From assembly GCA_949296575.1 (NCBI GenBank), contig CASFPE010000011.1, positions 62,001 to 126,000 of the forward strand: a DNA stretch of 64,000 nucleotides. The letters run 5' to 3'. The position numbers and the translations under genes are program-made. The notes beneath the pieces are model-generated. The model was not told the DNA's origin. It did not search any database and saw only the letters and a program-made list of their open reading frames with translations. This DNA is from an uncultured Bacteroides sp. (lineage in GTDB: Bacteria > Bacteroidota > Bacteroidia > Bacteroidales > Bacteroidaceae). The stretch's first letter is position 1. Each line of letters begins with the position of its first letter. This document shows, one piece after another, positions 1 through 64,000 of the stretch.

Positions 1-421
1 CACATTGCTTGCGGGCGACGGGCTGACGGCACCCGTTTTCCAACGGGCCCTGACCTCTTGCTGCGCGGTCATCGTCTCGCTTTTTGGCGGGTATTTCCTT
101 GCGGCATACGGCATCAACCAGCTGGGCATGAAGTTGTTCGGCCAGAAAGACGACGTGCTGCAAGCCCAGCAGTTGGGCGGGTATTCCTTGGTGGTCACTT
201 TCCTGCTGAACATCATCGTGGGATTCTTCCCCGGCTTTTTCATCCTGAGCTGGATTTTGCAGTTCTACACTGTGTATGTCGTGTGGGAAGGCGTCCGCGT
301 GTTGGCCGGGATTGCCGACAACCGGCAGATGTCTTACACCGTCATGGCCTCCGTGCTGCTCATCGCCTGCCCGGCGCTGATTGATTTTGTATTCGGAAAA
401 TTAATGAACTTGTTGAATTAG
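1..421 (+). CDS. Yip1-domain-like integral membrane protein, C-terminal part
   Basis: The reading frame is open to the left edge, so the gene starts outside the window and only about 139 residues are visible. They form four or five strongly hydrophobic segments separated by short polar turns, ending in a helix before the C-terminus. The pattern, including a Gly-rich central helix pair, resembles the Yip1/YIF1 family of small membrane proteins found in Bacteroidetes. No catalytic motif is seen. The stop lies 4 nt before smpB, so the two are probably co-transcribed. The family call rests on fold pattern only; it could be another small multi-pass protein. Confidence 0.6.
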
Positions 422-425
422 AAGA

Positions 426-878
426 ATGAAACCGGCTCCAGTGAACATCAAGAACAAGCGTGCCACGTTTGATTACGAATTGCTCGACACTTACACCGCA
501 GGCATCGTGCTGACCGGGACGGAGATAAAATCCATCCGGCAAGGGAAAGCCGGCCTGGCCGACACGTATTGCTACTTCATGCGCGGCGAATTGTGGGTGA
601 AAGGGATGCATGTGGCAGAATATTTCTATGGCTCCTACAACAACCACGAATCGCGCCGCGACCGCAAACTGCTGCTGAACCGGAAAGAACTGGCCAAATT
701 GGAACGGGCAACGAAAGAAAGCGGCTTCACCATTGTGCCGGTGCGCCTGTTCATCAACGAAAAAGGGTTGGCAAAATTGGTGATTGCCCTTGCAAAAGGC
801 AAGAAGCAATACGACAAGCGCCAGTCGTTGAAAGAAAAAGACGACCGGCGCGAAATGGACCGCATGTTTAAACGTTAA
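426..878 (+). CDS. smpB: SsrA-binding protein SmpB
   Basis: SmpB binds tmRNA and guides it to ribosomes stalled on broken mRNA, so that the nascent chain is tagged for degradation. The 150-residue product has the family length and shows the expected order: an early NKRA-x-FDYE segment, the [15 protein letters not shown] strand-turn, the FYGSYNNHE region, and a basic C-terminal tail (residues about 128-150, rich in Lys, Arg and Asp) that normally enters the ribosomal A site. It lies 4 nt after the membrane protein gene and 13 nt before metH, suggesting one transcription unit. The start is the first ATG after the upstream stop and fits family starts. Confidence 0.97.
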
Positions 879-891
879 AAAGATATACGGG

Positions 892-3636
892 ATGGATTGC
901 GCTTTGATTCGGGAAGCGTCGCGCAGGATTCTTCTGCTCGACGGGGCCATGGGAACGATGATACAGGGCTATCATTTGGAAGAAAAGGATTTCCGGGGCG
1001 AACGTTTCCGGCATTTGCCGGGCGTGCAGAAGGGCAACAACGACTTGCTTTGCCTGACGCGCCCGGATGTCATTGCCGACATACACCGCCGCTACTTGGG
1101 AGCCGGCGCAGACATCATTGAGACGAACACGTTCAATGCCACGAAAGTTTCCTTGGCCGACTACCACGCCGTGGAATGGGCAGCCGAAATCAACCGGGAA
1201 GCAGCCCGGATAGCCCGGCAGATGGCCGACGAGTACACGCGGCGCACGCCGGGAAAGCCCCGTTTCGTGGCAGGCTCCATCGGGCCGACCAACAAGACTT
1301 GCTCTTTGTCGCAGGACGTGAACAACCCGGCCGGCCGGGCGTTGCACTTCGATGAACTGGCCGCTGCCTACATGGAGCAGATGAAAGCCTTGATGGAGGG
1401 CGGCGTGGATGCCTTTCTGGTGGAGACGATTTTCGACACGCTGAACGCCAAGGCAGCCATCTTTGCGGCGCGGCAATGCATGGAGGAGGCGGGGCGCGAA
1501 CTGCCGTTGATGCTCTCCGTCACGGTGTCCGACGTGGCTGGACACACGCTTTCCGGCCAGACACTGGAAGCATTCCTCGCTTCTGTGGCGCATGCCCGCC
1601 CATTCTCCATAGGTTTGAACTGCTCTTTCGGGGCGCGTCAGCTGAAACCTTTCCTGAAAGAACTGGCGCAACGGGTGCCTTGCCTCGTTAGCCTGTATCC
1701 GAATGCCGGTTTGCCGGACAGCATGGGGCAATACAGCCAAACGCCGGAGGAAATGGCCGGGGAGTTGAAGGAATGCATCGACGAGGGGTGGGTGAACATC
1801 ATCGGGGGATGCTGCGGCACCACGGATGCTTACATCGCCCGCTTCGCGTCGTTGGTGGAACATGCTGCGCCCCGTGTTGCGGCCTCACCGGCAAGCCACA
1901 CCGTCCTTTCCGGCTTGGAAGCGTTGGAGGTAACGCCGGAGGTCCGTTTTGTCAACGTGGGCGAACGCTGCAATGTGGCAGGTTCCCGCAAATTCCTCCG
2001 GTTGATAAAGGAAAAAAATTACGAGGAAGCCCTGGCCATTGCCCGCAAGCAGGTAGACGACGGGGCTTTGGCGCTCGACATCAATATGGACGACGGCCTG
2101 TTGGATGCGGAGCAGGAGATGGTGAATTTCCTGAACCTCGTCGCCTCAGAGCCGGACATTGCCCGCGTACCCGTCATGATTGATTCCTCAAAGTGGGAAG
2201 TGATTGAAGCCGGGTTGAAATGCGTGCAGGGGAAACCCATTGTCAATTCCATCTCCTTGAAGGAAGGGGAGGACGAATTTTTGCGCCGGGCGCGGCTCAT
2301 CCAGCGTTACGGCGCGGCGGTTGTTGTGATGGCTTTCGACGAACAAGGGCAAGGCGACACCTTCAGCCGCAAGGTGGAAATCTGCGAAAGAGCCTATCAT
2401 CTGCTGGTGGGCAAGGCAGGTTTCAACCCGCTTGACATTATCTTCGACCCGAACGTGCTGGCCGTAGCGACAGGCATGGAGGAACATGCCGCGTATGCCG
2501 TGGATTTCATTCGGGCAACGCGCTGGATAAAGGCGCATCTTCCGGGGGCGCACGTCAGCGGCGGAGTCAGCAATTTGTCCTTCTCTTTCCGGGGAAACAA
2601 TTATATCCGTGAAGCAATGCACGCCGTGTTCCTGTATCATGCCATCGAGGCAGGCATGGACTTCGGCATTGTCAATCCGGGGACTTCCGTGCTTTACGAC
2701 GATATTCCTGCCGGCGTGCTGGAACGGATGGAGGACGTGGTGCTGAACCGCAGGCCGGATGCCGCCGAACGTTTGGTGGACATGGCCGGCGCCTTGGGCC
2801 GCGAGACGGCTTCTTCAAGCCCGCAGCACGATGCCGCCGCGTGGAGGAAGCAGAGCTTGGAGGAACGCTTGTCCCATGCTTTGGTGAAAGGCGACAGCAG
2901 TTTCCTGGACGAAGACTTGCAGGAAGCGCTTGCGCAATACCATCGGCCGGTGGACATCATCGAAGGCCCTTTGATGGCGGGCATGGACCGCGTGGGCGAT
3001 TTGTTCGGCAGCGGGAAGATGTTCCTCCCGCAGGTCATCAAGGCCGCCCGCACGATGAAGAAAGCGGTTGCCTTCTTGCAGCCTTACATTGAGGAAGGCA
3101 AGGGGCAAGGTTGCCGTTCCGCCGGGAAAATCCTGCTGGCCACCGTGAAGGGCGATGTGCACGACATCGGGAAAAACATCGTTTCCGTGGTACTGTCGTG
3201 CAATCATTACGACATCATCGACTTGGGCGTGATGGTGCCTGCCGGCGAGATTGTCCGGCGCGCCAAGGAAGATGGAGCGGACATCATCGGCTTGAGCGGG
3301 CTGATTACCCCGTCGCTGGAGGAGATGGCGCATGTGGCGTCGGAATTGGAGAAAGCAGGATTGCGGTTGCCTTTGCTCATTGGCGGGGCCACGACATCGC
3401 CATTGCACACGGCCTTGAAGATAGCCCCCGTGTACAGCGGCCCGGTCATTTACGCGCGTGATGCCTCGCAAGTGGCGTTGATAGCAGGAAAACTGATGAA
3501 CCCTTCCTTGAAAGCCGGCTATGTGGACGAAATCAATCGGGAACATGCCCGCCTGCGGGAGGAAGCAGCCTCCCGTGAAAGGCCGAAAGTCTCCTTGGAA
3601 GAAGCCCGCCGCCAGCGTCTCCATTTGGAGTTTTAA
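892..3636 (+). CDS. metH: Cobalamin-dependent methionine synthase lacking the activation domain
   Basis: Transfers a methyl group from methyltetrahydrofolate via cobalamin to homocysteine, yielding methionine. The 914 residues cover the homocysteine-binding barrel (about 1-320, zinc ligands Cys244, Cys307 and Cys308), the pterin-binding barrel (about 350-610), the four-helix cap (about 650-740) and the cobalamin domain with DVHDIGKN, whose His757 is the lower cobalt ligand. The protein stops in the linker after the cobalamin domain. The C-terminal S-adenosylmethionine-binding reactivation domain of the roughly 1,230-residue E. coli enzyme is absent, and no continuation is readable in the 120 nt after the stop. 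Split systems with a separate reactivation protein are known, so this is probably native architecture. Confidence 0.96.
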   Translation: MDCALIREASRRILLLDGAMGTMIQGYHLEEKDFRGERFRHLPGVQKGNNDLLCLTRPDVIADIHRRYLGAGADIIETNTFNATKVSLADYHAVEWAAEINREAARIARQMADEYTRRTPGKPRFVAGSIGPTNKTCSLSQDVNNPAGRALHFDELAAAYMEQMKALMEGGVDAFLVETIFDTLNAKAAIFAARQCMEEAGRELPLMLSVTVSDVAGHTLSGQTLEAFLASVAHARPFSIGLNCSFGARQLKPFLKELAQRVPCLVSLYPNAGLPDSMGQYSQTPEEMAGELKECIDEGWVNIIGGCCGTTDAYIARFASLVEHAAPRVAASPASHTVLSGLEALEVTPEVRFVNVGERCNVAGSRKFLRLIKEKNYEEALAIARKQVDDGALALDINMDDGLLDAEQEMVNFLNLVASEPDIARVPVMIDSSKWEVIEAGLKCVQGKPIVNSISLKEGEDEFLRRARLIQRYGAAVVVMAFDEQGQGDTFSRKVEICERAYHLLVGKAGFNPLDIIFDPNVLAVATGMEEHAAYAVDFIRATRWIKAHLPGAHVSGGVSNLSFSFRGNNYIREAMHAVFLYHAIEAGMDFGIVNPGTSVLYDDIPAGVLERMEDVVLNRRPDAAERLVDMAGALGRETASSSPQHDAAAWRKQSLEERLSHALVKGDSSFLDEDLQEALAQYHRPVDIIEGPLMAGMDRVGDLFGSGKMFLPQVIKAARTMKKAVAFLQPYIEEGKGQGCRSAGKILLATVKGDVHDIGKNIVSVVLSCNHYDIIDLGVMVPAGEIVRRAKEDGADIIGLSGLITPSLEEMAHVASELEKAGLRLPLLIGGATTSPLHTALKIAPVYSGPVIYARDASQVALIAGKLMNPSLKAGYVDEINREHARLREEAASRERPKVSLEEARRQRLHLEF

Positions 3637-3756
3637 GCGGAAGATCCAGCTCTTTTCCTTTTTTGTGAAGTGGAAACTTCGCATTCTCTTTTTATGTTTT
3701 TCGGCATAAAGCGGGTATTTCTTCTTGAAATGTAGTTAACTTTATTTTCTTTTTTG

Positions 3757-3764
3757 TAGTTTTG
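3757..3764 (+). promoter_or_regulatory. Bacteroidetes-type -7 promoter element before the E1/E2/JAB-radical SAM cluster
   Basis: TAGTTTTG matches the TAnnTTTG consensus of the Bacteroidetes primary sigma factor. It sits about 150 nt before the chosen start of the JAB gene. That leaves a long leader, in which I see only a weak inverted repeat around an AAGTT/AACTT pair. It is the only consensus element I noticed ahead of the plus-strand cluster, so it may drive the whole operon. No clear -33 TTTG lies at the usual distance. Confidence 0.55.
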
Positions 3765-3916
3765 CATTAGAGCGTAAATGCATACAATTTACTAAAAGTT
3801 CGAGAAACTTGCAAAACTATGATATGAATAATGGCATTTCCCGCAGATAAAATAAAGATTATTGCGGACTTATGGCAAAACGGCAATCATAGGTGCATGG
3901 GATAAGGATAGAAACA

Positions 3917-4840
3917 ATGTCGGATGCCGGTATGACGAACACAGGGAAAATCATCACCTACCAGAGTGAATTGGATTATCTTTCCAAGTGCATTTTGGAA
4001 TCGCCACGCAGGGAAACAGGCGGGAACTTGTTCGGGCTGTGGACACCTTTTGGCATCCCGTTCATTCATTATGTGGTAGGGCCTGGCCCGAAAGCGGTGC
4101 ATGAACCAACGCATTTCAGGCAGGATTTCGCATTCTTGGATAAAAATGCGGACTATCTGGTGAAGGAGCATGCCTTGCATCATATTGGCTCGTGGCATTC
4201 GCATCATTCGTTGGGCTTGGCCGAACCCAGCAGCGGTGATACTGATTCCACGTTGTCCGGCATGAAAGAATGCCATCTTCCGAGTTTCATTTTGCTGATA
4301 GGCAATTACCGTCATGGGAAATCCACGGTCAATGCTTTCCGCTATGATAGTAAAGGATATTATGTGAAATTGAAGTGGGTTGTGCTGGATGGCGACAGCC
4401 CGCTCCGCAAGACATACGACAACATGCATGGCGATTTGGTGTATGAGCCGTCGGGCGAGCCCTGCATGATGCCGCTCGATGCCTGCAAGTTGGCAGACGA
4501 TGGACAGCCGGGCCGGCAGGAACGGCCTGTGTTTGCGCCTGGCTATTGGCTGTCTGTTGCGGAGAACCGGAAGGAATTTGCCGCTATTGTCAAGTTCCTG
4601 AAAGCAGAGTTTGATGCCGTTTCCATCTTCCAGGTTGATGATGCTACGGTGGAAGTGCGCATCATGGATTCAATGGTTCCTTACAAATTCGTTTTCGGCG
4701 CGGCTTTCCCGAAGGAGGCGCCCAAACTTTTGGCCCTCAAAAGCAAGAAACCCCAATGCAGCTTTGTCCCGGAATGGACGACAGAAGGGATGAGCCTGTC
4801 AGAAGCATTTATTCATTACTTTAAATCCATCAGGCTATGA
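3917..4840 (+). CDS. JAB/JAMM-domain peptidase fused to an E2-like (UBC-fold) domain
   Basis: JAB (JAMM) metalloproteases remove or process ubiquitin-like tags. Residues about 10-135 show the signature: Glu33 in RRETGG, then WHSHHS with His94 and His96, followed by a Ser-Ser-Gly-Asp stretch supplying the third zinc ligand (Asp108 or Asp110). Residues about 200-307 look like a degenerate ubiquitin-conjugating fold, with a strand followed by FPKEAPKLLAL and a final helix. I see no convincing catalytic Cys there. The ATG at 3917 is preferred over a GTG at 3893 because AAGGA lies 8 nt upstream. The stop overlaps the next start in an ATGA arrangement, indicating translational coupling. Substrate unknown. 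Confidence 0.8.
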   Translation: MSDAGMTNTGKIITYQSELDYLSKCILESPRRETGGNLFGLWTPFGIPFIHYVVGPGPKAVHEPTHFRQDFAFLDKNADYLVKEHALHHIGSWHSHHSLGLAEPSSGDTDSTLSGMKECHLPSFILLIGNYRHGKSTVNAFRYDSKGYYVKLKWVVLDGDSPLRKTYDNMHGDLVYEPSGEPCMMPLDACKLADDGQPGRQERPVFAPGYWLSVAENRKEFAAIVKFLKAEFDAVSIFQVDDATVEVRIMDSMVPYKFVFGAAFPKEAPKLLALKSKKPQCSFVPEWTTEGMSLSEAFIHYFKSIRL

Positions 4841-5259
4841 TGACAGAAGAACGATTAAAAGACGAATTTTACTTGCTTTCGCAAGCATTTTCAGTCAAGC
4901 AGTTCAAGTTGACGAGCAATACGTTGACCATTGCGCTTCAAACCAATTCCAAAAAGATTTATACCGTGAGGATAGACTTGGCCAATCATCCGTATGAAGT
5001 GCCTAAGGTGTTCATCACAAACCCGAAACCTTTGTTGGACCGTTCCGGGAATCCGATGTTGGATGCAAGCCATCCCATGCACACTTTGGGCGGCGAAAAC
5101 GGATGCACGCGCATTTGCCATTATGGGGCATCCCAATGGCATCCGGGCGTTTACCTTTATCAAGTGGTTGTCAAGGTCAGGGTGTGGCTTGAGGTCTATG
5201 AGAATCATTTGAAGACCGGTTATCCGCTTGATAAATATTTGACGACGGCAGCGGGATGA
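4837..5259 (+). CDS. Prokaryotic E2-like (UBC-fold) protein
   Basis: E2 proteins accept an activated ubiquitin-like tag on a Cys and pass it to a target. The 140-residue product shows the prokaryotic E2 layout. A strand pair and HPYEVPKVFI (about 51-60) correspond to the E2 proline-rich segment. GCTRICHYG follows, with Cys94 the best candidate active-site residue (Cys90 is an alternative), then Trp101 and a long C-terminal helix carrying RVWLEVYENHL. Start and stop of neighbouring genes overlap by 4 nt, so JAB and E2 are coupled. Together with the E1 gene downstream this makes a full activation-conjugation-removal set. Assignment is by motif order, not alignment. Confidence 0.75.
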   Translation: MMTEERLKDEFYLLSQAFSVKQFKLTSNTLTIALQTNSKKIYTVRIDLANHPYEVPKVFITNPKPLLDRSGNPMLDASHPMHTLGGENGCTRICHYGASQWHPGVYLYQVVVKVRVWLEVYENHLKTGYPLDKYLTTAAG

Positions 5260-5297
5260 ATGCCTTTGAGATTGTTGAACATTAAAAATATATTTCG

Positions 5298-5501
5298 ATG
5301 AGCTTCTTCAAGAAAAATCAATCAGATGACTGCACGGATGTGAGCCAAGTCATCAAAGACCAGCATGATGGCAATCGCGGTGTTGAATTAGTCATGAATG
5401 ATGACGGGGAATTGGTGGCTGTCCCGGCTTCCCAAGTTGATAAAGTGGACGGCATCAAGGCCACTGAAATCGCAAAGAAAGACTATTATTCATTATTGTA
5501 A
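5298..5501 (+). CDS. 67-residue acidic small protein between E2 and E1 genes
   Basis: Short, strongly acidic protein with an N-terminal Lys-Lys and central residues VELVMNDDGELVAVP that would form two beta strands, ending in DYYSLL. It lies 38 nt after the E2 gene and 12 nt before the E1 gene, the position where ubiquitin-like modifiers or system-specific adaptors are often encoded (for example the small C component of PRTRC cassettes). However, it lacks a C-terminal Gly-Gly and seems short for a full beta-grasp fold. It could be a modifier with an unusual tail, an adaptor, or a substrate. I do not recognise the family. Confidence 0.65.
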   Translation: MSFFKKNQSDDCTDVSQVIKDQHDGNRGVELVMNDDGELVAVPASQVDKVDGIKATEIAKKDYYSLL

Positions 5502-5513
5502 ACATGCCTTGAC

Positions 5514-6749
5514 ATGGAAAGCCTGCTCTACCTTTACCAATACCAGATACAGAAGTTCGTCAATTCTTCTGCCGGTTCCCAATTGGGGGTTGCCTATGAA
5601 TGGAAAGGAGAAGACGTGTACCATGCTTATTTGGAATATCCGCAAATAGCCCCCTCCGGCTATGCAGTGGCTTGCCTGTTCTTGAAGGCAGCCTGCAAGG
5701 CAGACTTTGAGAATGCCGAATGCTTTGCGGAAAACCTGATGAACCAAGACGCGTCCATGGCGCGGTTAGGCATGGTGGTTGTCTTTTGCATGGAGAACGG
5801 GCGGCTGCTGAAGCGCGCATTTGTACCGAATGATTCAGCCTGTTGCGTCCGGATTGAATATGTGCCTGACAAGAGCAACCTTTATACGCGCAGCAAAGGC
5901 CTGATTGAAGTTGGGGCGTTGGAAAAGAGACATGTGCTGATTGTGGGGTTGGGCAGCGGAGGTGCAACGATAGCCGTGGAACTGGCCAAGGCAGGAGTCG
6001 GCAATTTTGCGTTAGTGGACTTCGACCGTTTGGAGTTGCATAACATTGCCCGTCATATTGCCGGAGTCAATGAATTGGGACGATTGAAAACAAACATTGT
6101 CCGTGATGCCATCTTGGGCAAGAATCCTTATGCCAATATCAGCACGCATCCTGTTGACATCATGAAGGATATTCCTTTGATAGAACAACTTGTGTCGGGA
6201 ACAGATTTGGTGATAGCAGCTACAGACAGCCTTCCCAGCAGATATCTGTTGAACTCTTTGATTATAAAACATAAGAAAACGGGATTGTTCGGGCGGGCTG
6301 TCACCCGTGCCGAAGGCGGAGATGTGTTGAGGGTGCGTCCCGGAGGGCCTTGTTATGCTTGCTTGAAGGGAAGCCAGTGGTACACGCAAGAGGAAGAAAT
6401 CACAGATTTGCGCAGGGCGCGGGAAACAGGTGTGATTCCTGCTTACACTTCAGAAGAAGATGCGGATGCCATGGTGCAAGTCGGTTTGTCTACCGACATC
6501 GCTCCTATCAACACGATGGTCGTCAAATTGGCCATTCAGGAATTGTCGAGAGGAACGGAATGCCTGATCACGACATTGGACAAGGAATTGGATTATGATT
6601 TCTACATGTGGGCCAACCGCCGTGAATTGCATTTTGCCAATTGGGCGCCGTTCAATCATAATCCGGGGCGGAAAAAGCCGACCATATTGCAGTGGTATGG
6701 CGTGAAATTCCCAAAGAGTTGCGATTGCCACGAATGCAGGAATTATTGA
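5514..6749 (+). CDS. E1-like ThiF/MoeB-family adenylating enzyme
   Basis: E1-like enzymes use ATP to adenylate the C-terminus of a ubiquitin-like protein or, in MccB of microcin C7, of a peptide. Residues about 1-130 form an unrecognised N-terminal domain. From about 138 the nucleotide-binding fold is clear: VGLGSGG (145-150), VDFDRLELHNIARH with the catalytic Asp/Arg/Asn set, LGRLKT, and AATDS with Asp238. Two Cys pairs (Cys280/Cys283 in GPCYAC and Cys405/Cys408 near the C-terminus) fit the zinc site of ThiF-type E1s. No obvious transthiolation Cys is seen. The gene sits 12 nt after the 67-residue protein and 14 nt before the membrane SH3 gene. Confidence 0.88.
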   Translation: MESLLYLYQYQIQKFVNSSAGSQLGVAYEWKGEDVYHAYLEYPQIAPSGYAVACLFLKAACKADFENAECFAENLMNQDASMARLGMVVVFCMENGRLLKRAFVPNDSACCVRIEYVPDKSNLYTRSKGLIEVGALEKRHVLIVGLGSGGATIAVELAKAGVGNFALVDFDRLELHNIARHIAGVNELGRLKTNIVRDAILGKNPYANISTHPVDIMKDIPLIEQLVSGTDLVIAATDSLPSRYLLNSLIIKHKKTGLFGRAVTRAEGGDVLRVRPGGPCYACLKGSQWYTQEEEITDLRRARETGVIPAYTSEEDADAMVQVGLSTDIAPINTMVVKLAIQELSRGTECLITTLDKELDYDFYMWANRRELHFANWAPFNHNPGRKKPTILQWYGVKFPKSCDCHECRNY

Positions 6750-6763
6750 CAAATACTACGGTT

Positions 6764-7468
6764 ATGGCTAAGATGATAAGATTGCCGAGCGGCATCAGCA
6801 TTGACATGGAGCAAGGGGAGATACGGACTCCTCTTGGCCCCGGCCCTATTCCCATCAGCCATAACACAGGAACTCACGTTTATCGGAGAACGGTTTGGAA
6901 CCGCTTTGACAGCTTTATCGGCAATATAGGAAACTGGTTTGCAGATTATTCGGAAAGAATCACGAGCATCCTTTCCATTGTGCTGTTGGCAGGCATGGGC
7001 ATATCTTTCCTTATATGGCTGATATCGTTGGGCTTGTTTTGGGGAATTGTGGCAGGCATCCTTTTAGGGGGAATCGTCTATTATGCCGCCATGATTGTGG
7101 TCGGCATCTTTACATGGATAAGCAATATTCTTCTTGGGATTATCCGTTACATATTTTATTCCGGCACAACTTTCCTGATTGCATTGGCAGTCGTGGGAAT
7201 ATTTGCCGGCGTGAGTGTCTTGCCTGAGCGTCCATGGTCTGTGGAAACGGAAACGGCTGCGCCTCAAACTACATTGTATTATTGCACGGCAAGGTCTTCC
7301 CTGAATGTACGTTCTGCGCCTGACCTTAACGCAGAGGTGGTAGGAAGTTTGAAATTCGGTGATGCTGTGGAGGTGTATGGCATGGCCAATGGATTTGCCA
7401 AGATTAAGTACAATGGCGCGGAGGCATACGCAAGTGCGGATTATTTGAAGAAAAAGGAAGAAAGATAA
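6764..7468 (+). CDS. Membrane protein with C-terminal bacterial SH3 domain
   Basis: The ATG at 6764 is chosen because an upstream ATG at 6692 would overlap the E1 gene by 58 nt. The 234-residue product begins with a soluble stretch containing PLGPGPIPISHNTG. It then has a run of hydrophobic segments between about 65 and 155 (probably three or four helices, with an ILLGGIVYYAAMIVVGIF core). A bacterial SH3 (SH3b) domain follows from about 170 to 230, recognised by ARSSLNVRSAPDLNAEVVG and the closing ADYLKKK. SH3b domains usually bind cell-wall or peptide ligands. Its place just upstream of the Cys-rich peptide gene suggests a role in export, anchoring or display of the product. Function not known. 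Confidence 0.7.
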   Translation: MAKMIRLPSGISIDMEQGEIRTPLGPGPIPISHNTGTHVYRRTVWNRFDSFIGNIGNWFADYSERITSILSIVLLAGMGISFLIWLISLGLFWGIVAGILLGGIVYYAAMIVVGIFTWISNILLGIIRYIFYSGTTFLIALAVVGIFAGVSVLPERPWSVETETAAPQTTLYYCTARSSLNVRSAPDLNAEVVGSLKFGDAVEVYGMANGFAKIKYNGAEAYASADYLKKKEER

Positions 7469-7525
7469 AAGGCGGATTCCGAAAAGCCCTAACAGAGTAG
7501 GAACTAATGTTAAAGTGAAATTGCT

Positions 7526-7615
7526 ATGTTGACAAAAGTTTTCAAAGTAAAAGACACTAACACGAACGCATATGGTTGCTGTGACCAATGCGGCGGTTGC
7601 CAATGCAACAACTAA
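7526..7615 (+). CDS. 29-residue Cys-rich peptide, candidate RiPP precursor
   Basis: A very short gene in a 223-nt gap. The product has a basic, mixed N-terminal half (MLTKVFKVKDTNTN), suitable as a leader, and a C-terminal half AYGCCDQCGGCQCNN with five cysteines (18, 19, 22, 25, 27), five Gly/Asn residues and a terminal Asn-Asn. Short Cys-rich cores next to radical SAM/SPASM enzymes are typical of RiPP precursors. A strong stem-loop with a T-run follows 7 nt after the stop, as commonly seen after precursor genes. The terminal Asn is notable because MccB, an E1 relative, adenylates a C-terminal Asn. Coding status is inferred from composition and position; no Shine-Dalgarno is visible. Confidence 0.7.
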   Translation: MLTKVFKVKDTNTNAYGCCDQCGGCQCNN

Positions 7616-7622
7616 TCTGATG

Positions 7623-7672
7623 GAGGGGGTATCTGCGTTTTAAGGCGCGGATACTTCCCCCTCTTTGTTTTC
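7623..7672 (+). terminator. Stem-loop after the Cys-rich peptide gene (attenuator or partial terminator)
   Basis: The arms GAGGGGGTATCTGCG and CGCGGATACTTCCCCCTC pair almost completely around a short TTTTAAGG loop and are followed by TTTGTTTTC. Placed between the 29-residue peptide gene and the downstream enzyme genes, it would favour short, abundant peptide transcripts and let a fraction of polymerases read through. Confidence 0.75.
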
Positions 7673-7691
7673 ACTTTAAAAATTTGGAGGA

Positions 7692-8402
7692 ATGTTTTTC
7701 ATCAACCGAAGCGCCATTTCGTGGAGCGTTATTCTGATAATGGTAATGTTGCTATCGTTAGTCATTGTCTATGCAGATAGTTTGTCAATACCTTCCGAGA
7801 AAACTTCGGATGGCGTTGTTGCTATTTTGAGTGCTTTTGTTGGCATGTTGATAACGATTGCAGTGACAGCAATCCTGCTGAACCGGCAAACTGAGGTGGA
7901 AAGTTCCAAGGAAAGGCATATGAGGCAATTTGAGAAGAAGCAGGAAACCTATTATGCGTTCTTGGAAGAATTGGGAAACATCATTGCCACGATGCTTCAG
8001 AGAAGCCTGAGGGGAAATGACAAAAAGGCTTATGAGAATGTCACATCGCTTAGTTCATTGATCTTCCAATTTGGTTATTTGCGTATGCACATGGAAGATG
8101 AAACATTTTTGAATGTAATGGCTTGTGTGTCGAATATCTTTAATAAGTATCGTGAATTGAAAATCAGAGATGTTTACCAAAGCGAAATCCTGCAAAGCGG
8201 GCATCAAAGGTCTGTCGAGGTGAACAATAGGTTGTTTTGTTTCTCGGTGGTGTTGTCCGAGGAACTGTTCCATATCTCCAGTATTTTGAACAATGATATG
8301 TACCAAGGAAAATCTGAATTTGAATCAAACAATAAAATCGAGAACGAAATCCATCGGTTGCTCAATAGCTGTGGATTAAAGAATATGAACTTAAAACAAT
8401 AG
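7692..8402 (+). CDS. Membrane protein with two N-terminal helices and a coiled-coil cytoplasmic part
   Basis: The 236-residue product starts with two membrane spans (about 10-29 and 43-62) separated by a short polar loop. A charged, coiled-coil-prone stretch follows (about 65-95, EVESSKERHMRQFEKKQE), then a helical domain without recognised motifs. The topology recalls small two-span proteins of defence and signalling loci, but I do not recognise a family. It directly precedes the first radical SAM gene (4 nt), so it belongs to the same transcript. A membrane sensor, immunity or transport partner of the peptide pathway would fit the context; this is inference. Confidence 0.6.
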   Translation: MFFINRSAISWSVILIMVMLLSLVIVYADSLSIPSEKTSDGVVAILSAFVGMLITIAVTAILLNRQTEVESSKERHMRQFEKKQETYYAFLEELGNIIATMLQRSLRGNDKKAYENVTSLSSLIFQFGYLRMHMEDETFLNVMACVSNIFNKYRELKIRDVYQSEILQSGHQRSVEVNNRLFCFSVVLSEELFHISSILNNDMYQGKSEFESNNKIENEIHRLLNSCGLKNMNLKQ

Positions 8403-8406
8403 TGTC

Positions 8407-9774
8407 ATGCAGTATGCTAAATTAATTGAGAATGATATATTCCCTATACCGATAGGAGACGAGTTCGGGAAGATGCCGGATGAACTCAGCCTTGTTTATT
8501 CTCCTTTGACTGACAAAGCTATCTTGGTGAAACAAGCATATCTCCAACCCATGGAACAATACCTGTTGCATCCGGAGAATAGAAAAACTTTGCCTGAAGA
8601 CGTTGTAGAGGCAATGGATGCGCTCACCGACTTTGAGAACCGCAAAAAGCCTGCGCCTCTTGCAGAAGACCCTGACAAGTATACCCGGATGGCTGTCTTG
8701 CCCAATAATGTATGCAACTTCAAATGCAGTTATTGTTATTCGGCACATGGGCGTTCCGGCAAAGTCATCACCAAAGAATTGCTGAAAGCCGCCTTGGACC
8801 ATTTTGTGGATAATAAGCGGGTAAGCACTGACAATAAACTGGCCATATCTATCTTGGGCGGAGGCGAACCCTTGTTGTCGTGGGATTTGGTCCGCTTTAT
8901 CATTGAATACTCGAATGAGCGGGTCATGCAAATGGGATTCCGTGGCATAGATATCAATATCGTGACCAACGGTTCCATCTTTACCCAAGAGATGATCGAT
9001 GTGATTAAAAAATACAAGATACCGGTATCGATTTCATTTGAAATTTTAGAGGATATTCAAAACCTTCAACGAGGCCATTATGAAAAGGTGAGCGAAAACA
9101 TACGTTGGATTATCTCAGAAGGCATCCGTCCCCAGCTTCGCGCATGCATCACGAAAGACAACATATCGCTGATGAAACGCATGATTGAAGAAGTGCTTGA
9201 GAAGTTTCCCGGGACGCGTGAAGTGATGATGGAATATGTTACCGACCCGGAAAGGATGACAGACCCTCTTGATGTGAGATCCTTTTACGAGCAATATATC
9301 GATAACTTTTTTGAAGCCCATGATTATGCTGCCCAACACGGCCTTTTGCTGGACTGTTCAGCTTACCGTAACTTTAATTTGCTTATCCAGCGTTTTTGCC
9401 CGGGCGATAATACGCTTACAGCGTACGGTGAGATTAGTGTATGCAGCCGTGTGGGCGCACCTGCGGATGCGGGTTACAGTGCAAGCATTTATGGCAAGGT
9501 GAATTTGGATGGAAGTGTGGAGATTGACCGTGAAAAGTTCAACCATCTTATCGGCCTTAATGTTTACCATTACCCGCAATGTTCGTCATGTTGGGCCAAA
9601 TGGCATTGTGCAGGAGGTTGCATGGTCCACAAGCATACCTACAATCAAGCCATTCGTGATGAAATTTGCCGGTACATGCGCAATTTCTGCAAACGGATGT
9701 TGTTGCGCAACCTTGACAAGGAATACCGGAAATATTGCAACATGTCATTAAAAGAAGCGGTGGAGAGCATATAA
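8407..9774 (+). CDS. Radical SAM/SPASM peptide maturase, paralog 1 of 5
   Basis: Radical SAM enzymes reduce S-adenosylmethionine at a 4Fe-4S cluster to start radical chemistry; SPASM members often crosslink or epimerise RiPP precursors. The 455-residue protein has an N-terminal domain (about 1-95, with a VYSPLTDKA segment shared by all five paralogs) and the cluster motif CNFKCSYC (Cys103, 107, 110). The GGGEPLLSW segment follows, and near the C-terminus the SPASM Cys set: CSSCWAKWHCAGGC (about 392-405), a Cys in a preceding CSRVG segment and a later ICRY. The N-terminal domain may recognise the precursor. It ends exactly where paralog 2 begins. Confidence 0.92.
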   Translation: MQYAKLIENDIFPIPIGDEFGKMPDELSLVYSPLTDKAILVKQAYLQPMEQYLLHPENRKTLPEDVVEAMDALTDFENRKKPAPLAEDPDKYTRMAVLPNNVCNFKCSYCYSAHGRSGKVITKELLKAALDHFVDNKRVSTDNKLAISILGGGEPLLSWDLVRFIIEYSNERVMQMGFRGIDINIVTNGSIFTQEMIDVIKKYKIPVSISFEILEDIQNLQRGHYEKVSENIRWIISEGIRPQLRACITKDNISLMKRMIEEVLEKFPGTREVMMEYVTDPERMTDPLDVRSFYEQYIDNFFEAHDYAAQHGLLLDCSAYRNFNLLIQRFCPGDNTLTAYGEISVCSRVGAPADAGYSASIYGKVNLDGSVEIDREKFNHLIGLNVYHYPQCSSCWAKWHCAGGCMVHKHTYNQAIRDEICRYMRNFCKRMLLRNLDKEYRKYCNMSLKEAVESI

Positions 9775-11094
9775 ATGGCCGATTTGGACTTGTTTTATCA
9801 AAGGAATCTTTTCCCGGTGCATGTGGCTGATTTTGTGCCGTATGCACAATCATTATACATCATCTATTCTCCCTTGTCTCATCATATTGTTCCTGTGGAC
9901 GAGAATGAACTGTCGCGTCTTAAAGAGGAACTGGAAACAAACGGGCATTTCATGGATGCAGAAATGCAGTGCCTTGTGAATGAACAGGAAAAGCCGGTTC
10001 CTAATTATGTCAACAGTCCTGGCGAGGTTTATGCGCTGACTGTCTTGCCTAACAATATCTGCAATTTCTCTTGTAGTTATTGTTATGCAGCGAAAGGGCA
10101 TGGGCATGATGAATTGGATGAAGGCACGCTGCGTGCTGTCCTTGATTTCTTTATTGATGCCCGGCGGACAAAGAGGCGGCATCTTTATGTCTCTTTTGGC
10201 GGAGGAGGAGAGCCGCTGTTGTCGTGGAGCAAAGTGCGAATGGCAATTTTGCATGCAGAGGAGTTGGCAAGCCGCCAAGGCTTCACAATGCATTATTCCT
10301 TTGCTTCGAATGGTTCGGTCATGAATGATGAAATCATAGAATTTATTCAAAGATATAATATAAAAACGAATATTTCTTTTGATATTTTGGAAGATGTCCA
10401 AAATGTGCAAAGGAAGCATTATGCTAAGGTGTGCCAAACACTTGACACTTTGCTTGAACACGGCATTATTCCTACTATCAATTCTGTCATCACCCCTTTT
10501 AATGTGATGAGGCAAGAGGAGATGGTAAGAGAGGTTCATTGTCGTTTCCCGAAATTGAAACGATTGAGTTTTGATTATGTCGTGGATGGCAATCTTTTTC
10601 AGACAGCAGAAGAACTGCAATCTTTTTATGATGATTACACGTTGCATTTTTTTCAGGCAAAGGGAATCGGGAAAGAGTTTGGCCTATGTGTAAGCAGTAT
10701 TAAATACCACAATTTGGAGCAGATCAAGATGAGGGCTTGCGCCGGAGGTTTTGACCTCACCCCGCAAGGGACACTGAGCATGTGCTTTTTTGTGTCGTCG
10801 CCCAAGGAAACGCTTTATCCTGATTTCGTTTATGGACGTGTGGAGGATGGAACAGTTGTGTTTGACACTGGGAAGTTCCGTCGTTTGGTAGAGGCAAGCG
10901 ACAACAAGCAGGAAAAATGCCACCGATGTTTCCTGAAATGGCACTGTGCCGGTGGTTGCCTTTATCATGCGAAAACGTATTCTAAGGAAATGCTCGAAAC
11001 AATGTGCCGTTTTCAGCAGAAGTTCTCATTAGTGGCATTGCTGAATGAAATGGCAGGACAAAATATTTTGGAACATGCAGGTGCCGAATCTTAA
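9775..11094 (+). CDS. Radical SAM/SPASM peptide maturase, paralog 2 of 5
   Basis: The 439-residue protein has the same architecture as its neighbours: an N-terminal domain with IIYSPLSHH, the cluster motif CNFSCSYC (Cys96, 100, 103), GGGGEPLLSW, and an intact SPASM region with a CAGG...MCFF pair and CHRCFLKWHCAGGC, then MCRF. The ATG follows the previous stop without any gap, implying coupled translation and near-equal dosage. Its last 20 nt overlap the start of paralog 3. Sequence between the motifs differs clearly from paralog 1, so the five copies are old duplicates rather than recent ones. The reaction is unknown; thioether, C-C crosslink or another SPASM reaction on the Cys-rich peptide are options. 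Confidence 0.92.
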   Translation: MADLDLFYQRNLFPVHVADFVPYAQSLYIIYSPLSHHIVPVDENELSRLKEELETNGHFMDAEMQCLVNEQEKPVPNYVNSPGEVYALTVLPNNICNFSCSYCYAAKGHGHDELDEGTLRAVLDFFIDARRTKRRHLYVSFGGGGEPLLSWSKVRMAILHAEELASRQGFTMHYSFASNGSVMNDEIIEFIQRYNIKTNISFDILEDVQNVQRKHYAKVCQTLDTLLEHGIIPTINSVITPFNVMRQEEMVREVHCRFPKLKRLSFDYVVDGNLFQTAEELQSFYDDYTLHFFQAKGIGKEFGLCVSSIKYHNLEQIKMRACAGGFDLTPQGTLSMCFFVSSPKETLYPDFVYGRVEDGTVVFDTGKFRRLVEASDNKQEKCHRCFLKWHCAGGCLYHAKTYSKEMLETMCRFQQKFSLVALLNEMAGQNILEHAGAES

Positions 11095-12421
11095 TGACCA
11101 TAACATACAATTGGCTGACTTGTCCCGCCATTATGAAATCGAAGAGGGGAAAGTCTTTTTGGTTTATGCGCCCCTTGCAGGAGTCTTTTTCCTTGCAGAT
11201 GCTGATACGGTGCAACGTCTTGAAGCATTTGTCGAGAACGGAGACGACGAAGAAATGGAAGAACTTTGGGCGCAGTTGAAGGAAAACTCGGAGGATTACA
11301 GAAGCAGCATCGTGGAAGAACCTTCCCAATTTACGCGCCTGTCCATCCTTCCAAATCTTACTTGCAACTTGTCTTGCGCTTATTGCTATTCGGCGAAAGG
11401 TCGTTCCAAAATGGAGATAGATGAAAGCCATCTTAAAATTATGCTTGACTACTTCATTGATTGCCACCGTACAAGCAGCCGCCACTTGTCAATTTTCATA
11501 TCCGGTGGAGGCGAGCCGCTTCTGTCGTGGGAAAAGTTAAGGTTCATTTTTTGTTACAGTCGGCAAAGAGCAGTTGCGCAAGGCTTCACACTCGACATCT
11601 TCCTGATGACCAATGGCACTCTTATTACCTCCGATATCGCCCATGAATTGAAGGAGCAAGATGTGAATGTTGGGGTGTCATTTGAAATCTTGCCTGATGT
11701 GCAGGACAGCCAACGGGGAAGCTTTCATAAAGTGTCACAGAATATTCGGCTTTTGCTTGACATGGGCATCGTTCCTAATATTAGTTCGGTAATCACCGGC
11801 TTGAATGTGGACAGGATGGAAGAAATGGCAGATACGGTTGCTTCTTCTTATCCAGGCATCCGCCATCTCAACTTTGACCCGGCGATGAGCAGCGATATTT
11901 TCCCTGATTCAGAAAGGTTGGATGCTTTTTACCAAAAGTTCATTCATAATTTTTTTAAGGCCAAAGAGTTGTGCAAGAAATACGGGATGACGCTGGATTG
12001 CAATGTGGTGCGTAAAGCAGAAAAGCTCTTTCCACGTTATTGCCAAGGAAAACTTTGCCTTACGCCGGAAGGGAAGATATCGATTTGCCATAGTGTTTCC
12101 TCGCCCCGTGAGGCTGCTTATCAGAAAGTCGTGTATGGTGAGATTCGCAACGGGCAGTTGGCTTTTGATACAGGCAAGTTCAAGTCTTTTATTGATAAGG
12201 GGAATTTCCTGCTTCCACGATGCCATTCCTGTATTGCCCGGTGGCATTGTGCAGGAGGATGCATGATGTATCGGATGAATTACAACGAGGAGCAATTTGA
12301 GGCTGTGTGCAGGTTTACGGCTTATGCAATAACCGAAATCTTGCTTAAACGGTTGGATGCCAGTTTTAAGAAAGAACAAGGTCAAAGCATCAGGCAACTT
12401 TTAGGGATTACAAACATTTAG
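11075..12421 (+). CDS. Radical SAM/SPASM peptide maturase, paralog 3 of 5
   Basis: Start set at the ATG at 11075. This places VYAPLAGV 30 residues from the start, as in the other paralogs, and gives a 20-nt overlap with paralog 2 (an ATG at 11045 would add ten unrelated residues). The 448-residue product has CNLSCAYC (Cys97, 101, 104), GGGEPLLSW, the CQGKLCLTPEGKISICHS stretch and CHSCIARWHCAGGC, followed by AVCRF, so both the catalytic and the auxiliary cluster sites look intact. It is followed by a 4-nt gap to paralog 4. Confidence 0.92.
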   Translation: MQVPNLNDHNIQLADLSRHYEIEEGKVFLVYAPLAGVFFLADADTVQRLEAFVENGDDEEMEELWAQLKENSEDYRSSIVEEPSQFTRLSILPNLTCNLSCAYCYSAKGRSKMEIDESHLKIMLDYFIDCHRTSSRHLSIFISGGGEPLLSWEKLRFIFCYSRQRAVAQGFTLDIFLMTNGTLITSDIAHELKEQDVNVGVSFEILPDVQDSQRGSFHKVSQNIRLLLDMGIVPNISSVITGLNVDRMEEMADTVASSYPGIRHLNFDPAMSSDIFPDSERLDAFYQKFIHNFFKAKELCKKYGMTLDCNVVRKAEKLFPRYCQGKLCLTPEGKISICHSVSSPREAAYQKVVYGEIRNGQLAFDTGKFKSFIDKGNFLLPRCHSCIARWHCAGGCMMYRMNYNEEQFEAVCRFTAYAITEILLKRLDASFKKEQGQSIRQLLGITNI

Positions 12422-12425
12422 CGAT

Positions 12426-13730
12426 ATGGTTCAATTTCACCATCTATATGAACAAGAGATTTATCCGTTGCCATTAGAGGGCGGTTTCTTGGTGTATGCG
12501 CCGCTTTCAGGATTGATGATGCCAATGGCTTCAGATGAAGTGGAGCGATTGGAAAACCATCTGGCCACATCTTCTGAAGACCGTGAAGCGGAAGAACTTA
12601 TCGCATATATCAATCATGAAAGGAAAGGGCGCAGGACTATACCGGCAAAGCATTCTCCAAGCGAGATACACAAACTTACTATTTTGCCAACGCATCGATG
12701 CAACTTCAGATGCAGTTATTGCTATTCTTCAGAAGGACGGCAAAATAAGACTTTGACGCGTGAAAAGGCAATCGCCATGATGGATTATTTCATCGATAAA
12801 CACCGCACTTCGCTTACAGACCTTTGGCTTGCCATTTTGGGAGGCGGAGAACCTTTCCTTTCTCCGGGACTGACGGCTGAAATTATTGTCCATGCCCGGA
12901 GACGGGCTAAAGAACAAGGATTCAATTTGGGCATAGGGCTTACAACCAATGGCTCATTGTATGATGAGAACTTGGCACGGGTAATGGTAGAGAATGCAGT
13001 GTCGCTTGGCGTTTCATTCGAGGTGCTTGAAGAAATCCAGAACCAACAAAGGCAACATTACGGGAAAGTGGTGGAAACTGTTGCAAAATACATGGATGCA
13101 GGAGTGGATATAACCATAAAATCGATTATCACACCTGCCAATGTCTTTCGTTTGAATGAAATGGTGGTGGAAATGCATCGCCTTTTCCCTCTTGTGAAGA
13201 AATATAAGTTGCAGATAGTGGAAGACCCGGATATTTTCTCCGAACGGAAGACGATGGAAATGTTTTATGCGGACTTCACGCATTATTTCTTTCAGGCAGA
13301 GGCCACAGGCCGTGATTTGGGCATAGATGTGTATGTACTCGCCTCTAAGTATGCAGACATGCTCATTGAACATTATTGCGGGGGTGAAATGTGCCTTACC
13401 CCGGAAGGGACGATTACCATTTGCCATCGGAAATCATCATCTAAAGAGCTTGGATACGAAGATTTTGTTTATGGGAAGGTTGATGAGGATGGGACGGTTC
13501 GTCTTGATGTCGCACGTTTCTCTCGCTTGATTGCTCACGACATCAATGCCCGCGAAGCTTGCGCCCAATGTTTCGTGAAGTGGCATTGCGGAGGGGGATG
13601 TTTGGCGCAAGCATCTATCTACAACCGGGAGCAGCTTGACATCATTTGCGATTGGACAAGAAGTTTCACAAAAGAGATTCTTGCCCGTCATTTGCAGCAC
13701 GCTTTGCGTGAAGAGACAGGAAACCTTTAA
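12426..13730 (+). CDS. Radical SAM/SPASM peptide maturase, paralog 4 of 5
   Basis: The 434-residue protein has the shared N-terminal domain with VYAPLSGL and the cluster motif CNFRCSYC (Cys92, 96, 99). GGGEPFLSPG replaces the LLSW form of the other four copies. The SPASM region reads CGGEMCLTPEG...ICHR and CAQCFVKWHCGGGC, then IICDW. All expected Cys are present. The replacement of Trp after the GGGEP motif and of Ala in the HCAGGC motif by Gly makes this the most distinct paralog by eye, which may mean a different site or reaction on the peptide. A 13-nt gap separates it from the unknown 176-residue gene. Confidence 0.92.
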   Translation: MVQFHHLYEQEIYPLPLEGGFLVYAPLSGLMMPMASDEVERLENHLATSSEDREAEELIAYINHERKGRRTIPAKHSPSEIHKLTILPTHRCNFRCSYCYSSEGRQNKTLTREKAIAMMDYFIDKHRTSLTDLWLAILGGGEPFLSPGLTAEIIVHARRRAKEQGFNLGIGLTTNGSLYDENLARVMVENAVSLGVSFEVLEEIQNQQRQHYGKVVETVAKYMDAGVDITIKSIITPANVFRLNEMVVEMHRLFPLVKKYKLQIVEDPDIFSERKTMEMFYADFTHYFFQAEATGRDLGIDVYVLASKYADMLIEHYCGGEMCLTPEGTITICHRKSSSKELGYEDFVYGKVDEDGTVRLDVARFSRLIAHDINAREACAQCFVKWHCGGGCLAQASIYNREQLDIICDWTRSFTKEILARHLQHALREETGNL

Positions 13731-13743
13731 TTGTTTGTTTCGT

Positions 13744-14274
13744 ATGCAGCTATTTGAATACAGTTTCGATAAGAAGGAGAAAGGAAAATTCCCGTTTGAA
13801 GAAACAGTGGATTATGTCCTTACGGTGCCTTGTGTCAACCGGCAAGAAGTGCTGGATTACATTTTCCGTTCTTATCGTTTCCGTGATTATTTGTACATTA
13901 CGGATATTTTCCCGAGAATGTTTGAAAACGATGAACGTTGCTTCCGCCGGTTCACTAGCAGGGAAGGTTTTGCTGTCAATATGCGCCGATTGGCTGTGAC
14001 TTGCCTTGCCATCTTCGTCAGGCATTTCATAGAAGATGATTCTAAAAGCGCGATGGTTATCAGTGGAAGCTACGAAGACAATGAAACCGGAAAGGGAGCT
14101 TCCCGCAAATTGAAGCTTTACCGGTATTTCTTTGATCCTTTGTTGGAGGAGTGGAATTTGCGTTCGGTGGCAATGTTTGAAGAAAACGCTTTCATCTTGG
14201 TTCGGAAAGATCATCCATTGCCTGATGCGGAAATTAAACAAGAATATTTGGACTTTAAATCAACCAAGGGATGA
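13744..14274 (+). CDS. Unknown 176-residue protein between radical SAM paralogs 4 and 5
   Basis: Start placed at the ATG at 13744, 13 nt after the previous stop; a longer in-frame ORF from 13636 would overlap paralog 4 heavily. The product is soluble, rich in Phe, Tyr and Arg, and carries FPFEETVDYVLTVPCVNRQE near its start and a C-terminal half with LKLYRYFFDPLLEEWNLRS. No cluster-binding Cys pattern, signal peptide or membrane helix is seen. Its stop overlaps the next start by 4 nt (ATGA), so it is translated together with paralog 5 and may be its partner or a peptide carrier. I do not recognise the family. Confidence 0.65.
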   Translation: MQLFEYSFDKKEKGKFPFEETVDYVLTVPCVNRQEVLDYIFRSYRFRDYLYITDIFPRMFENDERCFRRFTSREGFAVNMRRLAVTCLAIFVRHFIEDDSKSAMVISGSYEDNETGKGASRKLKLYRYFFDPLLEEWNLRSVAMFEENAFILVRKDHPLPDAEIKQEYLDFKSTKG

Positions 14275-15599
14275 ATACAGAGATATTGTACCGTAATAAC
14301 ATATTCCTTATACCCATCGGTTCTTATTTGGAAACAGAAGATGAGGCATATTGCCTCGTTTATTCCCCATTGGCAGGCAAAATGCTTGTGGCCGATAAAG
14401 AAGGACTGGAAGAATTGCCGGATGTATTGCCGGAACTTGTAGTTGATGGCGATGCCAGCCGCTTATTGAGCAAAGTGAACGCGGCGGGCGATTTGCAGAA
14501 AATGTCTGTCCTGCCCAACCATGCTTGCAATTTCAGTTGTTCTTATTGCTATTCGGCAAAAGGCAGGAGCAACGTTTCGTTGTCGCAAGAAACGCTGGAT
14601 AAAGCTTTGGAATATTTCATCAATCCGCAACGTTTGAGCGAACGCCATCTCAGTCTTTCTTTCATTGGAGGGGGAGAGCCTCTTTTGTCGTGGCCGTTGG
14701 TGGAGCATGGCATCCGTTATGCCCATGCATTGGCCTTGCGGCATGGCTTCAACTTGCTGATGACATTGACAACCAATGGGTCTATCATGAACGATGACAT
14801 TATTCGTTGCCTGAAAGATTGCCAGGTTCTTCCCAATATCTCTTTCGACATCATTGAGGAAGTACAGAATAAGTACCGCAAGCATTTCAACCAAGTGTGC
14901 AATACGATTGACAAACTTTGCGGAAGTGGATTGGTGCCGGTGGTGAATGCCACGATTACTCCGGACACCGTGGAGCGCATGACGGAAATGTTCCAATTCA
15001 TGGACACACGTTTCCCGAAGATAACAGACATGGTGTTTGAACCTGTCGTGTCGAATGAATTGTTTGCCACTTCCGGGGAATTAGGCTTGTTTTATGACAA
15101 ATACTTGGAACATTTTTTTGCAGCAAGGAATATGGCTCAAACGGTGGGCAAGAATGTCACTTGCCGCATTTTTAAAAATGTCGATTCTCTTTTGACAAGA
15201 GGATGCCCCAGCAAGCTGACACTTACACCGCAAGGAGACCTTTCCATTTGCTACTGCATCTCATCCCCGCAAGAAAAGATGTATGCACAACGCGTTTATG
15301 GCAAGGTGGATGCGAAAGGGGTAGAGATAGATGAAGAAAAGTTCCAACGCATCAACGGCATCAATGTCTATTCGTTTGCAAAATGTGAAAAGTGTTTTGC
15401 CAAATGGCATTGCGCGGGCGGTTGCATGTGTCCGAACGATCTCTATGACGAGGAATACCTTGATGAAGTATGCCGGTTTACCAAAGGGATGATTCTCCAA
15501 ACGTTGTTGCAACGTTTGGAAGAACGGTGCAAAGCCGAAGGAGCAGGCGGTTTGCGGGAGTATTGCCATTTTCTGAAACAAAACAATCTAAAATCATGA
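14271..15599 (+). CDS. Radical SAM/SPASM peptide maturase, paralog 5 of 5
   Basis: The 442-residue protein has the shared N-terminal domain with VYSPLAGK, CNFSCSYC (Cys86, 90, 93), IGGGEPLLSW, the CPSKLTLTPQGDLSICYC stretch, CEKCFAKWHCAGGC and EVCRF. Both cluster regions are intact. The gene overlaps its neighbours by 4 nt on each side (the 176-residue gene upstream and the SDR gene downstream), the tightest coupling in the cluster. By motif wording it is closest to paralogs 2 and 3. Confidence 0.92.
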   Translation: MNTEILYRNNIFLIPIGSYLETEDEAYCLVYSPLAGKMLVADKEGLEELPDVLPELVVDGDASRLLSKVNAAGDLQKMSVLPNHACNFSCSYCYSAKGRSNVSLSQETLDKALEYFINPQRLSERHLSLSFIGGGEPLLSWPLVEHGIRYAHALALRHGFNLLMTLTTNGSIMNDDIIRCLKDCQVLPNISFDIIEEVQNKYRKHFNQVCNTIDKLCGSGLVPVVNATITPDTVERMTEMFQFMDTRFPKITDMVFEPVVSNELFATSGELGLFYDKYLEHFFAARNMAQTVGKNVTCRIFKNVDSLLTRGCPSKLTLTPQGDLSICYCISSPQEKMYAQRVYGKVDAKGVEIDEEKFQRINGINVYSFAKCEKCFAKWHCAGGCMCPNDLYDEEYLDEVCRFTKGMILQTLLQRLEERCKAEGAGGLREYCHFLKQNNLKS

Positions 15600-16321
15600 A
15601 GACCGTATTTATAACAGGAATATCGCGTGGATTGGGCTTGAAGCTTGCCGGGCATTATTTGCAGAAAGGATGCCGGGTCATAGGGCTTAGCCGTACCATG
15701 AGCGATGAATTGGAAATGCTTATGGATGAATTTGGCAGTGCCTTGAAATGGTGTCCATTTGATTTGGGCAATTTGTCCGGCATGGAGAGCCGTTTGGAAG
15801 CAGCCCTTCACCTAAGCGAGGAAAAGATAGATGTTTTCATAAACAATGCAGCAATCCTTTACAAGGAACTTGTCCATCGCATCCAAGCGGAAGAAATGGC
15901 AAAGATGGTGATGATAAACACGGTTGCGCCTATTGTGGTTACGAAAATGGTGATTAACAATTTCCTGCGGCATAAGACGCGAGGGATTATCGTGCATGTT
16001 TCATCGATATGCGCCCACCGTTCGTTTTATGGCCTTTCGATGATAGGAGCCACGAAAGCAGCCATTGAAACCTTTTCGCAAGACACTGCTTATGAATATG
16101 GACGCTTCGGCATCCGTTCAAATACCGTAGTGCTTGGGCTGATGAATATAGGGATGCGTTCCACCGTGAACGACCGGCTGACAAAAGGATTGAAATCGAT
16201 ATCCGCCCTTGGGCAACTCATTGATACGGATTCTGTGGTAAATACGATTGATTATCTTACAAGTGAGAAAAGTTATTGCATCACGGGTGAGAAGATCCAC
16301 ATTAATGCAGGAATATTATGA
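15596..16321 (+). CDS. SDR-fold protein lacking the catalytic tyrosine
   Basis: Short-chain dehydrogenases/reductases use NAD(P) to oxidise or reduce alcohols and ketones. The 241-residue product has the cofactor motif TGISRGLG near its start, NNAA about 83 residues further on, and the catalytic-Ser segment HVSSICAHR. The usual Tyr of the YxxxK motif is replaced: the aligned stretch reads IGATKAA, with Ile at the Tyr position and Lys retained. A Tyr is found 5 residues earlier (SFYGLS) but is out of register. The protein could be a non-catalytic binding subunit or use another acid. Start at 15596 chosen for the 4-nt overlap with paralog 5; the stop overlaps the M42 gene. Confidence 0.85.
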   Translation: MKTVFITGISRGLGLKLAGHYLQKGCRVIGLSRTMSDELEMLMDEFGSALKWCPFDLGNLSGMESRLEAALHLSEEKIDVFINNAAILYKELVHRIQAEEMAKMVMINTVAPIVVTKMVINNFLRHKTRGIIVHVSSICAHRSFYGLSMIGATKAAIETFSQDTAYEYGRFGIRSNTVVLGLMNIGMRSTVNDRLTKGLKSISALGQLIDTDSVVNTIDYLTSEKSYCITGEKIHINAGIL

Positions 16322-17370
16322 TGGGGAAGGATTGCATGGATAAAGATTTTCTTTTTGCATTATTGCAGGCGGCAGGCGCTTCTTCGGATGAACATCGGCC
16401 AAGTACGCTTTTCCGGCAATATCTTTCTGCTTGTGCGGATGAAGTGGTGGCTGACATGATAGGCAACACTCTTGTTGCATCCAATGCCGGAGGAGATTAT
16501 CGGATTCTGCTTTCTGCGCACATTGACGAAATTGGCCTGCAGGTGACAGGATATTGTGATGACGGATTGTTGAAACTAAGGAAATTGGGAGGCATGGCTC
16601 CTTTGCATGCCATAGGGCAGGAGGTGGAAATCCATACACATCAAGGCATCCGGCCGGGAATTGTCGTGTCGCGCGCTGCGGGAAACAACAATGCCGTTCC
16701 CGACATGGATGATTGTTTCATTGACATTTTCAGCCAAAGCAAAGAGGAAACAATGCAATGGGTGCGTCTCGGTGATGTTGCCACATTCAGTCCCAATGCA
16801 CGTGTCGTAGGGGATACGCTCATTTCAAAAGCCGTTGACGACCGGGTGGGCGTGTTTGTCCTTTCACAAGTGTTCCGCCATTTGGCGGGCAAGTTGCATC
16901 ATGTCCATCTTTCTGTTGCAACGACTGTGCAAGAAGAAATAGGGTTGAGGGGAATGGCCGTGCTTGCACAAAACACAATGCCTGCTGTTTGTTTGAATGT
17001 GGATGTGACAGATGCTTGCCAAATGGACAAGAAACATTTGCCGAAGTTGGGTGATGGCAGTGTTCTTTACCGCAATGCGGACAGTAATCCTGTGCTTCGC
17101 CAAGCGTTGGAAAGCGTTGCACATACGGCGGATATACCTTTGCAGATGGCTGTAGGACGTAATATAACCGGAGGGACGGACAGTTCGCGCATCCAATTGT
17201 TTTCTCCTCGAACAGCCGTGGCCGATATTTCCATTCCGTGCAAATACATGCATACGCATTACGAACAATGTTCTTTGAAGGATATAGGTTCCTGCATTAA
17301 GTTGTTGGAATCATTCCTCCTTCATCTTGATGCGGACTTTCCTGTGAATCCGCCCGATTGGACATTCTGA
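16318..17370 (+). CDS. M42-family metallo-aminopeptidase
   Basis: M42 peptidases are cytosolic, two-metal aminopeptidases that trim peptides from the N-terminus. The 350-residue product shows the family set in order: AHIDEIG (first metal His/Asp), SKAVDDRVG (bridging Asp), TVQEEIGLRG (catalytic Glu and metal Glu), NVDVTDA (metal Asp) and YMHTHYEQ (last metal His). All metal ligands seem present. In this cluster it is a good candidate for removing leader residues after modification, or for recycling peptides. It overlaps the SDR gene (ATGA) and, depending on the start used, the methyltransferase gene, so it is part of the same operon. Confidence 0.9.
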   Translation: MMGKDCMDKDFLFALLQAAGASSDEHRPSTLFRQYLSACADEVVADMIGNTLVASNAGGDYRILLSAHIDEIGLQVTGYCDDGLLKLRKLGGMAPLHAIGQEVEIHTHQGIRPGIVVSRAAGNNNAVPDMDDCFIDIFSQSKEETMQWVRLGDVATFSPNARVVGDTLISKAVDDRVGVFVLSQVFRHLAGKLHHVHLSVATTVQEEIGLRGMAVLAQNTMPAVCLNVDVTDACQMDKKHLPKLGDGSVLYRNADSNPVLRQALESVAHTADIPLQMAVGRNITGGTDSSRIQLFSPRTAVADISIPCKYMHTHYEQCSLKDIGSCIKLLESFLLHLDADFPVNPPDWTF

Positions 17371-17954
17371 AGCATCTGAAGATGGGAACCGTAAATTGGG
17401 CAACCGGCCAGCAGGTTTTGGGGCAATTGTTTTATGAGGCAGTAAAGGCGCATCATCCATCCCTTTACCGCAATATTCTTGATGTGGGGTGCGGTTACGG
17501 GATTGCGGCTGCCTGCATGTGCGCACTTGGTGAAAGGATGACATTGATTGATGTTTCGCAATCTGTGGTTGAAGGCCAACGGCATCGGTGGCGGCACAAC
17601 CGTCAGGTTACCGTTGCTTGCAGCACCATTCATTCAATGGGCGGTTCTTATGACTTGATTTATTATTTCCTTTCCTTCCATCATGTGGCAGATATAATGG
17701 CTGAACTATCCAAAATCCGTTCGTTGCTTGCCCAAGATGGAGAACTTGTCATTTGTGAAATCTCTCCCAATTGTGAAGCACCTTTCCATCAGAACGATAT
17801 TGTTCCGCATGACGGTTTCGCTTCTGGGCATTTGTCTGCTATCCTGCAAGGAAATGGCTTTCGTGTCGCTCAAGTGGAGGAACTGGCTGCATTGCGCAAG
17901 GACGGGGTTGATTACGGAATTTATGTGATAAGAAGTTTTGTTGAAACATTGTAA
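17358..17954 (+). CDS. Class I SAM-dependent methyltransferase
   Basis: A small (198-residue) methyltransferase with the SAM-binding motif NILDVGCGYGIAAA at about 39-52, an acidic LIDVSQS strand end, and a post-strand region SYDLIYYFLSFHHV typical of the class I fold. The substrate is not evident. As the last gene of the plus-strand cluster it may methylate the peptide, for example a carboxylate or side chain, after the radical steps. The start at 17358 overlaps the M42 gene by 13 nt. An ATG at 17382 would give a non-overlapping, 190-residue version and cannot be excluded. Confidence 0.85.
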   Translation: MDILKHLKMGTVNWATGQQVLGQLFYEAVKAHHPSLYRNILDVGCGYGIAAACMCALGERMTLIDVSQSVVEGQRHRWRHNRQVTVACSTIHSMGGSYDLIYYFLSFHHVADIMAELSKIRSLLAQDGELVICEISPNCEAPFHQNDIVPHDGFASGHLSAILQGNGFRVAQVEELAALRKDGVDYGIYVIRSFVETL

Positions 17955-17986
17955 TGGAAAACATGAAGCCTGTATGGAATTTTTTT

Positions 17987-17994
17987 TATATTTG
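17987..17994 (+). promoter_or_regulatory. Bacteroidetes-type -7 promoter element
   Basis: TATATTTG, a perfect TAnnTTTG match, lies in the 130-nt gap after the methyltransferase gene and about 90 nt before the next start. It marks a likely new transcription unit (18085-20517) and hence the downstream limit of the peptide cluster. Confidence 0.6.
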
Positions 17995-18084
17995 CAGGCA
18001 GCATGCATGCTTTAAACGGAGTCTCTTATTGTTAGATTTGAGAATCCGAACGGTATGTAGTTGAGAACTGAAAAGATAACGGAC

Positions 18085-18675
18085 ATGGCTTGGTTTAAGA
18101 AGACAGGTATGGAATCGACAGTCAAGGAGCTTGCGAAGCTGTTCAAGAAGATGGTGAAGAACCATTATACTTTCGGCGCGATATGGAAGAACATTGCCTT
18201 GGGGCAAAAGGCTTTCGAGATAATGAAGGCTTTGCCTGACACGATGGAAGGCGAATTTGACACGCCGGAAGAAAAAGCGGCATTGTTGGGGAAGATGCTG
18301 GGGCAGATGGAAGAAACCCTGTCGCCAAGGTTTTGCATCGAAGTTCGTGAGTATATGCAGGCATTGGATGCCGGAAATGAAAGCAACCGCAAGGCATTGG
18401 AACAGTTGCGGGACTTCATCAATCTGGATTTGCCGATGGAGGAATACTGCAAGAAGTATGGCCGGCACCTGAAGTTCGACCCGGTGGAGCGGACACGAGA
18501 GTGGGAAGACATTATTTGCAAAGTGGAGGAAGAATGCGAAAAGAAACTGAAAGGCGAAAGGCGCGGCATGGGTTTCTGCTTCATGTATTGGATGGTCAAA
18601 GGGAATGTGTTGGGGAAGTATGGCATCCAATGGGATTCTCCAGCTGTCATGAATCCAAGAGTCAGGTTTGACTGA
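18085..18675 (+). CDS. Hypothetical soluble helical protein
   Basis: The 196-residue product (start at the ATG at 18085; an in-frame TTG at 18061 is possible) is almost entirely helical, with a basic N-terminal stretch, a Glu/Lys-rich middle containing TPEEKAALLGKMLGQMEETL, and a C-terminal segment rich in Trp and Met. No catalytic motif or signal peptide is visible. It lies 15 nt before another unknown gene. The grouping of three soluble genes without known function behind one promoter would suit a toxin-immunity or stress locus, but nothing in the sequence proves it. Confidence 0.6.
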   Translation: MAWFKKTGMESTVKELAKLFKKMVKNHYTFGAIWKNIALGQKAFEIMKALPDTMEGEFDTPEEKAALLGKMLGQMEETLSPRFCIEVREYMQALDAGNESNRKALEQLRDFINLDLPMEEYCKKYGRHLKFDPVERTREWEDIICKVEEECEKKLKGERRGMGFCFMYWMVKGNVLGKYGIQWDSPAVMNPRVRFD

Positions 18676-18690
18676 AAAAGGAAGTTTGGA

Positions 18691-19854
18691 ATGGATACCC
18701 ACGACATTATCAAAGAGAAGCACTTCTGCATAAACGGTTTGCAGGTATGCACCCGGAATGAACATCTGGCGCAGATATATCATTCCATCCAGCGTATATC
18801 TGAACGTGAAGATGATGCGGCCACGCCATGGTGTTTCATTTTGGCCACCCTTCCTGTTCGTTTGCAGGATTTTGCCCGGAGCCGGGGCATTGCTGATGAA
18901 CACCTCCTGTTGTCGGATGTCCGGAAACGGTTTAACTTGGCCATGGAGATTCACAAAATGGATGAGGACGACCAGTCAACCGTCCGTGATATCCTGAACG
19001 GCTGTGTTGGCGACTTGCAATATATGGACGCTCATCTCAATGCGGATAAAGATGCGGGCGGCGAGAAGGGAGAGGCTGGCGCACGGCCTGTGGAATACCC
19101 GCCCATAGAACTTGAGATAGTAGCCCGGCATATGACACAGGACATGTCGGTGGCAGGAAGCTACGAGCAAAAGTTGTTTGTCCCTTTCAAGGATTTGCAG
19201 GAAAAGAGATTCATTGAATCCGAAGAATTGGGGGTTGGGAAGATAGAGGTTTTGCAATTGTCGGAAAAGCAGCTCTTGTTGCGTTGGGGCGAGGAGGAAT
19301 ATTCATTGGATTTTGGCGGGGAACTGTCCACGAAGTATTATTTGGTGGATAATCCCGGCTTGAGTTCCGACAGGGCGTGCCTTGTCTTCAGCTATCATGA
19401 AATGCCTCCTTACTACCAGGCATTGGACATCATATCCGAGATAAGCGATGAACATTGCAGGGAGCAGAAATCGGTTTATCTGGAGACTACCCGGCAAGAA
19501 GAAAAGGCTTTGCATCTTTTGGACAGGGCCATTCAAGAAGGAATGGTGGAAGCTTATCCCTTGAAAGCCTTGCTGGCGGCATCCAATAATTGGTCGAGTT
19601 GCCTGATTGTGCGCGAAGGATTGTTCCGCCGGATATTGCTTGAAGGCATCGACAAAGGATGCCTTGCTCCCGGGAAAGCCTTGTCGTGGGAATGGTTGGA
19701 AGTGGCGGCTGTCAACAATGACCCTGCTCTTTTCATGGACGACATGGAACGTTACTACGACTTGTTGGCCACTGCCGCTGAAGATGGCAACACAATTGCC
19801 CGCGACCTCATGGATGCCATTTGGGAGCCGGAACAAATCATTGAAGAAGATTAA
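18691..19854 (+). CDS. Hypothetical 387-residue soluble protein
   Basis: No recognised domain. Residues 1-100 are mixed helical with several Cys and His, followed by a linker rich in Gly and Glu at about 118-130. A beta-rich middle (about 135-250) includes GKIEVLQLSEKQLLLRWGE, and the C-terminal helical part (about 260-387) resembles helical-repeat arrays, ending in an acidic tail IIEED. It sits between the helical protein (15 nt) and the DUF1963 gene (15 nt), so the three are probably one operon. DUF1963 proteins occur in polymorphic-toxin immunity loci, which is a possible context. Confidence 0.6.
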   Translation: MDTHDIIKEKHFCINGLQVCTRNEHLAQIYHSIQRISEREDDAATPWCFILATLPVRLQDFARSRGIADEHLLLSDVRKRFNLAMEIHKMDEDDQSTVRDILNGCVGDLQYMDAHLNADKDAGGEKGEAGARPVEYPPIELEIVARHMTQDMSVAGSYEQKLFVPFKDLQEKRFIESEELGVGKIEVLQLSEKQLLLRWGEEEYSLDFGGELSTKYYLVDNPGLSSDRACLVFSYHEMPPYYQALDIISEISDEHCREQKSVYLETTRQEEKALHLLDRAIQEGMVEAYPLKALLAASNNWSSCLIVREGLFRRILLEGIDKGCLAPGKALSWEWLEVAAVNNDPALFMDDMERYYDLLATAAEDGNTIARDLMDAIWEPEQIIEED

Positions 19855-19869
19855 CTTATCCTGGAAGAT

Positions 19870-20517
19870 ATGAAACCCGTTCATCTCACGCTTTCTGTCC
19901 CTTTTGAGAAGTTGCCCGTAGGGGCTTCCCGCTTTTGGGGAAATCCTGATTTGCCCAAAGGCTTCAAATATCCCATGTACATCGACGATGAAGGGGATGA
20001 ATTTCCTTATTTCTTTGTCTGCCAAATCAATTTGGCGGAAGTGGCGCCTTACGATGCCGGCCATTTGTTGCCGCACGAAGGATTGTTGTCTTTTTTTGCC
20101 AAGATAGACCATTATATGGGCTATTGTGCGGCTACGGATTGCATCGGCGGAAGCATCAGCAGCACGGATGCCGTGAGGGTTCTTTATTTCCCGTCGCTTG
20201 ATGGCATGGATGAAGTGGTGTTGTTGGACGATGACGACAATCCTTTTGCTCCCGATGAACTGGTAATTGGTTACAGCCATGAGGTGCCGCCATTGTCGGA
20301 AGAACACATGCTTTTTGCGCCGCCAGCGCATCGCCCGTGGGAAACCTGGGATGCTCCTTATGAAGACTGGCTCATCCTGTTCCAGGTGGATTCGTTTTAT
20401 GGCATGGATTTCAACCTCAATTTCATGGATTTCGGCGTGCTTGATTTCTTAATCTCTCCTGCTGACTTGCGGCAACATCGCTTCGACCGTGTGCGGGCGC
20501 TCGTGCTGTCCACCTGA
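19870..20517 (+). CDS. DUF1963 (YwqG-like) protein
   Basis: The 215-residue product has the hallmarks of the DUF1963/YwqG family: an early SRFWGNPDLPKGFKYP segment, PYFFVCQINLAEVAP, a GLLSFFAKID strand, a late WLILFQVDS strand and a closing VLDFLISPADLRQHRFD. The family is cytosolic, of unknown biochemical role, and is frequent next to toxin and immunity genes. It is the last plus-strand gene before four minus-strand genes. Confidence 0.8.
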   Translation: MKPVHLTLSVPFEKLPVGASRFWGNPDLPKGFKYPMYIDDEGDEFPYFFVCQINLAEVAPYDAGHLLPHEGLLSFFAKIDHYMGYCAATDCIGGSISSTDAVRVLYFPSLDGMDEVVLLDDDDNPFAPDELVIGYSHEVPPLSEEHMLFAPPAHRPWETWDAPYEDWLILFQVDSFYGMDFNLNFMDFGVLDFLISPADLRQHRFDRVRALVLST

Positions 20518-20576
20518 CGGGAGACAAGTTGCCGCCTGAAGATTCATCTGAAATCCCAAGTGGGAAGCGGGCGATG

Positions 20577-20741
20577 TTATTCTTCGCCGTTGCCCCAGAA
20601 GTCGCGTCGTGCGGAGCGCGCAGGGCTGTTGTCGTAGCTTTCATCGAAAGGGATGTCGGTGTGGGAAGCGGCAATCACTTCCGGGCATTCCATTTCGATG
20701 ACGGTGATTTCCGGCTTGATGTACGTTTCTTTTGTTTCCAT
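20577..20741 (-). CDS. 54-residue small protein of the YIKPEI type
   Basis: A short reading frame on the minus strand, 12 nt downstream of a secreted-protein gene. The product opens with METKETYIKPEITVIEME, a wording I associate with abundant small Bacteroidales proteins, then CPEVIAAS, and ends with an Arg-rich RSARRDFWGNGEE. It has no signal peptide. Such peptides have been noted next to PqqD, HprK-like and nucleotidyltransferase genes, and such a set occurs at 37-41 kb here. It could be a modified-peptide precursor, but this is inference from resemblance. Confidence 0.6.
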   Translation of the reverse strand: METKETYIKPEITVIEMECPEVIAASHTDIPFDESYDNSPARSARRDFWGNGEE

Positions 20742-20753
20742 GTCGGTATATTG

Positions 20754-22217
20754 TTAGAAGATGAATTTCCGGTTGTTGAGGAGGTACATGCCTTTCAGCG
20801 GGATGCGGATGTGGTTTGTCCCGGCATGCAGACGCACGGACTGCACCATTTTGCCATCCATTGTGTAGATGTGCAGCATTTGTGGGGCATCGGCCGTGAT
20901 GCAGAGCGTGCCTTCCCGGTAGGTGATGGCGGGGAAGCCGCCATCTTTTGCATGGATTCCTGTCGGGTTCTCCTTGCGGTGGACAATTCTTTTGGGGTTG
21001 CTTGCCTCCGTATATCCGTTTAAATCCAAATACGCCCTGAAAGCACTCACAGGGGCTGTGCCATCAGAGTGGTTGAAAGCAGTGCCGTCGTTGTTCAGTT
21101 TGTACAGATGGTCATCGTTGGCCATCGTGAAGGTGACGAAGTTGGCCATGAATGGCGTGCTTTTGTCGATGAAGGTGGCAGGCACGTTGGCATTCTCAGC
21201 GGCGAACACCTTGTCGGTTTCCGCATCCATATAAATAAGGTAGGCTTTGTTGGCTTCCAATGTGGTGGCGGCAGTTGTTGTGAATGTCACGGCATCATCG
21301 TCCGCGCTGCTGAACTCCTCCATGTTTTCGCCTTGCAGGAGGTAAGGGAAAGGCAAGGCCAAGGTGGACCATCCTTCATACAGGTGGCGCGTGTAGCGGA
21401 TGCTGCCGGTAAAGGGCAGTTTGTTGCAGAAATCGTGTCCGTCTTGCAGGATGATTTCGTGCGGTGCGGCGGCGTTGCCGTTCTCGTCCACTTGAATCAA
21501 GTTGGGAATACTTTCGGTGTTTGCTGCATTTGGGGCAACATAAACCAGGCAGTTCGGGTTCTTCCCTTCCTTCCATTGCACATTGGCCGGGATTTCTATC
21601 TGCCGCAAGTCAACGCTGGTGGCATTGCTCAAGTCTAATTGGCTGAGCCTTTCCGCGTTCCATGTGGCTTTCAAGGTCAATGCTTTGGTTTCGCTGTCTT
21701 GTTGGCAAACGGGGAGGAGGCGGAAGTTGTAGATGTAATAGTCATAACCGTCTGTATAGCATTTGAATATGGGATTGCCACTGTTGGATGAAAAGGCTAA
21801 TCTGCGATTCGCGTCAGCATCCGGGGTGAGGGTGTAACTCCCATCTGCTTGTTTCTCAAAAGTCCATTGAGTGTCTGAACCTGTTGAAAAAGACAAGTTT
21901 GTGCCGTCTTTCTCATAATAACACAAATATTTCCCGCTTTGTGCTTTCAAATGCCGTTCATTTTCTTTGTATAGATTATTGTATATGCCTAATATCCAAA
22001 TCAGGTTGTCATCATTGGCGGTCGTGTAGCTGTTGTCCACCACTTCAATTTCGGTGGCTCTTGCCCCTCCGCTGCTGATGGATTGCCGCATGGCATACCA
22101 CTTTCCTTCATATTCCACGGCCAGCACATATTGCGTGCTGTCGAGGTCGTTGGCCATCGTGCAGAGGGCGAAAGCGAAAAAGCCGGTGAGGGCAAGGAAC
22201 AATTTCCGGATTGTCAT
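20754..22217 (-). CDS. Secreted protein with degenerate T9SS-type C-terminal domain
   Basis: Start set at the ATG at 22217, which gives a clear signal peptide (MTIRKLFLALTGFFAFALC...) and lies 36 nt after a consensus -7 element. The 487-residue product has a beta-rich N-terminal part with VLAVEYEGKWYAMRQS and repeated TLTPDADAN-like strands. A middle region follows with WSTLALPFPYLL, seen in Bacteroidales surface proteins. The C-terminal about 40 residues (MLHIYTMDGKMVQSV ... GMYLL) resemble a shortened T9SS type A sorting domain. Probably exported to the surface; ligand unknown. Confidence 0.7.
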   Translation of the reverse strand: MTIRKLFLALTGFFAFALCTMANDLDSTQYVLAVEYEGKWYAMRQSISSGGARATEIEVVDNSYTTANDDNLIWILGIYNNLYKENERHLKAQSGKYLCYYEKDGTNLSFSTGSDTQWTFEKQADGSYTLTPDADANRRLAFSSNSGNPIFKCYTDGYDYYIYNFRLLPVCQQDSETKALTLKATWNAERLSQLDLSNATSVDLRQIEIPANVQWKEGKNPNCLVYVAPNAANTESIPNLIQVDENGNAAAPHEIILQDGHDFCNKLPFTGSIRYTRHLYEGWSTLALPFPYLLQGENMEEFSSADDDAVTFTTTAATTLEANKAYLIYMDAETDKVFAAENANVPATFIDKSTPFMANFVTFTMANDDHLYKLNNDGTAFNHSDGTAPVSAFRAYLDLNGYTEASNPKRIVHRKENPTGIHAKDGGFPAITYREGTLCITADAPQMLHIYTMDGKMVQSVRLHAGTNHIRIPLKGMYLLNNRKFIF

Positions 22218-22252
22218 GTTCTTCAGATGGAATTTTCTGTTTTCAAAGCCGC

Positions 22253-22260
22253 AAAAGTAA
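22253..22260 (-). promoter_or_regulatory. -7 promoter element for the secreted-protein gene
   Basis: Read on the minus strand the sequence is TACTTTTG, a TAnnTTTG match, 36 nt before the ATG at 22217. Confidence 0.6.
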
Positions 22261-22322
22261 ATGAATTTTGGCAAATGCCGATGAAAACGGAATGACATTT
22301 TTGCGGAAATTTGCCGTTGCCA

Positions 22323-23492
22323 TCAATAATTGAACCCGAAGTGCCACAGCGGGATGATGTTGCTATGCCCGTATTCGATGTCGTCTTTCACGACATAAGC
22401 ATTCTCCAATCCTTGAATTTGTTTTTGTGATTTGTTATGGCCGCCTATCTCAAAGGTGTATGGGCCGATCTGGAAATCGGATTGGCCGGATGATGCCACT
22501 TCATGGTTCACTTTCATTTGTGACAGGAAAAAAGTTTCCCGGATATTGCCGATGTCAGGCGTGTTGTTTGACAGCACATACGCCAAATTGGTATTGTCCA
22601 AATATATTTTTTCAATCTTTCCTAATTGGCGGATGCCTTCTGTTGTGCCTCTGAGTTGTGCGATGATGCCGGCTTTTTCCAGATAGAACATGAAATCAGC
22701 CACTTGGTTGCGATGCAAGTCAATCATTTGTCCTATTTTGGTGAAATTAGGTTTGAACGGTACGCTTTGTGAGATGACGTAAAGCAACTGGCGTATCTTC
22801 TTGGTGGAAGCCATGTTTAGTTTCGCGTATGCCGGAATGTCATTTTCCACCGTGAGGTTCACCACATTGCGCAATCTTATCTCGTAACCGGGCTCGGGAA
22901 AGAACGGGTAATATCCCTTCGACAAATATTCCTTGAACAAGGCCAACGGGCGTTCATTGCCCGGCATTTCCACTTTGTGTTCCAATATCTCTTGCAAGGA
23001 ATAGGCGGGCAGATGGATGCCTTTGGCCAATATGAGGTATTCCCGGAAAGAGAGTCCGGGCAAAAAGAAACTGAGTGCGCGGCGGCTTAAGTCTGCATTC
23101 CCTTTGTAAATGTCTAAAATGGATGAACCGGTGAACACGATTTGCAAATCGGGATAATAGTCGTAAATCATCTTCAATTCCTTGGACCAGTCCGGGTATT
23201 TATGTACTTCGTCGATGAACAAATGCTTTCCGCCGTGTCTGTAGAAGTCGGAAGCAAGGTCGAACAACCGGTGTTCCGCGAAGTACAAATCGTCTGCATT
23301 CACAAACAAGGTGTCGTTCACAGAATGGCATAATTTGATGTGTTGCAACAGCAATGTCGTTTTCCCGACACCTCTTGCCCCCACAATCCCGATCATCCTG
23401 GAAGACCAGTCGATGCGTTCGTGCAGATACCTTATATAAGAGGTGTTGGTGAGGTTCAACAGCCTTTTGAAAAGTTCTATGAGTTGTTCCAT
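22323..23492 (-). CDS. AAA-type ATPase with DUF4143 domain
   Basis: The 389-residue product carries a Walker A (GARGVGKTTLLLQH, about 37-50), a Walker B-like LFIDEVHKYPDW, the arginine-finger region TGSSIL, and a C-terminal DUF4143 part (about 195-330) that resembles a winged-helix/nuclease-like domain. This family is widespread in Bacteroidetes, is often multi-copy, and its role is unresolved (putative DNA-linked or toxin-antitoxin-like ATPases). Its start is 23 nt from a consensus promoter element. Its stop is about 60 nt from the neighbouring promoter, so it is a single-gene unit. Confidence 0.88.
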   Translation of the reverse strand: MEQLIELFKRLLNLTNTSYIRYLHERIDWSSRMIGIVGARGVGKTTLLLQHIKLCHSVNDTLFVNADDLYFAEHRLFDLASDFYRHGGKHLFIDEVHKYPDWSKELKMIYDYYPDLQIVFTGSSILDIYKGNADLSRRALSFFLPGLSFREYLILAKGIHLPAYSLQEILEHKVEMPGNERPLALFKEYLSKGYYPFFPEPGYEIRLRNVVNLTVENDIPAYAKLNMASTKKIRQLLYVISQSVPFKPNFTKIGQMIDLHRNQVADFMFYLEKAGIIAQLRGTTEGIRQLGKIEKIYLDNTNLAYVLSNNTPDIGNIRETFFLSQMKVNHEVASSGQSDFQIGPYTFEIGGHNKSQKQIQGLENAYVVKDDIEYGHSNIIPLWHFGFNY

Positions 23493-23514
23493 CTTTTGTG
23501 TGATTCGTTGGGGG

Positions 23515-23522
23515 CAAAGATA
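23515..23522 (-). promoter_or_regulatory. -7 promoter element for the AAA/DUF4143 gene
   Basis: Minus-strand TATCTTTG, a TAnnTTTG match, 23 nt upstream of the ATG at 23492. Confidence 0.6.
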
Positions 23523-23800
23523 AGGAAATCGCCGGATAAAATCAGCGGTTTCTGCTGAAATTGCCGATTCAAATCAGCAATTTTCCGAAAATCCGCACTT
23601 TTTTATTGGCGGAATCGGGGAATCCCATCCGGCAACCGGCTGCCGGATGCTCTTTCTTTCGCTGCTGCTGCCTGCAAGGATGTGCCGCATTTCCGCGCAA
23701 GGCGGGATGCCCTTGTCCCGAATGGCCGCTGTGTTTTATCGGTAAAGCCCCGTGCTTTTTGCCAGGCAATTTCCAACACGATTAATAATCTTCAGCCGTG

Positions 23801-23924
23801 ACGATTAATAATCGTACACATGTACGATTATTAATCGTGCAGGAAAAAGTTCATAGAAGAATTTGAAAAACCTTGGGACGTGTGAGGCAAAACCTTGGAA
23901 GGATTTTCAAAAACCTTTGGGAAG
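23801..23924. repeat. Dispersed palindromic repeat, copy 1
   Basis: The element opens with a near-perfect palindrome at 23801-23838 (18-nt arms of ACGATTAATAATCGTAC type around a 2-nt centre). A roughly 85-nt tail follows, rich in AAAACCTTGGAAGG-like words and ending in ACCTTTGGGAAG. An extra half-arm (ACGATTAATAATC) lies at 23778-23790. The same palindrome plus tail occurs inverted at 60012-60138. The rest of the 23523-24199 gap holds no convincing gene. Confidence 0.85.
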
Positions 23925-24118
23925 TTGCCGGGCATCTTTCAGGGGCATCCGGCGGGACATGCGGGATGGGTTGGCCCACACCTTGCGGGGCGGGGCTTGC
24001 CATAACGTCAGTTTGGGGCAAATCCGCTTCTTGTTTGTAGCCATAATGGCAGTGCCTGTTCTTGCGTCATTCCGCTTTATATAGTAAGAAAACAAAAAAA
24101 GTCGGCGCAAACTCGCGT

Positions 24119-24135
24119 TTGGCACGCTTTTCGCA
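24119..24135 (+). promoter_or_regulatory. Sigma-54-like -24/-12 promoter before groES
   Basis: TTGGCACG-CTTT-TCGCA agrees with the sigma-54 consensus TTGGCACGnnnnTTGCW at all positions but one, with the GG and GC doublets separated by exactly 10 nt. Transcription would begin near 24146, leaving a leader of about 54 nt before groES. No CIRCE-type inverted repeat and no perfect TAnnTTTG were seen in the same stretch. Confidence 0.5.
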
Positions 24136-24199
24136 GAAAGGCAAGTGCTGCGTGAAAGCAGCAGAGTTGTGAACAAGAAAACTTTAAAATAAAAAGATT

Positions 24200-24472
24200 A
24201 TGAACATCAAACCATTAGCAGACAGAGTTCTGATTCTTCCTGCCCCTGCGGAAGAAAAAACAATCGGCGGTATCATCATCCCGGATACGGCAAAGGAAAA
24301 ACCCCTGAAAGGTGAAGTAGTGGCGGTGGGCCATGGCACGAAAGACGAAGAAATGGTGCTGAAGACTGGCGACACGGTTTTGTATGGCAAATATGCCGGC
24401 ACGGAAATTGAAGTGGACGGCACGAAATACCTCATCATGCGCCAAAGCGACGTGTTGGCCATCTTGGGATAA
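24200..24472 (+). CDS. groES: Co-chaperonin GroES
   Basis: Heptameric lid of the GroEL folding chamber. The 90-residue product has the expected opening [12 protein letters not shown], the mobile loop around [18 protein letters not shown] (about 17-34) with its GroEL-binding Ile triplet, the GEVVAVGHG strand, and the closing [14 protein letters not shown]. It is followed by groL after 42 nt, forming the usual bicistronic unit. Confidence 0.98.
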
Positions 24473-24502
24473 ACTTTAATCAAATTATTGTTCAATCATT
24501 AA

Positions 24503-26149
<1,647 letters not shown>

Positions 26150-26169
26150 TAGAACCGCATAAATGAGGG

Positions 26170-26207
26170 CAAGCCCGGCATGGTTTTCCGTGCCGGGCTT
26201 GTTTTTT
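26170..26207 (+). terminator. Terminator after groL
   Basis: Perfect 11-bp arms CAAGCCCGGCA / TGCCGGGCTTG around a 10-nt loop, followed by TTTTTT. Confidence 0.9.
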
Positions 26208-26230
26208 CAGCCTGTTCTGCGTGGAAAGTC

Positions 26231-26842
26231 TTATTCGTGAAGGATGCCTTTCCCTTGGCGGACGATTTCGGGTTGCCCGTCTGTGCAGTCGACGACGGTG
26301 GAAGGCTCGATGCCGCCTATGCCGCCGTCAATCACGTAGTCCACTTCGTTGCCGAATTTTTCATCAATCAGTTCCGGGTCGGTGCAATATTCAATTTCTT
26401 CATTCTCGCCGTAGGGCAGGGTGGCGGTCATGATGGGCGCTCCTAATGCTTGGCAAATCTCCCGGATGATGGGGCTGCCGGGAATGCGGATGCCCACTTC
26501 CTTTCGGCTTCGGAATATCTTGGGCAGCTTGTTGCTGGTGTTGAGGATGAAGGTGAAAGGGCCCGGAAAGTTCTTTTTCATCAGTTTGAACGTGTTGTTG
26601 TCTACTTTCGCGTATTCGCTGAGGTTGCTCAGGTCGCAGCAGATGATGGACAGGTTGTTCTTTTTCGGGTCGATGCCTTTCAGGCGGCAGATGCGTTCCA
26701 CTGCCCTTTCCTTCAGGGCGTGGCATCCGATGGCATACATCGTGTCGGTGGGATAGATGATGAGGCCTCCTTCTTCCAGCGCATTCACAATCCGATGGAT
26801 GGTGGCGGGGTCATTGTTTTTTTCATAAAGTTTCAGTAGCAT
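26231..26842 (-). CDS. YciO-type Sua5/YrdC-family protein
   Basis: YrdC-family proteins make L-threonylcarbamoyladenylate for the t6A tRNA modification; YciO forms the related branch. The 203-residue product shows GGLIIYPTDTMYAIGC (about 25-40), a basic cluster RLKGIDPKKNNLSI that binds nucleotide and tRNA-like substrates, FPGPFTFIL and VGIRIP. The stretch TATLPYGENEE appears where YrdC has its TSAN-type motif, which marks the YciO branch. It lies 18 nt downstream of the helicase gene on the same strand, so the two form an operon. Whether it can replace TsaC is not decidable from sequence. Confidence 0.88.
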   Translation of the reverse strand: MLLKLYEKNNDPATIHRIVNALEEGGLIIYPTDTMYAIGCHALKERAVERICRLKGIDPKKNNLSIICCDLSNLSEYAKVDNNTFKLMKKNFPGPFTFILNTSNKLPKIFRSRKEVGIRIPGSPIIREICQALGAPIMTATLPYGENEEIEYCTDPELIDEKFGNEVDYVIDGGIGGIEPSTVVDCTDGQPEIVRQGKGILHE

Positions 26843-26860
26843 GATGGCGGGTATTGATGG

Positions 26861-28864
26861 TTATTGTTGTTTCTCTCTCAGCCGTTCGGCGATGGCCCAT
26901 TGCAGGGCGGCTTCTTCGGTTTTCCCGGTTTTTGCCAATGCATCCCCGAACAGTTCGTGCGCCTTTGCGTGTTCCGGTTTGATGGAAGTGGCGCGGTCGA
27001 GGTCGCCGGTTGCTCCATCGTAGTTCCCCAATTGCAGGCGGTTTTTGCCCCGGTTGTACACGGCCTTGAACAATCTTGGGCTGAGCTTGACCGCCTCATT
27101 GAAGCAGGTTTCGGCATCGTGGTAAAGATGCTCGTTGTGCAGCGTGATGCCTTTGCGCACCCATGCGTCGGTGTAGCGGGGATTCAATTCGAGGGCTTTG
27201 TCGTAGTTGGCCAATGCGGCGCGGGAGTCGTGGGCTTGCGTGATGCAGTCGTTGCCCATCAAGTAGTATTCTTTGGCGTATTTTTCCAGGTTCTTGTCCT
27301 TTTGGCGCAGTTGTTCTTTCAGTTCCTTGTTTTCGTGGCGCAGAAGGCTGATGGTGTTCAGTTTCCGCCGGATGAAGCGTTTCACGAGGGGTTTCTCGAT
27401 GTCGTAGCGGGCATGGATGGCGGTGAAAAAGCTGTCCAGGAACTCTTCCCATTCGCCTTTGTCGAAATGTTCCGCAGCTTCACGGTATTTGATGTCGGCC
27501 TGTGCCTGCTTCAGTGCGCGGTCGATGGCCTGCTGGTTGTTGAACTGGCGGGCGAAGTTCACGATTTCCGGCTTCACGAAAATGTCCGATCGGGTGATGG
27601 GTTTCTTCAGTTGTATGCCGTCCAACGAGGTGCATCGGCTCAAGGCCACGTAAGTCTGCCCTCCTGCGAACACGCCTCCGGTGAAGTCTATCGCCACGTG
27701 CGTGAAGGTCAGTCCTTGGCTTTTGTGTACCGTGATAGCCCACGCGAGGCGGATGGGATACTGTGTGAAAGTGCCGAGTTCCTGTTCTTCTATCTTTTTT
27801 TCCTTTTCATTATAGATATAGCGTATGTTCCGCCACAACTCTTTTTGCACGTCGCATTCGCGCCCGTCGTCGGTCATGACGTAGATGGTGCCTTCCTCGT
27901 TGATGCCGGATACGATGCCGATGGTGCCGTTCACCCACCGGCGTTCGGGGTCGTTCTTGATGAAGATGATTTGCGCCCCCGGCTTCAGTTCCAGTTCCAT
28001 CTGGGTGGGCAGGCTGCTTTCCGGGAACTCCCCGGCGATCTCCCCTTTCAGGGTGACGGCTTCTCCCGGCAGTTCGGCCAAGCGAAGCTCGTTGATGTAG
28101 TCCACGTTGTCCCTCCGTGTGGCGAGGGTGATGCGCAGGTCTTCCTGCTCGCCTTTTTCATCAGCGATGCCATAGCGGGTGTTGAGCAGTTGCAGGTCGG
28201 CAGCCCCGGCGGTGTTGTTGCGGATGCGGTCTAATACGCCCACGAACACCGGGTCGGTTTGCCGGTACACTTTGGTGAGTTCCACGGATACTAACTCCAT
28301 TTCGCGGAAGACGCGGGCGGAGAAGAAATAGGGCGAGGGGTAGAAACGGTTGAGGATGTCGCGCTCGTCGGCCTTGACCACCGGCTCCAACTGATACACG
28401 TCGCCGACGAACAACATCTGTTTCCCGCCGAACGGATCGCGCATGTTCTGCGAATACACGCGCAGCACTTTGTCGATGAAGTCGATGATGTCGGCCCGCA
28501 CCATGGAAATCTCATCGATGATGACCAGTTCGATGTTCTTCAGCAGCTTCTTGTGGGCGGCGGTGTATTTGAGGAAACTTTGCAGTTTGCTGCCTTGGAG
28601 GGAGAAGTTGGGATCGTCTGGCAGGAGGGGATAGAAGGGAAGTTTGAAGAAACTGTGCAGGGTGCATCCGCCGGCGTTGATGGCGGCGATGCCGGTGGGT
28701 GCCAGCACCACGTGCTTCTTCTTGGTGGCTTGGCACACGTATTTCAGGAACGTGGACTTGCCCGTTCCCGCCTTCCCGGTGAGAAACACCGACTGGCGCG
28801 TGTATTGCACCAGGTGCAGCGCGTTCTGGAATTCCTTGTTGCCCGTATCGATTGTGATGCCCAT
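26861..28864 (-). CDS. PIF1-like DNA helicase with C-terminal TPR repeats
   Basis: Superfamily 1B helicase. Start chosen at 28864 (MGITIDTGNKEFQ), since the longer frame covers the promoter. Residues about 1-420 contain the Walker A GKAGTGKST, the Walker B IIDEISMVRADIID, a GDVYQLEPV motif, a late TVHKSQGLTF and an ALSRCTSLDGI motif, as in PIF1/RecD proteins. A linker and coiled coil (about 440-530) follow. Three or more tetratricopeptide repeats (about 535-660, for example ALANYDKALELNPRYTDAW) end the protein. TPRs usually bind partner proteins. A promoter element precedes the gene. Confidence 0.9.
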   Translation of the reverse strand: MGITIDTGNKEFQNALHLVQYTRQSVFLTGKAGTGKSTFLKYVCQATKKKHVVLAPTGIAAINAGGCTLHSFFKLPFYPLLPDDPNFSLQGSKLQSFLKYTAAHKKLLKNIELVIIDEISMVRADIIDFIDKVLRVYSQNMRDPFGGKQMLFVGDVYQLEPVVKADERDILNRFYPSPYFFSARVFREMELVSVELTKVYRQTDPVFVGVLDRIRNNTAGAADLQLLNTRYGIADEKGEQEDLRITLATRRDNVDYINELRLAELPGEAVTLKGEIAGEFPESSLPTQMELELKPGAQIIFIKNDPERRWVNGTIGIVSGINEEGTIYVMTDDGRECDVQKELWRNIRYIYNEKEKKIEEQELGTFTQYPIRLAWAITVHKSQGLTFTHVAIDFTGGVFAGGQTYVALSRCTSLDGIQLKKPITRSDIFVKPEIVNFARQFNNQQAIDRALKQAQADIKYREAAEHFDKGEWEEFLDSFFTAIHARYDIEKPLVKRFIRRKLNTISLLRHENKELKEQLRQKDKNLEKYAKEYYLMGNDCITQAHDSRAALANYDKALELNPRYTDAWVRKGITLHNEHLYHDAETCFNEAVKLSPRLFKAVYNRGKNRLQLGNYDGATGDLDRATSIKPEHAKAHELFGDALAKTGKTEEAALQWAIAERLREKQQ

Positions 28865-28891
28865 CCTGCGGTTCCTTTTTTCCTTGTGTGG

Positions 28892-28899
28892 CAAAGGTA
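28892..28899 (-). promoter_or_regulatory. -7 promoter element for the helicase-yciO operon
   Basis: Minus-strand TACCTTTG (TAnnTTTG), 28 nt before the chosen ATG at 28864. It supports that start over the upstream ATG at 28936, which would lie before the promoter. Confidence 0.6.
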
Positions 28900-29023
28900 A
28901 GGGAAAATCCGTGGAAAGCGTGCGGCTTGCCGCCAAATTCTTTGGGATGTGTAATAATATTTGTATTCGGGCGTTATAGGTTTAGAAAAAGCAATGGATT
29001 TTCAACTCTAAAACAAATAGGTT

Positions 29024-29644
29024 ATGAGAAAACGTTTGTGTTGGATGCTTGCCTGCCTGATGGCGGCGCAGCTGGCCGTGGGGCAGACCGTATGGATGGA
29101 AAACGGGGTGTCGTTGTCTTCCTTGCGCGGCGATTGGTTCACGGGGAATACGGCCCTTTACCAGTTCAAAGTCGGGGCAGACTATTGTGACAGGGGATGG
29201 TTCGACCTCTCCAGCGGGATCGGTTTGTCGGGAAGAGGCGGCCGCGAGGACGTGCCGTTCACCGACAAGCTTGGGGAACTGGTGTCAACGGAACACGTGG
29301 ATTTGCAGTTTCGTTACTTGACGGTAAACACGCTGTTCCGCGTGAAGTTCACGGAAGGGCGGTGGACGGTGTATGCCGGTGCCGGGCCTCGTTTGGATTT
29401 CAAAGTGGGGACCCGCTTCGATTCTTCGCACCCGGACGTGCCGGTTTGGGAAGGAAACGAAGGGAAGAAAGTGCTTTACGGGCTGGACTGCGTGTGCGGC
29501 CTGAAGTGTGCTTTGGGCAAAATGCACGTTGGTTTGAACTTCTGTTACCCTTGGGCTGCGGGAAAAACCTATACGGATTTGGCAGGAAAAGGCTATCGCG
29601 ACCGCACTTTCACCCTCGGCCTTGTGTTGGGGTATGCGTTGTAG
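29024..29644 (+). CDS. Outer-membrane beta-barrel-type protein
   Basis: The 206-residue product starts with a signal peptide (MRKRLCWMLACLMAAQLAVGQ). It continues with alternating strand-forming stretches rich in aromatic and polar residues (FRYLTVNTLFRVKFTEG, GPRLDFKVGTRF) and ends with FTLGLVLGYAL, a C-terminal strand suited to barrel insertion. It resembles small Bacteroidetes outer-membrane proteins related to the OmpA or OmpX barrel class, without a periplasmic domain. Monocistronic, followed by a terminator. Confidence 0.7.
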   Translation: MRKRLCWMLACLMAAQLAVGQTVWMENGVSLSSLRGDWFTGNTALYQFKVGADYCDRGWFDLSSGIGLSGRGGREDVPFTDKLGELVSTEHVDLQFRYLTVNTLFRVKFTEGRWTVYAGAGPRLDFKVGTRFDSSHPDVPVWEGNEGKKVLYGLDCVCGLKCALGKMHVGLNFCYPWAAGKTYTDLAGKGYRDRTFTLGLVLGYAL

Positions 29645-29677
29645 TGAGGCAGCCTGTTAGCACTTGCAGGGATGATT

Positions 29678-29713
29678 CTCCCGGTTTTCTGCGGAAAGCC
29701 GGGAGTTTTTCTT
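29678..29713 (+). terminator. Terminator after the beta-barrel gene
   Basis: CTCCCGG pairs with CCGGGAG across a short A/T-rich loop, followed by TTTTTCTTTT. Confidence 0.8.
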
Positions 29714-30156
29714 TTGTTGAAGCTTCGGCCTGCCGTGGGAGATGAGTGGCGCATGCCGGGAAGAATGGATAGGAAGTAGCTTTCTTTACACATTATTATA
29801 TAATAGCGCATTCCTTGCGCGATTGTTTAAATCAAAATGAAATTAATTTGCATTTTTATGCATGTATTCATGGGTGGTTTTGGCAGCTTTTATAATCAAA
29901 TGGGAATATTGCTGTTGTATTAGCTTTCTATTTGGAAAAGCAAGGGGTATTTGTATTAAAGTTGGTTAATAGATGATTGGTTATTTAATTTAATTTGTAA
30001 CTTGCGACTGTTATTAATTTGTTTTATTTATTAGCGGGCTATTTTTATTGTGGTTGTGAGTGTTGAGTGGTTTTTGCCGGCAAACGGCATTGGGCGGGAA
30101 AGATAGCCTCGGTGGTTCGGCTCATTCATTTTTTGTTCTATTATAAAATTGATGCT
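29714..30156. other. A/T-rich intergenic stretch
   Basis: About 440 nt with runs of TTTATT and TTAATT and no convincing reading frame on either strand. A TATTTTTA stretch near 30041 is a weak -7 candidate for the T9SS cargo gene that follows, but it does not match the consensus fully. It may act as the control region for the two large surface-protein genes downstream. Confidence 0.4.
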
Positions 30157-32052
30157 ATGAAAAGATGGTTACATTTGATGGTGGCGGCATCCTTTGCGTT
30201 AGGATGCCTGTGTTTGCCTGATGATTTGTCGGCGCAAAGCGGTTCGATGGTTATCGGGTATGGAAGCGGCGATTTGGAAACAGATTTGCCGCGAGGCGAA
30301 AGCAACTACTCCATTTATATGGATGGTGCGGTTCAGTTCCCTTCTTCTTATATGAAACAGTTGGTGGGCAGCCGGTTGACGCGGATTCGTGTGGCCTTGG
30401 CCGACACATTGACGGACCAAGAGAATGAAGTGTTCTTGTCCTATGATTTGTCGGGGAAGCCTTTTTATGTCCAAGCGGTGGAGAAGTTTGAAGCAGGCTG
30501 GAACGAGGTTGTGTTGGATGTCCCTTATGAGATTGCGGACGACCGTGAAATATATGTGGGTTTCAGTTATAAGAGCAAGGGATACGTGGTGTCTTTCGAC
30601 GGAGAAGAATCCAATGGATTGGGCGATTGGTTCGCTTTCTCGCAGTTGGACAATGAATACCCGTCGTGGCATCATGAAACGGGCAGTGGCAATCTGAACA
30701 TTCAGGCAGTAGTGGAAGGTGATAATTTGCCGCAGAATGCAGTGTCGATAACTCATGTGCGGATTGCCAAGTGCGTGCCGGTGGGCGAACCTGTGCCGGT
30801 GGATGTAGTGGTCAGGAACATGGGAGCCAACACGGTTGAAAGCCTTGTGTTGGATTGCACGGTGAAGAATGGGCAAAAGCAATTTGAAATAGAAGGTTTG
30901 GACATTCCTTCCAACGGCATCCAATTGTTGTCGTTGGATGATTTTGTGATAGAAGAAAGCGGCATTTCTGATTTTTCCGTAGAAGTGGCCTCTGTGAATG
31001 GGGAAGCCAATACTTATGAAGAAGAAGCACATGTGGTGAAAAACCTGCTTTGCCGGACAGAATATGTGAACCGGACGATATTGTTGGAGCAATATTCTAC
31101 GGCGACTTGTGTCAATTGCCCGACAGCCCACAGCACGTTGCACCGGAACATGAACAAGTGCAGCAATGTGATTTGGGTGACCCACCACAGTGGTTTTGGA
31201 ACAGATGATTATTCTATCCCTTCCAGCCAGGATTATCTTTATTTCTTCGGGAATGAGGGTGCTTTTGCTCCTGCGATGATGTTGGACCGTACCAATTTCT
31301 ATAAGTATGGCGCGGATATCGCTTCAGGGCCGGCTTTTGAGGTGGGAACCAGCATTGTCCCGAAGTTGTTGCAAGAAGAAAATGACACGCCGGCTTATGT
31401 CACTGTCGATATATCTTCTTCTTATGACAGGGAGAACCGTCTGCTGGAAGTGGAAGTGTCTGGCGGGATGCCGTCGAAGGATATCGGGAAACTTTCTGGC
31501 GATGCCATTGTTTTGAATGTTTATCTTGTGGAAGACAGCTTGCGGGGCATGCAGTCGGGTCTGTTCAACCGGATTTATGAAGATTACCATCATGACAACG
31601 TTCTTCGGCAGGTCTTGACGGATGTGTGGGGCGATGCTGTTGTTTTTGACGCGGAGGGCAATTATTCTTCCGTCTCCTACACATGCACCCTTCCGGAAGA
31701 ATGGCAGCCGGGAAATATGCGCATTGTGGCATTCTTGTCGAACAAAGATTTGAGTGTGCCTAACAATTGCATGGTTTTCAATGCATCGCAGGTCCAGTTG
31801 GGGGAAAGTTCCAGCAGCGTGGCGATTGATGAAGCCTGTGCATTTCCGCAACAGCCCCGCATTCGCCGTTGGGGAGACGCGATAGATGTGGAAGGGCAGT
31901 ATGAGGGTGCTGTGATTTATTCAGTGTCGGGAAGCTTGGTGAAGGCAATGGATTCCCAACCCCGCATTGATATATCCGGCCTTGCTCCGGGCATTTATTT
32001 ATTGAGGCTTTTCAATGAGGAAGGCAACCATATATTCAAATTCATTAAATAA
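30157..32052 (+). CDS. Secreted protein with Omp28-like domain and T9SS sorting domain
   Basis: Start set at the ATG at 30157 to give a signal peptide (MKRWLHLMVAASFALGCLC). The 631-residue product has an N-terminal beta-rich part with YSIYMDGAVQFPSSYMKQL. An Omp28-type, thioredoxin-like segment (from about 310) follows, with ILLEQYSTATCVNCPTAHS carrying a C-x-x-C pair. The last about 45 residues (GAVIYSVSGSLVKAM ... GLAPGIYLLRLF) form a T9SS type A sorting domain. It should be exported across the outer membrane and anchored or released. It lies 19 nt before the next T9SS gene, so they form an operon. Confidence 0.85.
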   Translation: MKRWLHLMVAASFALGCLCLPDDLSAQSGSMVIGYGSGDLETDLPRGESNYSIYMDGAVQFPSSYMKQLVGSRLTRIRVALADTLTDQENEVFLSYDLSGKPFYVQAVEKFEAGWNEVVLDVPYEIADDREIYVGFSYKSKGYVVSFDGEESNGLGDWFAFSQLDNEYPSWHHETGSGNLNIQAVVEGDNLPQNAVSITHVRIAKCVPVGEPVPVDVVVRNMGANTVESLVLDCTVKNGQKQFEIEGLDIPSNGIQLLSLDDFVIEESGISDFSVEVASVNGEANTYEEEAHVVKNLLCRTEYVNRTILLEQYSTATCVNCPTAHSTLHRNMNKCSNVIWVTHHSGFGTDDYSIPSSQDYLYFFGNEGAFAPAMMLDRTNFYKYGADIASGPAFEVGTSIVPKLLQEENDTPAYVTVDISSSYDRENRLLEVEVSGGMPSKDIGKLSGDAIVLNVYLVEDSLRGMQSGLFNRIYEDYHHDNVLRQVLTDVWGDAVVFDAEGNYSSVSYTCTLPEEWQPGNMRIVAFLSNKDLSVPNNCMVFNASQVQLGESSSSVAIDEACAFPQQPRIRRWGDAIDVEGQYEGAVIYSVSGSLVKAMDSQPRIDISGLAPGIYLLRLFNEEGNHIFKFIK

Positions 32053-32071
32053 CCAATTAAATTTTATCATT

Positions 32072-35000
32072 ATGGGAAACATGAAGTACTTATTCAGCTT
32101 GTTGGCAGTGTTTTTGTTTTGCCAATATGGCGTGTGGGCACAGGAGGCATCCTATGTGGACGATTATTATTGCGGTTTCGGCACGCAGGAGGAGTTTGAT
32201 GCATGGACAAAGGAAACGAAGGCAGGGACAGAAACATGGGCTTGGGAAAGCAACGAAGGGGTTGCCGAGTTCCGTGCGGCAGATGATTGGTGGGTGGAGC
32301 ATGACGCATGGCTGATAAGCCCGAAGATCACCATCAATAACGCGGAGGATCTTTGCATACGCATTTTGCTGCATACATCTCCGAGCAGTGAGAAACTGAA
32401 GCTCACGATGGGGACAGAGCCTACGAGTGCTGCGCAGGCCACGGTGATACATGACTTCGGGGCATTTGCGACGGCAGGCAAGAAAGTGTATTATGTGTTC
32501 AACCTTCCGGAAGGCACAACGCCGGGCGACTATTATTTTGGCTTGCAATGCTATAATGGCATGCTTGAGGGCAGTTATATCTGGATGCGCAGTTTCGAGG
32601 TGGCCAGCAATGTGATGAGCGGCTTGTCTGGAACGATTACCGATATGGAAGGGAATCCGATTCCGGGCGCGACGGTGACTTTGGAAGGTGAACGTTATGA
32701 AGCAGTGAGCCAAACCTCAGACGATGCGGGGAAATATTCATTCGCAGAATTGTCTGCAGGCACTTACAGTGTGAAAGCAGAGAAAGATAATTATGACCCT
32801 GCGGAGGGGACAGTGTCCATTGAAGCAGGCGTGGATGCAGTGAAAGACCTTTCCATGGTTTATGTTCCTCGCGCGGCTGTCAAAGGGCAAATATTCGACT
32901 CGCTTGACCGGACGGTGGAAGGTGCGGAAGTGACTGTTTATGCCGATAAGGAGTACACTGCCTTGACGGATTATAATGGCAATTTCACTTTAGAAGGCAT
33001 TTTGTGCAGGGAAGAGCCTTATGAGATTACGATATTGAAGGACTTGAAAAAGACTTATACGGATGAAATCACGTTGACGGATGGTTTGCCGGATGGCGTT
33101 CTGGACTTGGGAAGCATCACGCTGGAAACAAATGTGATGTCGCCGAAGAATATCCGGGCAAATATTTTGACGGACGGCGCTTTGGTGACTTGGATGATGC
33201 CGTTGCGCGAGCAGGAACTGCGTTATGACGACGGTGCTTATTATGGGCGCATTTCCGTGCAAGGCGAAAATACGGCAGTGGGCTTAAGGCTGGCTCAGCC
33301 GGTGATGCTGAATGGCGTGAAATGGGTGATGACGAGTGAATATGAGGCAGAGACAGTCGGCATCCGGATTTATGCATTGGACGAGAACGGAAACCTGACG
33401 GGCGACATATTGTTTGAAGCCTTTGATGTCCCGACGTTGAAATATGATTATGACGGCAACATGCAATGGAGCGAATATGCATTAGAGGAACCTGTGGAGG
33501 CTAATAATGGCTGTTTGGTGGCTGTTTTGGGAGCGAACCTTTCCATTGCAAGGGATTCAGGTGCAGATCCTGCTTATCCTTATTCATACCAATATTATAC
33601 GAACAACAATTATTTGACGTGGGATTTTGATTCGCCGAATTTGGGAGGCAACTTGTTGCTGCGCGGCGAAGGCTATGTGCTGGGCATTCCCCAGAACTCT
33701 GCCCGCCAGCAAGTGGTGGAATCCCGTGGCACCCGGTTGCGGGCTCCGGAAAATGCCGCAGCGGAAGGCGTAAGCTACAACTTGTGGCGCATGACCAAAG
33801 ATGAATATGAAGCGTCTTTGGAAAGCGGGGAGGAAACCGGCACCTTGCTGGGTGAGGACATGGCAGAAGTGATGTATTATGACAGGGACTTCAAGTCGCT
33901 GCCGGCAGGCGATTACTATTATGCTTTGAAGGCTTATTTTGATGATGACAATGTTTCGCCGTATGGTTATTCAGGCATTGTTGAGAACCGGATGCGCACG
34001 CAAGTGACTTTTGTCGTTTCTACGTCTGCGGGATATGGGCTGACCCGTGATGCTTTGGTGACATTGAAAAACATCAGTGCGCCGGAATATGTGTACACAG
34101 GAAGCATTGGCGAAGGCGGAGTATTGACCATCGATGACATAAGGAAAGGCATCTATACGCTGACGATTGAAAAGAAAGGCTTCGAGCCGGTGAACGTGGA
34201 ACTTGACTTGAGCCAAGATGACACTTACCAAGCGTCTTACAGCATGACTTTGATACCGGAAGCGCCGGTGGCTTTGCGCGCTGCCCAAGATGGAGACGTT
34301 GTGCGGTTGACGTGGAACACGGCGGATGCCATCGAGGAAGACTTTGAGGGCATGCCGGACTTTGCGGTGGACTGCGCAGGCGATCTGGGCTGGAGCTACA
34401 TTGATGGTGATGGCGCAATCACCGGCACGTTCCCGGAAATAGCATTTGAAAATGAAGGTGCAATGATGGCATATATTGTGTTCAACCCCTCAAAGACAAC
34501 CCCGTCATCCTTCCAATATGTCCGCCCGCACAGCGGCAACAAGGTGTTGGCAGCCATCGGCGCAGAGGCGGAGGCCAACGATGATTACCTGTTCTCGCCG
34601 GAATTGGCTTACGAGGACGACTTCACGTTCAGCTTCTATGCCATGTCCGGCTATTCCGGCATGTTGGGCAACGCGGCTTTCATGGCAGGCTACACCACGG
34701 GCGATGTTGCCACGGAAGGCATCACTTGGTTCACGGAAGAAGCCCAGGAAGTGGGCGGCTTGTGGACGAAGTTTTCTTACACCGTGCCGAAAGAGGCCAA
34801 GCATGTGGTGCTGCGCCATGTGACGGCCGGCGGGTTCATGTTCTTGGTGGACGACATTTTCATCGGCTATGAGACCACGTTGGCACAGGAACTTGCGGCC
34901 TTTGAGGTTTCGGTGGACGAGGAAGTGGCAGGCATGACCAGCACGAACAGCTATGAATTGTCCGGCCTGTCGGCTGGCGACCATATCGCCACGGTGACGG

Positions 35001-35302
35001 CTGTTTATACGCACATCGACGGCACGGCGCAGTATTCGGACGAGGCGGAAATCATCTTCACGGTGGAGGCTTCGGATGCCATCGACGCTGTGGATGGCGG
35101 GTCGGCCTTCATCTATGACGCAGAGAATACGCGGATTGAGGCCGGCGGGGCAGAACGCTTGGATGTGTTCGACGCGCAAGGCCGCCATGTGGCCGGTTGC
35201 GAGGCAGAAGAACTGTCGGCTGGCGGATGGAACGCTGGCATTTACATTGTCCGCGTGACCACCGGCAGCAAGGTTTCCTGCCATAAGATTGTGGTGCGCT
35301 GA
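32072..35302 (+). CDS. Large T9SS cargo with choice-of-anchor J and carboxypeptidase-regulatory-like domains
   Basis: The 1,076-residue product (ATG at 32072; ATG at 32081 also possible) starts with a signal peptide. An adhesin-like, choice-of-anchor J domain (about 25-185) carries DAWLISPKITI. Carboxypeptidase-regulatory-like beta domains follow (about 190-350, GTITDMEGNPIPGATV, and again near 640-720). A second choice-of-anchor J domain (about 750-940) ends in FLVDDIFIGYE. A T9SS type A sorting domain closes the chain (LDVFDAQGRHVAGC ... GIYIVRVT). Such architecture is known from gingipain-associated adhesins and binding proteins. No protease motif is visible, so a ligand-binding or matrix role is likely. 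Confidence 0.85.
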   Translation: MGNMKYLFSLLAVFLFCQYGVWAQEASYVDDYYCGFGTQEEFDAWTKETKAGTETWAWESNEGVAEFRAADDWWVEHDAWLISPKITINNAEDLCIRILLHTSPSSEKLKLTMGTEPTSAAQATVIHDFGAFATAGKKVYYVFNLPEGTTPGDYYFGLQCYNGMLEGSYIWMRSFEVASNVMSGLSGTITDMEGNPIPGATVTLEGERYEAVSQTSDDAGKYSFAELSAGTYSVKAEKDNYDPAEGTVSIEAGVDAVKDLSMVYVPRAAVKGQIFDSLDRTVEGAEVTVYADKEYTALTDYNGNFTLEGILCREEPYEITILKDLKKTYTDEITLTDGLPDGVLDLGSITLETNVMSPKNIRANILTDGALVTWMMPLREQELRYDDGAYYGRISVQGENTAVGLRLAQPVMLNGVKWVMTSEYEAETVGIRIYALDENGNLTGDILFEAFDVPTLKYDYDGNMQWSEYALEEPVEANNGCLVAVLGANLSIARDSGADPAYPYSYQYYTNNNYLTWDFDSPNLGGNLLLRGEGYVLGIPQNSARQQVVESRGTRLRAPENAAAEGVSYNLWRMTKDEYEASLESGEETGTLLGEDMAEVMYYDRDFKSLPAGDYYYALKAYFDDDNVSPYGYSGIVENRMRTQVTFVVSTSAGYGLTRDALVTLKNISAPEYVYTGSIGEGGVLTIDDIRKGIYTLTIEKKGFEPVNVELDLSQDDTYQASYSMTLIPEAPVALRAAQDGDVVRLTWNTADAIEEDFEGMPDFAVDCAGDLGWSYIDGDGAITGTFPEIAFENEGAMMAYIVFNPSKTTPSSFQYVRPHSGNKVLAAIGAEAEANDDYLFSPELAYEDDFTFSFYAMSGYSGMLGNAAFMAGYTTGDVATEGITWFTEEAQEVGGLWTKFSYTVPKEAKHVVLRHVTAGGFMFLVDDIFIGYETTLAQELAAFEVSVDEEVAGMTSTNSYELSGLSAGDHIATVTAVYTHIDGTAQYSDEAEIIFTVEASDAIDAVDGGSAFIYDAENTRIEAGGAERLDVFDAQGRHVAGCEAEELSAGGWNAGIYIVRVTTGSKVSCHKIVVR

Positions 35303-35329
35303 GCCGCGCTGGCTTTGCAGCATGAAAAG

Positions 35330-35363
35330 ATGGCGTCCCGTCTCCGGGGCGCCATTCTTTTTA
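35330..35363 (+). terminator. Terminator after the large T9SS cargo gene
   Basis: ATGGCGTCCC pairs with GGGGCGCCAT (one G-T pair) around a 6-nt loop, followed by a T-rich run. Confidence 0.75.
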
Positions 35364-35385
35364 TGCCTTTGCAGGGGGCATGAAA

Positions 35386-35416
35386 AAAGCAGGCGGGACA
35401 GAATCCCGCCTGCTTT
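35386..35416 (-). terminator. Terminator after pgk
   Basis: Thirteen-bp arms AAAGCAGGCGGGA / TCCCGCCTGCTTT with a 5-nt loop; on the minus strand the stem is followed by a T run, as needed for pgk. Confidence 0.85.
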
Positions 35417-35438
35417 GCGATAGGGCCGCTTGGGCTGC

Positions 35439-36695
35439 TTATCCTTGGATGGCAGCGATGCCCGGAAGCACTTTCCCTTCGATGGCTTCCAAGAGGGCGC
35501 CGCCCCCGGTGGACACGTAAGACACCTTGTCGGCGATGCCGAACTTGTTGACGCAGGCCACTGAGTCGCCTCCGCCCACCAATGAGAATGCGCCGTTCTG
35601 GGTGGCTTCCACGATGGCGTTGCCTACGGCACGTGAGCCGTCGGTGAAGTTGTCGAACTCGAACACGCCCGTCGGACCGTTCCACAGGATGGTCTTGGAA
35701 CCCTTGATGACGTTGCTGAACAGTTCCATGCTCTTCGGGCCGATGTCCATGCCTTCCCATCCGTCGGGTATTTCGTTGACCGGCACGATTTGCGTGTTGG
35801 CGTCGTTGGAGAAGCTGTCGGCAGCTTTTGCGTCAACGGCCAGCACCAAGTTCACGCCTTTTTCCTTGGCTTTCTTCATGAGGTCGAGCGCAAGGTCCAG
35901 TTTGTCGTCTTCGCAGATGGAGAGCCCGATGTTCCCGCCCGTGGCTTTGGTGAACGTGTAGGTCATGCCGCCGGCGATGATGAGGTTGTCCACCTTGTTG
36001 AGGAGGTTCTCGATGATATCGATTTTGGAGGATACTTTAGAGCCGCCCATGATGGCCGTGAAGGGGCGCTTGATGTCGTTCATCACCTTGTTCACGGCTT
36101 TCACTTCTTTTTCCATCAGGTATCCGAACATTTTGTGGTCCGCATCGAAGTATTGCGCAATCAATGCTGTGGAGGCATGTGCGCGGTGTGCGGTGCCGAA
36201 TGCGTCGTTCACGTAGCAGTCTGCGTAGGAGGCCAGCTTCTTGGTGAATTCCTTTTGGCTTTCTTTCACGGCTTTCTTGGCGGCAGCCTTTTCCTCGTCG
36301 GTGGCATCATCGGCCAATCCTCTGGGCTTGCCTTCTTCTTCGGCATAGAAGCGGAGGTTCTCGAGGAGGAGTGCTTCTCCCGGTTTCAGGGCGGCCACTT
36401 GCGCGTCGGCTTTCATGCAGTCGTCTGCGAATTTGACTTCTACGCCGAGCTTTTCGGAAACGTGTGCCAAGATATGTTTCAAGGAGTATTTGGGGTCTGG
36501 GTTCTTTTTGGGGCGTCCCATGTGGGAAGCAATGATCAGCATGCCGCCGTCAGCCAGGATTTTCTTCAAAGTCGGCATGGCTGCGCGGATGCGGGTGTCG
36601 TCGGTGATGTTGAAATTCTCATCCAAAGGCACGTTGAAGTCCACGCGCACAAAAGCTTTTTTCCCGGAAAAGTTGAAATTGTCAATTGTTTGCAT
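35439..36695 (-). CDS. pgk: Phosphoglycerate kinase
   Basis: Makes ATP from 1,3-bisphosphoglycerate in glycolysis. The 418-residue product shows [20 protein letters not shown] near the N-terminus (substrate-binding Asp, Asn and Arg), HMGRPK, the [11 protein letters not shown] stretch of the nucleotide-binding domain, [10 protein letters not shown], and the [17 protein letters not shown] phosphate-binding loops close to the end. All expected segments are present and the length is typical. Start at 36695, about 50 nt downstream of a consensus promoter element; it is transcribed alone and ends at a strong stem-loop. Confidence 0.98.
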
Positions 36696-36747
36696 AATCT
36701 TACTGTTTTTGTTTAAAAGTATAACTTAGGTGTTTTTTTACACGGGG

Positions 36748-36755
36748 CAAAGTTA
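36748..36755 (-). promoter_or_regulatory. -7 promoter element for pgk
   Basis: Minus-strand TAACTTTG (TAnnTTTG), 53 nt before the pgk ATG. Confidence 0.6.
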
Positions 36756-36849
36756 CGCAATATTTTGTTTCTTTGTGTTTGGCCGCATCAATTTTTCGGT
36801 TTGGCTGTGTGAAAAGTGCTGGTTAGCCGTGTGGAAACTCCGGCTTGCC

Positions 36850-36965
36850 CGTGTTGTATCTTTTGCCGTCGCCGTCGTTTGTGCAGTTGTCGTCGTCGTC
36901 CGTACAGTTGCCGAAGACGTTTGTACAGATGCCGTCGCCGGCAGAAGTATTCTCCCGTGCAGGTA
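36850..36965. repeat. Low-complexity CGTCGTC/GTACAG-type repeat, copy A
   Basis: A stretch of degenerate GCCGTCGTTTGTGCAG, CGTCGTCCGTACAG, AGACGTTTGTACAG and ATGCCGTCGCCGGCAG units, about 21-24 nt each. Related units occur at 51660-51755. It precedes the HprK-like kinase gene. No convincing gene is encoded in it. Confidence 0.55.
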
Positions 36966-37055
36966 GAAGTTATTGCTCGTGCAATCAGGAATTTTTGTCG
37001 GCATAGGCGCGGGAATGTGGAATGGTTTTTCTATTTTTGCGCGATTGCAGTTGTT

Positions 37056-37937
37056 ATGGGAGATGTGCAGATGGGATTGGTGAGGTACAAGGTGGCGGGC
37101 CATGTTTTTGGGGTCTGCACCAGTTTCCCTGGGCGGGTGCGTGCCGCTCTTCCCTCTTATGAGCCTTTCCTCGATACGGAAGGGGCAGGTTCGGCTTTGC
37201 TGTTCACTTTTTCTTTCTGCCGGGAATTGCCTGTGCGCGGGGATGAGGTCTGGCGTTTTGAGTGGGACGGCTTGTCGTGTGCCGTGCGCAGGGATGGGGA
37301 AGAGCATTGTTTCTGCATTTTTCTGCCAGGCATGGAGGAGCCGTATGTGATGCATGCTGGCGCGTCGTTTGCGGCTGTCACAGCGTGCATGCGCGGCACG
37401 CCGCACGATGCTTTGGTGTTGAATAATTTCCTGATGCTGGCTTACGCTTTTTCGGCTTTGCGCAGGGAGACGTTGTTGCTTCATGCAGCGGCGGTGCTGT
37501 GGCAGGGCAAGGCTTATCTGTTCTTGGGAAAGAGCGGGACGGGAAAAAGCACGCATGCCCGCCTGTGGTTGCGGCATGTGGAAGGAAGCAGGTTGTTGAA
37601 CGACGACAATCCTGCGGTGCGTCTTGTGGAGGGGCGGGTGATGGCTTATGGCACTCCGTGGAGCGGGAAAACGCCTTGTTACTGCAATGTGGCCGCGCCC
37701 CTTGGCGCTTTGGTGCGATTAGAGCAAGGGCCGGCCAATGAGATGGACAGGCGGGATGCTCTCCATGCTTTTGCCGAGCTTCTTCCATCGTGTTTCAATT
37801 TGCGTTGGGATTGCGCGGCTTACGACATTTTGTGCGGCATCGTTTCCGATGTGGTGGGGGTTGTGCCAGTGTATCATTTGAAGTGCCTCCCCGACAAGGA
37901 GGCGGCTCTCCTTTCCCATAAGACAGTGGCACGATGA
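37056..37937 (+). CDS. HPr kinase-like P-loop protein
   Basis: Start set at the ATG at 37056; the longer frame runs into the repeat upstream. The 293-residue product shows a P-loop GKSGTGKST (about 158-166) within LFLGKSGTGKSTHARLW, followed by RLLNDDNPAVRL and GTPWSGKT, matching the HprK C-terminal kinase core. The N-terminal half is unlike HPr kinases. In RiPP clusters, such HprK-like proteins phosphorylate precursor peptides (for example lasso peptide paeninodin). Its stop overlaps the peptidase gene by 4 nt. Confidence 0.8.
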   Translation: MGDVQMGLVRYKVAGHVFGVCTSFPGRVRAALPSYEPFLDTEGAGSALLFTFSFCRELPVRGDEVWRFEWDGLSCAVRRDGEEHCFCIFLPGMEEPYVMHAGASFAAVTACMRGTPHDALVLNNFLMLAYAFSALRRETLLLHAAAVLWQGKAYLFLGKSGTGKSTHARLWLRHVEGSRLLNDDNPAVRLVEGRVMAYGTPWSGKTPCYCNVAAPLGALVRLEQGPANEMDRRDALHAFAELLPSCFNLRWDCAAYDILCGIVSDVVGVVPVYHLKCLPDKEAALLSHKTVAR

Positions 37938-38392
37938 AAGAAAGAGAATGTGTGCAGGTGCCGGGAAGCGTGTTTTATCCCCAAGTCGGCGGATTGTTGC
38001 GCCAAGGTTGTTCCGTTCGGATAAAAGTGAGGGGGAACAGTATGAACCCGTTTTTGGTGGACGGGAGGGACGAGGTGGTGTTGCGGCCGTTTCAGGAGGC
38101 ATCAGGCGGCGTGCAGGCCGGGGAGGTGGTGTTGGCTCGTTTAAGCAACGGGCGTTATGTCCTGCACCGGGTAGTCCGGGTGCATGGCATGCAGCTTGAT
38201 TTGATGGGTGACGGCAACGTGGCCGCCACGGAGCGGGTGCCTGTCCCGGAAGTATGCGGCGTGGCGGAGAGCGTAGTGCGCAAGGGGCGGCTCTTTGCAT
38301 GTTCCGGTTGGCTGTGGCAGTCGTATACGTTTGTTTGGCGCATGTTCCGCCCATTCCGTCGGGGGTTGCTGGCCATTTGGCGAAGATTGTAA
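37934..38392 (+). CDS. S24/S26-like peptidase-fold protein
   Basis: The 152-residue product shows a signal-peptidase/LexA-type core: RIKVRGNSMNPFLVDGR (about 32-48) with a candidate catalytic Ser in GNSM, then an EVVLAR strand and a segment GRYVLHRVVRV where the general base is expected. The usual Lys is not obvious (Arg, His present), so activity is uncertain. The C-terminal part is hydrophobic with several Trp and Arg residues and may attach to the membrane. Coupled to the kinase gene by a 4-nt overlap and 18 nt before the PqqD-like gene. Confidence 0.65.
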   Translation: MKERECVQVPGSVFYPQVGGLLRQGCSVRIKVRGNSMNPFLVDGRDEVVLRPFQEASGGVQAGEVVLARLSNGRYVLHRVVRVHGMQLDLMGDGNVAATERVPVPEVCGVAESVVRKGRLFACSGWLWQSYTFVWRMFRPFRRGLLAIWRRL

Positions 38393-38410
38393 TGAATAAC
38401 AAGTTAGGGA

Positions 38411-38680
38411 ATGAGAATAAAAGAAGGTTTTGTATTGAGGGACATTTGCGGTGTCAAGGCTGTCATGGCTCATGGGGCGGTTCCAGTGGATTTCAACAAG
38501 ATTATTGCTTTGAATGAGAGTGCAGCTTGGCTGTGGCAGCAGGTGGAAGGCATTCCTTTTGAAACTTCCACTTTGGCGGCATTGTTGGAGGAGCATTATG
38601 ATGTGGATGAAGCCACGGCACGCTGTGACGCAGAAGAATTGTTGGCCGCTTGGCAGGAAGCGGGCATTGTCCAAGAATGA
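38411..38680 (+). CDS. PqqD-family peptide chaperone-like protein
   Basis: PqqD-type proteins (RRE domains) hold a precursor leader and deliver it to modifying enzymes. The 89-residue protein has the expected order: a strand pair with IKEGFVLRDICGVKAV, then DFNKIIALNESAAWLWQQVEG (the LNESAAWLW pattern is diagnostic), and a winged-helix part with ALLEEHYDVDEATARCD and a final LAAWQEAGIV. It lies between the S24-like gene (18 nt) and the nucleotidyltransferase gene (6 nt). No radical SAM gene is adjacent, so its client is another peptide. Confidence 0.88.
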   Translation: MRIKEGFVLRDICGVKAVMAHGAVPVDFNKIIALNESAAWLWQQVEGIPFETSTLAALLEEHYDVDEATARCDAEELLAAWQEAGIVQE

Positions 38681-38686
38681 GGGAGG

Positions 38687-39796
38687 ATGACGGAGGCGGA
38701 TGTAAAACGTTTTTTGGCTTTGCTCCAAGCTGGTTTATGGAAGATGCCGGTGGATGCAGGCTTGTTTCGTGGAGCGCATGTGGATTGGGCCGGGCTGTTC
38801 CGCCTTTCCAAGGAACAGGCGGTAGCAGGAATTGTGTTCGACGGGATAGGGGCGTTGCCGGAAGATTGCCGCCCTCCCCAAGAGATAGCTTTGGAGTGGT
38901 ATGTGTTTGTGCTACGGATAGAGCAGGCCAACCGCCAAGCCGATGCCGTTTTGGCTTCGCTGCTTTCGTGGCATGCTGTGCAGGGCATCCGGCCGGTGCT
39001 TTTGAAAGGCAGAGGCTTGGCGCGCCTTTATCCTTGCCCGGCTCGCCGTCAATGTGGTGACATTGATTTGTTCTTAGGGCAGGATTACGGGAAAGCCAAA
39101 GCCTTGCTTCCCCGTATGCAGGGCATCAGGATGGATGCCGAGGGCGAGAAGCATTTAAGTTGCCGTTATCAAGGCGTGGAGGTGGAGATTCATCGCAGGG
39201 CGGCTTGCTTCTATCATCCTTTATACAATAGGCGTTTGCAGGTTTGGGTGAAACAGTATCTGCCGGGAAAGGCGGTGCGGATGGCATTAGGCGGTGTGGA
39301 GGTGCAATGCCCGCCAGGCCAGTTCAATGCCGTGTACTTGCTGGTGCATATCCTGCTTCATTTCATCTCTGACGGGGTAGCCCTTCGCCAAATCATGGAT
39401 TGGGCAATCGTGTTGCGGGAATGTGCAGACGAGATAGACACAGGCCGATTGTTGCATGAATTGCGCTGTTTAGGGATAGAGGATGCCTATAAGGTGTTTG
39501 GCTACGTTGCCGTTTGCTATCTGGGCTTGCCTTCCACCTATGTGCATGCCAGCCTTGAGGAAGTGGCCGGGAGGGGCGATGTCTTTTTTGCCGACATATT
39601 GGAAGGTGGCAATTGGGGGCAGAAACGTTCCGCCCAAGGGCATGGCGGGAGAAGTTGGAAAAAGGCGTGGCGCAATTATCTCCGCATCAAGGAAAGGTGC
39701 GGCAGGATGGATGGCTTCTGCCCGGCATTGGTTCGTTGGTATCCTTATTGCCGGGCGTTGAATTTCATGGTGAAGAAATTGAAAGGGCTGGATTGA
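38687..39796 (+). CDS. Nucleotidyltransferase-family protein (NTP_transf_5 type)
   Basis: The 369-residue product has VLLKGRGLARLYPCPARRQCGDIDLFL (about 107-133), where the G-D-I-D metal-binding Asp pair fits the nucleotidyltransferase fold. A helical C-terminal part includes VYLLVHILLHFISDGVALRQIMDW, typical of this family. Related proteins are found in lasso-peptide and other RiPP cassettes of Bacteroidetes, and in polymorphic toxin loci. The likely reaction is nucleotide or phosphate transfer to a peptide; the target is unknown. It ends 4 nt before the exporter gene. Confidence 0.8.
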   Translation: MTEADVKRFLALLQAGLWKMPVDAGLFRGAHVDWAGLFRLSKEQAVAGIVFDGIGALPEDCRPPQEIALEWYVFVLRIEQANRQADAVLASLLSWHAVQGIRPVLLKGRGLARLYPCPARRQCGDIDLFLGQDYGKAKALLPRMQGIRMDAEGEKHLSCRYQGVEVEIHRRAACFYHPLYNRRLQVWVKQYLPGKAVRMALGGVEVQCPPGQFNAVYLLVHILLHFISDGVALRQIMDWAIVLRECADEIDTGRLLHELRCLGIEDAYKVFGYVAVCYLGLPSTYVHASLEEVAGRGDVFFADILEGGNWGQKRSAQGHGGRSWKKAWRNYLRIKERCGRMDGFCPALVRWYPYCRALNFMVKKLKGLD

Positions 39797-39800
39797 CAGG

Positions 39801-41438
39801 ATGAGGGACAAGTTGGAGGCTTTATGTTCAAAGGGGCGATGGCTTTCCAGTGCCATGAAAGGGCTGGGAGGGAAGGTGTTGCTCAGTGGCGCAGCAGGCG
39901 GCATGGAAGTGGCATGCGGCTTAGGCTTCGTGATGTCTTCCAAATGGATGATAGACATTGCGACAGGGGTGCAAGGCGGCTCTTTCAGAACGGTTGCTTT
40001 GGTGATGTCGGGACTGGTCGTGGCTCGTTTGCTCTTTGCCTCTGTAGGGGATTGGCTGGGCGGGATGTTGCCTTTTGAAATGAAAGTAAGCCTGCGTGAC
40101 AAGCTTTACGGGCATTTGTTCCGTTGCCGCTGGCTGGACTTGAACCGTTACCATACCGGTGATTTGCTGAACCGGGCAAACCGGGATGTGGACGATGTGG
40201 CCCGTTTCGCTTCTGTAGTGCTTCCCGATGTGGCGATTGTTTTGTTGCAGTTCCTGGTGTCGTTTGCTTATTTGTGCAGCCTTGATTCATTCCTGTCTTG
40301 GTGGCTTTTGGTGTTGATGGCAGCATGTTTTGCAGGCGGCAGGCTGTATGCGGGGAGGATGCATCGCCATGTCCGTGCTGTGCGTGAGGGGGACAGCCGG
40401 GTTCAGTCTGCTATGCAGGAGGATTTGCAGCATCATGCTCTGTTGAAAGCATTGGGGCAGGTCGGTTATAGGATGGATTTTCTCAGGAGATTGCAGAACG
40501 GGTTAGGATACCATGTAAGGAAACGTGTCCGTTTGTCGGCTTCTTCAAGGCTGATGGTTTCTGCAGGTTTCGGGGGAGGCTATTTGCTGGTCTTTGTATG
40601 GGGGGCTTACCGTTTGAGTGCGGGCGACATTTCTTTTGGCGTGATGGCTGCCTTCTTGCAGTTGGTGGGCTATATACAGCGTCCGGTTTTTGACTTTGTG
40701 TCTTTGTTCCCTTCGTTTGTTACGGCGTATACTGCCATAGAGCGCCTGCAAGAATTGGAGGTATTGCCGGAGGAGGAATGTGGCCCGGTCGTGTCGTTTT
40801 CGGAAGCTCCTGCCATCCGTTTCAATAAGGTGTGTTTTTCTTACCCGGATGGCACGGAGGTATTCAATGGCTTTGATGCCTGTTTCCCTGCAAGGCGTTT
40901 TACTGCGGTGGTAGGAGAGAGCGGCGTGGGTAAGACCACGCTGGTCCGTTTGCTTTTGGCTTTGGCATCGCCTGATTCGGGGAGCATTTCATTGTGCGGC
41001 ATTCATGGTGCGGTGCTGGTTTCGCCGCTCACACGGGGTAATTTCGTATATGTGCCGCAAGGCGGTACCTTGTTCAGCGGAACGGTTCGTGAGAATCTGT
41101 GGTTGGGTCATCCTCAGGCCACGGATGCGGAGATGGAAGAGGTGCTTCGGGTAGCGGAGGCTGGTTTTGTGCTGGATTGGAAAGACGGTTTGGATACAAT
41201 GTTGGAAGAAGCGGGCGGCGGTTTGTCGGAAGGGCAGATGCAGCGCATTGCCATTGCCAGGGCGTTGTTGTGCCGCGGACGGGTGTTGCTTTTGGATGAG
41301 GCGACTTCTGCGTTGGATGTGCATACGGAACGCAGGCTGATGGCCAATTTGCGGGAATATTGTTCGGGACAGACCGTGGTGTTTGTCACTCATCATGCCG
41401 GAGTGGCAGAGGCGTGCGACGGGGTGGTTCGCCTTTAA
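39801..41438 (+). CDS. ABC-type exporter, half transporter
   Basis: The 545-residue protein has a membrane domain with about six helices (1-320) and an ATPase domain with GESGVGKTTLVRLL (Walker A), a Q-loop VPQGGTLFSGTVRENL, the signature LSEGQMQRIAIARALL and Walker B VLLLDEATSALD. It lacks an N-terminal C39 protease domain, so leader removal, if any, would need another enzyme such as the S24-like protein. Export of a modified peptide is the natural reading in this operon. Confidence 0.9.
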   Translation: MRDKLEALCSKGRWLSSAMKGLGGKVLLSGAAGGMEVACGLGFVMSSKWMIDIATGVQGGSFRTVALVMSGLVVARLLFASVGDWLGGMLPFEMKVSLRDKLYGHLFRCRWLDLNRYHTGDLLNRANRDVDDVARFASVVLPDVAIVLLQFLVSFAYLCSLDSFLSWWLLVLMAACFAGGRLYAGRMHRHVRAVREGDSRVQSAMQEDLQHHALLKALGQVGYRMDFLRRLQNGLGYHVRKRVRLSASSRLMVSAGFGGGYLLVFVWGAYRLSAGDISFGVMAAFLQLVGYIQRPVFDFVSLFPSFVTAYTAIERLQELEVLPEEECGPVVSFSEAPAIRFNKVCFSYPDGTEVFNGFDACFPARRFTAVVGESGVGKTTLVRLLLALASPDSGSISLCGIHGAVLVSPLTRGNFVYVPQGGTLFSGTVRENLWLGHPQATDAEMEEVLRVAEAGFVLDWKDGLDTMLEEAGGGLSEGQMQRIAIARALLCRGRVLLLDEATSALDVHTERRLMANLREYCSGQTVVFVTHHAGVAEACDGVVRL

Positions 41439-41513
41439 ATAAGGCTTGAATGCTGTTTGAAAGTCATTTGGGCGCGGAGATGCTTTTGGTAAGGGAATAT
41501 AAATCAATGCCTT

Positions 41514-41545
41514 TTTGGTGCATTCAATCTATTTTTATACTTTTG
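41514..41545 (+). promoter_or_regulatory. Complete -33/-7 promoter for ffh-folD
   Basis: TTTG at 41514-41517 and TACTTTTG at 41538-41545 are separated by 20 nt, an unusually full match to the Bacteroidetes consensus. The leader to ffh is about 30 nt. Confidence 0.7.
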
Positions 41546-41582
41546 CAGCCTCAATAAAGAACTATAACTTAACCCAGAAGAT

Positions 41583-42905
41583 ATGTTTGATAATTTAAGC
41601 GAAAGATTAGAGCGGTCGTTTAAGATATTGAAAGGTGAAGGGAAAATCACCGAAATCAACGTGGCAGAGACTTTGAAGGACGTGCGCAAGGCGCTTTTGG
41701 ATGCTGATGTGAACTATAAGGTGGCAAAGGCATTCACAGACACCGTCAAGGAGAAAGCCCTTGGGCAAAATGTACTGACAGCCGTGAAGCCCAGTCAGCT
41801 GATGGTGAAAATTGTGCATGATGAACTGGCGGCACTCATGGGGGGCGATACGGCTGATGTTGATTTGTCTGAGAATCCCTCTGTGATACTGATGTCCGGC
41901 TTGCAAGGTTCCGGCAAAACCACGTTTTCCGGGAAGCTGGCCCGCATGCTGAAGGCCAAACGCAACAGGAAACCCTTGTTGGTGGCCTGCGACGTGTACC
42001 GTCCTGCGGCCATCGAGCAGTTGAAGGTGATTGGCGAACAGGTGGAAGTGCCGGTATACAGCGAGCCAGACAGCAAGAATCCCGTGCAGATAGCCCAGAA
42101 TGCCATCAAGGAAGCCAAGGCAAAGGGGTATGACTTGGTAATTGTGGATACGGCAGGGCGTTTGGCCATCGACGAGCAGATGATGAACGAGATTGCCGCC
42201 ATCAAGGAAGGGATACACCCGAATGAAATCCTCTTTGTGGTGGATGCCATGACCGGGCAGGATGCCGTGAACACGGCGAAGGAGTTCAATGACCGCCTGG
42301 ACTTCGATGGCGTGGTGCTGACCAAGTTGGACGGCGATACCCGTGGCGGTGCCGCCCTTTCCATCCGTTCTGTGGTGAACAAGCCCATCAAGTTCATCGG
42401 CACGGGCGAGAAGCTGGATGCTTTGGACCAGTTCCATCCGGCGCGTATGGCTGACCGCATATTGGGCATGGGCGACATCGTGTCGTTGGTGGAACGCGCC
42501 CAGGAACAGTATGACGAGGAAGAAGCAAGGCGCTTGCAGAAGCGGATTGCGAAGAACCAGTTCGACTTCAACGACTTCATGGCGCAGATACAGCAAATCA
42601 AGAAGATGGGCAACCTGAAGGAACTGGCCTCCATGATTCCCGGCGTGGGCAAGGCTATCAAGGACTTGGACATCGACGACAACGCGTTTAAAGGCATCGA
42701 GGCCATCATCAACTCCATGACGCCCAAGGAACGCGCCAACCCGGAAATACTGAACGGGAGCCGGCGCACCCGCATCGCCAAAGGCAGCGGCACGAACATA
42801 CAGGAGGTGAACCGCCTGCTGAAGCAGTTCGACCAGACGCGCAAGATGATGAAGATGGTCACCGGCAACAAGATGGGGAAGATGATGCCCCGCATGAAAC
42901 GATAA
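41583..42905 (+). CDS. ffh: Signal recognition particle protein Ffh
   Basis: GTPase that binds signal sequences with the 4.5S RNA and targets membrane proteins to FtsY. The 440-residue product shows the N-domain, [15 protein letters not shown] (P-loop, about 106-120), [32 protein letters not shown] and a C-terminal Met-rich M domain. That domain includes TIPGVGK-like [11 protein letters not shown] and [11 protein letters not shown], then a final [14 protein letters not shown]. Complete length. It is followed by folD after 22 nt. Confidence 0.98.
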
Positions 42906-42927
42906 CTCATATTAATAATAGGAACAT

Positions 42928-43809
42928 ATGCAACTGATAGACGGAAAGGCCATTGCGGAACAGGTGAAGCAGGAGATTGCCGCCGAAGTGGCCGACATCG
43001 TGAAGAACGGGGGAAAACGTCCCCACTTGGCTGCCATCCTCGTGGGACACGACGGGGGCAGCGAGACGTATGTGGCCAACAAGGTGAAGGCGTGCGAGGC
43101 ATGCGGCTTCAAGTCCACCCTCATCCGCTTCGAGGACAACGTGGCCGAGGAGGAACTGCTGGCCAAGGTGCAAGAACTGAACGAGGATGCCGACGTGGAC
43201 GGCTTCATCGTGCAGCTCCCCCTGCCGAGGCACATCTCCGAGCAGAAGGTGATAGAAGCCATCGATTACCGCAAGGACGTGGACGGCTTCCACCCCATCA
43301 ACGTGGGGCGGATGTCCATCGGCCTGCCCTGCTATATCTCGGCCACCCCGAACGGCATCATGGAACTCTTGCGCCGCTACCGCATCGAGACGCAGGGCAA
43401 GAAGTGCGTGGTGCTGGGGCGCAGCAACATCGTGGGCAAGCCCATGGCCATGCTGATGATGCAGAAGGCCTGCCCGGGCGATGCCACCGTGACCGTGTGC
43501 CACAGCCGCAGCCGCGATTTGGAGAAGGAGTGCCGCGAGGCCGACATCATCATCGCGGCGATGGGGCAGCCCAACTTCGTGAAGGCCGGCATGGTGAAGG
43601 AAGGCGCCGTGGTGATTGACGTGGGGACCACCCGCGTGCCGGACGCTACCCGCAAATCCGGCTTCAAGCTGACGGGCGACGTGAAGTTCGACGAAGTGGC
43701 GCCGAAGTGTTCCTTCATCACCCCCGTGCCGGGCGGCGTGGGGCCGATGACCATCGTGTCGCTGATGAAGAACACCCTGCTGGCAGGCAAGAAGGCCATC
43801 TACGGATAA
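42928..43809 (+). CDS. folD: Bifunctional methylenetetrahydrofolate dehydrogenase/cyclohydrolase
   Basis: Interconverts 5,10-methylene- and 10-formyl-tetrahydrofolate. The 293-residue product shows [15 protein letters not shown] (Tyr and Lys of the cyclohydrolase site), [28 protein letters not shown], the nucleotide-binding [14 protein letters not shown] and the closing [15 protein letters not shown] motif. A strong terminator follows. Placement behind ffh is unusual but the spacing (22 nt) suggests one transcript; its G+C-rich codon use is like that of neighbouring core genes. Confidence 0.97.
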
Positions 43810-43834
43810 CGTCCCTTGCGGGGGATGCAAAAAG

Positions 43835-43869
43835 GGATGCCGGGGCAATCGCTCCGGCATCCTTTTTTT
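43835..43869 (+). terminator. Terminator after folD
   Basis: Nine-bp arms GGATGCCGG / CCGGCATCC around a 10-nt loop, followed by TTTTTTT. Confidence 0.9.
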
Positions 43870-43902
43870 CGTGCGTAGGGCAACGGGCATCCCGCCCTTC
43901 CC

Positions 43903-44883
43903 TTACGGCTGCACCCACGCCGGGTCGTGCACTGGGGTGCGGGCAGGGTCGTACCAGATGGATTCGCGCAGCGGTATCTTCACCGTGTAGGTGCGCCCGC
44001 TCTTGTTCTCCAAGTGCGTGCCGCGCAGCCACGGGTTGGCCTCCTTGAGATGGGCGTAGCTCACGCCCTGCGCCTTGGCGAAGGCCACGAGGTCGGGGAC
44101 AGGCACTTGGAACGTGGTGTCGCGGTATTGGAACGGGGGGTAGAGGTTCTCGGCCCGCAGGCGGAACCCGTAGCGGGCGGGGTGGGCGAACACCGTCTTC
44201 AGTGCCATGATGCGGAACATGTAGCGCGAGGTCTCCGTGTTGAGCCACAGGTCGAGGGCCGTGTCCTCCCCTTGGTTCTCTAAGGAGGTGGAGATGCGGT
44301 GCTGCCCTGCGTTGTACGACGCGGCCACGCTCACCCAGTCGTGGTATTTCCCGTAGGCTTGGCGCAGGTACTTGCAGGCGGCGCGGGTGGCCTTCTCCAA
44401 GTGGTAGCGTTCGTCGATGTTGCGGTTCACCTCTAAGCCGAATTGCCGCCCGGTCGTCTCCATGAACTGCCACGGGCCGGCCGCCCCCCGTGGCGAGCGT
44501 GCCTGCATGTCGAGGTTGCTCTCGATGGCCATCAGGTACTTGAAGTCGTCGGGGATGCCGTTCTCCCGCAGGATGGGTTCCACCACGGGGAAGTAGCGGT
44601 TGGCCCGCTTCAGGATGAGCAGGGTGGTGGAGTGGAGGTAGCAGAAGGCCGTCAGTTCGCGGTCGAAGCGTTCGCGCAGGTCGTAGCGGTCCAAGGCCAC
44701 GGCCTGCCCGGCGAAGGACACTTGCGCGGGCAGTTCGGGCGTTTGCACGAGGCTGTGGCGGGATGCCGCTTCTTGCGGCTCTTGCGGGAGGTTCGTGTTC
44801 CCCATCAGGAAGGGGATGGCGCATCCCACGGCCAAGGCGGCCGCCAGGGCGGGGATGCTGCGGAGGTGTTTCTTTGTTTCCAT
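43903..44883 (-). CDS. Lytic transglycosylase (SLT/MltD-like)
   Basis: Cleaves peptidoglycan glycan strands with formation of anhydromuramic ends. The 326-residue product starts with a signal sequence (ATG at 44883 chosen, just after the promoter). It has the SLT core with AIESNLDMQARSPRGAAGPWQFM, whose Glu is the catalytic residue, followed by RYHLEKATRAACKYLRQAYGKY and AASYNAGQHRI. The C-terminal about 70 residues contain a LysM-like segment (FQVPVPDLVAFAKAQGVSY ... GRTYTVKIP) for peptidoglycan binding. Complete by these criteria. Confidence 0.9.
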   Translation of the reverse strand: METKKHLRSIPALAAALAVGCAIPFLMGNTNLPQEPQEAASRHSLVQTPELPAQVSFAGQAVALDRYDLRERFDRELTAFCYLHSTTLLILKRANRYFPVVEPILRENGIPDDFKYLMAIESNLDMQARSPRGAAGPWQFMETTGRQFGLEVNRNIDERYHLEKATRAACKYLRQAYGKYHDWVSVAASYNAGQHRISTSLENQGEDTALDLWLNTETSRYMFRIMALKTVFAHPARYGFRLRAENLYPPFQYRDTTFQVPVPDLVAFAKAQGVSYAHLKEANPWLRGTHLENKSGRTYTVKIPLRESIWYDPARTPVHDPAWVQP

Positions 44884-44901
44884 GTGCATGATGTTTTGCG
44901 G

Positions 44902-44909
44902 CAAATGTA
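44902..44909 (-). promoter_or_regulatory. -7 promoter element for the lytic transglycosylase gene
   Basis: Minus-strand TACATTTG (TAnnTTTG), 19 nt before the chosen ATG; the leader is therefore very short. Confidence 0.6.
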
Positions 44910-44956
44910 GGCATTTCTTTTGATTTGCGGCAATGGATGGGGGATAGAATATGGCA

Positions 44957-45036
44957 GAGCCGCGATTCATCGCGGCTCCGGTAGTTAGTAGTCGGTAGTT
45001 AGTAGTCAGAATATAGAAGTCAAGGAGTCAAGGGGT
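44957..45036. repeat. Stem-loop plus short direct repeats
   Basis: A perfect 9-bp hairpin (GAGCCGCGA-TTCA-TCGCGGCTC) at 44957-44978 is followed by two 14-bp copies of GTAGTTAGTAGTC at 44981-45008 and three AGTCAAGG-like words to about 45036. Simple repeats of this kind are common between Bacteroidetes genes. The hairpin could terminate transcription weakly; no T-run follows. Confidence 0.6.
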
Positions 45037-45220
45037 CAAGAAGCATTGCGGGGCTGCCCATGCAGTAAGATATTGCGACAACGCCGCCCCTGCGGATGGC
45101 CTTGTCGGAAGCCCGCCGGGCTGCCGCCTTGCAGCCTTGCCAACTCGTCAACCGGTCGCCTTGGCCGTCAGGCCATCTTCCAAAACATGCCCCACAGGCC
45201 ACTGTGGAGGGGGTGAAATC

Positions 45221-45450
45221 ATGATGCGCAACAGCCACCCTCCATGATGCGCAACAGCACCCCTTGCTGAAGCGCAACAGCAACACCCCATGATGCGCGT
45301 CATGAGGGGTTCACCTTGCGCGTCATCCGCCCACCACCTTGCGCGTCATGGCAGCGCCATGGTGCGCGTCATCACACCGCCCTCCTGCGCATGGTAAAAC
45401 GTCCTTACAGCGCGAGGCATCCTGCCATCCTTGCGCGGGCTTGCCAAGGC
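45221..45450. repeat. Ten-unit 23-bp imperfect tandem array
   Basis: A GCGC core recurs exactly every 23 bp at 45226, 45249, 45272, 45295, 45318, 45341, 45364, 45387, 45410 and 45433. Units 1-3 share GCGCAACAGC, units 4-7 share GCGCGTCAT, and units 8-10 keep mainly the core. The rest of the 44884-45550 gap has no convincing gene. The array ends about 60 nt before the promoter of the leucine-rich-repeat protein gene. Confidence 0.85.
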
Positions 45451-45512
45451 TTCCCCATCAAGGCATGACAAATATTTTCCGCAAGGGGCTTGCTTTTTCG
45501 ATGCAGAATATT

Positions 45513-45520
45513 TACTTTTG
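45513..45520 (+). promoter_or_regulatory. -7 promoter element for the leucine-rich-repeat protein gene
   Basis: TACTTTTG, with TTG 20 nt upstream (45490-45492), giving a fair -33/-7 pair; leader about 24 nt. Confidence 0.65.
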
Positions 45521-45550
45521 CTGCCAAGTCATTTTATAAATAATACAACT

Positions 45551-47380
45551 ATGATGAAACGAATACTTTTACTTTCCTGCCTCGCCCTGCTGGCTGTCGC
45601 CGGGCGCATGCAGGCGCAGTGCGTTACGGTGGATGGCATTGAATATGCGGTGGACACGGAAAACGGGACTGCCTCTGTCACCAGCGCGGAGATAAGCATC
45701 ACCGCCGCCCATATCTCCGCCACGGTGGAATATGAAGGCATGGACTATCCTGTCACCGCCATTGGCAACTATGCCTTTGCTTGGCACTATACATTGAAAA
45801 GCATTACTTTGCCCGAAGGAGTGGAAACGATCGGCGAAATGGCATTCTATGACTGCACGTCGCTGCAAAGCGTCACCCTGCCGGAAGGTTTGCAGAGTAT
45901 CGGCGAAAGTGCTTTCTACTACTGCTATGCCCTGCAAAGCGTTACCTTCCCCGAAGGGCTGCAATCCATTGGCAGTGGAGCTTTCTCCTGTTGCGAGTCG
46001 CTGGCTGATGTCACATTGCCCTCCACCTTGCAGTCCATTGGCGAGATGGCATTCTCCCAATGCCCTTTGACGGACATAGCCTGCCATGCCATGACCCCGC
46101 CCGCCGTCCGTGAGAACACATTTGATGCGGAGGTGTACGCCACAGCTTCCCTTGCCGTCCCGGAAAGCGCGGAGCAGGCTTACCAAGAGGCGGAAACGTG
46201 GCGGAACTTCTTCAACCGGACAACCATAGAGGGCATCACGTACACCGTCAACAAGGAAACAGGAACAGCCGCTGCCATCTATGCCGACTCCGGCATCACG
46301 GAGGCCAATATCCTTGCCACGGTGGCCGCCGATGGCAGGGAGTATCCCGTCACAGCCATTGGAATGGAGGCTTTCAATCATTGCGCATCGCTGAAAAGCG
46401 TCACTATCCCGGATGGAGTGGCAAGCATTGGCGGTGCCGCCTTCTTCAGTTGCCTGTTGGAGCAAGTCGTTTGCCAAGCCTCTGTCCCGCCTATGCTCGG
46501 TGAAAGTGTGTTCGGCGGCCTCACATATGCGCTTGCAGAACTGCAAGTGCCATCCGGGGCAGAGCAGGCTTACCGCGTTGCCGAAGGGTGGTGTTATTTC
46601 TATCTTTACACAGCTATCGATGGCATTGTCTATGGCTACGACTCAGGCATGCAAGGCATTTCCGTAATGGGGTATATGGGCGATCCGGTGGATGCCGTGA
46701 TTCCCGCCACCGTGGAGTTGGACGGCATGAATGTCTCCGTTACGGGCGTTGCCGGCTATGCTTTCGGTGAATGCACGTCATTGCGGAGCATCACTTTGCC
46801 GGAAACTGTCACGAACATCGGCAATTGGGCTTTCCATAGATGCACGTCATTGGAAAGCATCACCCTGCCCGAAGGGATACAGAGCATCGGCAACATGGTT
46901 TTTGCATATTGCGCATCGTTGGCGGGCATTGTTCTGCCGTCCACCATGCAATACATTGATGCGACAGCTTTCGCGGACTGCCCATTGAAGGAAGTATATA
47001 GCCATGCTGCTGTTCCGCCCACTGTCTCGAATGGTTTGTTTGATGAGGAAATTTACGCTGTTGCCACGCTCCATGTGCCATCCGACGCAGTGGCCAGCTA
47101 CCAGGCAGCCGAAGGGTGGAAGCAGTTCCAACGCATCATTGGCGACCTTCCTTCCACCGCCATCAGCAGCGTAGCAACGGATAAATCCCTCGCCACCTAT
47201 GCGAGCGGCGTAATCACCACCGAAAGCCCCGCTACCATCACGGTGTACGCGCAGAACGGCGCAGTGGTGCGGCACGCGGCGGATGCCACATCGCTGTCGT
47301 TAGCGGGCTTGCCGCGCGGCATCTATATCATAAGCATAGCGCAAGACGGCCAGCGGCAAGTGCTGAAAGTGGTTCACTAA
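45551..47380 (+). CDS. BspA-like leucine-rich-repeat surface protein with T9SS sorting domain
   Basis: Start at the ATG at 45551 (downstream of the promoter) gives a signal peptide. The 609-residue product has three repeated blocks, each with DGxxY, SITLPEGVETIGEMAFYDC-like 23-residue LRR_5 units and a bacterial-type AxxPPxxxExxF link. Examples start near residues 95, 290 and 425. This is the BspA/TpLRR pattern of Bacteroidetes adhesins. The last about 50 residues (ITVYAQNGAVVRHA ... GLPRGIYIISIA) form a T9SS type A sorting domain. Expected at the cell surface, probably binding host or matrix proteins. Confidence 0.9.
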   Translation: MMKRILLLSCLALLAVAGRMQAQCVTVDGIEYAVDTENGTASVTSAEISITAAHISATVEYEGMDYPVTAIGNYAFAWHYTLKSITLPEGVETIGEMAFYDCTSLQSVTLPEGLQSIGESAFYYCYALQSVTFPEGLQSIGSGAFSCCESLADVTLPSTLQSIGEMAFSQCPLTDIACHAMTPPAVRENTFDAEVYATASLAVPESAEQAYQEAETWRNFFNRTTIEGITYTVNKETGTAAAIYADSGITEANILATVAADGREYPVTAIGMEAFNHCASLKSVTIPDGVASIGGAAFFSCLLEQVVCQASVPPMLGESVFGGLTYALAELQVPSGAEQAYRVAEGWCYFYLYTAIDGIVYGYDSGMQGISVMGYMGDPVDAVIPATVELDGMNVSVTGVAGYAFGECTSLRSITLPETVTNIGNWAFHRCTSLESITLPEGIQSIGNMVFAYCASLAGIVLPSTMQYIDATAFADCPLKEVYSHAAVPPTVSNGLFDEEIYAVATLHVPSDAVASYQAAEGWKQFQRIIGDLPSTAISSVATDKSLATYASGVITTESPATITVYAQNGAVVRHAADATSLSLAGLPRGIYIISIAQDGQRQVLKVVH

Positions 47381-47474
47381 TCCTGCATGGGAGAATACAA
47401 GGAAGGGGCGCGGCATGGGCTGCGCCCCTTTAGTTTTTTGCCCGCCGGGCGGCGGCAGTGTGATGGGGATGTGT

Positions 47475-47482
47475 TATCTTTG
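47475..47482 (+). promoter_or_regulatory. -7 promoter element for the porin-like gene
   Basis: TATCTTTG (TAnnTTTG) 35 nt before the ATG at 47510. It supports that start over the ATG at 47492, which would be almost leaderless. Confidence 0.6.
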
Positions 47483-47509
47483 CGCCCCGTAATGACAAAT
47501 GGAAACGTG

Positions 47510-48730
47510 ATGAGGAAATTATTCTTGCTGATGGCCGCCCTGCTGGCGGCTGCGGGGGCGCAGGCCCAAGGGAAGGGCTTCAGCTTCCGATTCTACGGGC
47601 AGGTGCGTGCCGACTTGTTTTATAACTCGCGGGCGAACGAGGAGACGGTGGACGGCCTGTTCTACATGTACCCGAAAGACATAAAGCCGGATGCCGACGG
47701 GCGCGACCTGAACGCCACGCCCAATGGCAGCTTCTATGTGCTTTACACCCGCTTGGGCGTGGACTTCACGGGGCCGGCGGTGGGCAAGGCCCGCACCTCG
47801 GCCAAGATAGAGGCCGACTTCCGGGGCAGCGGCACCGACTATTCCCTGCCGCGCATCCGGCAGGCATACGTGCAGCTGGACTGGGCAGGCTCGTCGCTCT
47901 TGGTGGGGCAGACGTGGCATCCGCTGTATGGCGACGTGGCACCCCAGGTGATGAACCTCTCCACGGGTGCGCCCTTCCAGCCGTTCAGCCGCGCCCCGAT
48001 GGTGCGCTACCGTTACAGCGCGAAGGGCGTGCAGGCCACGGTGGCCGCCGTGTGGCAGTCGCAATACCTCTCGGCAGGCCCTGCGGGCAAGAGCCGCGAT
48101 TACCTGAAGCACAGTTGCGTGCCGGAGGTGTATGCCGGGCTGGACTACCGCCGTGGCGGCTGGCTGGCCGGGGCAGGCGTGGAGGTGCTGTCGGTGGTGC
48201 CGCGCACGCAGTCGGAGGTGGAAGGCCGCACCTACAAGGTGGACGAGCGGGTGACTTCCGTGTCGTGCGAAGCCCATGTGAAGTACACGGGCGGCCTGTG
48301 GATGGCGGCGGCCAAGACGTTGCTGGCCAGCAACCTCACCCAAACATCCATGCTGGGAGGCTACGGCGTGACGGCCATTGATGCCCGCACCGGGCAGCGG
48401 GAATATGCCCCGCTGCGGCATTCCTCCACGTGGGTGAACGTGGTGTATGGCAGCCGTTGGCGGCCGGGCATCTTTGTCGGGTACATGAAGAACCTCGGCA
48501 CGGGTAAGGCGTTGGCCTCCGGCGAACTGTATGGCACTGGCACGGACGTGGACCAGTTGGCCACCGGCGGCGTGGAACTGACGTATAACTTCCCCCATTG
48601 GAAGGTGGGCGCGGAATACACGTATAGCGCGGCGTGGTACGGGGCATTGAACCCCTCCAACGGGCGCATCACGGGCTCCAGTTCCGTGGGCAACCACCGG
48701 GGCGTAGTGTCGGTGCTTTACATGTTTTAG
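47510..48730 (+). CDS. Porin-like outer-membrane beta-barrel protein
   Basis: The 406-residue product has a signal peptide (MRKLFLLMAALLAAAGAQAQG). Beta strands alternating hydrophobic and polar residues throughout follow, starting with FSFRFYGQVRADLFY, and the chain ends with the C-terminal signature GVVSVLYMF, with a terminal Phe used by the BAM machinery. LPRIRQAYVQLDWAGSSLLVGQTWHPLYGD resembles DcaP-type or other trimeric porins of Bacteroidetes. The passenger substrate is not known. Confidence 0.8.
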   Translation: MRKLFLLMAALLAAAGAQAQGKGFSFRFYGQVRADLFYNSRANEETVDGLFYMYPKDIKPDADGRDLNATPNGSFYVLYTRLGVDFTGPAVGKARTSAKIEADFRGSGTDYSLPRIRQAYVQLDWAGSSLLVGQTWHPLYGDVAPQVMNLSTGAPFQPFSRAPMVRYRYSAKGVQATVAAVWQSQYLSAGPAGKSRDYLKHSCVPEVYAGLDYRRGGWLAGAGVEVLSVVPRTQSEVEGRTYKVDERVTSVSCEAHVKYTGGLWMAAAKTLLASNLTQTSMLGGYGVTAIDARTGQREYAPLRHSSTWVNVVYGSRWRPGIFVGYMKNLGTGKALASGELYGTGTDVDQLATGGVELTYNFPHWKVGAEYTYSAAWYGALNPSNGRITGSSSVGNHRGVVSVLYMF

Positions 48731-48764
48731 CCGTGCTTGCGCACCATCCGCCCCGTATTTGCAT

Positions 48765-48772
48765 TACCTTTG
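48765..48772 (+). promoter_or_regulatory. -7 promoter element for the antiporter gene
   Basis: TACCTTTG (TAnnTTTG), about 25 nt before the ATG at 48797. Confidence 0.6.
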
Positions 48773-48796
48773 CAGGCAACAATATAGAACGCCCTT

Positions 48797-51076
48797 ATGT
48801 CTGAATTAGCTCCCCTTATCGCCGACCTGGCCTTGATATTAGGCTGCGCCGGGGTGATGACCCTCGTTTTCAAGCGGCTGAAGCAGCCTTTGGTGCTGGG
48901 TTACATCGTGGCGGGATTCCTCGCCAGTCCGCACATGCCGCTGACCCCTTCTGTGGCCGATACGGCCAATATCCAGACGTGGGCCGACATCGGCGTCATC
49001 TTCCTGCTCTTTGCCTTGGGGCTGGAGTTCAGTTTCAAGAAGATTGTCAAGGCGGGCAGTTCGGCGGTGATATCGGCGGTGGCCATCATCTTTTCCATGA
49101 TTTTGGTGGGGATGGCGGTCGGCATGATGTTTGGGTGGAAGCGGATGGACTGTATCTTCCTAGGCGGCATGCTGGCCATGTCGTCCACGACGATTATTTA
49201 CAAGGCGTTCGACGACCTTGGGCTGCGGCAGCAGCGGTTCACCGGGATGGTGCTGAGCATCTTGGTGCTGGAGGACATTCTGGCCATTGTCCTGATGGTG
49301 CTGCTCTCCACTCTTGCCGTGAGTCAGAACATCGAGGGCATGGAACTGGCGGGCAGCATCGGCAAGCTGGTGTTCTTCCTCGTGCTGTGGTTCGTGGTGG
49401 GCATTTACGTGATTCCCCTTTTCCTGAAGCGGATGAAGCGGTACATGAGCGACGAGACCCTCCTCATCGTGGCGGTGGGCTTGTGCTTGGCCATGGTGGT
49501 GCTGGCATCTGAAACTGGCTTTTCCCCGGCCTTCGGGGCGTTCATCATGGGTTCGATACTGGCCGAGACGGTGGAGGCCGAGCAAATCGATCGCTTGGTG
49601 AAGCCGTTGAAAGACTTGTTCGGCGCCATCTTCTTCGTTTCGGTGGGGATGATGGTGGATCCCGGCATGATTGCGGACTATTGGGGGCCGATTCTTGTCA
49701 TCACGTTGGCGGTCATCGTGGGGCAGGCCGTGTTCGGCACGTTCGGCGTGCTGCTGGGCGGCCAGCCGCTGAAGACGGCCATGCAGTGCAGCTTCAGCCT
49801 GATGCAGATAGGGGAGTTTGCTTTCATCATCGCTTCGTTGGGGGTCAGCCTGAAAGTGACCAGCCATTTCCTTTACCCGATTGTCATCGCCGTGTCGGTC
49901 ATCACCACATTCCTCACGCCCTACATGATACGTTTGGCTGCCCCGGCATCGGCATGGGTGGAGGGGCATATCCCGCTGCGCTGGCAGCGGTTCATCGACC
50001 GTTATTGTTCCGGCGTGCAGGCTGCCAACCATGAGACGAACTGGCGGAAGCTGCTGAAGGCCATCGTGCGCATCGTGGCGGTGTATTCCATCTTGGCGAT
50101 TGCAGTGGTGGTGCTGTCTTTCCAGGTTCTCATCCCTTTGTTGGAGGAGAGCTTGCCGAAGTTCTGGGCCGACCTTTTGGGGGCGGTGGTGACGGTGCTG
50201 TGCTTGTCGCCTTTCCTGCGTGCCATCGTGGCCAAGAAGAACCATTCGCCGGAGTTCATTGCCTTGTGGGCGGACAGTCGTGTGAACCGCGTCCCGCTTG
50301 TGGCTACCATCCTTTTGCGGTTGGTCATTGCGATGGGGTTCGTGATGTTTGTCATCAGCAGCCTGTTCGAGGCTTCCGTAGGTTTGCTGTTGGGAATCGC
50401 TTTCCTGTTGGTGTGCCTGATGGTGTATTCCCGCCTTTTGAAGAAGCAGTCCATCCTGATGGAACGCACTTTCATCCAGAACCTCCGTTCGAGGGACATG
50501 CGGGCGGTGTACTTAGGGAAACAGAAGCCGGAGTATGCGGGCAAGTTGCTGTCCCGCGACCTCCATTTGGCCGACTTTGAAGTTCCGGCAGATTGCCCGT
50601 GCATCGACCGCTCGCTGAAGGAATTGGCGATAGGCAAGGAGTATGGGGTGCGCGTGGCTTCCATCCTGAGGGGCAGCAAGCGCATCAACATCCCGAATGC
50701 TTCGTGCCGCATTTATCCGGGCGACAAGTTGCAGGTGATTGGCACGGACGAGCAGTTGTCGCGTTTCAGCGCGGCTTTGCTCCGGGCGGATGCAGAGGCG
50801 GAACCGGATGTGGCGAAGCACGAGATGGTGATGAGGCAGTTTGTGGTGTCGCCTGATTCGGTGTTCTGTGGGTGCAGCATTCGCGATTCGGGCATTCGTG
50901 ACCGGTACAATTGCTTGGTGGTGGCGGTGGAACACGGCAACAATGGCATGAAAACTCCCGACCTTGATGCTCCTTTGGAAGAAGGCGACATTGTGTGGGT
51001 GGTGGGCGAGACAGACAACGTATACCAACTGGTGTCGCAAAAAAAAGAGACAAATGTAGCGGCGGATAGAGAATAA
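48797..51076 (+). CDS. CPA2-type cation/proton antiporter with TrkA-C domains
   Basis: The 759-residue protein has about 12-13 membrane helices (1-400). The exchanger core includes GVIFLLFALGLEFSFKK, MAMSSTTI-type segments (LAMSSTTIIYKA) and an ASETGFSPAFGAFIMGSILAE stretch. Further hydrophobic helices follow (about 410-550). Two TrkA-C-like regulatory domains end the protein (about 575-650 and 675-750, for example INIPNASCRIYPGDKLQVIG). KefB/CPA2 proteins exchange K+ or Na+ for H+ at the inner membrane; the ion cannot be read here. There is no TrkA-N domain. Confidence 0.9.
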   Translation: MSELAPLIADLALILGCAGVMTLVFKRLKQPLVLGYIVAGFLASPHMPLTPSVADTANIQTWADIGVIFLLFALGLEFSFKKIVKAGSSAVISAVAIIFSMILVGMAVGMMFGWKRMDCIFLGGMLAMSSTTIIYKAFDDLGLRQQRFTGMVLSILVLEDILAIVLMVLLSTLAVSQNIEGMELAGSIGKLVFFLVLWFVVGIYVIPLFLKRMKRYMSDETLLIVAVGLCLAMVVLASETGFSPAFGAFIMGSILAETVEAEQIDRLVKPLKDLFGAIFFVSVGMMVDPGMIADYWGPILVITLAVIVGQAVFGTFGVLLGGQPLKTAMQCSFSLMQIGEFAFIIASLGVSLKVTSHFLYPIVIAVSVITTFLTPYMIRLAAPASAWVEGHIPLRWQRFIDRYCSGVQAANHETNWRKLLKAIVRIVAVYSILAIAVVVLSFQVLIPLLEESLPKFWADLLGAVVTVLCLSPFLRAIVAKKNHSPEFIALWADSRVNRVPLVATILLRLVIAMGFVMFVISSLFEASVGLLLGIAFLLVCLMVYSRLLKKQSILMERTFIQNLRSRDMRAVYLGKQKPEYAGKLLSRDLHLADFEVPADCPCIDRSLKELAIGKEYGVRVASILRGSKRINIPNASCRIYPGDKLQVIGTDEQLSRFSAALLRADAEAEPDVAKHEMVMRQFVVSPDSVFCGCSIRDSGIRDRYNCLVVAVEHGNNGMKTPDLDAPLEEGDIVWVVGETDNVYQLVSQKKETNVAADRE

Positions 51077-51116
51077 TGCGTATATTTACCCGGTTTAATT
51101 TTTAAATTGAAATATC

Positions 51117-51542
51117 ATGAGAACAGATCCAAAAGATTGCTTGTATTGCCAAAACAATGAGACGTTGCATAATCTGATGATTGAGATTGCGCCTTTGAGC
51201 GTGTCAAGGGTGTTCCTGTTCAAGGAGCAGACTTATCGCGGGCGTTGCTTGGTGGCTTACAAGGACCATGTGAACGACTTGTTTGAACTGAGCGACGAGG
51301 AACGCAATGCTTTCATGGCCGACGTGGTGCGTGTGACGAGGGCGATGGACAAGGCATTCCACCCAGTGAAAATCAATTACGGCGCTTATTCCGACAAATT
51401 GTCGCACCTGCATTTCCATTTGGCGCCGAAGTATGTGGACGGCCCCGACTATGGAGGCACTTTTACGATGAACCCTGGCAAGGTTTACTTGACAGATGCC
51501 GAATACCAGGAAATGATTGATGCCATCAAGGCGAATTTGTAA
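51117..51542 (+). CDS. HIT-family nucleotide hydrolase/transferase
   Basis: Histidine-triad proteins hydrolyse or transfer nucleoside phosphates. The 141-residue product has a C-x-x-C pair (CLYC) at about 8-11, as in zinc-binding HIT members, LFELSDEERNAFMADVVRVTRAM, and the signature HLHFHLAPK at about 96-104 (H-x-H-x-H). The extra C-terminal stretch with a GGTFTMNPGK segment is typical of Bacteroidetes copies. Ends at a terminator. Confidence 0.93.
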   Translation: MRTDPKDCLYCQNNETLHNLMIEIAPLSVSRVFLFKEQTYRGRCLVAYKDHVNDLFELSDEERNAFMADVVRVTRAMDKAFHPVKINYGAYSDKLSHLHFHLAPKYVDGPDYGGTFTMNPGKVYLTDAEYQEMIDAIKANL

Positions 51543-51566
51543 ATGCATCGGATGTTGGAAGTTGAG

Positions 51567-51595
51567 TCCCCGGCAATATTTGCCGGGGATTTTTT
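51567..51595 (+). terminator. Terminator after the HIT gene
   Basis: Nine-bp arms TCCCCGGCA / TGCCGGGGA around a short loop, followed by TTTTTT. Confidence 0.9.
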
Positions 51596-51659
51596 GTTTG
51601 GCAGGCTGCTTTTCTCAGGTTGCTTCGTTGCATTTTTCCGGTCACCCTGCTATGTTCTT

Positions 51660-51755
51660 TAGTTGCCGCCGCCGTCTGTACAAACGGCGGCGGCAATTGT
51701 ACGGACGACAACGGCATCTGTATAGATGGTGACGGCGGCAGAACTTCCCATGCGG
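51660..51755. repeat. Low-complexity GCCGCCGTC/GTACAA-type repeat, copy B
   Basis: Contains the perfect inverted segment GCCGCCGTCTGTACA-AACGGCGGCGGC and units CTGTATAGATGGTGACGGCGG, similar to copy A at 36850-36965. It lies between the convergent HIT and prmA genes; the rest of the gap has no gene. Confidence 0.55.
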
Positions 51756-51814
51756 GTGTTTTGGAGTTTTTTCCCTGTTGGCTGGAAGTTTCTTCCCGGT
51801 TGTTCGGAACTTTT

Positions 51815-52660
51815 TTATTGCAGGCAGAACCGGGCCATTGCCCAATGTTCTTTTTCTGCCGAATGCACGAATTGCAGGCCGTGTTTCCGTGCCTCTTCTT
51901 GCAGGAGGGGGATGTCGTTGGTGTAGAACCCGCTCATGTAGATTTCAGAGCCGGGGTGCATGGCTTGGGCGTAGGCATGCATGTCGGCCAAAAGCACGTT
52001 GCGGTTGATGTTGGCAATGATGAGGTCGAAAGGGTTCCGTCCTTTCAGGGAGGAAGCGTCGCCTTGTTCGATGAAGATGTTGGTGATGCCGTTCAGCCGC
52101 ACGTTGTCCTTGGAGTTTTCCACGCACCAGTCGTCAATGTCGATGGCCGTGACTGCGCGTGCGCCGCGCATGGAAGCGAGGATGGCGAGGATGGAGGTGC
52201 CGCATCCCATGTCGAGTACGGTTTTCCCTTTGATGTCGGCATCGAGCAAGGCCTCAAGGATGAGGCTGGTCGTTTGGTGGTGGCCAGTGCCGAAGGCCAT
52301 TTGCGGGTTGATGATGATGTCGTATTCCGCTTGCGGCACGTCTTTGTGGAAAGTGCTGTGGATGGCGCAGCGGCGGCCCACGACGATGGGTTGGAAGAAA
52401 TTCTTTTCCCATTCCTCGTTCCAGTCCTTGTCTTCCGTTTCTGCCACGGAGTAGGTGATGCGCGTGCCGTCGATGGGGAAGTCTGCCAATGCGGACTTCA
52501 TGGCTCTTTCGTCGAACAATTTCTCTTGGATATAGGCTTTGATGCCTCCTTCGGCCTCGGTGAAGCTTTCGAAGCCGGTGTCGCCCAATACGGCGGCCAA
52601 CACGTCGTTGATGGTCTCCGTGCAGGGCGAGGTGTGGAATGTCACTTCTAAGTATTTCAT
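51815..52660 (-). CDS. prmA: Ribosomal protein L11 methyltransferase
   Basis: Methylates Lys residues of ribosomal protein L11 with S-adenosylmethionine. The 281-residue product has the N-terminal substrate-binding region (about 1-110, including DWNEEWEKNFFQPIVVG), INPQMAFGTGHHQTTSLIL, the SAM-binding motif VLDMGCGTSILAILA (about 142-156) and IIANINRNVLL near the end, where N-I-N-R is typical. Complete length. A promoter element lies 13 nt upstream of the ATG. Confidence 0.95.
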   Translation of the reverse strand: MKYLEVTFHTSPCTETINDVLAAVLGDTGFESFTEAEGGIKAYIQEKLFDERAMKSALADFPIDGTRITYSVAETEDKDWNEEWEKNFFQPIVVGRRCAIHSTFHKDVPQAEYDIIINPQMAFGTGHHQTTSLILEALLDADIKGKTVLDMGCGTSILAILASMRGARAVTAIDIDDWCVENSKDNVRLNGITNIFIEQGDASSLKGRNPFDLIIANINRNVLLADMHAYAQAMHPGSEIYMSGFYTNDIPLLQEEARKHGLQFVHSAEKEHWAMARFCLQ

Positions 52661-52672
52661 GCTTTTTTATTG

Positions 52673-52680
52673 CAAAAGTA
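52673..52680 (-). promoter_or_regulatory. -7 promoter element for prmA
   Basis: Minus-strand TACTTTTG (TAnnTTTG), 13 nt before the ATG. Confidence 0.55.
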
Positions 52681-52780
52681 GTGATTTGCGGGACATGCGC
52701 GGCGTTGCGCCACGAAAAACAGCGGGCGGTTCTTAGATTTATTTAAACGATGCCTGCGGGGCGCTTTGTGTGCTTTTCCC

Positions 52781-52788
52781 TACTTTTG
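52781..52788 (+). promoter_or_regulatory. -7 promoter element for the MATE gene
   Basis: TACTTTTG (TAnnTTTG), 29 nt before the ATG at 52817. It also argues against the longer ORF start at 52766. Confidence 0.6.
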
Positions 52789-52816
52789 CGCGATTTTTTC
52801 AAAAGATGCGTGCATT

Positions 52817-54175
52817 ATGGCAAATTATAAAGAGATGACCTCGGGGCGGCCGTTGCCGTTGATATTCAATTTCACCTTGCCTCTGCTGTTGGGCAATCTG
52901 CTTCAGCAGACTTATTCGATGATTGATGCGGCCATTGTGGGGAAGTTTTTGGGCATCAATGCGCTGGCTTCCGTGGGAGCCAGCACGTCGGTGGTGTTCC
53001 TGATATTGGGTTTCTGCAACGGTTGTTGTGCCGGGTTCGGCATCCCTGTGGCGCAGAAGTTCGGGGCGCGGGACTATTCCACGATGCGGCGTTACGTCTA
53101 TTCCAGTTTGAAGTTGGCCTTGGGCATGTCCGTATCCATTGCCATTGCCACCGGCCTTCTGTGTGCTTTCATCCTCCGCACGATGCGCACGCCGGACAAC
53201 ATCTTCGAGGGTGCTTACCAATACTTGTTGGTGACGTTCATCGGCATTCCCTGCACGTTCTTTTATAATTTGCTGTCGAGCATTATCCGTGCCTTGGGCG
53301 ACAGCAAGACGCCTTTTTGGTTCCTGCTGTTTTCTGCGGCGTTGAACGTGCTGCTCGACCTTTTCTGCATCCTCGTCTTGGGCTGGGGCGTGGCGGGCGC
53401 GGCCATTGCCACCTTGGTGTCGCAAGGCGTGTCGGCCCTCTTGTGCTACCGCTACATGTGGCGTCATTTCCATATCCTGAAAGGCAATCCTTCGGAGCGC
53501 AGGATGCAGCCGAGGCTTGTGAAAACCCTGCTGTTGGCAGGCGTTCCCATGGGATTGCAGTTTTCCATTACGGCAATAGGCAGCATCATGCTGCAAAGCG
53601 CGAACAATGCGTTGGGCACGGCTTGTGTGGCCGCTTTCACGGCAGCCATGCGCATCAAGGCGTTTTTTATGTGCCCGTTGGAGAGTTTGGGCTTGGCGAT
53701 GGCCACATACGCAGGGCAGAACTATGGCGCGGGGAAGCCGGAGCGGGTGTGGCAGGGCATCAAGTCGAGTGTGCTGATGATGCTGGCCTATACGGCGGCC
53801 AATTGGTTCGTTCTTTGGTTTGGCGCACGCACGCTGGCTCTTTTGTTTGTGGATGCGTCAGAGGTGGAGATTTTGGACGACACGGAGTTGTTCATGCGTG
53901 TTTCCTGCACGTTCTTCCCCTTGTTGGGGTTGCTTTGCATCCTTCGTTACACGATTCAGGGCGTGGGCTTCACGAACCTAGCCATGTTGTCCGGCGTTTC
54001 AGAGATGATTGCCCGCACCTTGGTCAGCCTTTTTGCCGTTCCGGCGTTTGGTTACTTGGCGGTTTGCTTCGGCGATTCCACGGCTTGGCTGGCCGCTGTC
54101 CTTTTCTTGGTACCTGCGTTCATTTATGTGTATGGGCGGTTGCGCAAGGTTCGCCCTGTGGCGGCAGTTCAGTAG
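52817..54175 (+). CDS. MATE-family efflux transporter
   Basis: The 452-residue protein has 12 predicted membrane helices in two six-helix bundles, typical of MATE drug or metabolite exporters driven by Na+ or H+. It opens with MTSGRPLPLIFNFTLPLLLGNLLQQTYSMIDAAIVG, the standard N-terminal motif, and has a second-bundle start at TLLLAGVPMGLQFSITAIGSIMLQ. The substrate cannot be read. The stop overlaps the convergent pseudouridine synthase gene by 7 nt. Confidence 0.92.
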   Translation: MANYKEMTSGRPLPLIFNFTLPLLLGNLLQQTYSMIDAAIVGKFLGINALASVGASTSVVFLILGFCNGCCAGFGIPVAQKFGARDYSTMRRYVYSSLKLALGMSVSIAIATGLLCAFILRTMRTPDNIFEGAYQYLLVTFIGIPCTFFYNLLSSIIRALGDSKTPFWFLLFSAALNVLLDLFCILVLGWGVAGAAIATLVSQGVSALLCYRYMWRHFHILKGNPSERRMQPRLVKTLLLAGVPMGLQFSITAIGSIMLQSANNALGTACVAAFTAAMRIKAFFMCPLESLGLAMATYAGQNYGAGKPERVWQGIKSSVLMMLAYTAANWFVLWFGARTLALLFVDASEVEILDDTELFMRVSCTFFPLLGLLCILRYTIQGVGFTNLAMLSGVSEMIARTLVSLFAVPAFGYLAVCFGDSTAWLAAVLFLVPAFIYVYGRLRKVRPVAAVQ

Positions 54176-55824
54176 AAGTCTGCTTTCTTCTCGATGCGGA
54201 TGGTTTCCCCGGTGGCGGGATGGCGGAATTGCAGCATCTCGGCATGCAGGAACAGGCGTTCGGCTTTCCTGCCGTAAAGTTCATCGCCGAGGATGGGCGT
54301 GTCCAACCCATCGGGATGGGCGGCATGCACCCTGATTTGGTGGGTGCGCCCGGTGATAGGGCAGAAGGCCACGATGGTTTGCTTGCCGTGGTGTCCTAAC
54401 ACTTTATATCGGGTGATGGCCGTTTTTCCCCATTGGTGATCCACTGCTTGCCTTGGCCTGTCCTCAGGGTCGGGGCGGATAGGGAGGTCGATGGTGCCTT
54501 CCTGTTGCGCGATGTCCCCGTCAAGGATGGCAATATACCTTTTCTGTATTTCGTGTTTGCGGAATTGTGCTTGCAGGTTCTGGTAAGCGCATTTGGTTTT
54601 GGCTGCCAATAAGATGCCGGATGTCTCCATGTCCAAGCGGTGGACGAGCAAAGGGCCTTCCGCTTCAGGAAGGAGGGCGTGCAACCGTTCCGCCACAGAA
54701 TCCACGTGTATTTTGCCGGGGACGGAGAGCATGCCTGCCGGTTTGTGTACGGCAATCAGCCACGGGTCTTCGTAGAGTATTTCCAATGGTGTGTCGTAAT
54801 GCCCATTGGCGGGCAGGGCAGGGTTGTCCACTTCAAGTCCTTGCAGCATGTGGTTCAGCAGGGGCTTGCATTTGCTTTGGCAGGCGGGGTAGAAGAAGCC
54901 GTGCCTGCGCATTTCATTGTGCGGGGAGTCGCCCCACCAAAATTCGGCCATGGCAACAGGGCTCAGGCCGTGGAGGAAAGCGTGTTGCAGGAGTTTGGGC
55001 GCGGCGCATTCCCCGCTGCCGGATGGCGGGATGCCTGCCCCGGCTTCTTGGAAGATGGTGAACACGTCTTTGATTTCCCCTTTCCCGTTGAGCAGGCGGA
55101 ATTGCCTGAATATCTTTTCCTGCAAAGCGGCAGAGCGGGCTTTCCGTTCCGCTTTCAGTGTCGCTATTTCTTGGTTGAATGCATCTATCTGTGCTTGCAA
55201 GGCGGACAATTCCTTCTCCACACGGCCTTTTAGCCGTTTGAACTCGGCCTTTTGGTGTTGGCTCTCTCTGATGAGGGCTTCCATGCAGGCCGGGTCGTCG
55301 GGTGAAGCAGCCCGCATGAGGTCTCTCTTTTGCTTGGATTCCCGGAGTTGCGCTTTGGCTTTTTCAAGGGTGGCGCGGGCATTTGTCCGGGCGTCTTCCC
55401 ATTGTTTTTGGAGGTTTCGGCAGGTCTCACTGTCCTGCATGCGGCAGATTTCGGCATTGATGCAATCGATGTTCCTTTCTTCTGCCTTGAAAAAACCGCT
55501 TGGGTTCAATAGGTCGTAAACGGGAGGGACGAAGAACGCATGGTCGTTGCTCCCGGCGAGAATGCCGGAGAAAGCAGCCAAGTATCCTATTTCTTTCCTT
55601 TCCGTTTGCACCACCAATACGCCGAACATCTTGCCTTGCCGGAGTTCTGCCTGCCATTCTTCTTGGCGTAACAAGTGTTCCTGCACCTCCGTGGCGGCCA
55701 TTTGCGCCAAAGGGTGCGGGATGTAGCGGAAAGGGTTCGTGAACTTTCCGGGCAGGGCTATTCCCGTGATGTCTCCTTTGAGCCGATGGAGCCTGCATGG
55801 TCCTTTTTCCGGCGGGCAGTTCAT
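54169..55824 (-). CDS. RluA-family RNA pseudouridine synthase with long N-terminal extension
   Basis: Isomerises uridine to pseudouridine in RNA. The C-terminal about 220 residues carry the RluA core with VHRLDMETSGILL, whose Asp is catalytic, preceded by IAVHKPAGMLSVPGK, and by ITGRTHQIRVHAAHPDG near the end. The N-terminal about 330 residues are unusual: a domain with MNCPPEKGPCRLHRLKG and a long coiled coil of Glu/Lys/Gln/Arg (about 120-230). Such a two-part layout is known in Bacteroidetes tRNA/rRNA pseudouridine synthases. Substrate uncertain. It starts 10 nt after the GH28 stop, so it may share the transcript. Confidence 0.85.
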   Translation of the reverse strand: MNCPPEKGPCRLHRLKGDITGIALPGKFTNPFRYIPHPLAQMAATEVQEHLLRQEEWQAELRQGKMFGVLVVQTERKEIGYLAAFSGILAGSNDHAFFVPPVYDLLNPSGFFKAEERNIDCINAEICRMQDSETCRNLQKQWEDARTNARATLEKAKAQLRESKQKRDLMRAASPDDPACMEALIRESQHQKAEFKRLKGRVEKELSALQAQIDAFNQEIATLKAERKARSAALQEKIFRQFRLLNGKGEIKDVFTIFQEAGAGIPPSGSGECAAPKLLQHAFLHGLSPVAMAEFWWGDSPHNEMRRHGFFYPACQSKCKPLLNHMLQGLEVDNPALPANGHYDTPLEILYEDPWLIAVHKPAGMLSVPGKIHVDSVAERLHALLPEAEGPLLVHRLDMETSGILLAAKTKCAYQNLQAQFRKHEIQKRYIAILDGDIAQQEGTIDLPIRPDPEDRPRQAVDHQWGKTAITRYKVLGHHGKQTIVAFCPITGRTHQIRVHAAHPDGLDTPILGDELYGRKAERLFLHAEMLQFRHPATGETIRIEKKADFY

Positions 55825-55834
55825 GCTGAGGTCT

Positions 55835-57145
55835 TTACTTTATTGCTTTTTCCCTGACCACATTGTCGAAGGTGAAGTTCTTTATGATAGAGGTGTCGCA
55901 CGCCGCATTGTCATGCACGAAGATGCGGAGGTTCTTGAACAGGAAGTCGCTGAGCAGGTATTGGTCGGATGCTTCCACGTTGAAGAACACGTCGCATTCA
56001 AAGTCGATGTCCTGCATGGTGACGTGGCTTCCGTAAGAGAGCGGGATGTCCTTCCGTCCTTTCAGGTCGAAGAATTGCGTCCATGGTTTGATGTAAAGGA
56101 AGCTTTTGGCGTTCCCCGTGATGCCTTCCACGCGGATGTATTCATAGTTCTGCGGTGTGTCGGGGCGCATCTTCAGCCACAGGAGGCGGTTGGCGTTTTC
56201 GATATGGCAATTCCGCAGGATGATGTTGCGGCAGTGGATGGCTTCGCTTCCGCAAGTCAGTGCGCTGTGGCAGAAACCGTAGGTGCAGTCCTCGATGAGG
56301 ATGTTGCGGTTGGCCCCGTTGTTCGGGTCTTTGTCGGCATACGGGCCTTTGCCCCCTTTCAGTGCCACGGCATCATCGTTCACCGACATGTAGCAGCCTT
56401 TCACCAACACATCGGTGCAAGCATCGATGTCGATGGCATCGGTGCTGGGGGCTTTCACCGGCTCGGCCGGCGAGAAGATGTGGAGGCCGAGCAGTTTCAC
56501 CCGTTGGCAACGGTAAAGGTGTGTGGTCCAGAAAGGGGAGTTCACCAGCCGCACGCCGGACAGTTGCACGTCGTTGCTGTTGGAGATGTATATCAGCCGT
56601 GGGCGCAGTTCGTCCATGTTGGTGCATTCCGGGTTCACTTCCCTGCGCAGCCAGAACGATTTCCAGTAGCGCAGGCCGTTGCCGTTGATGGTTCCTTTTC
56701 CGGAGATGGTAAAGCCGTCCGCCTTGTCGGCATTGACCAATGCGGCGAAGTATTTCAGGGATTGCCCTTCCATCCGTGTGTCCACCACGGGGAAGTTGCT
56801 GATGTCGTCGCTTCCTTTCAAGGTGGCGTTCTCTTGCAAATGCAGGTGCGTGCCGGGCTTGAAGAACAGTGCGCCGCTTAGGAATGTGCCTTCCGGGATG
56901 ACGATGACTCCTCCGCCGTTGCTTGCGGCACGGTCGATGACGGCCTGTATCTTGCCGGTTTGCAGCACGGTGCTGTCGTTGACGATGCCGTAATCTGTGA
57001 TGACGTATTGTTTTCCCAATGCTTGGATGTCGGTGGGCGCATCGTTGTTGAACCATTCGGGTATGGGAGTCCCGTCGGGGAATGTCTCTTGGGCAGATGC
57101 CGTCAGGCAAGCCATGAAAGCTGCCAGCAGGATGATGTTTTTCAT
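55835..57145 (-). CDS. Glycoside hydrolase family 28 (pectinase-like) enzyme
   Basis: GH28 enzymes hydrolyse polygalacturonan or rhamnogalacturonan in pectin. The 436-residue product has a signal peptide (MKNIILLAAFMACLTASAQ). The right-handed beta-helix follows, with STDAIDIDACTDV (about 240-252), NDDAVALKGG (paired catalytic Asp), CHSALTCGSEA (the usual G-H-G place reads C-H-S) and RLLWLKMR at the R-I-K position. A secreted or periplasmic enzyme of plant-polysaccharide breakdown. Start coupled to an upstream small gene by ATGA overlap. Confidence 0.9.
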   Translation of the reverse strand: MKNIILLAAFMACLTASAQETFPDGTPIPEWFNNDAPTDIQALGKQYVITDYGIVNDSTVLQTGKIQAVIDRAASNGGGVIVIPEGTFLSGALFFKPGTHLHLQENATLKGSDDISNFPVVDTRMEGQSLKYFAALVNADKADGFTISGKGTINGNGLRYWKSFWLRREVNPECTNMDELRPRLIYISNSNDVQLSGVRLVNSPFWTTHLYRCQRVKLLGLHIFSPAEPVKAPSTDAIDIDACTDVLVKGCYMSVNDDAVALKGGKGPYADKDPNNGANRNILIEDCTYGFCHSALTCGSEAIHCRNIILRNCHIENANRLLWLKMRPDTPQNYEYIRVEGITGNAKSFLYIKPWTQFFDLKGRKDIPLSYGSHVTMQDIDFECDVFFNVEASDQYLLSDFLFKNLRIFVHDNAACDTSIIKNFTFDNVVREKAIK

Positions 57146-57300
57146 AAATTCTGTTCTTTTGTTTTAGTTTCTTGAATTGTATTGTTTTGTTTTTGCAGGA
57201 CACTTGTTTTCTTCTTTTTCCCGTATTTCTTCAGCTTTTCCCAAGCCGCTTTCCGGGCTTCGTATTGTTCGTATTGCTTTTCTAAATAATTGTCAGCCAT
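57142..57300 (-). CDS. 52-residue Lys-rich small protein coupled to the GH28 gene
   Basis: The product opens MADNYLEKQYEQYEARKAAW and continues with a strongly basic stretch (LKKYGKKKKT) before a Gln/Asn/Thr-rich tail. Its TGA stop overlaps the GH28 ATG by 4 nt, and the wording of the first 20 residues is one I associate with a common small Bacteroidales protein. Function unknown; a role in translation coupling or in RNA binding is only a guess. Confidence 0.65.
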   Translation of the reverse strand: MADNYLEKQYEQYEARKAAWEKLKKYGKKKKTSVLQKQNNTIQETKTKEQNL

Positions 57301-57375
57301 GATGCGGTGAATGGTTTTGTGCGGTAAAGGTACGTTTTTTTTCGGGTTTGGGGCATAACTTAATGCGGATTTGCA

Positions 57376-57383
57376 TATTTTTG
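57376..57383 (+). promoter_or_regulatory. -7 promoter element for the lipoprotein gene
   Basis: TATTTTTG (TAnnTTTG), 25 nt before the ATG at 57408. Confidence 0.6.
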
Positions 57384-57407
57384 TGGCATTGTTTTTAACT
57401 AATTAGA

Positions 57408-58223
57408 ATGAAGATGAAAAAGAACTTATTCAGAGATTGGATGCGTTGGCCGGGCATTTTCCTGATGGGCATCCTGATGTTCTCTTGCGGCGACAGCGAA
57501 GACGATGGCAATGGCAATGGCGGCAACGGAACGAACCAAGGCGAGATTGTGGACGAAGAACTGATGCCTTTGGTGGGTTATTGGGAATCGAACAACAACA
57601 ATGCGCGAGACTTCCTGTTTTATGATGACGGAACTTGTTTTTCGCCCCATCCTTCAGACGCCAACCAGCGCAGCGCGGGAAAGTGGGTGTATGACCCGGA
57701 GACCCGTTACTTGTCGAACACCGCCACGAACCAGACGTTCATGGTTACGATGTATGACGAGACATCGCTGTTGGGGGTCAATATTGCCAACCAAGAAACG
57801 GTGGCATTCACGAAGAACAATGCGTGCCAAGATGCGTTTCGGTTGATTATGACAGACGGCAAATGGCGGTCCACGGAAAATAAGGATTCTTTGTCTATTG
57901 CCTATTATGGAATGTCCATAAGCAATAAACTTCCTGAAATGCCTGAAGATTCAGGTACAAGAATATACGAATATACTGAAGTCGCTCTTTCAGCCGATGC
58001 AGAGACAGAAACTTTCTCGTACCAAATTTGGTGGTGGGGGAGTGAACGCATGTATATGGGAATGGGTGAATGGGAGTGGCATGATAGTTATTGGGAGACC
58101 AAATACAAAGGCAGCATCACGCTCAAGGACCCGTTCTCGCCCTCGAAATGCCGCGCCACGCTGACAGGAATCTTGGAAGGCACGTACTACAAAGACCGGG
58201 AGGGTTCGAATATCTTTGATTAA
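57408..58223 (+). CDS. Hypothetical lipoprotein
   Basis: The 271-residue product has a lipoprotein signal ending LMGILMFSCGDSEDDG, so Cys27 would be lipidated. The Asp/Gly-rich sequence after Cys is similar to the export signal of surface-exposed Bacteroidetes lipoproteins. A beta-rich part follows with VGYWESNNNNARDFLFYDDGTCF and TRYLSNTATNQTF, resembling lipocalin-like sensor or binding domains. No catalytic motif. Ends at a terminator shared with the convergent hsp20 gene. Confidence 0.75.
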   Translation: MKMKKNLFRDWMRWPGIFLMGILMFSCGDSEDDGNGNGGNGTNQGEIVDEELMPLVGYWESNNNNARDFLFYDDGTCFSPHPSDANQRSAGKWVYDPETRYLSNTATNQTFMVTMYDETSLLGVNIANQETVAFTKNNACQDAFRLIMTDGKWRSTENKDSLSIAYYGMSISNKLPEMPEDSGTRIYEYTEVALSADAETETFSYQIWWWGSERMYMGMGEWEWHDSYWETKYKGSITLKDPFSPSKCRATLTGILEGTYYKDREGSNIFD

Positions 58224-58249
58224 AAATCCTTTGATGCGATATGAAACAA

Positions 58250-58279
58250 GAAAGGCTGCCCCACACGGGGCAGCCTTTC
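58250..58279. terminator. Bidirectional terminator between lipoprotein and hsp20 genes
   Basis: Thirteen-bp arms GAAAGGCTGCCCC / GGGGCAGCCTTTC with a 4-nt loop, between convergent genes, with A/T tracts on both sides. Confidence 0.85.
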
Positions 58280-58296
58280 TGTATTTGCGGTAATCC

Positions 58297-58731
58297 TTAA
58301 TGGATTTCGATGACGCGGTTCACTTTGGCCCTTTCTTCTGCCGTGCGTTTCGGAAGTTCGATGGTCAGCACGCCGTCGTTCACGCCGGCGTTGATTTTCT
58401 CTTTCTCCACATCGTCGGGAAGCACGAAAGCTTGTTCAAATTTCGAGTAAGAAAATTCGCGGCGCAAGTATTTCTTGTTCTGCTTGTCTTCTTCTTTCGT
58501 TTCGTTTTTCTTCTCCATCGTGATGACCAGTTCGTTGTCCTCGGTCAAGTGGATGTTGAAGTCGTCTTTCGTCATGCCCGGAGCGGCTACTTCCACTTTG
58601 TATTCTTTGTCGCTTTCGATGACATTGATGGCAGGCGCGGTGGCGTTGGTCCTTATCATCCAGTCGTTGTCAAAGAAATCATTGAAGAAACTCGGTAACC
58701 AGTTCTGATTGTTTTTTCTACTCGGCATCAT
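58297..58731 (-). CDS. Small heat-shock protein (Hsp20/alpha-crystallin)
   Basis: The 144-residue chaperone shows the alpha-crystallin domain (about 35-135), with YKVEVAAPGMTKDDFNIHL, ELVITMEKKNE, a Glu/Lys loop, YLRREFSYSKFEQAFVLPDDVE and the closing GVLTIELPKR. It prevents aggregation of unfolded proteins. A purine-rich AGGAG lies 9 nt before the ATG. It is monocistronic. Confidence 0.95.
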   Translation of the reverse strand: MMPSRKNNQNWLPSFFNDFFDNDWMIRTNATAPAINVIESDKEYKVEVAAPGMTKDDFNIHLTEDNELVITMEKKNETKEEDKQNKKYLRREFSYSKFEQAFVLPDDVEKEKINAGVNDGVLTIELPKRTAEERAKVNRVIEIH

Positions 58732-58983
58732 AGTTGCAATCTCCTATTCTTTAAATTGTTTATGAATCAAATCTTTTCTTGAACCTCTCCGCCTTCCGGC
58801 TTTGCGGTTCGGCTAAGAAATTGCAAACGATGTGCCGCGTGGCATTTTGTCAGGATTGTTTTAATACGTTGAAAACAATATTAAGCGATGCCTGCCTCTT
58901 TTTAAACATTCCGGCCTCTTCTTCACCTTTCTTTTCTGATGCGGGGAAGGCGGATGCCGACAATTTGTCGTTTTTTCGGGCGG

Positions 58984-59946
58984 TTACTCCGGTTGCAGCT
59001 CATTGGCCGAAGGCAGTTGTTTCCATCCTTCGCCAAAGGTGTCGTAGGCATCGGTCACCACGACGAAAGCGCGCGGGTCGGCTTCCTTTATCTTTGCCTT
59101 CAGCCCGTTCGCCTCCTTGTAGCTGACCACGAGGAAGAGCATTTCCTTGTCCTCGCCTGTGTAGAGGCCGCTGCTTTTGATGTAGGTGGCGCTGCGCTCC
59201 AGCTTGTGGAGGATGTAGTCGTGGAGGTCGGTCATTTTCTTGTCGCTGATGACGAATATCAGTTTGTCGTCCTTGGCGCCGTTGATGACGTAGGCCAGCA
59301 CACGCGAAGAAACGAAGATGGCAATCAATGAATAGAACGAGAGGTGCCACGACGGCTGTGTCACATCGTCGGCATTGCCTATCCCGAAGCCGATGACGAC
59401 CAATCCGAAAAGCACAATCATGGCATCCACCAAGAGGATGGCATGCGAGAAACGGATGTGGCAGTACTTCTGGAGAATCATGGCCACGATGTCGCTTCCG
59501 CCGGTGGTGGCTTGGTTGCGCACGACAATGCCGCATCCGATGCCGATGACTGTTCCTCCGATGATGGTGGTCAGCATCAGATGGTCGGACATGTTCATGG
59601 TGCCGCCCAGCAGCAAAGCCGGATCGAGCGCGTCGAGTGCAGCACGGTCAGGGTAGACAAGGATGGACATGACGTTCATGATGAGCGGTGTGAGCAGGGC
59701 GGCCACAATGGTCCTTACGCCCAACTTTGCGCCCAACAAGACAACCGACAGGATTAACAAGGGGATGTCGAACATGTATCCGAACGTTCCCACCTGTATG
59801 CTGGGGAAAAGGTTGTGAAGCACGATGCTGGCGCCATACACGCCTCCCGGCACAATGTTGTAGGGGTTGATGAAGAACACGAATCCTGCGGCCAGCAGGG
59901 TGCAACCCATGAAGATGTTGGCCCATCCTAATAATGACTTTTTCAT
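58984..59946 (-). CDS. YitT-family membrane protein
   Basis: The 320-residue product has about six membrane helices (1-210) of the DUF161 type, with GCTLLAAGFVFFINPYNIVPGGVYGAS and GGTVIGIGCGIVVRNQATTGGSDIVAMIL. A C-terminal DUF2179 domain (about 220-310) follows, with VISDKKMTDLHDYILHKLERSATY. The family is of unknown function (possible transporters). A promoter element precedes it. Confidence 0.92.
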   Translation of the reverse strand: MKKSLLGWANIFMGCTLLAAGFVFFINPYNIVPGGVYGASIVLHNLFPSIQVGTFGYMFDIPLLILSVVLLGAKLGVRTIVAALLTPLIMNVMSILVYPDRAALDALDPALLLGGTMNMSDHLMLTTIIGGTVIGIGCGIVVRNQATTGGSDIVAMILQKYCHIRFSHAILLVDAMIVLFGLVVIGFGIGNADDVTQPSWHLSFYSLIAIFVSSRVLAYVINGAKDDKLIFVISDKKMTDLHDYILHKLERSATYIKSSGLYTGEDKEMLFLVVSYKEANGLKAKIKEADPRAFVVVTDAYDTFGEGWKQLPSANELQPE

Positions 59947-59963
59947 AGCGGTTTCTTTTTGCG

Positions 59964-59971
59964 CAAAGATA
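59964..59971 (-). promoter_or_regulatory. -7 promoter element for the YitT gene
   Basis: Minus-strand TATCTTTG (TAnnTTTG), 18 nt before the ATG. Confidence 0.6.
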
Positions 59972-60011
59972 CATTTTTTTGCCCATGCCGCTCTGCCCTA
60001 TCTGCAATTTT

Positions 60012-60138
60012 CTTCCCAAAGGTTTTGCAAAATCCTTCCAATGTTTTGCCCCAAACGTTGGAAGGTTTCATGCAACTCTTCCTGAACTTTTTCTTGCACG
60101 ATTAATAATCGTACACGTGTACGATTATTAATCGTGCA
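60012..60138. repeat. Dispersed palindromic repeat, copy 2 (inverted relative to copy 1)
   Basis: A 44-nt perfect palindrome at 60095-60138 (half-site TGCACGATTAATAATCGT) is joined to a tail at 60012-60094. Read on the minus strand, the tail matches the tail of the copy at 23801-23924: both contain GTTCA after the palindrome, GGCAAAAC, TTGGAAGGATTTT and ACCTTTGGGAAG in the same order. Confidence 0.85.
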
Positions 60139-60164
60139 GGGAGTCTTCTATAAGAAACGCGGAA

Positions 60165-60200
60165 TTTTATGGGTAAAACGAATGGATTTTACCCATAAAA
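60165..60200. repeat. A/T-rich stem-loop next to repeat copy 2
   Basis: Perfect 14-bp arms TTTTATGGGTAAAA / TTTTACCCATAAAA separated by 8 nt, in the gap between the YitT and DUF4251 genes. It could terminate transcription of the DUF4251-S41 operon on the minus strand, or be a protein-binding site. Confidence 0.6.
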
Positions 60201-60265
60201 CCCGCGATTTTACTGCATGAAGAATTGTTTTGCGCCTTCTCTGTGCGGCAACTGTTTCGGGCGCG

Positions 60266-60844
60266 CTACAGGCTTCGCCCCTTGAACACTTTCGACTTTT
60301 CGGCAGGAAGGAGCTTGCCGTTGAGGGTCATGTTGTTGCCGCTGAAGGTGGGGATGACGTTGACGGTGGCATCGTTGCTCCCTTCAGACAGGCGGATGGC
60401 GATTTGCGCAGACACGGCTGCGCCGTTCACGTTCATGGTGAACGAGATGTTTCCACGGCGGTCTTCCTTCATTTTGATGTTGGTGGGGATGCCTTCCACC
60501 GTGATGCCGCCCACGCCGTTCGGGCCGGAGTAAGGCCCATCGAAGGCAATCTGCACGGTGGCTTTCCCGTCGGCCAGCGACACGAAATTGCGGTTGGACG
60601 TGACATATGCGGACTGTCCGCGCTTGAAGATGATGCGGTCGGCTTCAAGGACAAACGACTGTGATTCCAATGCTTGCCGGGCTTCTTGGAACAATGCTTG
60701 CCCGATTCTTTCTTCTTCCGCTTTCTGTGCTTCGCGTTCCGCCTTCCGGGCGGCTTTTTCTTCTTTCCGGTTCATCTCCTGTGCCTGCGCTTGCACGGAG
60801 AAGGCAACGCCGATGATGGCTAACATAATGAATAATCTTCTCAT
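60266..60844 (-). CDS. DUF4251 secreted protein
   Basis: The 192-residue product has a signal peptide (MRRLFIMLAIIGVAFSVQAQA) and a Glu/Lys/Arg-rich helical stretch (about 25-50). The beta-rich DUF4251 core (about 60-190) follows, with SQSFVLEADRIIFKRGQ, NFVSLADGKATVQIAFDGPYSGPNGVGGITVEG and a closing LLPAEKSKVFKGRSL. This family is common in Bacteroidetes; role unknown. It lies 36 nt downstream of the S41 gene, in the same operon. Confidence 0.88.
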   Translation of the reverse strand: MRRLFIMLAIIGVAFSVQAQAQEMNRKEEKAARKAEREAQKAEEERIGQALFQEARQALESQSFVLEADRIIFKRGQSAYVTSNRNFVSLADGKATVQIAFDGPYSGPNGVGGITVEGIPTNIKMKEDRRGNISFTMNVNGAAVSAQIAIRLSEGSNDATVNVIPTFSGNNMTLNGKLLPAEKSKVFKGRSL

Positions 60845-60880
60845 AATCTAAGCATTTAGTTGTATGATGCACTGGTGTGG

Positions 60881-62248
60881 TCAATGGAGCAGCACTGCGT
60901 TGCTCTGTTTCCGCGCCAATGAGTTGTAGGCCGGGCGCATCTTCTTGCCGCTGCTTTTGGTGGAAGGGCTGAAGGATACTTTCCCCTTGATGAGCCCCAA
61001 TGCTTTGGAAAGCATGTATTCCCGCTGGTCGCCCAAGGGGAACAGCGTGCTGTTTTCGTTGGGGTCCAGCTCGTCGCACAGCAAAGATGCTTCGGGCGTG
61101 AATCCGTTTTCATAATCGGATTCGTTGCTGCTGTTGTACACTCGCGACACGATGGGCTGCATGGCCCATTCCCCGTGTTCTTCGTGGATGGAGGCCACAT
61201 TCTTCCCTTCCGTGGTGTTGCCTATCAGCACCACTTCGGTGTAAGGGCGCAAGCCGTTGATGATGGCTTCGGATGCCGAGGCCGTCTGATCGCTGACGAG
61301 GATGAACACGCGCGGGAGCCCGAGGTTGTATCCCCTGTCGATGAAATGGTAGCTGTCTTTGTGCCGGCGGTTGTCTTCCAGGTAGCAGAAGATGTCTTTC
61401 TTGTTTTCTTCCGGCACGAGGTAGCTGCCTAACTGCTGCGCGCTGCTCAGGTATCCTCCGCCATTGTAGCGGAGGTCGAGGACGAATTCCGACACGTTGC
61501 CTTCCTTGAAACGGCGGAAGGCATCGGCCATCTGGTCGTCGTAAGTGTGGTCGTCGGCATCGTCGCCCACGCCCGTCTTGAAGTGGTTGTACACGAGATA
61601 CCCGATGCTTTGCCCGCCGGCATGCAGGATGGTGTCCAGGAGCAGGGGATTTTCATCCATTGCAATGGAAGCCGTCAGGGTGAGGGTAGTGGCGGGCCAG
61701 TTGTAATTGTTCGGGCGGGTTTCAAGCTTTATGCCGTTTCCTTTCAGCAAATCTTCATAGTTCGTGTCTGTGATTTCCTTGCCGTCGATGGCAGTAATCC
61801 AGGCGCCGCGTTCCAGCCCGGCTTCTTCTGCCGGACTGCCGGGCAGCACGTAGAGGACACGGGCATAATAGTAACCCAACGAGCCGTTTTCGTCCACGAT
61901 GTTGTAAAGCACGAACTCAAAGCCGTAGGTGGATTCCGTGTCGATGGCTTTGGTCGTTTCGTTTCTCTCGATGTAAGAGTAATAGTAATGCGTGCCGTCG
62001 GCTCCGGTTTTTCCGTCTTTCAGCGAGAGCAGGGAGTAGAAAAGATGTTCCGGCGAACTGTAGTCGGGCGTTTTCTCCTTTGCTTCGTCGTTCCACAAAT
62101 ATTCCGTGTGCAGGAAGTTCACAATCCATTCTTCCGCCGTCAGGTTGCTGTCGTCCGGGGTGTCTGTCTCGTCCTCGCAGGCGGCATTCACGAAAGCGGC
62201 CGCCATGAGCAAGATGGCCGGTATGTGTGTTAAATAGTTGTTCTTCAT
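60881..62248 (-). CDS. S41-family C-terminal-processing-like protease, lipoprotein
   Basis: The 455-residue product has a lipoprotein signal (AAFVNAACEDE). A PDZ-like part (about 120-190) carries VLPGSPAEEAGLERGAWITAIDGKEI. The S41 catalytic core follows: LDLRYNGGGYLSSAQQL, and VFILVSDQTASASEAII, whose Ser in TASASE is the expected nucleophile, then IGNTTEGKNV with the candidate Lys. Such proteins are attached to the membrane facing the periplasm or outside and process other proteins. It is transcribed from its own promoter with DUF4251. Confidence 0.9.
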   Translation of the reverse strand: MKNNYLTHIPAILLMAAAFVNAACEDETDTPDDSNLTAEEWIVNFLHTEYLWNDEAKEKTPDYSSPEHLFYSLLSLKDGKTGADGTHYYYSYIERNETTKAIDTESTYGFEFVLYNIVDENGSLGYYYARVLYVLPGSPAEEAGLERGAWITAIDGKEITDTNYEDLLKGNGIKLETRPNNYNWPATTLTLTASIAMDENPLLLDTILHAGGQSIGYLVYNHFKTGVGDDADDHTYDDQMADAFRRFKEGNVSEFVLDLRYNGGGYLSSAQQLGSYLVPEENKKDIFCYLEDNRRHKDSYHFIDRGYNLGLPRVFILVSDQTASASEAIINGLRPYTEVVLIGNTTEGKNVASIHEEHGEWAMQPIVSRVYNSSNESDYENGFTPEASLLCDELDPNENSTLFPLGDQREYMLSKALGLIKGKVSFSPSTKSSGKKMRPAYNSLARKQSNAVLLH

Positions 62249-62272
62249 TCTTTTTGCCAGTTGTTATGAATA

Positions 62273-62280
62273 CAAATTTA
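62273..62280 (-). promoter_or_regulatory. -7 promoter element for the S41-DUF4251 operon
   Basis: Minus-strand TAAATTTG (TAnnTTTG), 25 nt before the ATG at 62248. Confidence 0.6.
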
Positions 62281-62458
62281 CGCAATAAAGGGCATGCTTG
62301 TATGCATATTTAATATTTTTATCTTGATATAGGGGTTGATAACAGCGTCTTGCGGTTTCGGGCAAGCGTCAGGCTTTTTCCTTGCGCTGCTTTTTGTTTC
62401 CGGGTGGAATTACCTTTTTTTAATAGGTTTTTTCCCCCGAAACTGTGGCAGAAAGGCG

Positions 62459-62466
62459 TATATTTG
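62459..62466 (+). promoter_or_regulatory. -7 promoter element for the uxuA operon
   Basis: TATATTTG (TAnnTTTG) about 130 nt before the uxuA ATG. The 62281-62595 gap holds no other gene; the long leader has A/G-rich stretches but no riboswitch I recognise. Confidence 0.55.
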
Positions 62467-62595
62467 CAAGGGATTGCAGGCAGAAGAAAACAACAAGGAT
62501 GCAGGCTGCAACGCCCAAGGAACGCCGGATGGTGAACCGGCACGGCATCCAAACCGCGTAACGTGAACAGATTGTGAACCTAATGAACGATAAAA

Positions 62596-63777
62596 ATGGA
62601 GAAAACTTGGAGATGGTTTGGCAAGAATGACAACATCACGCTTGCCATGTTGCGGCAAATCGGGGTGGAAGGCATTGTGACCGCCTTGCATGATGTGCCG
62701 AACGGAGAAGTATGGACGCATGAAGCGATTCTGGATTTGAAACGTTTTATAGAGGAAGCTGGCTTGAAATGGTCCGTAGTGGAGAGCCTTCCTGTCTGTG
62801 AATCGATAAAATATGGCGGAGCCGACCGTGATGAATTGATTGGCAGGTACATAGCCAGCTTGGAAAACTTGGGAAAGGCAGGCGTGACAACGGTTTGTTA
62901 CAACTTCATGCCGGTGATAGACTGGGTGCGTACCGATTTGCAGCATCCTTGGGCTGATGGCAGCAGCTCGTTGTATTTCGACAAAGTGCGTTTCGCTTAC
63001 TTCGATTGCCGCATATTGCAACGGGAAGGTGCGGAGAAAGACTACGATGCAACTGTGTTGGAGGCTGTGGATGCATTGGACAAAACCATTACCGATGCGG
63101 AGAAAGAGACCTTGATAGAGAACATCATTGTGAAAACCCAAGGTTTTGTGAACGGGAACATCACGGAGAACGACCGCAACCCTGTCGCCCTTTTCCGGGA
63201 TCTGCTGTCGCGATATGCCGGAATCGGCCGCGATGCCTTGAGGGAAAACATGAAATATTTCCTTTCGGCCGTGATGCCTGTTTGCGACCGTTACGGCATC
63301 AATATGTGCGTGCATCCGGACGATCCGCCGTTCCCGTTGTTTGGCTTGCCGAGGATTGTCACTTGCGATGAAGACATCGACTGGTTCCTGCATGCGGTGG
63401 ACAATCCGCATAATGGCCTGACTTTCTGCGCAGGCTCGCTCAGCGCAGGCATTCATAACGACGTTCCCCGGCTGGCGCGCAAGTACGCTTCGCGGACTCA
63501 TTTCGTGCATTTGCGCAGCACGAACGTGTTGCCTAATGGCGATTTCATTGAGGCTTCCCATTTGGAAGGCCGTGCGCACTTGGTGGATTTGGTGCGGATA
63601 TTCGAGAAAGAACGCCCGGATGTGCCGATGCGCGTGGATCATGGGCGCCTGATGTTGGGCGACAAGGCGGAAGAATACAATGCCGGTTACTCGTTCCATG
63701 GGCGGATGTTTGCTTTGGCCCAGGTGGAAGGCATCATGGCTGTGGTGAGAGATGAATTGGAAAAAGGCTTAATTTAA
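62596..63777 (+). CDS. uxuA: Mannonate dehydratase
   Basis: Converts D-mannonate to 2-keto-3-deoxy-gluconate in hexuronate breakdown. The 393-residue product opens with MEKTWRWFGKNDNITLAMLRQIGVEGIVTALHDVPNGEVW, then shows YNFMPVIDWVRTDL, NMCVHPDDPPFPLFGLPRI with conserved His and Asp, FCAGSLSAG, and FVHLRSTN, all typical of UxuA. Length is complete. It lies 7 nt before a reductase gene, so the two form a galacturonate/glucuronate pathway operon. Upstream pectin-degrading GH28 at 55.8 kb could supply the substrate. Confidence 0.97.
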   Translation: MEKTWRWFGKNDNITLAMLRQIGVEGIVTALHDVPNGEVWTHEAILDLKRFIEEAGLKWSVVESLPVCESIKYGGADRDELIGRYIASLENLGKAGVTTVCYNFMPVIDWVRTDLQHPWADGSSSLYFDKVRFAYFDCRILQREGAEKDYDATVLEAVDALDKTITDAEKETLIENIIVKTQGFVNGNITENDRNPVALFRDLLSRYAGIGRDALRENMKYFLSAVMPVCDRYGINMCVHPDDPPFPLFGLPRIVTCDEDIDWFLHAVDNPHNGLTFCAGSLSAGIHNDVPRLARKYASRTHFVHLRSTNVLPNGDFIEASHLEGRAHLVDLVRIFEKERPDVPMRVDHGRLMLGDKAEEYNAGYSFHGRMFALAQVEGIMAVVRDELEKGLI

Positions 63778-63784
63778 TATTTCT

Positions 63785-64000
63785 ATGGACAAACTATTTA
63801 GTATAGCCGGGAAAACGGCAGTGATAACCGGCGGTTCTGGCGTGCTGGGCAGCAATATAGCGAAAGGATTCCTGTCTGCCGGGGCGAAAGTTTTTATTGT
63901 AGGGGCGCATCAGGAGAAAGTGGATGCCGTGGTTCAACGTTTGCAGCCTTATGGCGATATTAGCGGGAAAGCTTGCAATGTGCTTCGGATGGAAGATTTG
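63785..64000 (+). CDS. SDR-family D-mannonate oxidoreductase-like protein, N-terminal part
   Basis: Only the first 72 residues are in the window. They show MDKLFSIAGKTAVITGGSG, VLGSNIAKGFLSAGAKVFIVG and a nucleotide-binding Rossmann fold typical of SDR-type D-mannonate oxidoreductases (fructuronate reductase), which make mannonate for UxuA. Start at 63785, 7 nt after the uxuA stop. Partial at the right edge. Confidence 0.8.
   Translation, partial: MDKLFSIAGKTAVITGGSGVLGSNIAKGFLSAGAKVFIVGAHQEKVDAVVQRLQPYGDISGKACNVLRMEDL

Follow-up and report, generated by a model that had tools for sequence, protein, structure and literature searches.

The run of genes between positions 3893 and 17954 of the window (the whole 64,000-nucleotide stretch of DNA that was analysed, from an uncultured Bacteroides sp.) can tentatively be read as two separable modules: an E1/E2/JAB conjugation set with a likely 67-residue tag, and a RiPP cassette that is probably its exchangeable cargo. 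All open reading frames named in the initial annotation were found, on the plus strand and where it had placed them. For three proteins, starts later than that of the longest reading frame were chosen from homologues and neighbouring gene ends (near 6764 for the SH3 protein, 13744 for the 176-aa protein and 15596 for the SDR); the SH3 reading frame opens at 6692, and homologues point to the start at 6764. The features, all on the plus strand, are:

3893..4840, +, JAB (JAMM-like) peptidase, 315 aa, C-terminal domain weakly E2/RWD-like (PADLOC JAB, E 8e-12)
4837..5259, +, E2-like protein, 140 aa, candidate catalytic Cys94 with His82 (PADLOC E2, E 3e-6)
5298..5501, +, 67-aa partner protein, candidate tag: helix, beta-hairpin, KKDYY end and variable tail (family, predicted fold)
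5514..6749, +, E1-like adenylating enzyme, 411 aa (Pfam ThiF, E 2e-32)
6764..7468, +, membrane protein with SH3_3 domain at the C-terminus (SH3_3, E 3e-15)
7469..7503, +, DUF805b RNA (Rfam RF02914), between the SH3 and peptide genes (47.5 bits)
7526..7615, +, 29-aa Cys-rich RiPP precursor (relatives in L172, L173, L055)
7616..7672, +, hairpin behind the precursor, terminator-like or an attenuator (-27.8 kcal/mol, z -5.9)
7692..8402, +, predicted membrane protein, 236 aa (no family above cut-off)
8407..9774, +, radical SAM/SPASM enzyme R1 (Pfam 2e-18)
9775..11094, +, radical SAM/SPASM enzyme R2 (Pfam 5.5e-14)
11045..12421, +, radical SAM/SPASM enzyme R3, possibly starting at 11075 (Pfam 5.4e-14)
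12426..13730, +, radical SAM/SPASM enzyme R4 (Pfam 1.1e-14)
13744..14274, +, 176-aa protein, longest ORF from 13636 (homologues in L172, L173)
14271..15599, +, radical SAM/SPASM enzyme R5 (Pfam 4.8e-13)
15596..16321, +, SDR-fold oxidoreductase; its longest ORF opens at 15470 (Pfam 1.3e-33)
16318..17370, +, M42 family aminopeptidase (Pfam 6.6e-63)
17358..17954, +, class I methyltransferase (Pfam 3.7e-13)

The E1/E2/JAB set is genuine, as its ThiF match, its PADLOC matches for E1, E2 and JAB and its invariant catalytic residues indicate. JAB residues E26, H102, H104, S113 and D116 are invariant in 65/65 aligned sequences, E2 residues H82, C94, W101 and W117 are present in 58/58, and the invariant residues of the E1 are kept across an alignment of 20 relatives, thus the operon carries all three enzymes with intact catalytic residues and belongs among E1/E2/JAB conjugation modules in the broad sense. 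Against Pfam the JAB protein reached E 0.018, under the cut-off, and the E2-like protein gave no match. The initial annotation had described the JAB protein as a JAB-E2 fusion; the JAB half stood, the E2 half came down to a weak profile match (hhalign probability 12.6%, E 0.0023, one-to-one). The predicted model of an E1 relative resembles ThiF, MoeB, UBA5, MccB and BubCD in VIA-align rows that mostly span residues 161-455, the N-terminal fold lying outside the comparison. Profile comparison did not support a JAB-like origin for the N-terminal domain of the E1 (probability 1.2%).

Among 71 loci of this E1 family, profiles built from members of the same loci and of the protein search detected E1 in 71, E2 in 70, the partner (the family of the 67-residue protein) in 69 and JAB in 67. 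In L042, L043, L057, L086, L089 and L101 the E1 was masked by antisense ORFs and recovered with the profiles; these loci are absent from the hairpin counts and from the E1 tree, whose 62 rows also leave out L011, L012, L080, L091 and L098. The weak E1 matches L109-L114 were kept outside the locus analysis. At the level of proteins, E1 relatives are far more numerous, with 1758 at E <= 1e-10. The module is sporadic (4/393 genomes of the order and 4/399 of the family, the genome of the window counted), and the E1 alignment found no relative on viral contigs. A ClpB-like AAA+ protein is encoded in 35/73 clustered loci and is absent from the window locus; in 27 of 31 ClpB-like proteins no [ILMV]G[FL] triplet follows the second Walker A motif and in 4 there is at least one, which is a blunt test for partnering with ClpP.

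The 67-residue protein is likely to be a peptide tag that is activated and conjugated. It had no match in Pfam, NCBIfam, PADLOC or PHROGs. Members of the partner family (about 55-70 residues) end in DYY or GF[F/A] followed by 0-8 hypervariable residues, which resemble a removable extension. The tails were analysed in the 120 relatives listed out of 227, with end types chosen by motif, so that those letters are fixed: 41 had DY[YF] and 77 GF near the end, DYY being followed by 0-6 residues and GF, after a single fixed F or A, by 0-8 residues, in both cases at about 3 bits. Another possible source of the variable tail is weak selection on the final codons of the partner, just ahead of the E1 gene. 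The family alignment has no conserved C-terminal Gly, and the predicted fold, a helix-hairpin-helix with two strands and helices, is of modest confidence (pLDDT 68.9, pTM 0.41). Foldseek with this model returned 0 matches at E <= 0.001; its top rows were PB1 domains, which have a beta-grasp fold, at E 1.5 or worse, meaningless at such a pTM.

A hairpin similar to that of the partner is also found N-terminally in unrelated accessory proteins. A regular expression, drawn by eye on these same loci, fitted 37/192 accessory proteins and 5/808 controls (L039, L011 and L012 left out of the counts). With a profile derived from the partner proteins alone the numbers were 20/192 and 7/770 (p 1e-9), although 4 of those 20 did not look like the hairpin on inspection. 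The SH3 membrane-protein family is present in 17 loci; its member in the window fits the regular expression, yet it scores low on the independent profile (-6.2 for its first 36 residues). The idea that RiPP precursors carry the hairpin was rejected at profile scores of -10 to -17.

The radical SAM peptide pathway recognized in the initial annotation was also borne out, by five Pfam radical SAM matches (5e-13 to 2e-18) beside the precursor, and all of R1-R5 possess CxxxCxxC and C-terminal SPASM-type cysteines. As in RiPP pathways, a short conserved precursor stands beside SPASM enzymes in the window locus, L172 and L173, with a related one of 35 aa in L055; the window precursor is identical to that of L172 at 22/29 residues and to that of L173 at 18/29. 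In L172 the homologues of R4 and of the 176-aa protein make up one fused protein of 635 aa, whose C-terminal part matches the 176-aa protein (39% over 173 aa, E 1e-39), and L173 holds homologues of the 176-aa protein (34%) and of the SDR (40%); no SDR match was found in the L055 and L172 neighbourhoods. M42 relatives in L040, L041 and L055 show 31-33% identity to the window M42. No convincing family was found for the 67-aa, 176-aa and 236-aa proteins, the 176-aa protein being scanned as a 212-aa ORF and the 236-aa protein searched against Pfam, PADLOC and PHROGs, where it had weak matches to the PADLOC '2TM effector' (0.021) and to a PHROG (0.096).

The two modules were found apart and joined. 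L172 (5 enzymes) and L173 (6 enzymes) have the window-type precursor and no adjoining E1/E2/JAB; of the two genomes with this precursor and enzyme type, G372 has no E1 of the family at E <= 1e-30 and the E1 of G087 is unlinked. No contiguous radical SAM peptide cassette was seen behind E1 in 66/71 loci, 11 of which have less than 3 kb of sequence there; 4 others, L058, L064, L074 and L090, carry one clustered radical SAM gene each. The joined loci number 5/71, two being near copies, hence 4 are distinct (window/L039, L040, L041, L055). Their two places in the E1 tree amount to at least 2 separate unions, and since the window locus, L039, L040 and L041 lie in one E1 clade, these may stem from a single union. 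Relative to the window, L040 and L041 are 75-82% identical in E1, 80-91% in E2 and 58-64% in JAB, and their modifying enzymes are of other families, with a YcaO in L041; their precursors were called from position and mutual likeness only. Common to the joined loci is a junction of SH3 gene, DUF805b RNA and short peptide, and the M42 gene too. The recurrence of this gene order in four distinct loci, from at least 2 separate unions, argues against a purely accidental pairing. The genes as such also exceed chance: relatives of the peptide occur in three other loci, and about 70 loci share the core of four genes.

The single consensus promoter assumed in the initial annotation was unsupported, promoter-like sites numbering 29 against 26.5 expected in a scan outside which Bacteroidetes-type promoters fall. 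The DUF805b RNA exceeds the RF02914 gathering cut-off of 35.6 bits, and the hairpin behind the precursor (also listed at 7625-7658) was equalled in stability by 0/200 shuffles; the internal RNA together with the strong hairpin suggests separate regulation of the peptide. A strong hairpin follows the precursor in L055 as well and is missing in L040. In L040, L041 and L055 the DUF805b RNA likewise lies between the SH3 and peptide genes and scores above the gathering cut-off, as it does in 0/8 tested SH3 loci without the cassette (of 12) and 0/3 RiPP loci without E1. DUF805b as a RiPP-specific signal was rejected: it is above the cut-off in 41/120 relatives, and in the loci returned it stands, by eye, mostly ahead of other genes.

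If the two-module reading is right, JAB would cut off the variable residues that follow KDYY in the 67-residue protein, the E1 would adenylate the new C-terminus, and Cys94 of the E2 would pass the trimmed protein on; as its target the SH3 membrane protein, or a different product of the operon with a similar hairpin, is most plausible. JAB would also reverse the bond between tag and target. In parallel, R1-R5 would introduce cross-links into the core of the precursor (CCDQCGGCQCNN), and the leader would be removed by M42. A wider version, possible if doubtful, is that the modifier is a hairpin peptide of about 60 residues with a non-ubiquitin fold, trimmed by JAB at its aromatic end and activated by E1/E2, and that the hairpin labels varied effectors, whose place would in some lineages be taken by an entire radical SAM peptide pathway. 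Alternatively, the 67-residue protein may be a fixed E1 subunit whose docking hairpin recruits partners with a hairpin of their own; the true modifier would then be some other protein or one of the effectors themselves. The partner shares one frame with E1 in 8/71 loci, which also fits a structural subunit, no beta-grasp fold is predicted for it, and the hairpin is common to partner and accessory proteins; the sections of PMC7159879 on such systems describe analogous effector-associated domains beside a ubiquitin-like conjugation set. We consider the subunit explanation unlikely, since the sharp step from conserved end to hypervariable tail suggests processing at that point and since the partner has a frame separate from E1 in 61/69 loci.

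The initial annotation had merged both modules into one pathway, in which the C-terminus of the peptide, once modified by the radical SAM enzymes, is the substrate of an MccB-like E1, with adenylation, conjugation or release by E2/JAB to follow. That the E1/E2/JAB set must act on the 29-residue peptide is unsupported: precursor and SPASM enzymes occur in two relatives without adjoining E1/E2/JAB, thus E1 action on the peptide is not needed. Neighbourhood comparison, which the annotation had proposed as a check, largely separated the modules, to the detriment of a single pathway. Precursor C-termini are unlike between joined loci (NN, NNS, PLD, PID), and with no such cassette in 66/71 E1 loci (11 short behind E1) a single pathway is very improbable. 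Mycofactocin and PQQ are RiPP-type internal redox cofactors, and on their model the cassette could make an internal redox cofactor for the adjacent SDR, the E1 module being an unrelated, horizontally acquired defence or stress system. The lack of a transporter family among the operon proteins scanned with Pfam, the presence of an SDR in both the window locus and L173, and the sporadic E1 module would fit a cofactor; we nevertheless hold it improbable, as the unions recur at the same kind of junction and neither L055 nor L172 has an SDR match.

The role of the module pairing is a prediction from gene content, and the natural experiments offered by loci with each module alone and with both joined make the coupling directly testable. 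If the 67-residue protein is the tag, E1/E2 protein conjugation need not rely on the beta-grasp fold, and the common hairpin would be a simple sequence handle for predicting members and effectors of many such operons. Separately, the conservation of the 29-residue precursor together with five or six SPASM paralogues offers a compact model for division of labour among several radical SAM enzymes on one peptide.

The statement in the initial annotation that no described system has all these parts agrees with the open-licence literature searched, in which no account of the union was found. It is useful to compare the operon with the closest known systems. The prokaryotic E1/E2/JAB operons, among which the relevant passages of Iyer et al. 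2006 (PMC1779556) distinguish types 6a-6e, and CBASS Cap2/Cap3 likewise have E1, E2 and JAB domains in one operon and a sporadic spread. Pfam found no CD-NTase, as CBASS type II would have, and no MBL among the window operon proteins, and E2 and E1 are separate ORFs, not a Cap2-like E2-E1 fusion. Bil and other ubiquitin-like conjugation systems have a beta-grasp partner; in this operon none was detected with Pfam, NCBIfam, PADLOC or PHROGs, and the small partner is, with modest confidence, predicted as a hairpin protein. The FtsH ternary conflict systems with EAD domains, as described in the corresponding sections of Kaur et al. 2020 (PMC7159879), are similar in having an adaptor domain common to a ubiquitin-like conjugation component and effectors, and AAA+ chaperones and JAB nearby; here, however, what is shared is a short hairpin, ClpB-like proteins are the AAA+ component, and a RiPP cassette follows in a few loci. 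The ThiF-like RiPP adenylyltransferases MccB and PaaA (PMC12250964, a review with 0 occurrences of JAB, 'E2 enzyme' or 'Bacteroid') also stand beside a peptide gene, and the window E1 is related to MccB by sequence and fold, but it is accompanied by E2 and JAB. The occurrence of the same precursor without E1 is genomic evidence against a microcin C-like action of the E1 on the peptide of its own operon. Finally, R1 and R2, the two of the five enzymes that this comparison covered, have PapB-type ranthipeptide and SCIFF maturases among their best NCBIfam matches, and the Cys-rich core is shared as well. Scores for PapB (NF047865) were 109.7 bits for R1 and 98.3 for R2, far short of the curated cut-off of 340, and for SCIFF 81 and 88 bits, far under the curated cut-off of 425. 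Unlike these maturases, the enzymes of the window are five paralogues beside one 29-residue precursor.

ORF calling recovered every ORF listed in the initial annotation, and the assignments of E1, JAB, E2, the SH3 protein, the five radical SAM/SPASM enzymes, the SDR, the M42 peptidase and the methyltransferase were backed by Pfam, NCBIfam and PADLOC scans. The assembly holding the window consists of 35 contigs (2.72 Mb), and a near copy of the locus, with a 99% identical E1, is found in an uncultured Bacteroidaceae MAG (CALUIR010000001.1). Homologues of the same two genes, a DUF1963 gene and a 204-aa gene, border the locus in both host families concerned and are oppositely oriented (window 18061-20517, L041 20307-21231).

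Among the 71 loci of this E1 family, module A (JAB, E2, the 67-aa partner protein and E1) is joined to a RiPP-like cassette (module B in the window) in four distinct loci: the window with its near copy L039, L040, L041 and L055. The E1s of L040 and L041 are 82% and 75% identical to that of the window, the cassette enzymes of these two loci belong to families other than the window's, a YcaO is present in L041, and B12-radical SAM proteins occur in L040, L041 and L055 (the last one assigned by clustering). Each joined locus has an M42 gene and, downstream of the SH3 gene, a short peptide, with a DUF805b RNA (39-47 bits) between the two. The window has this junction as follows:

7469-7503: DUF805b RNA (Rfam RF02914), 22 nt upstream of the RiPP precursor start
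7526-7615: gene of the 29-residue precursor peptide

A contiguous cassette was not seen in the remaining 66 E1 loci, 11 of which have less than 3 kb behind E1; four of the 66 carry one clustered radical SAM gene each. In the E1 tree the window, L039, L040 and L041 form a single clade, the joined loci stand at two places, and the well supported branches require at least two changes. Given the cassette-free loci, the shared junction of the four joined loci and these changes in the tree, the coupling of the two modules is neither obligatory nor easily accidental.

Relaxase-like and integrase-like ORFs, judged by eye, lie a few kb upstream of the L040 module (3467-6456), hinting at mobility. DUF805b was absent from the 8 scanned of the 12 SH3 loci without cassette; in relatives it precedes genes of many kinds, sometimes a RiPP-like peptide (L122, by eye). 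Of the 73 clustered loci, 35 encode a double AAA+ protein of ClpB-like type, in most cases downstream of E1 (e.g. L048 4716-7301); the window is without it.

Module B also occurs apart from module A. The precursor shares 22 of its 29 residues with that of L172 (genome G087) and 18 with that of L173 (G372), and L055 has a longer relative. There are five enzymes of the R1-R5 (SPASM) type in L172 and six in L173, the counterparts of R1, R2 and R5 being 40-51% identical, and L173 has homologues of the 176-aa protein (34%) and the SDR (40%). In L172 (reverse complement 12060-13967) the R4 counterpart is naturally fused to the 176-aa protein (39%, E 1e-39), which ties the latter to the RiPP pathway. 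The 20 kb examined around each of L172 and L173 contained no match to E1, E2, JAB or M42, and no DUF805b at gathering score. No E1 of this family was found at E ≤ 1e-30 in genomes G372 and G253; G087 has one, but on a separate 4.2 kb contig. The cassette is rare: with four candidates scored per genome at E ≤ 1e-45, 3 of 393 genomes of the order, own genome counted, had four matches each, and in the phylum survey (395 genomes) any match at E ≤ 1e-90 was in the own genome only. In L174 (G253, reverse complement 3852-4622) several short Cys-/Asp-rich peptides with a common VSEL-like leader, possibly another RiPP family, lie between radical SAM genes, with an integrase-like ORF and an M42 gene nearby.

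The protein search yielded 227 relatives of the partner protein; the 120 listed are all without a Pfam domain. Near the C-terminal end, 41 of these 120 have DYY or DYF and 77 have GF, the types having been chosen by these very letters. The position immediately after DYY has an entropy of 3.0 bits; GF is followed by F in 75 of 77 cases and by A in 2, and the next position reaches 3.2 bits. The variable tail is 0-6 residues long in the DYY type and 0-8 past GFF/GFA. Ubiquitin precursors have a C-terminal extension that is taken off, and the tail pattern is what one expects for such a removed extension; relaxed selection on the last codons ahead of the E1 gene could also make the tail variable. 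The predicted structure of the 67-aa protein has a helix (12-23), two strands (29-33 and 39-43) and two short helices (pTM 0.41 overall; block pLDDT 81-85 for residues 31 to 50), and the prediction for a fused relative is consistent with it (helix 2-15, strands 22-27 and 32-37).

A motif similar to the partner hairpin is often found at the N-terminus of accessory gene products encoded downstream of E1, for example in:

SH3 proteins and small membrane proteins
L081: UvrD-like helicase
L045: FGE-sulfatase-like protein with SH3
L102: HEAT-repeat protein

A regular expression composed by eye matched 37 of 192 accessory genes, spread over 31 of 52 loci, vs. 5 of 808 other genes in the loci, four of these five being small tag-like genes within the core. 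With a partner-only profile, 20 of the 192 exceeded the 1% control threshold, 4 of them not the hairpin on inspection by eye, vs. 7 of 770 controls (p 1e-9); six outscored all controls. The SH3 protein of the window matches the regular expression only, not the profile. In L074 (15053-16141) a radical SAM protein about 4 kb downstream of E1 itself begins with a hairpin-like motif.

We read module A as a conjugation module whose tag is the partner protein, and module B as its exchangeable cargo; we infer all catalytic steps of this scheme. In titles and abstract openings of mainly open-licence literature we found no paper on this union of an E1/E2/JAB module with a RiPP cassette, and an earlier description is possible. 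The arrangement is similar to that of the EAD-linked conflict systems, in which a shared adaptor connects the ubiquitin-like component with the effector (PMC7159879).
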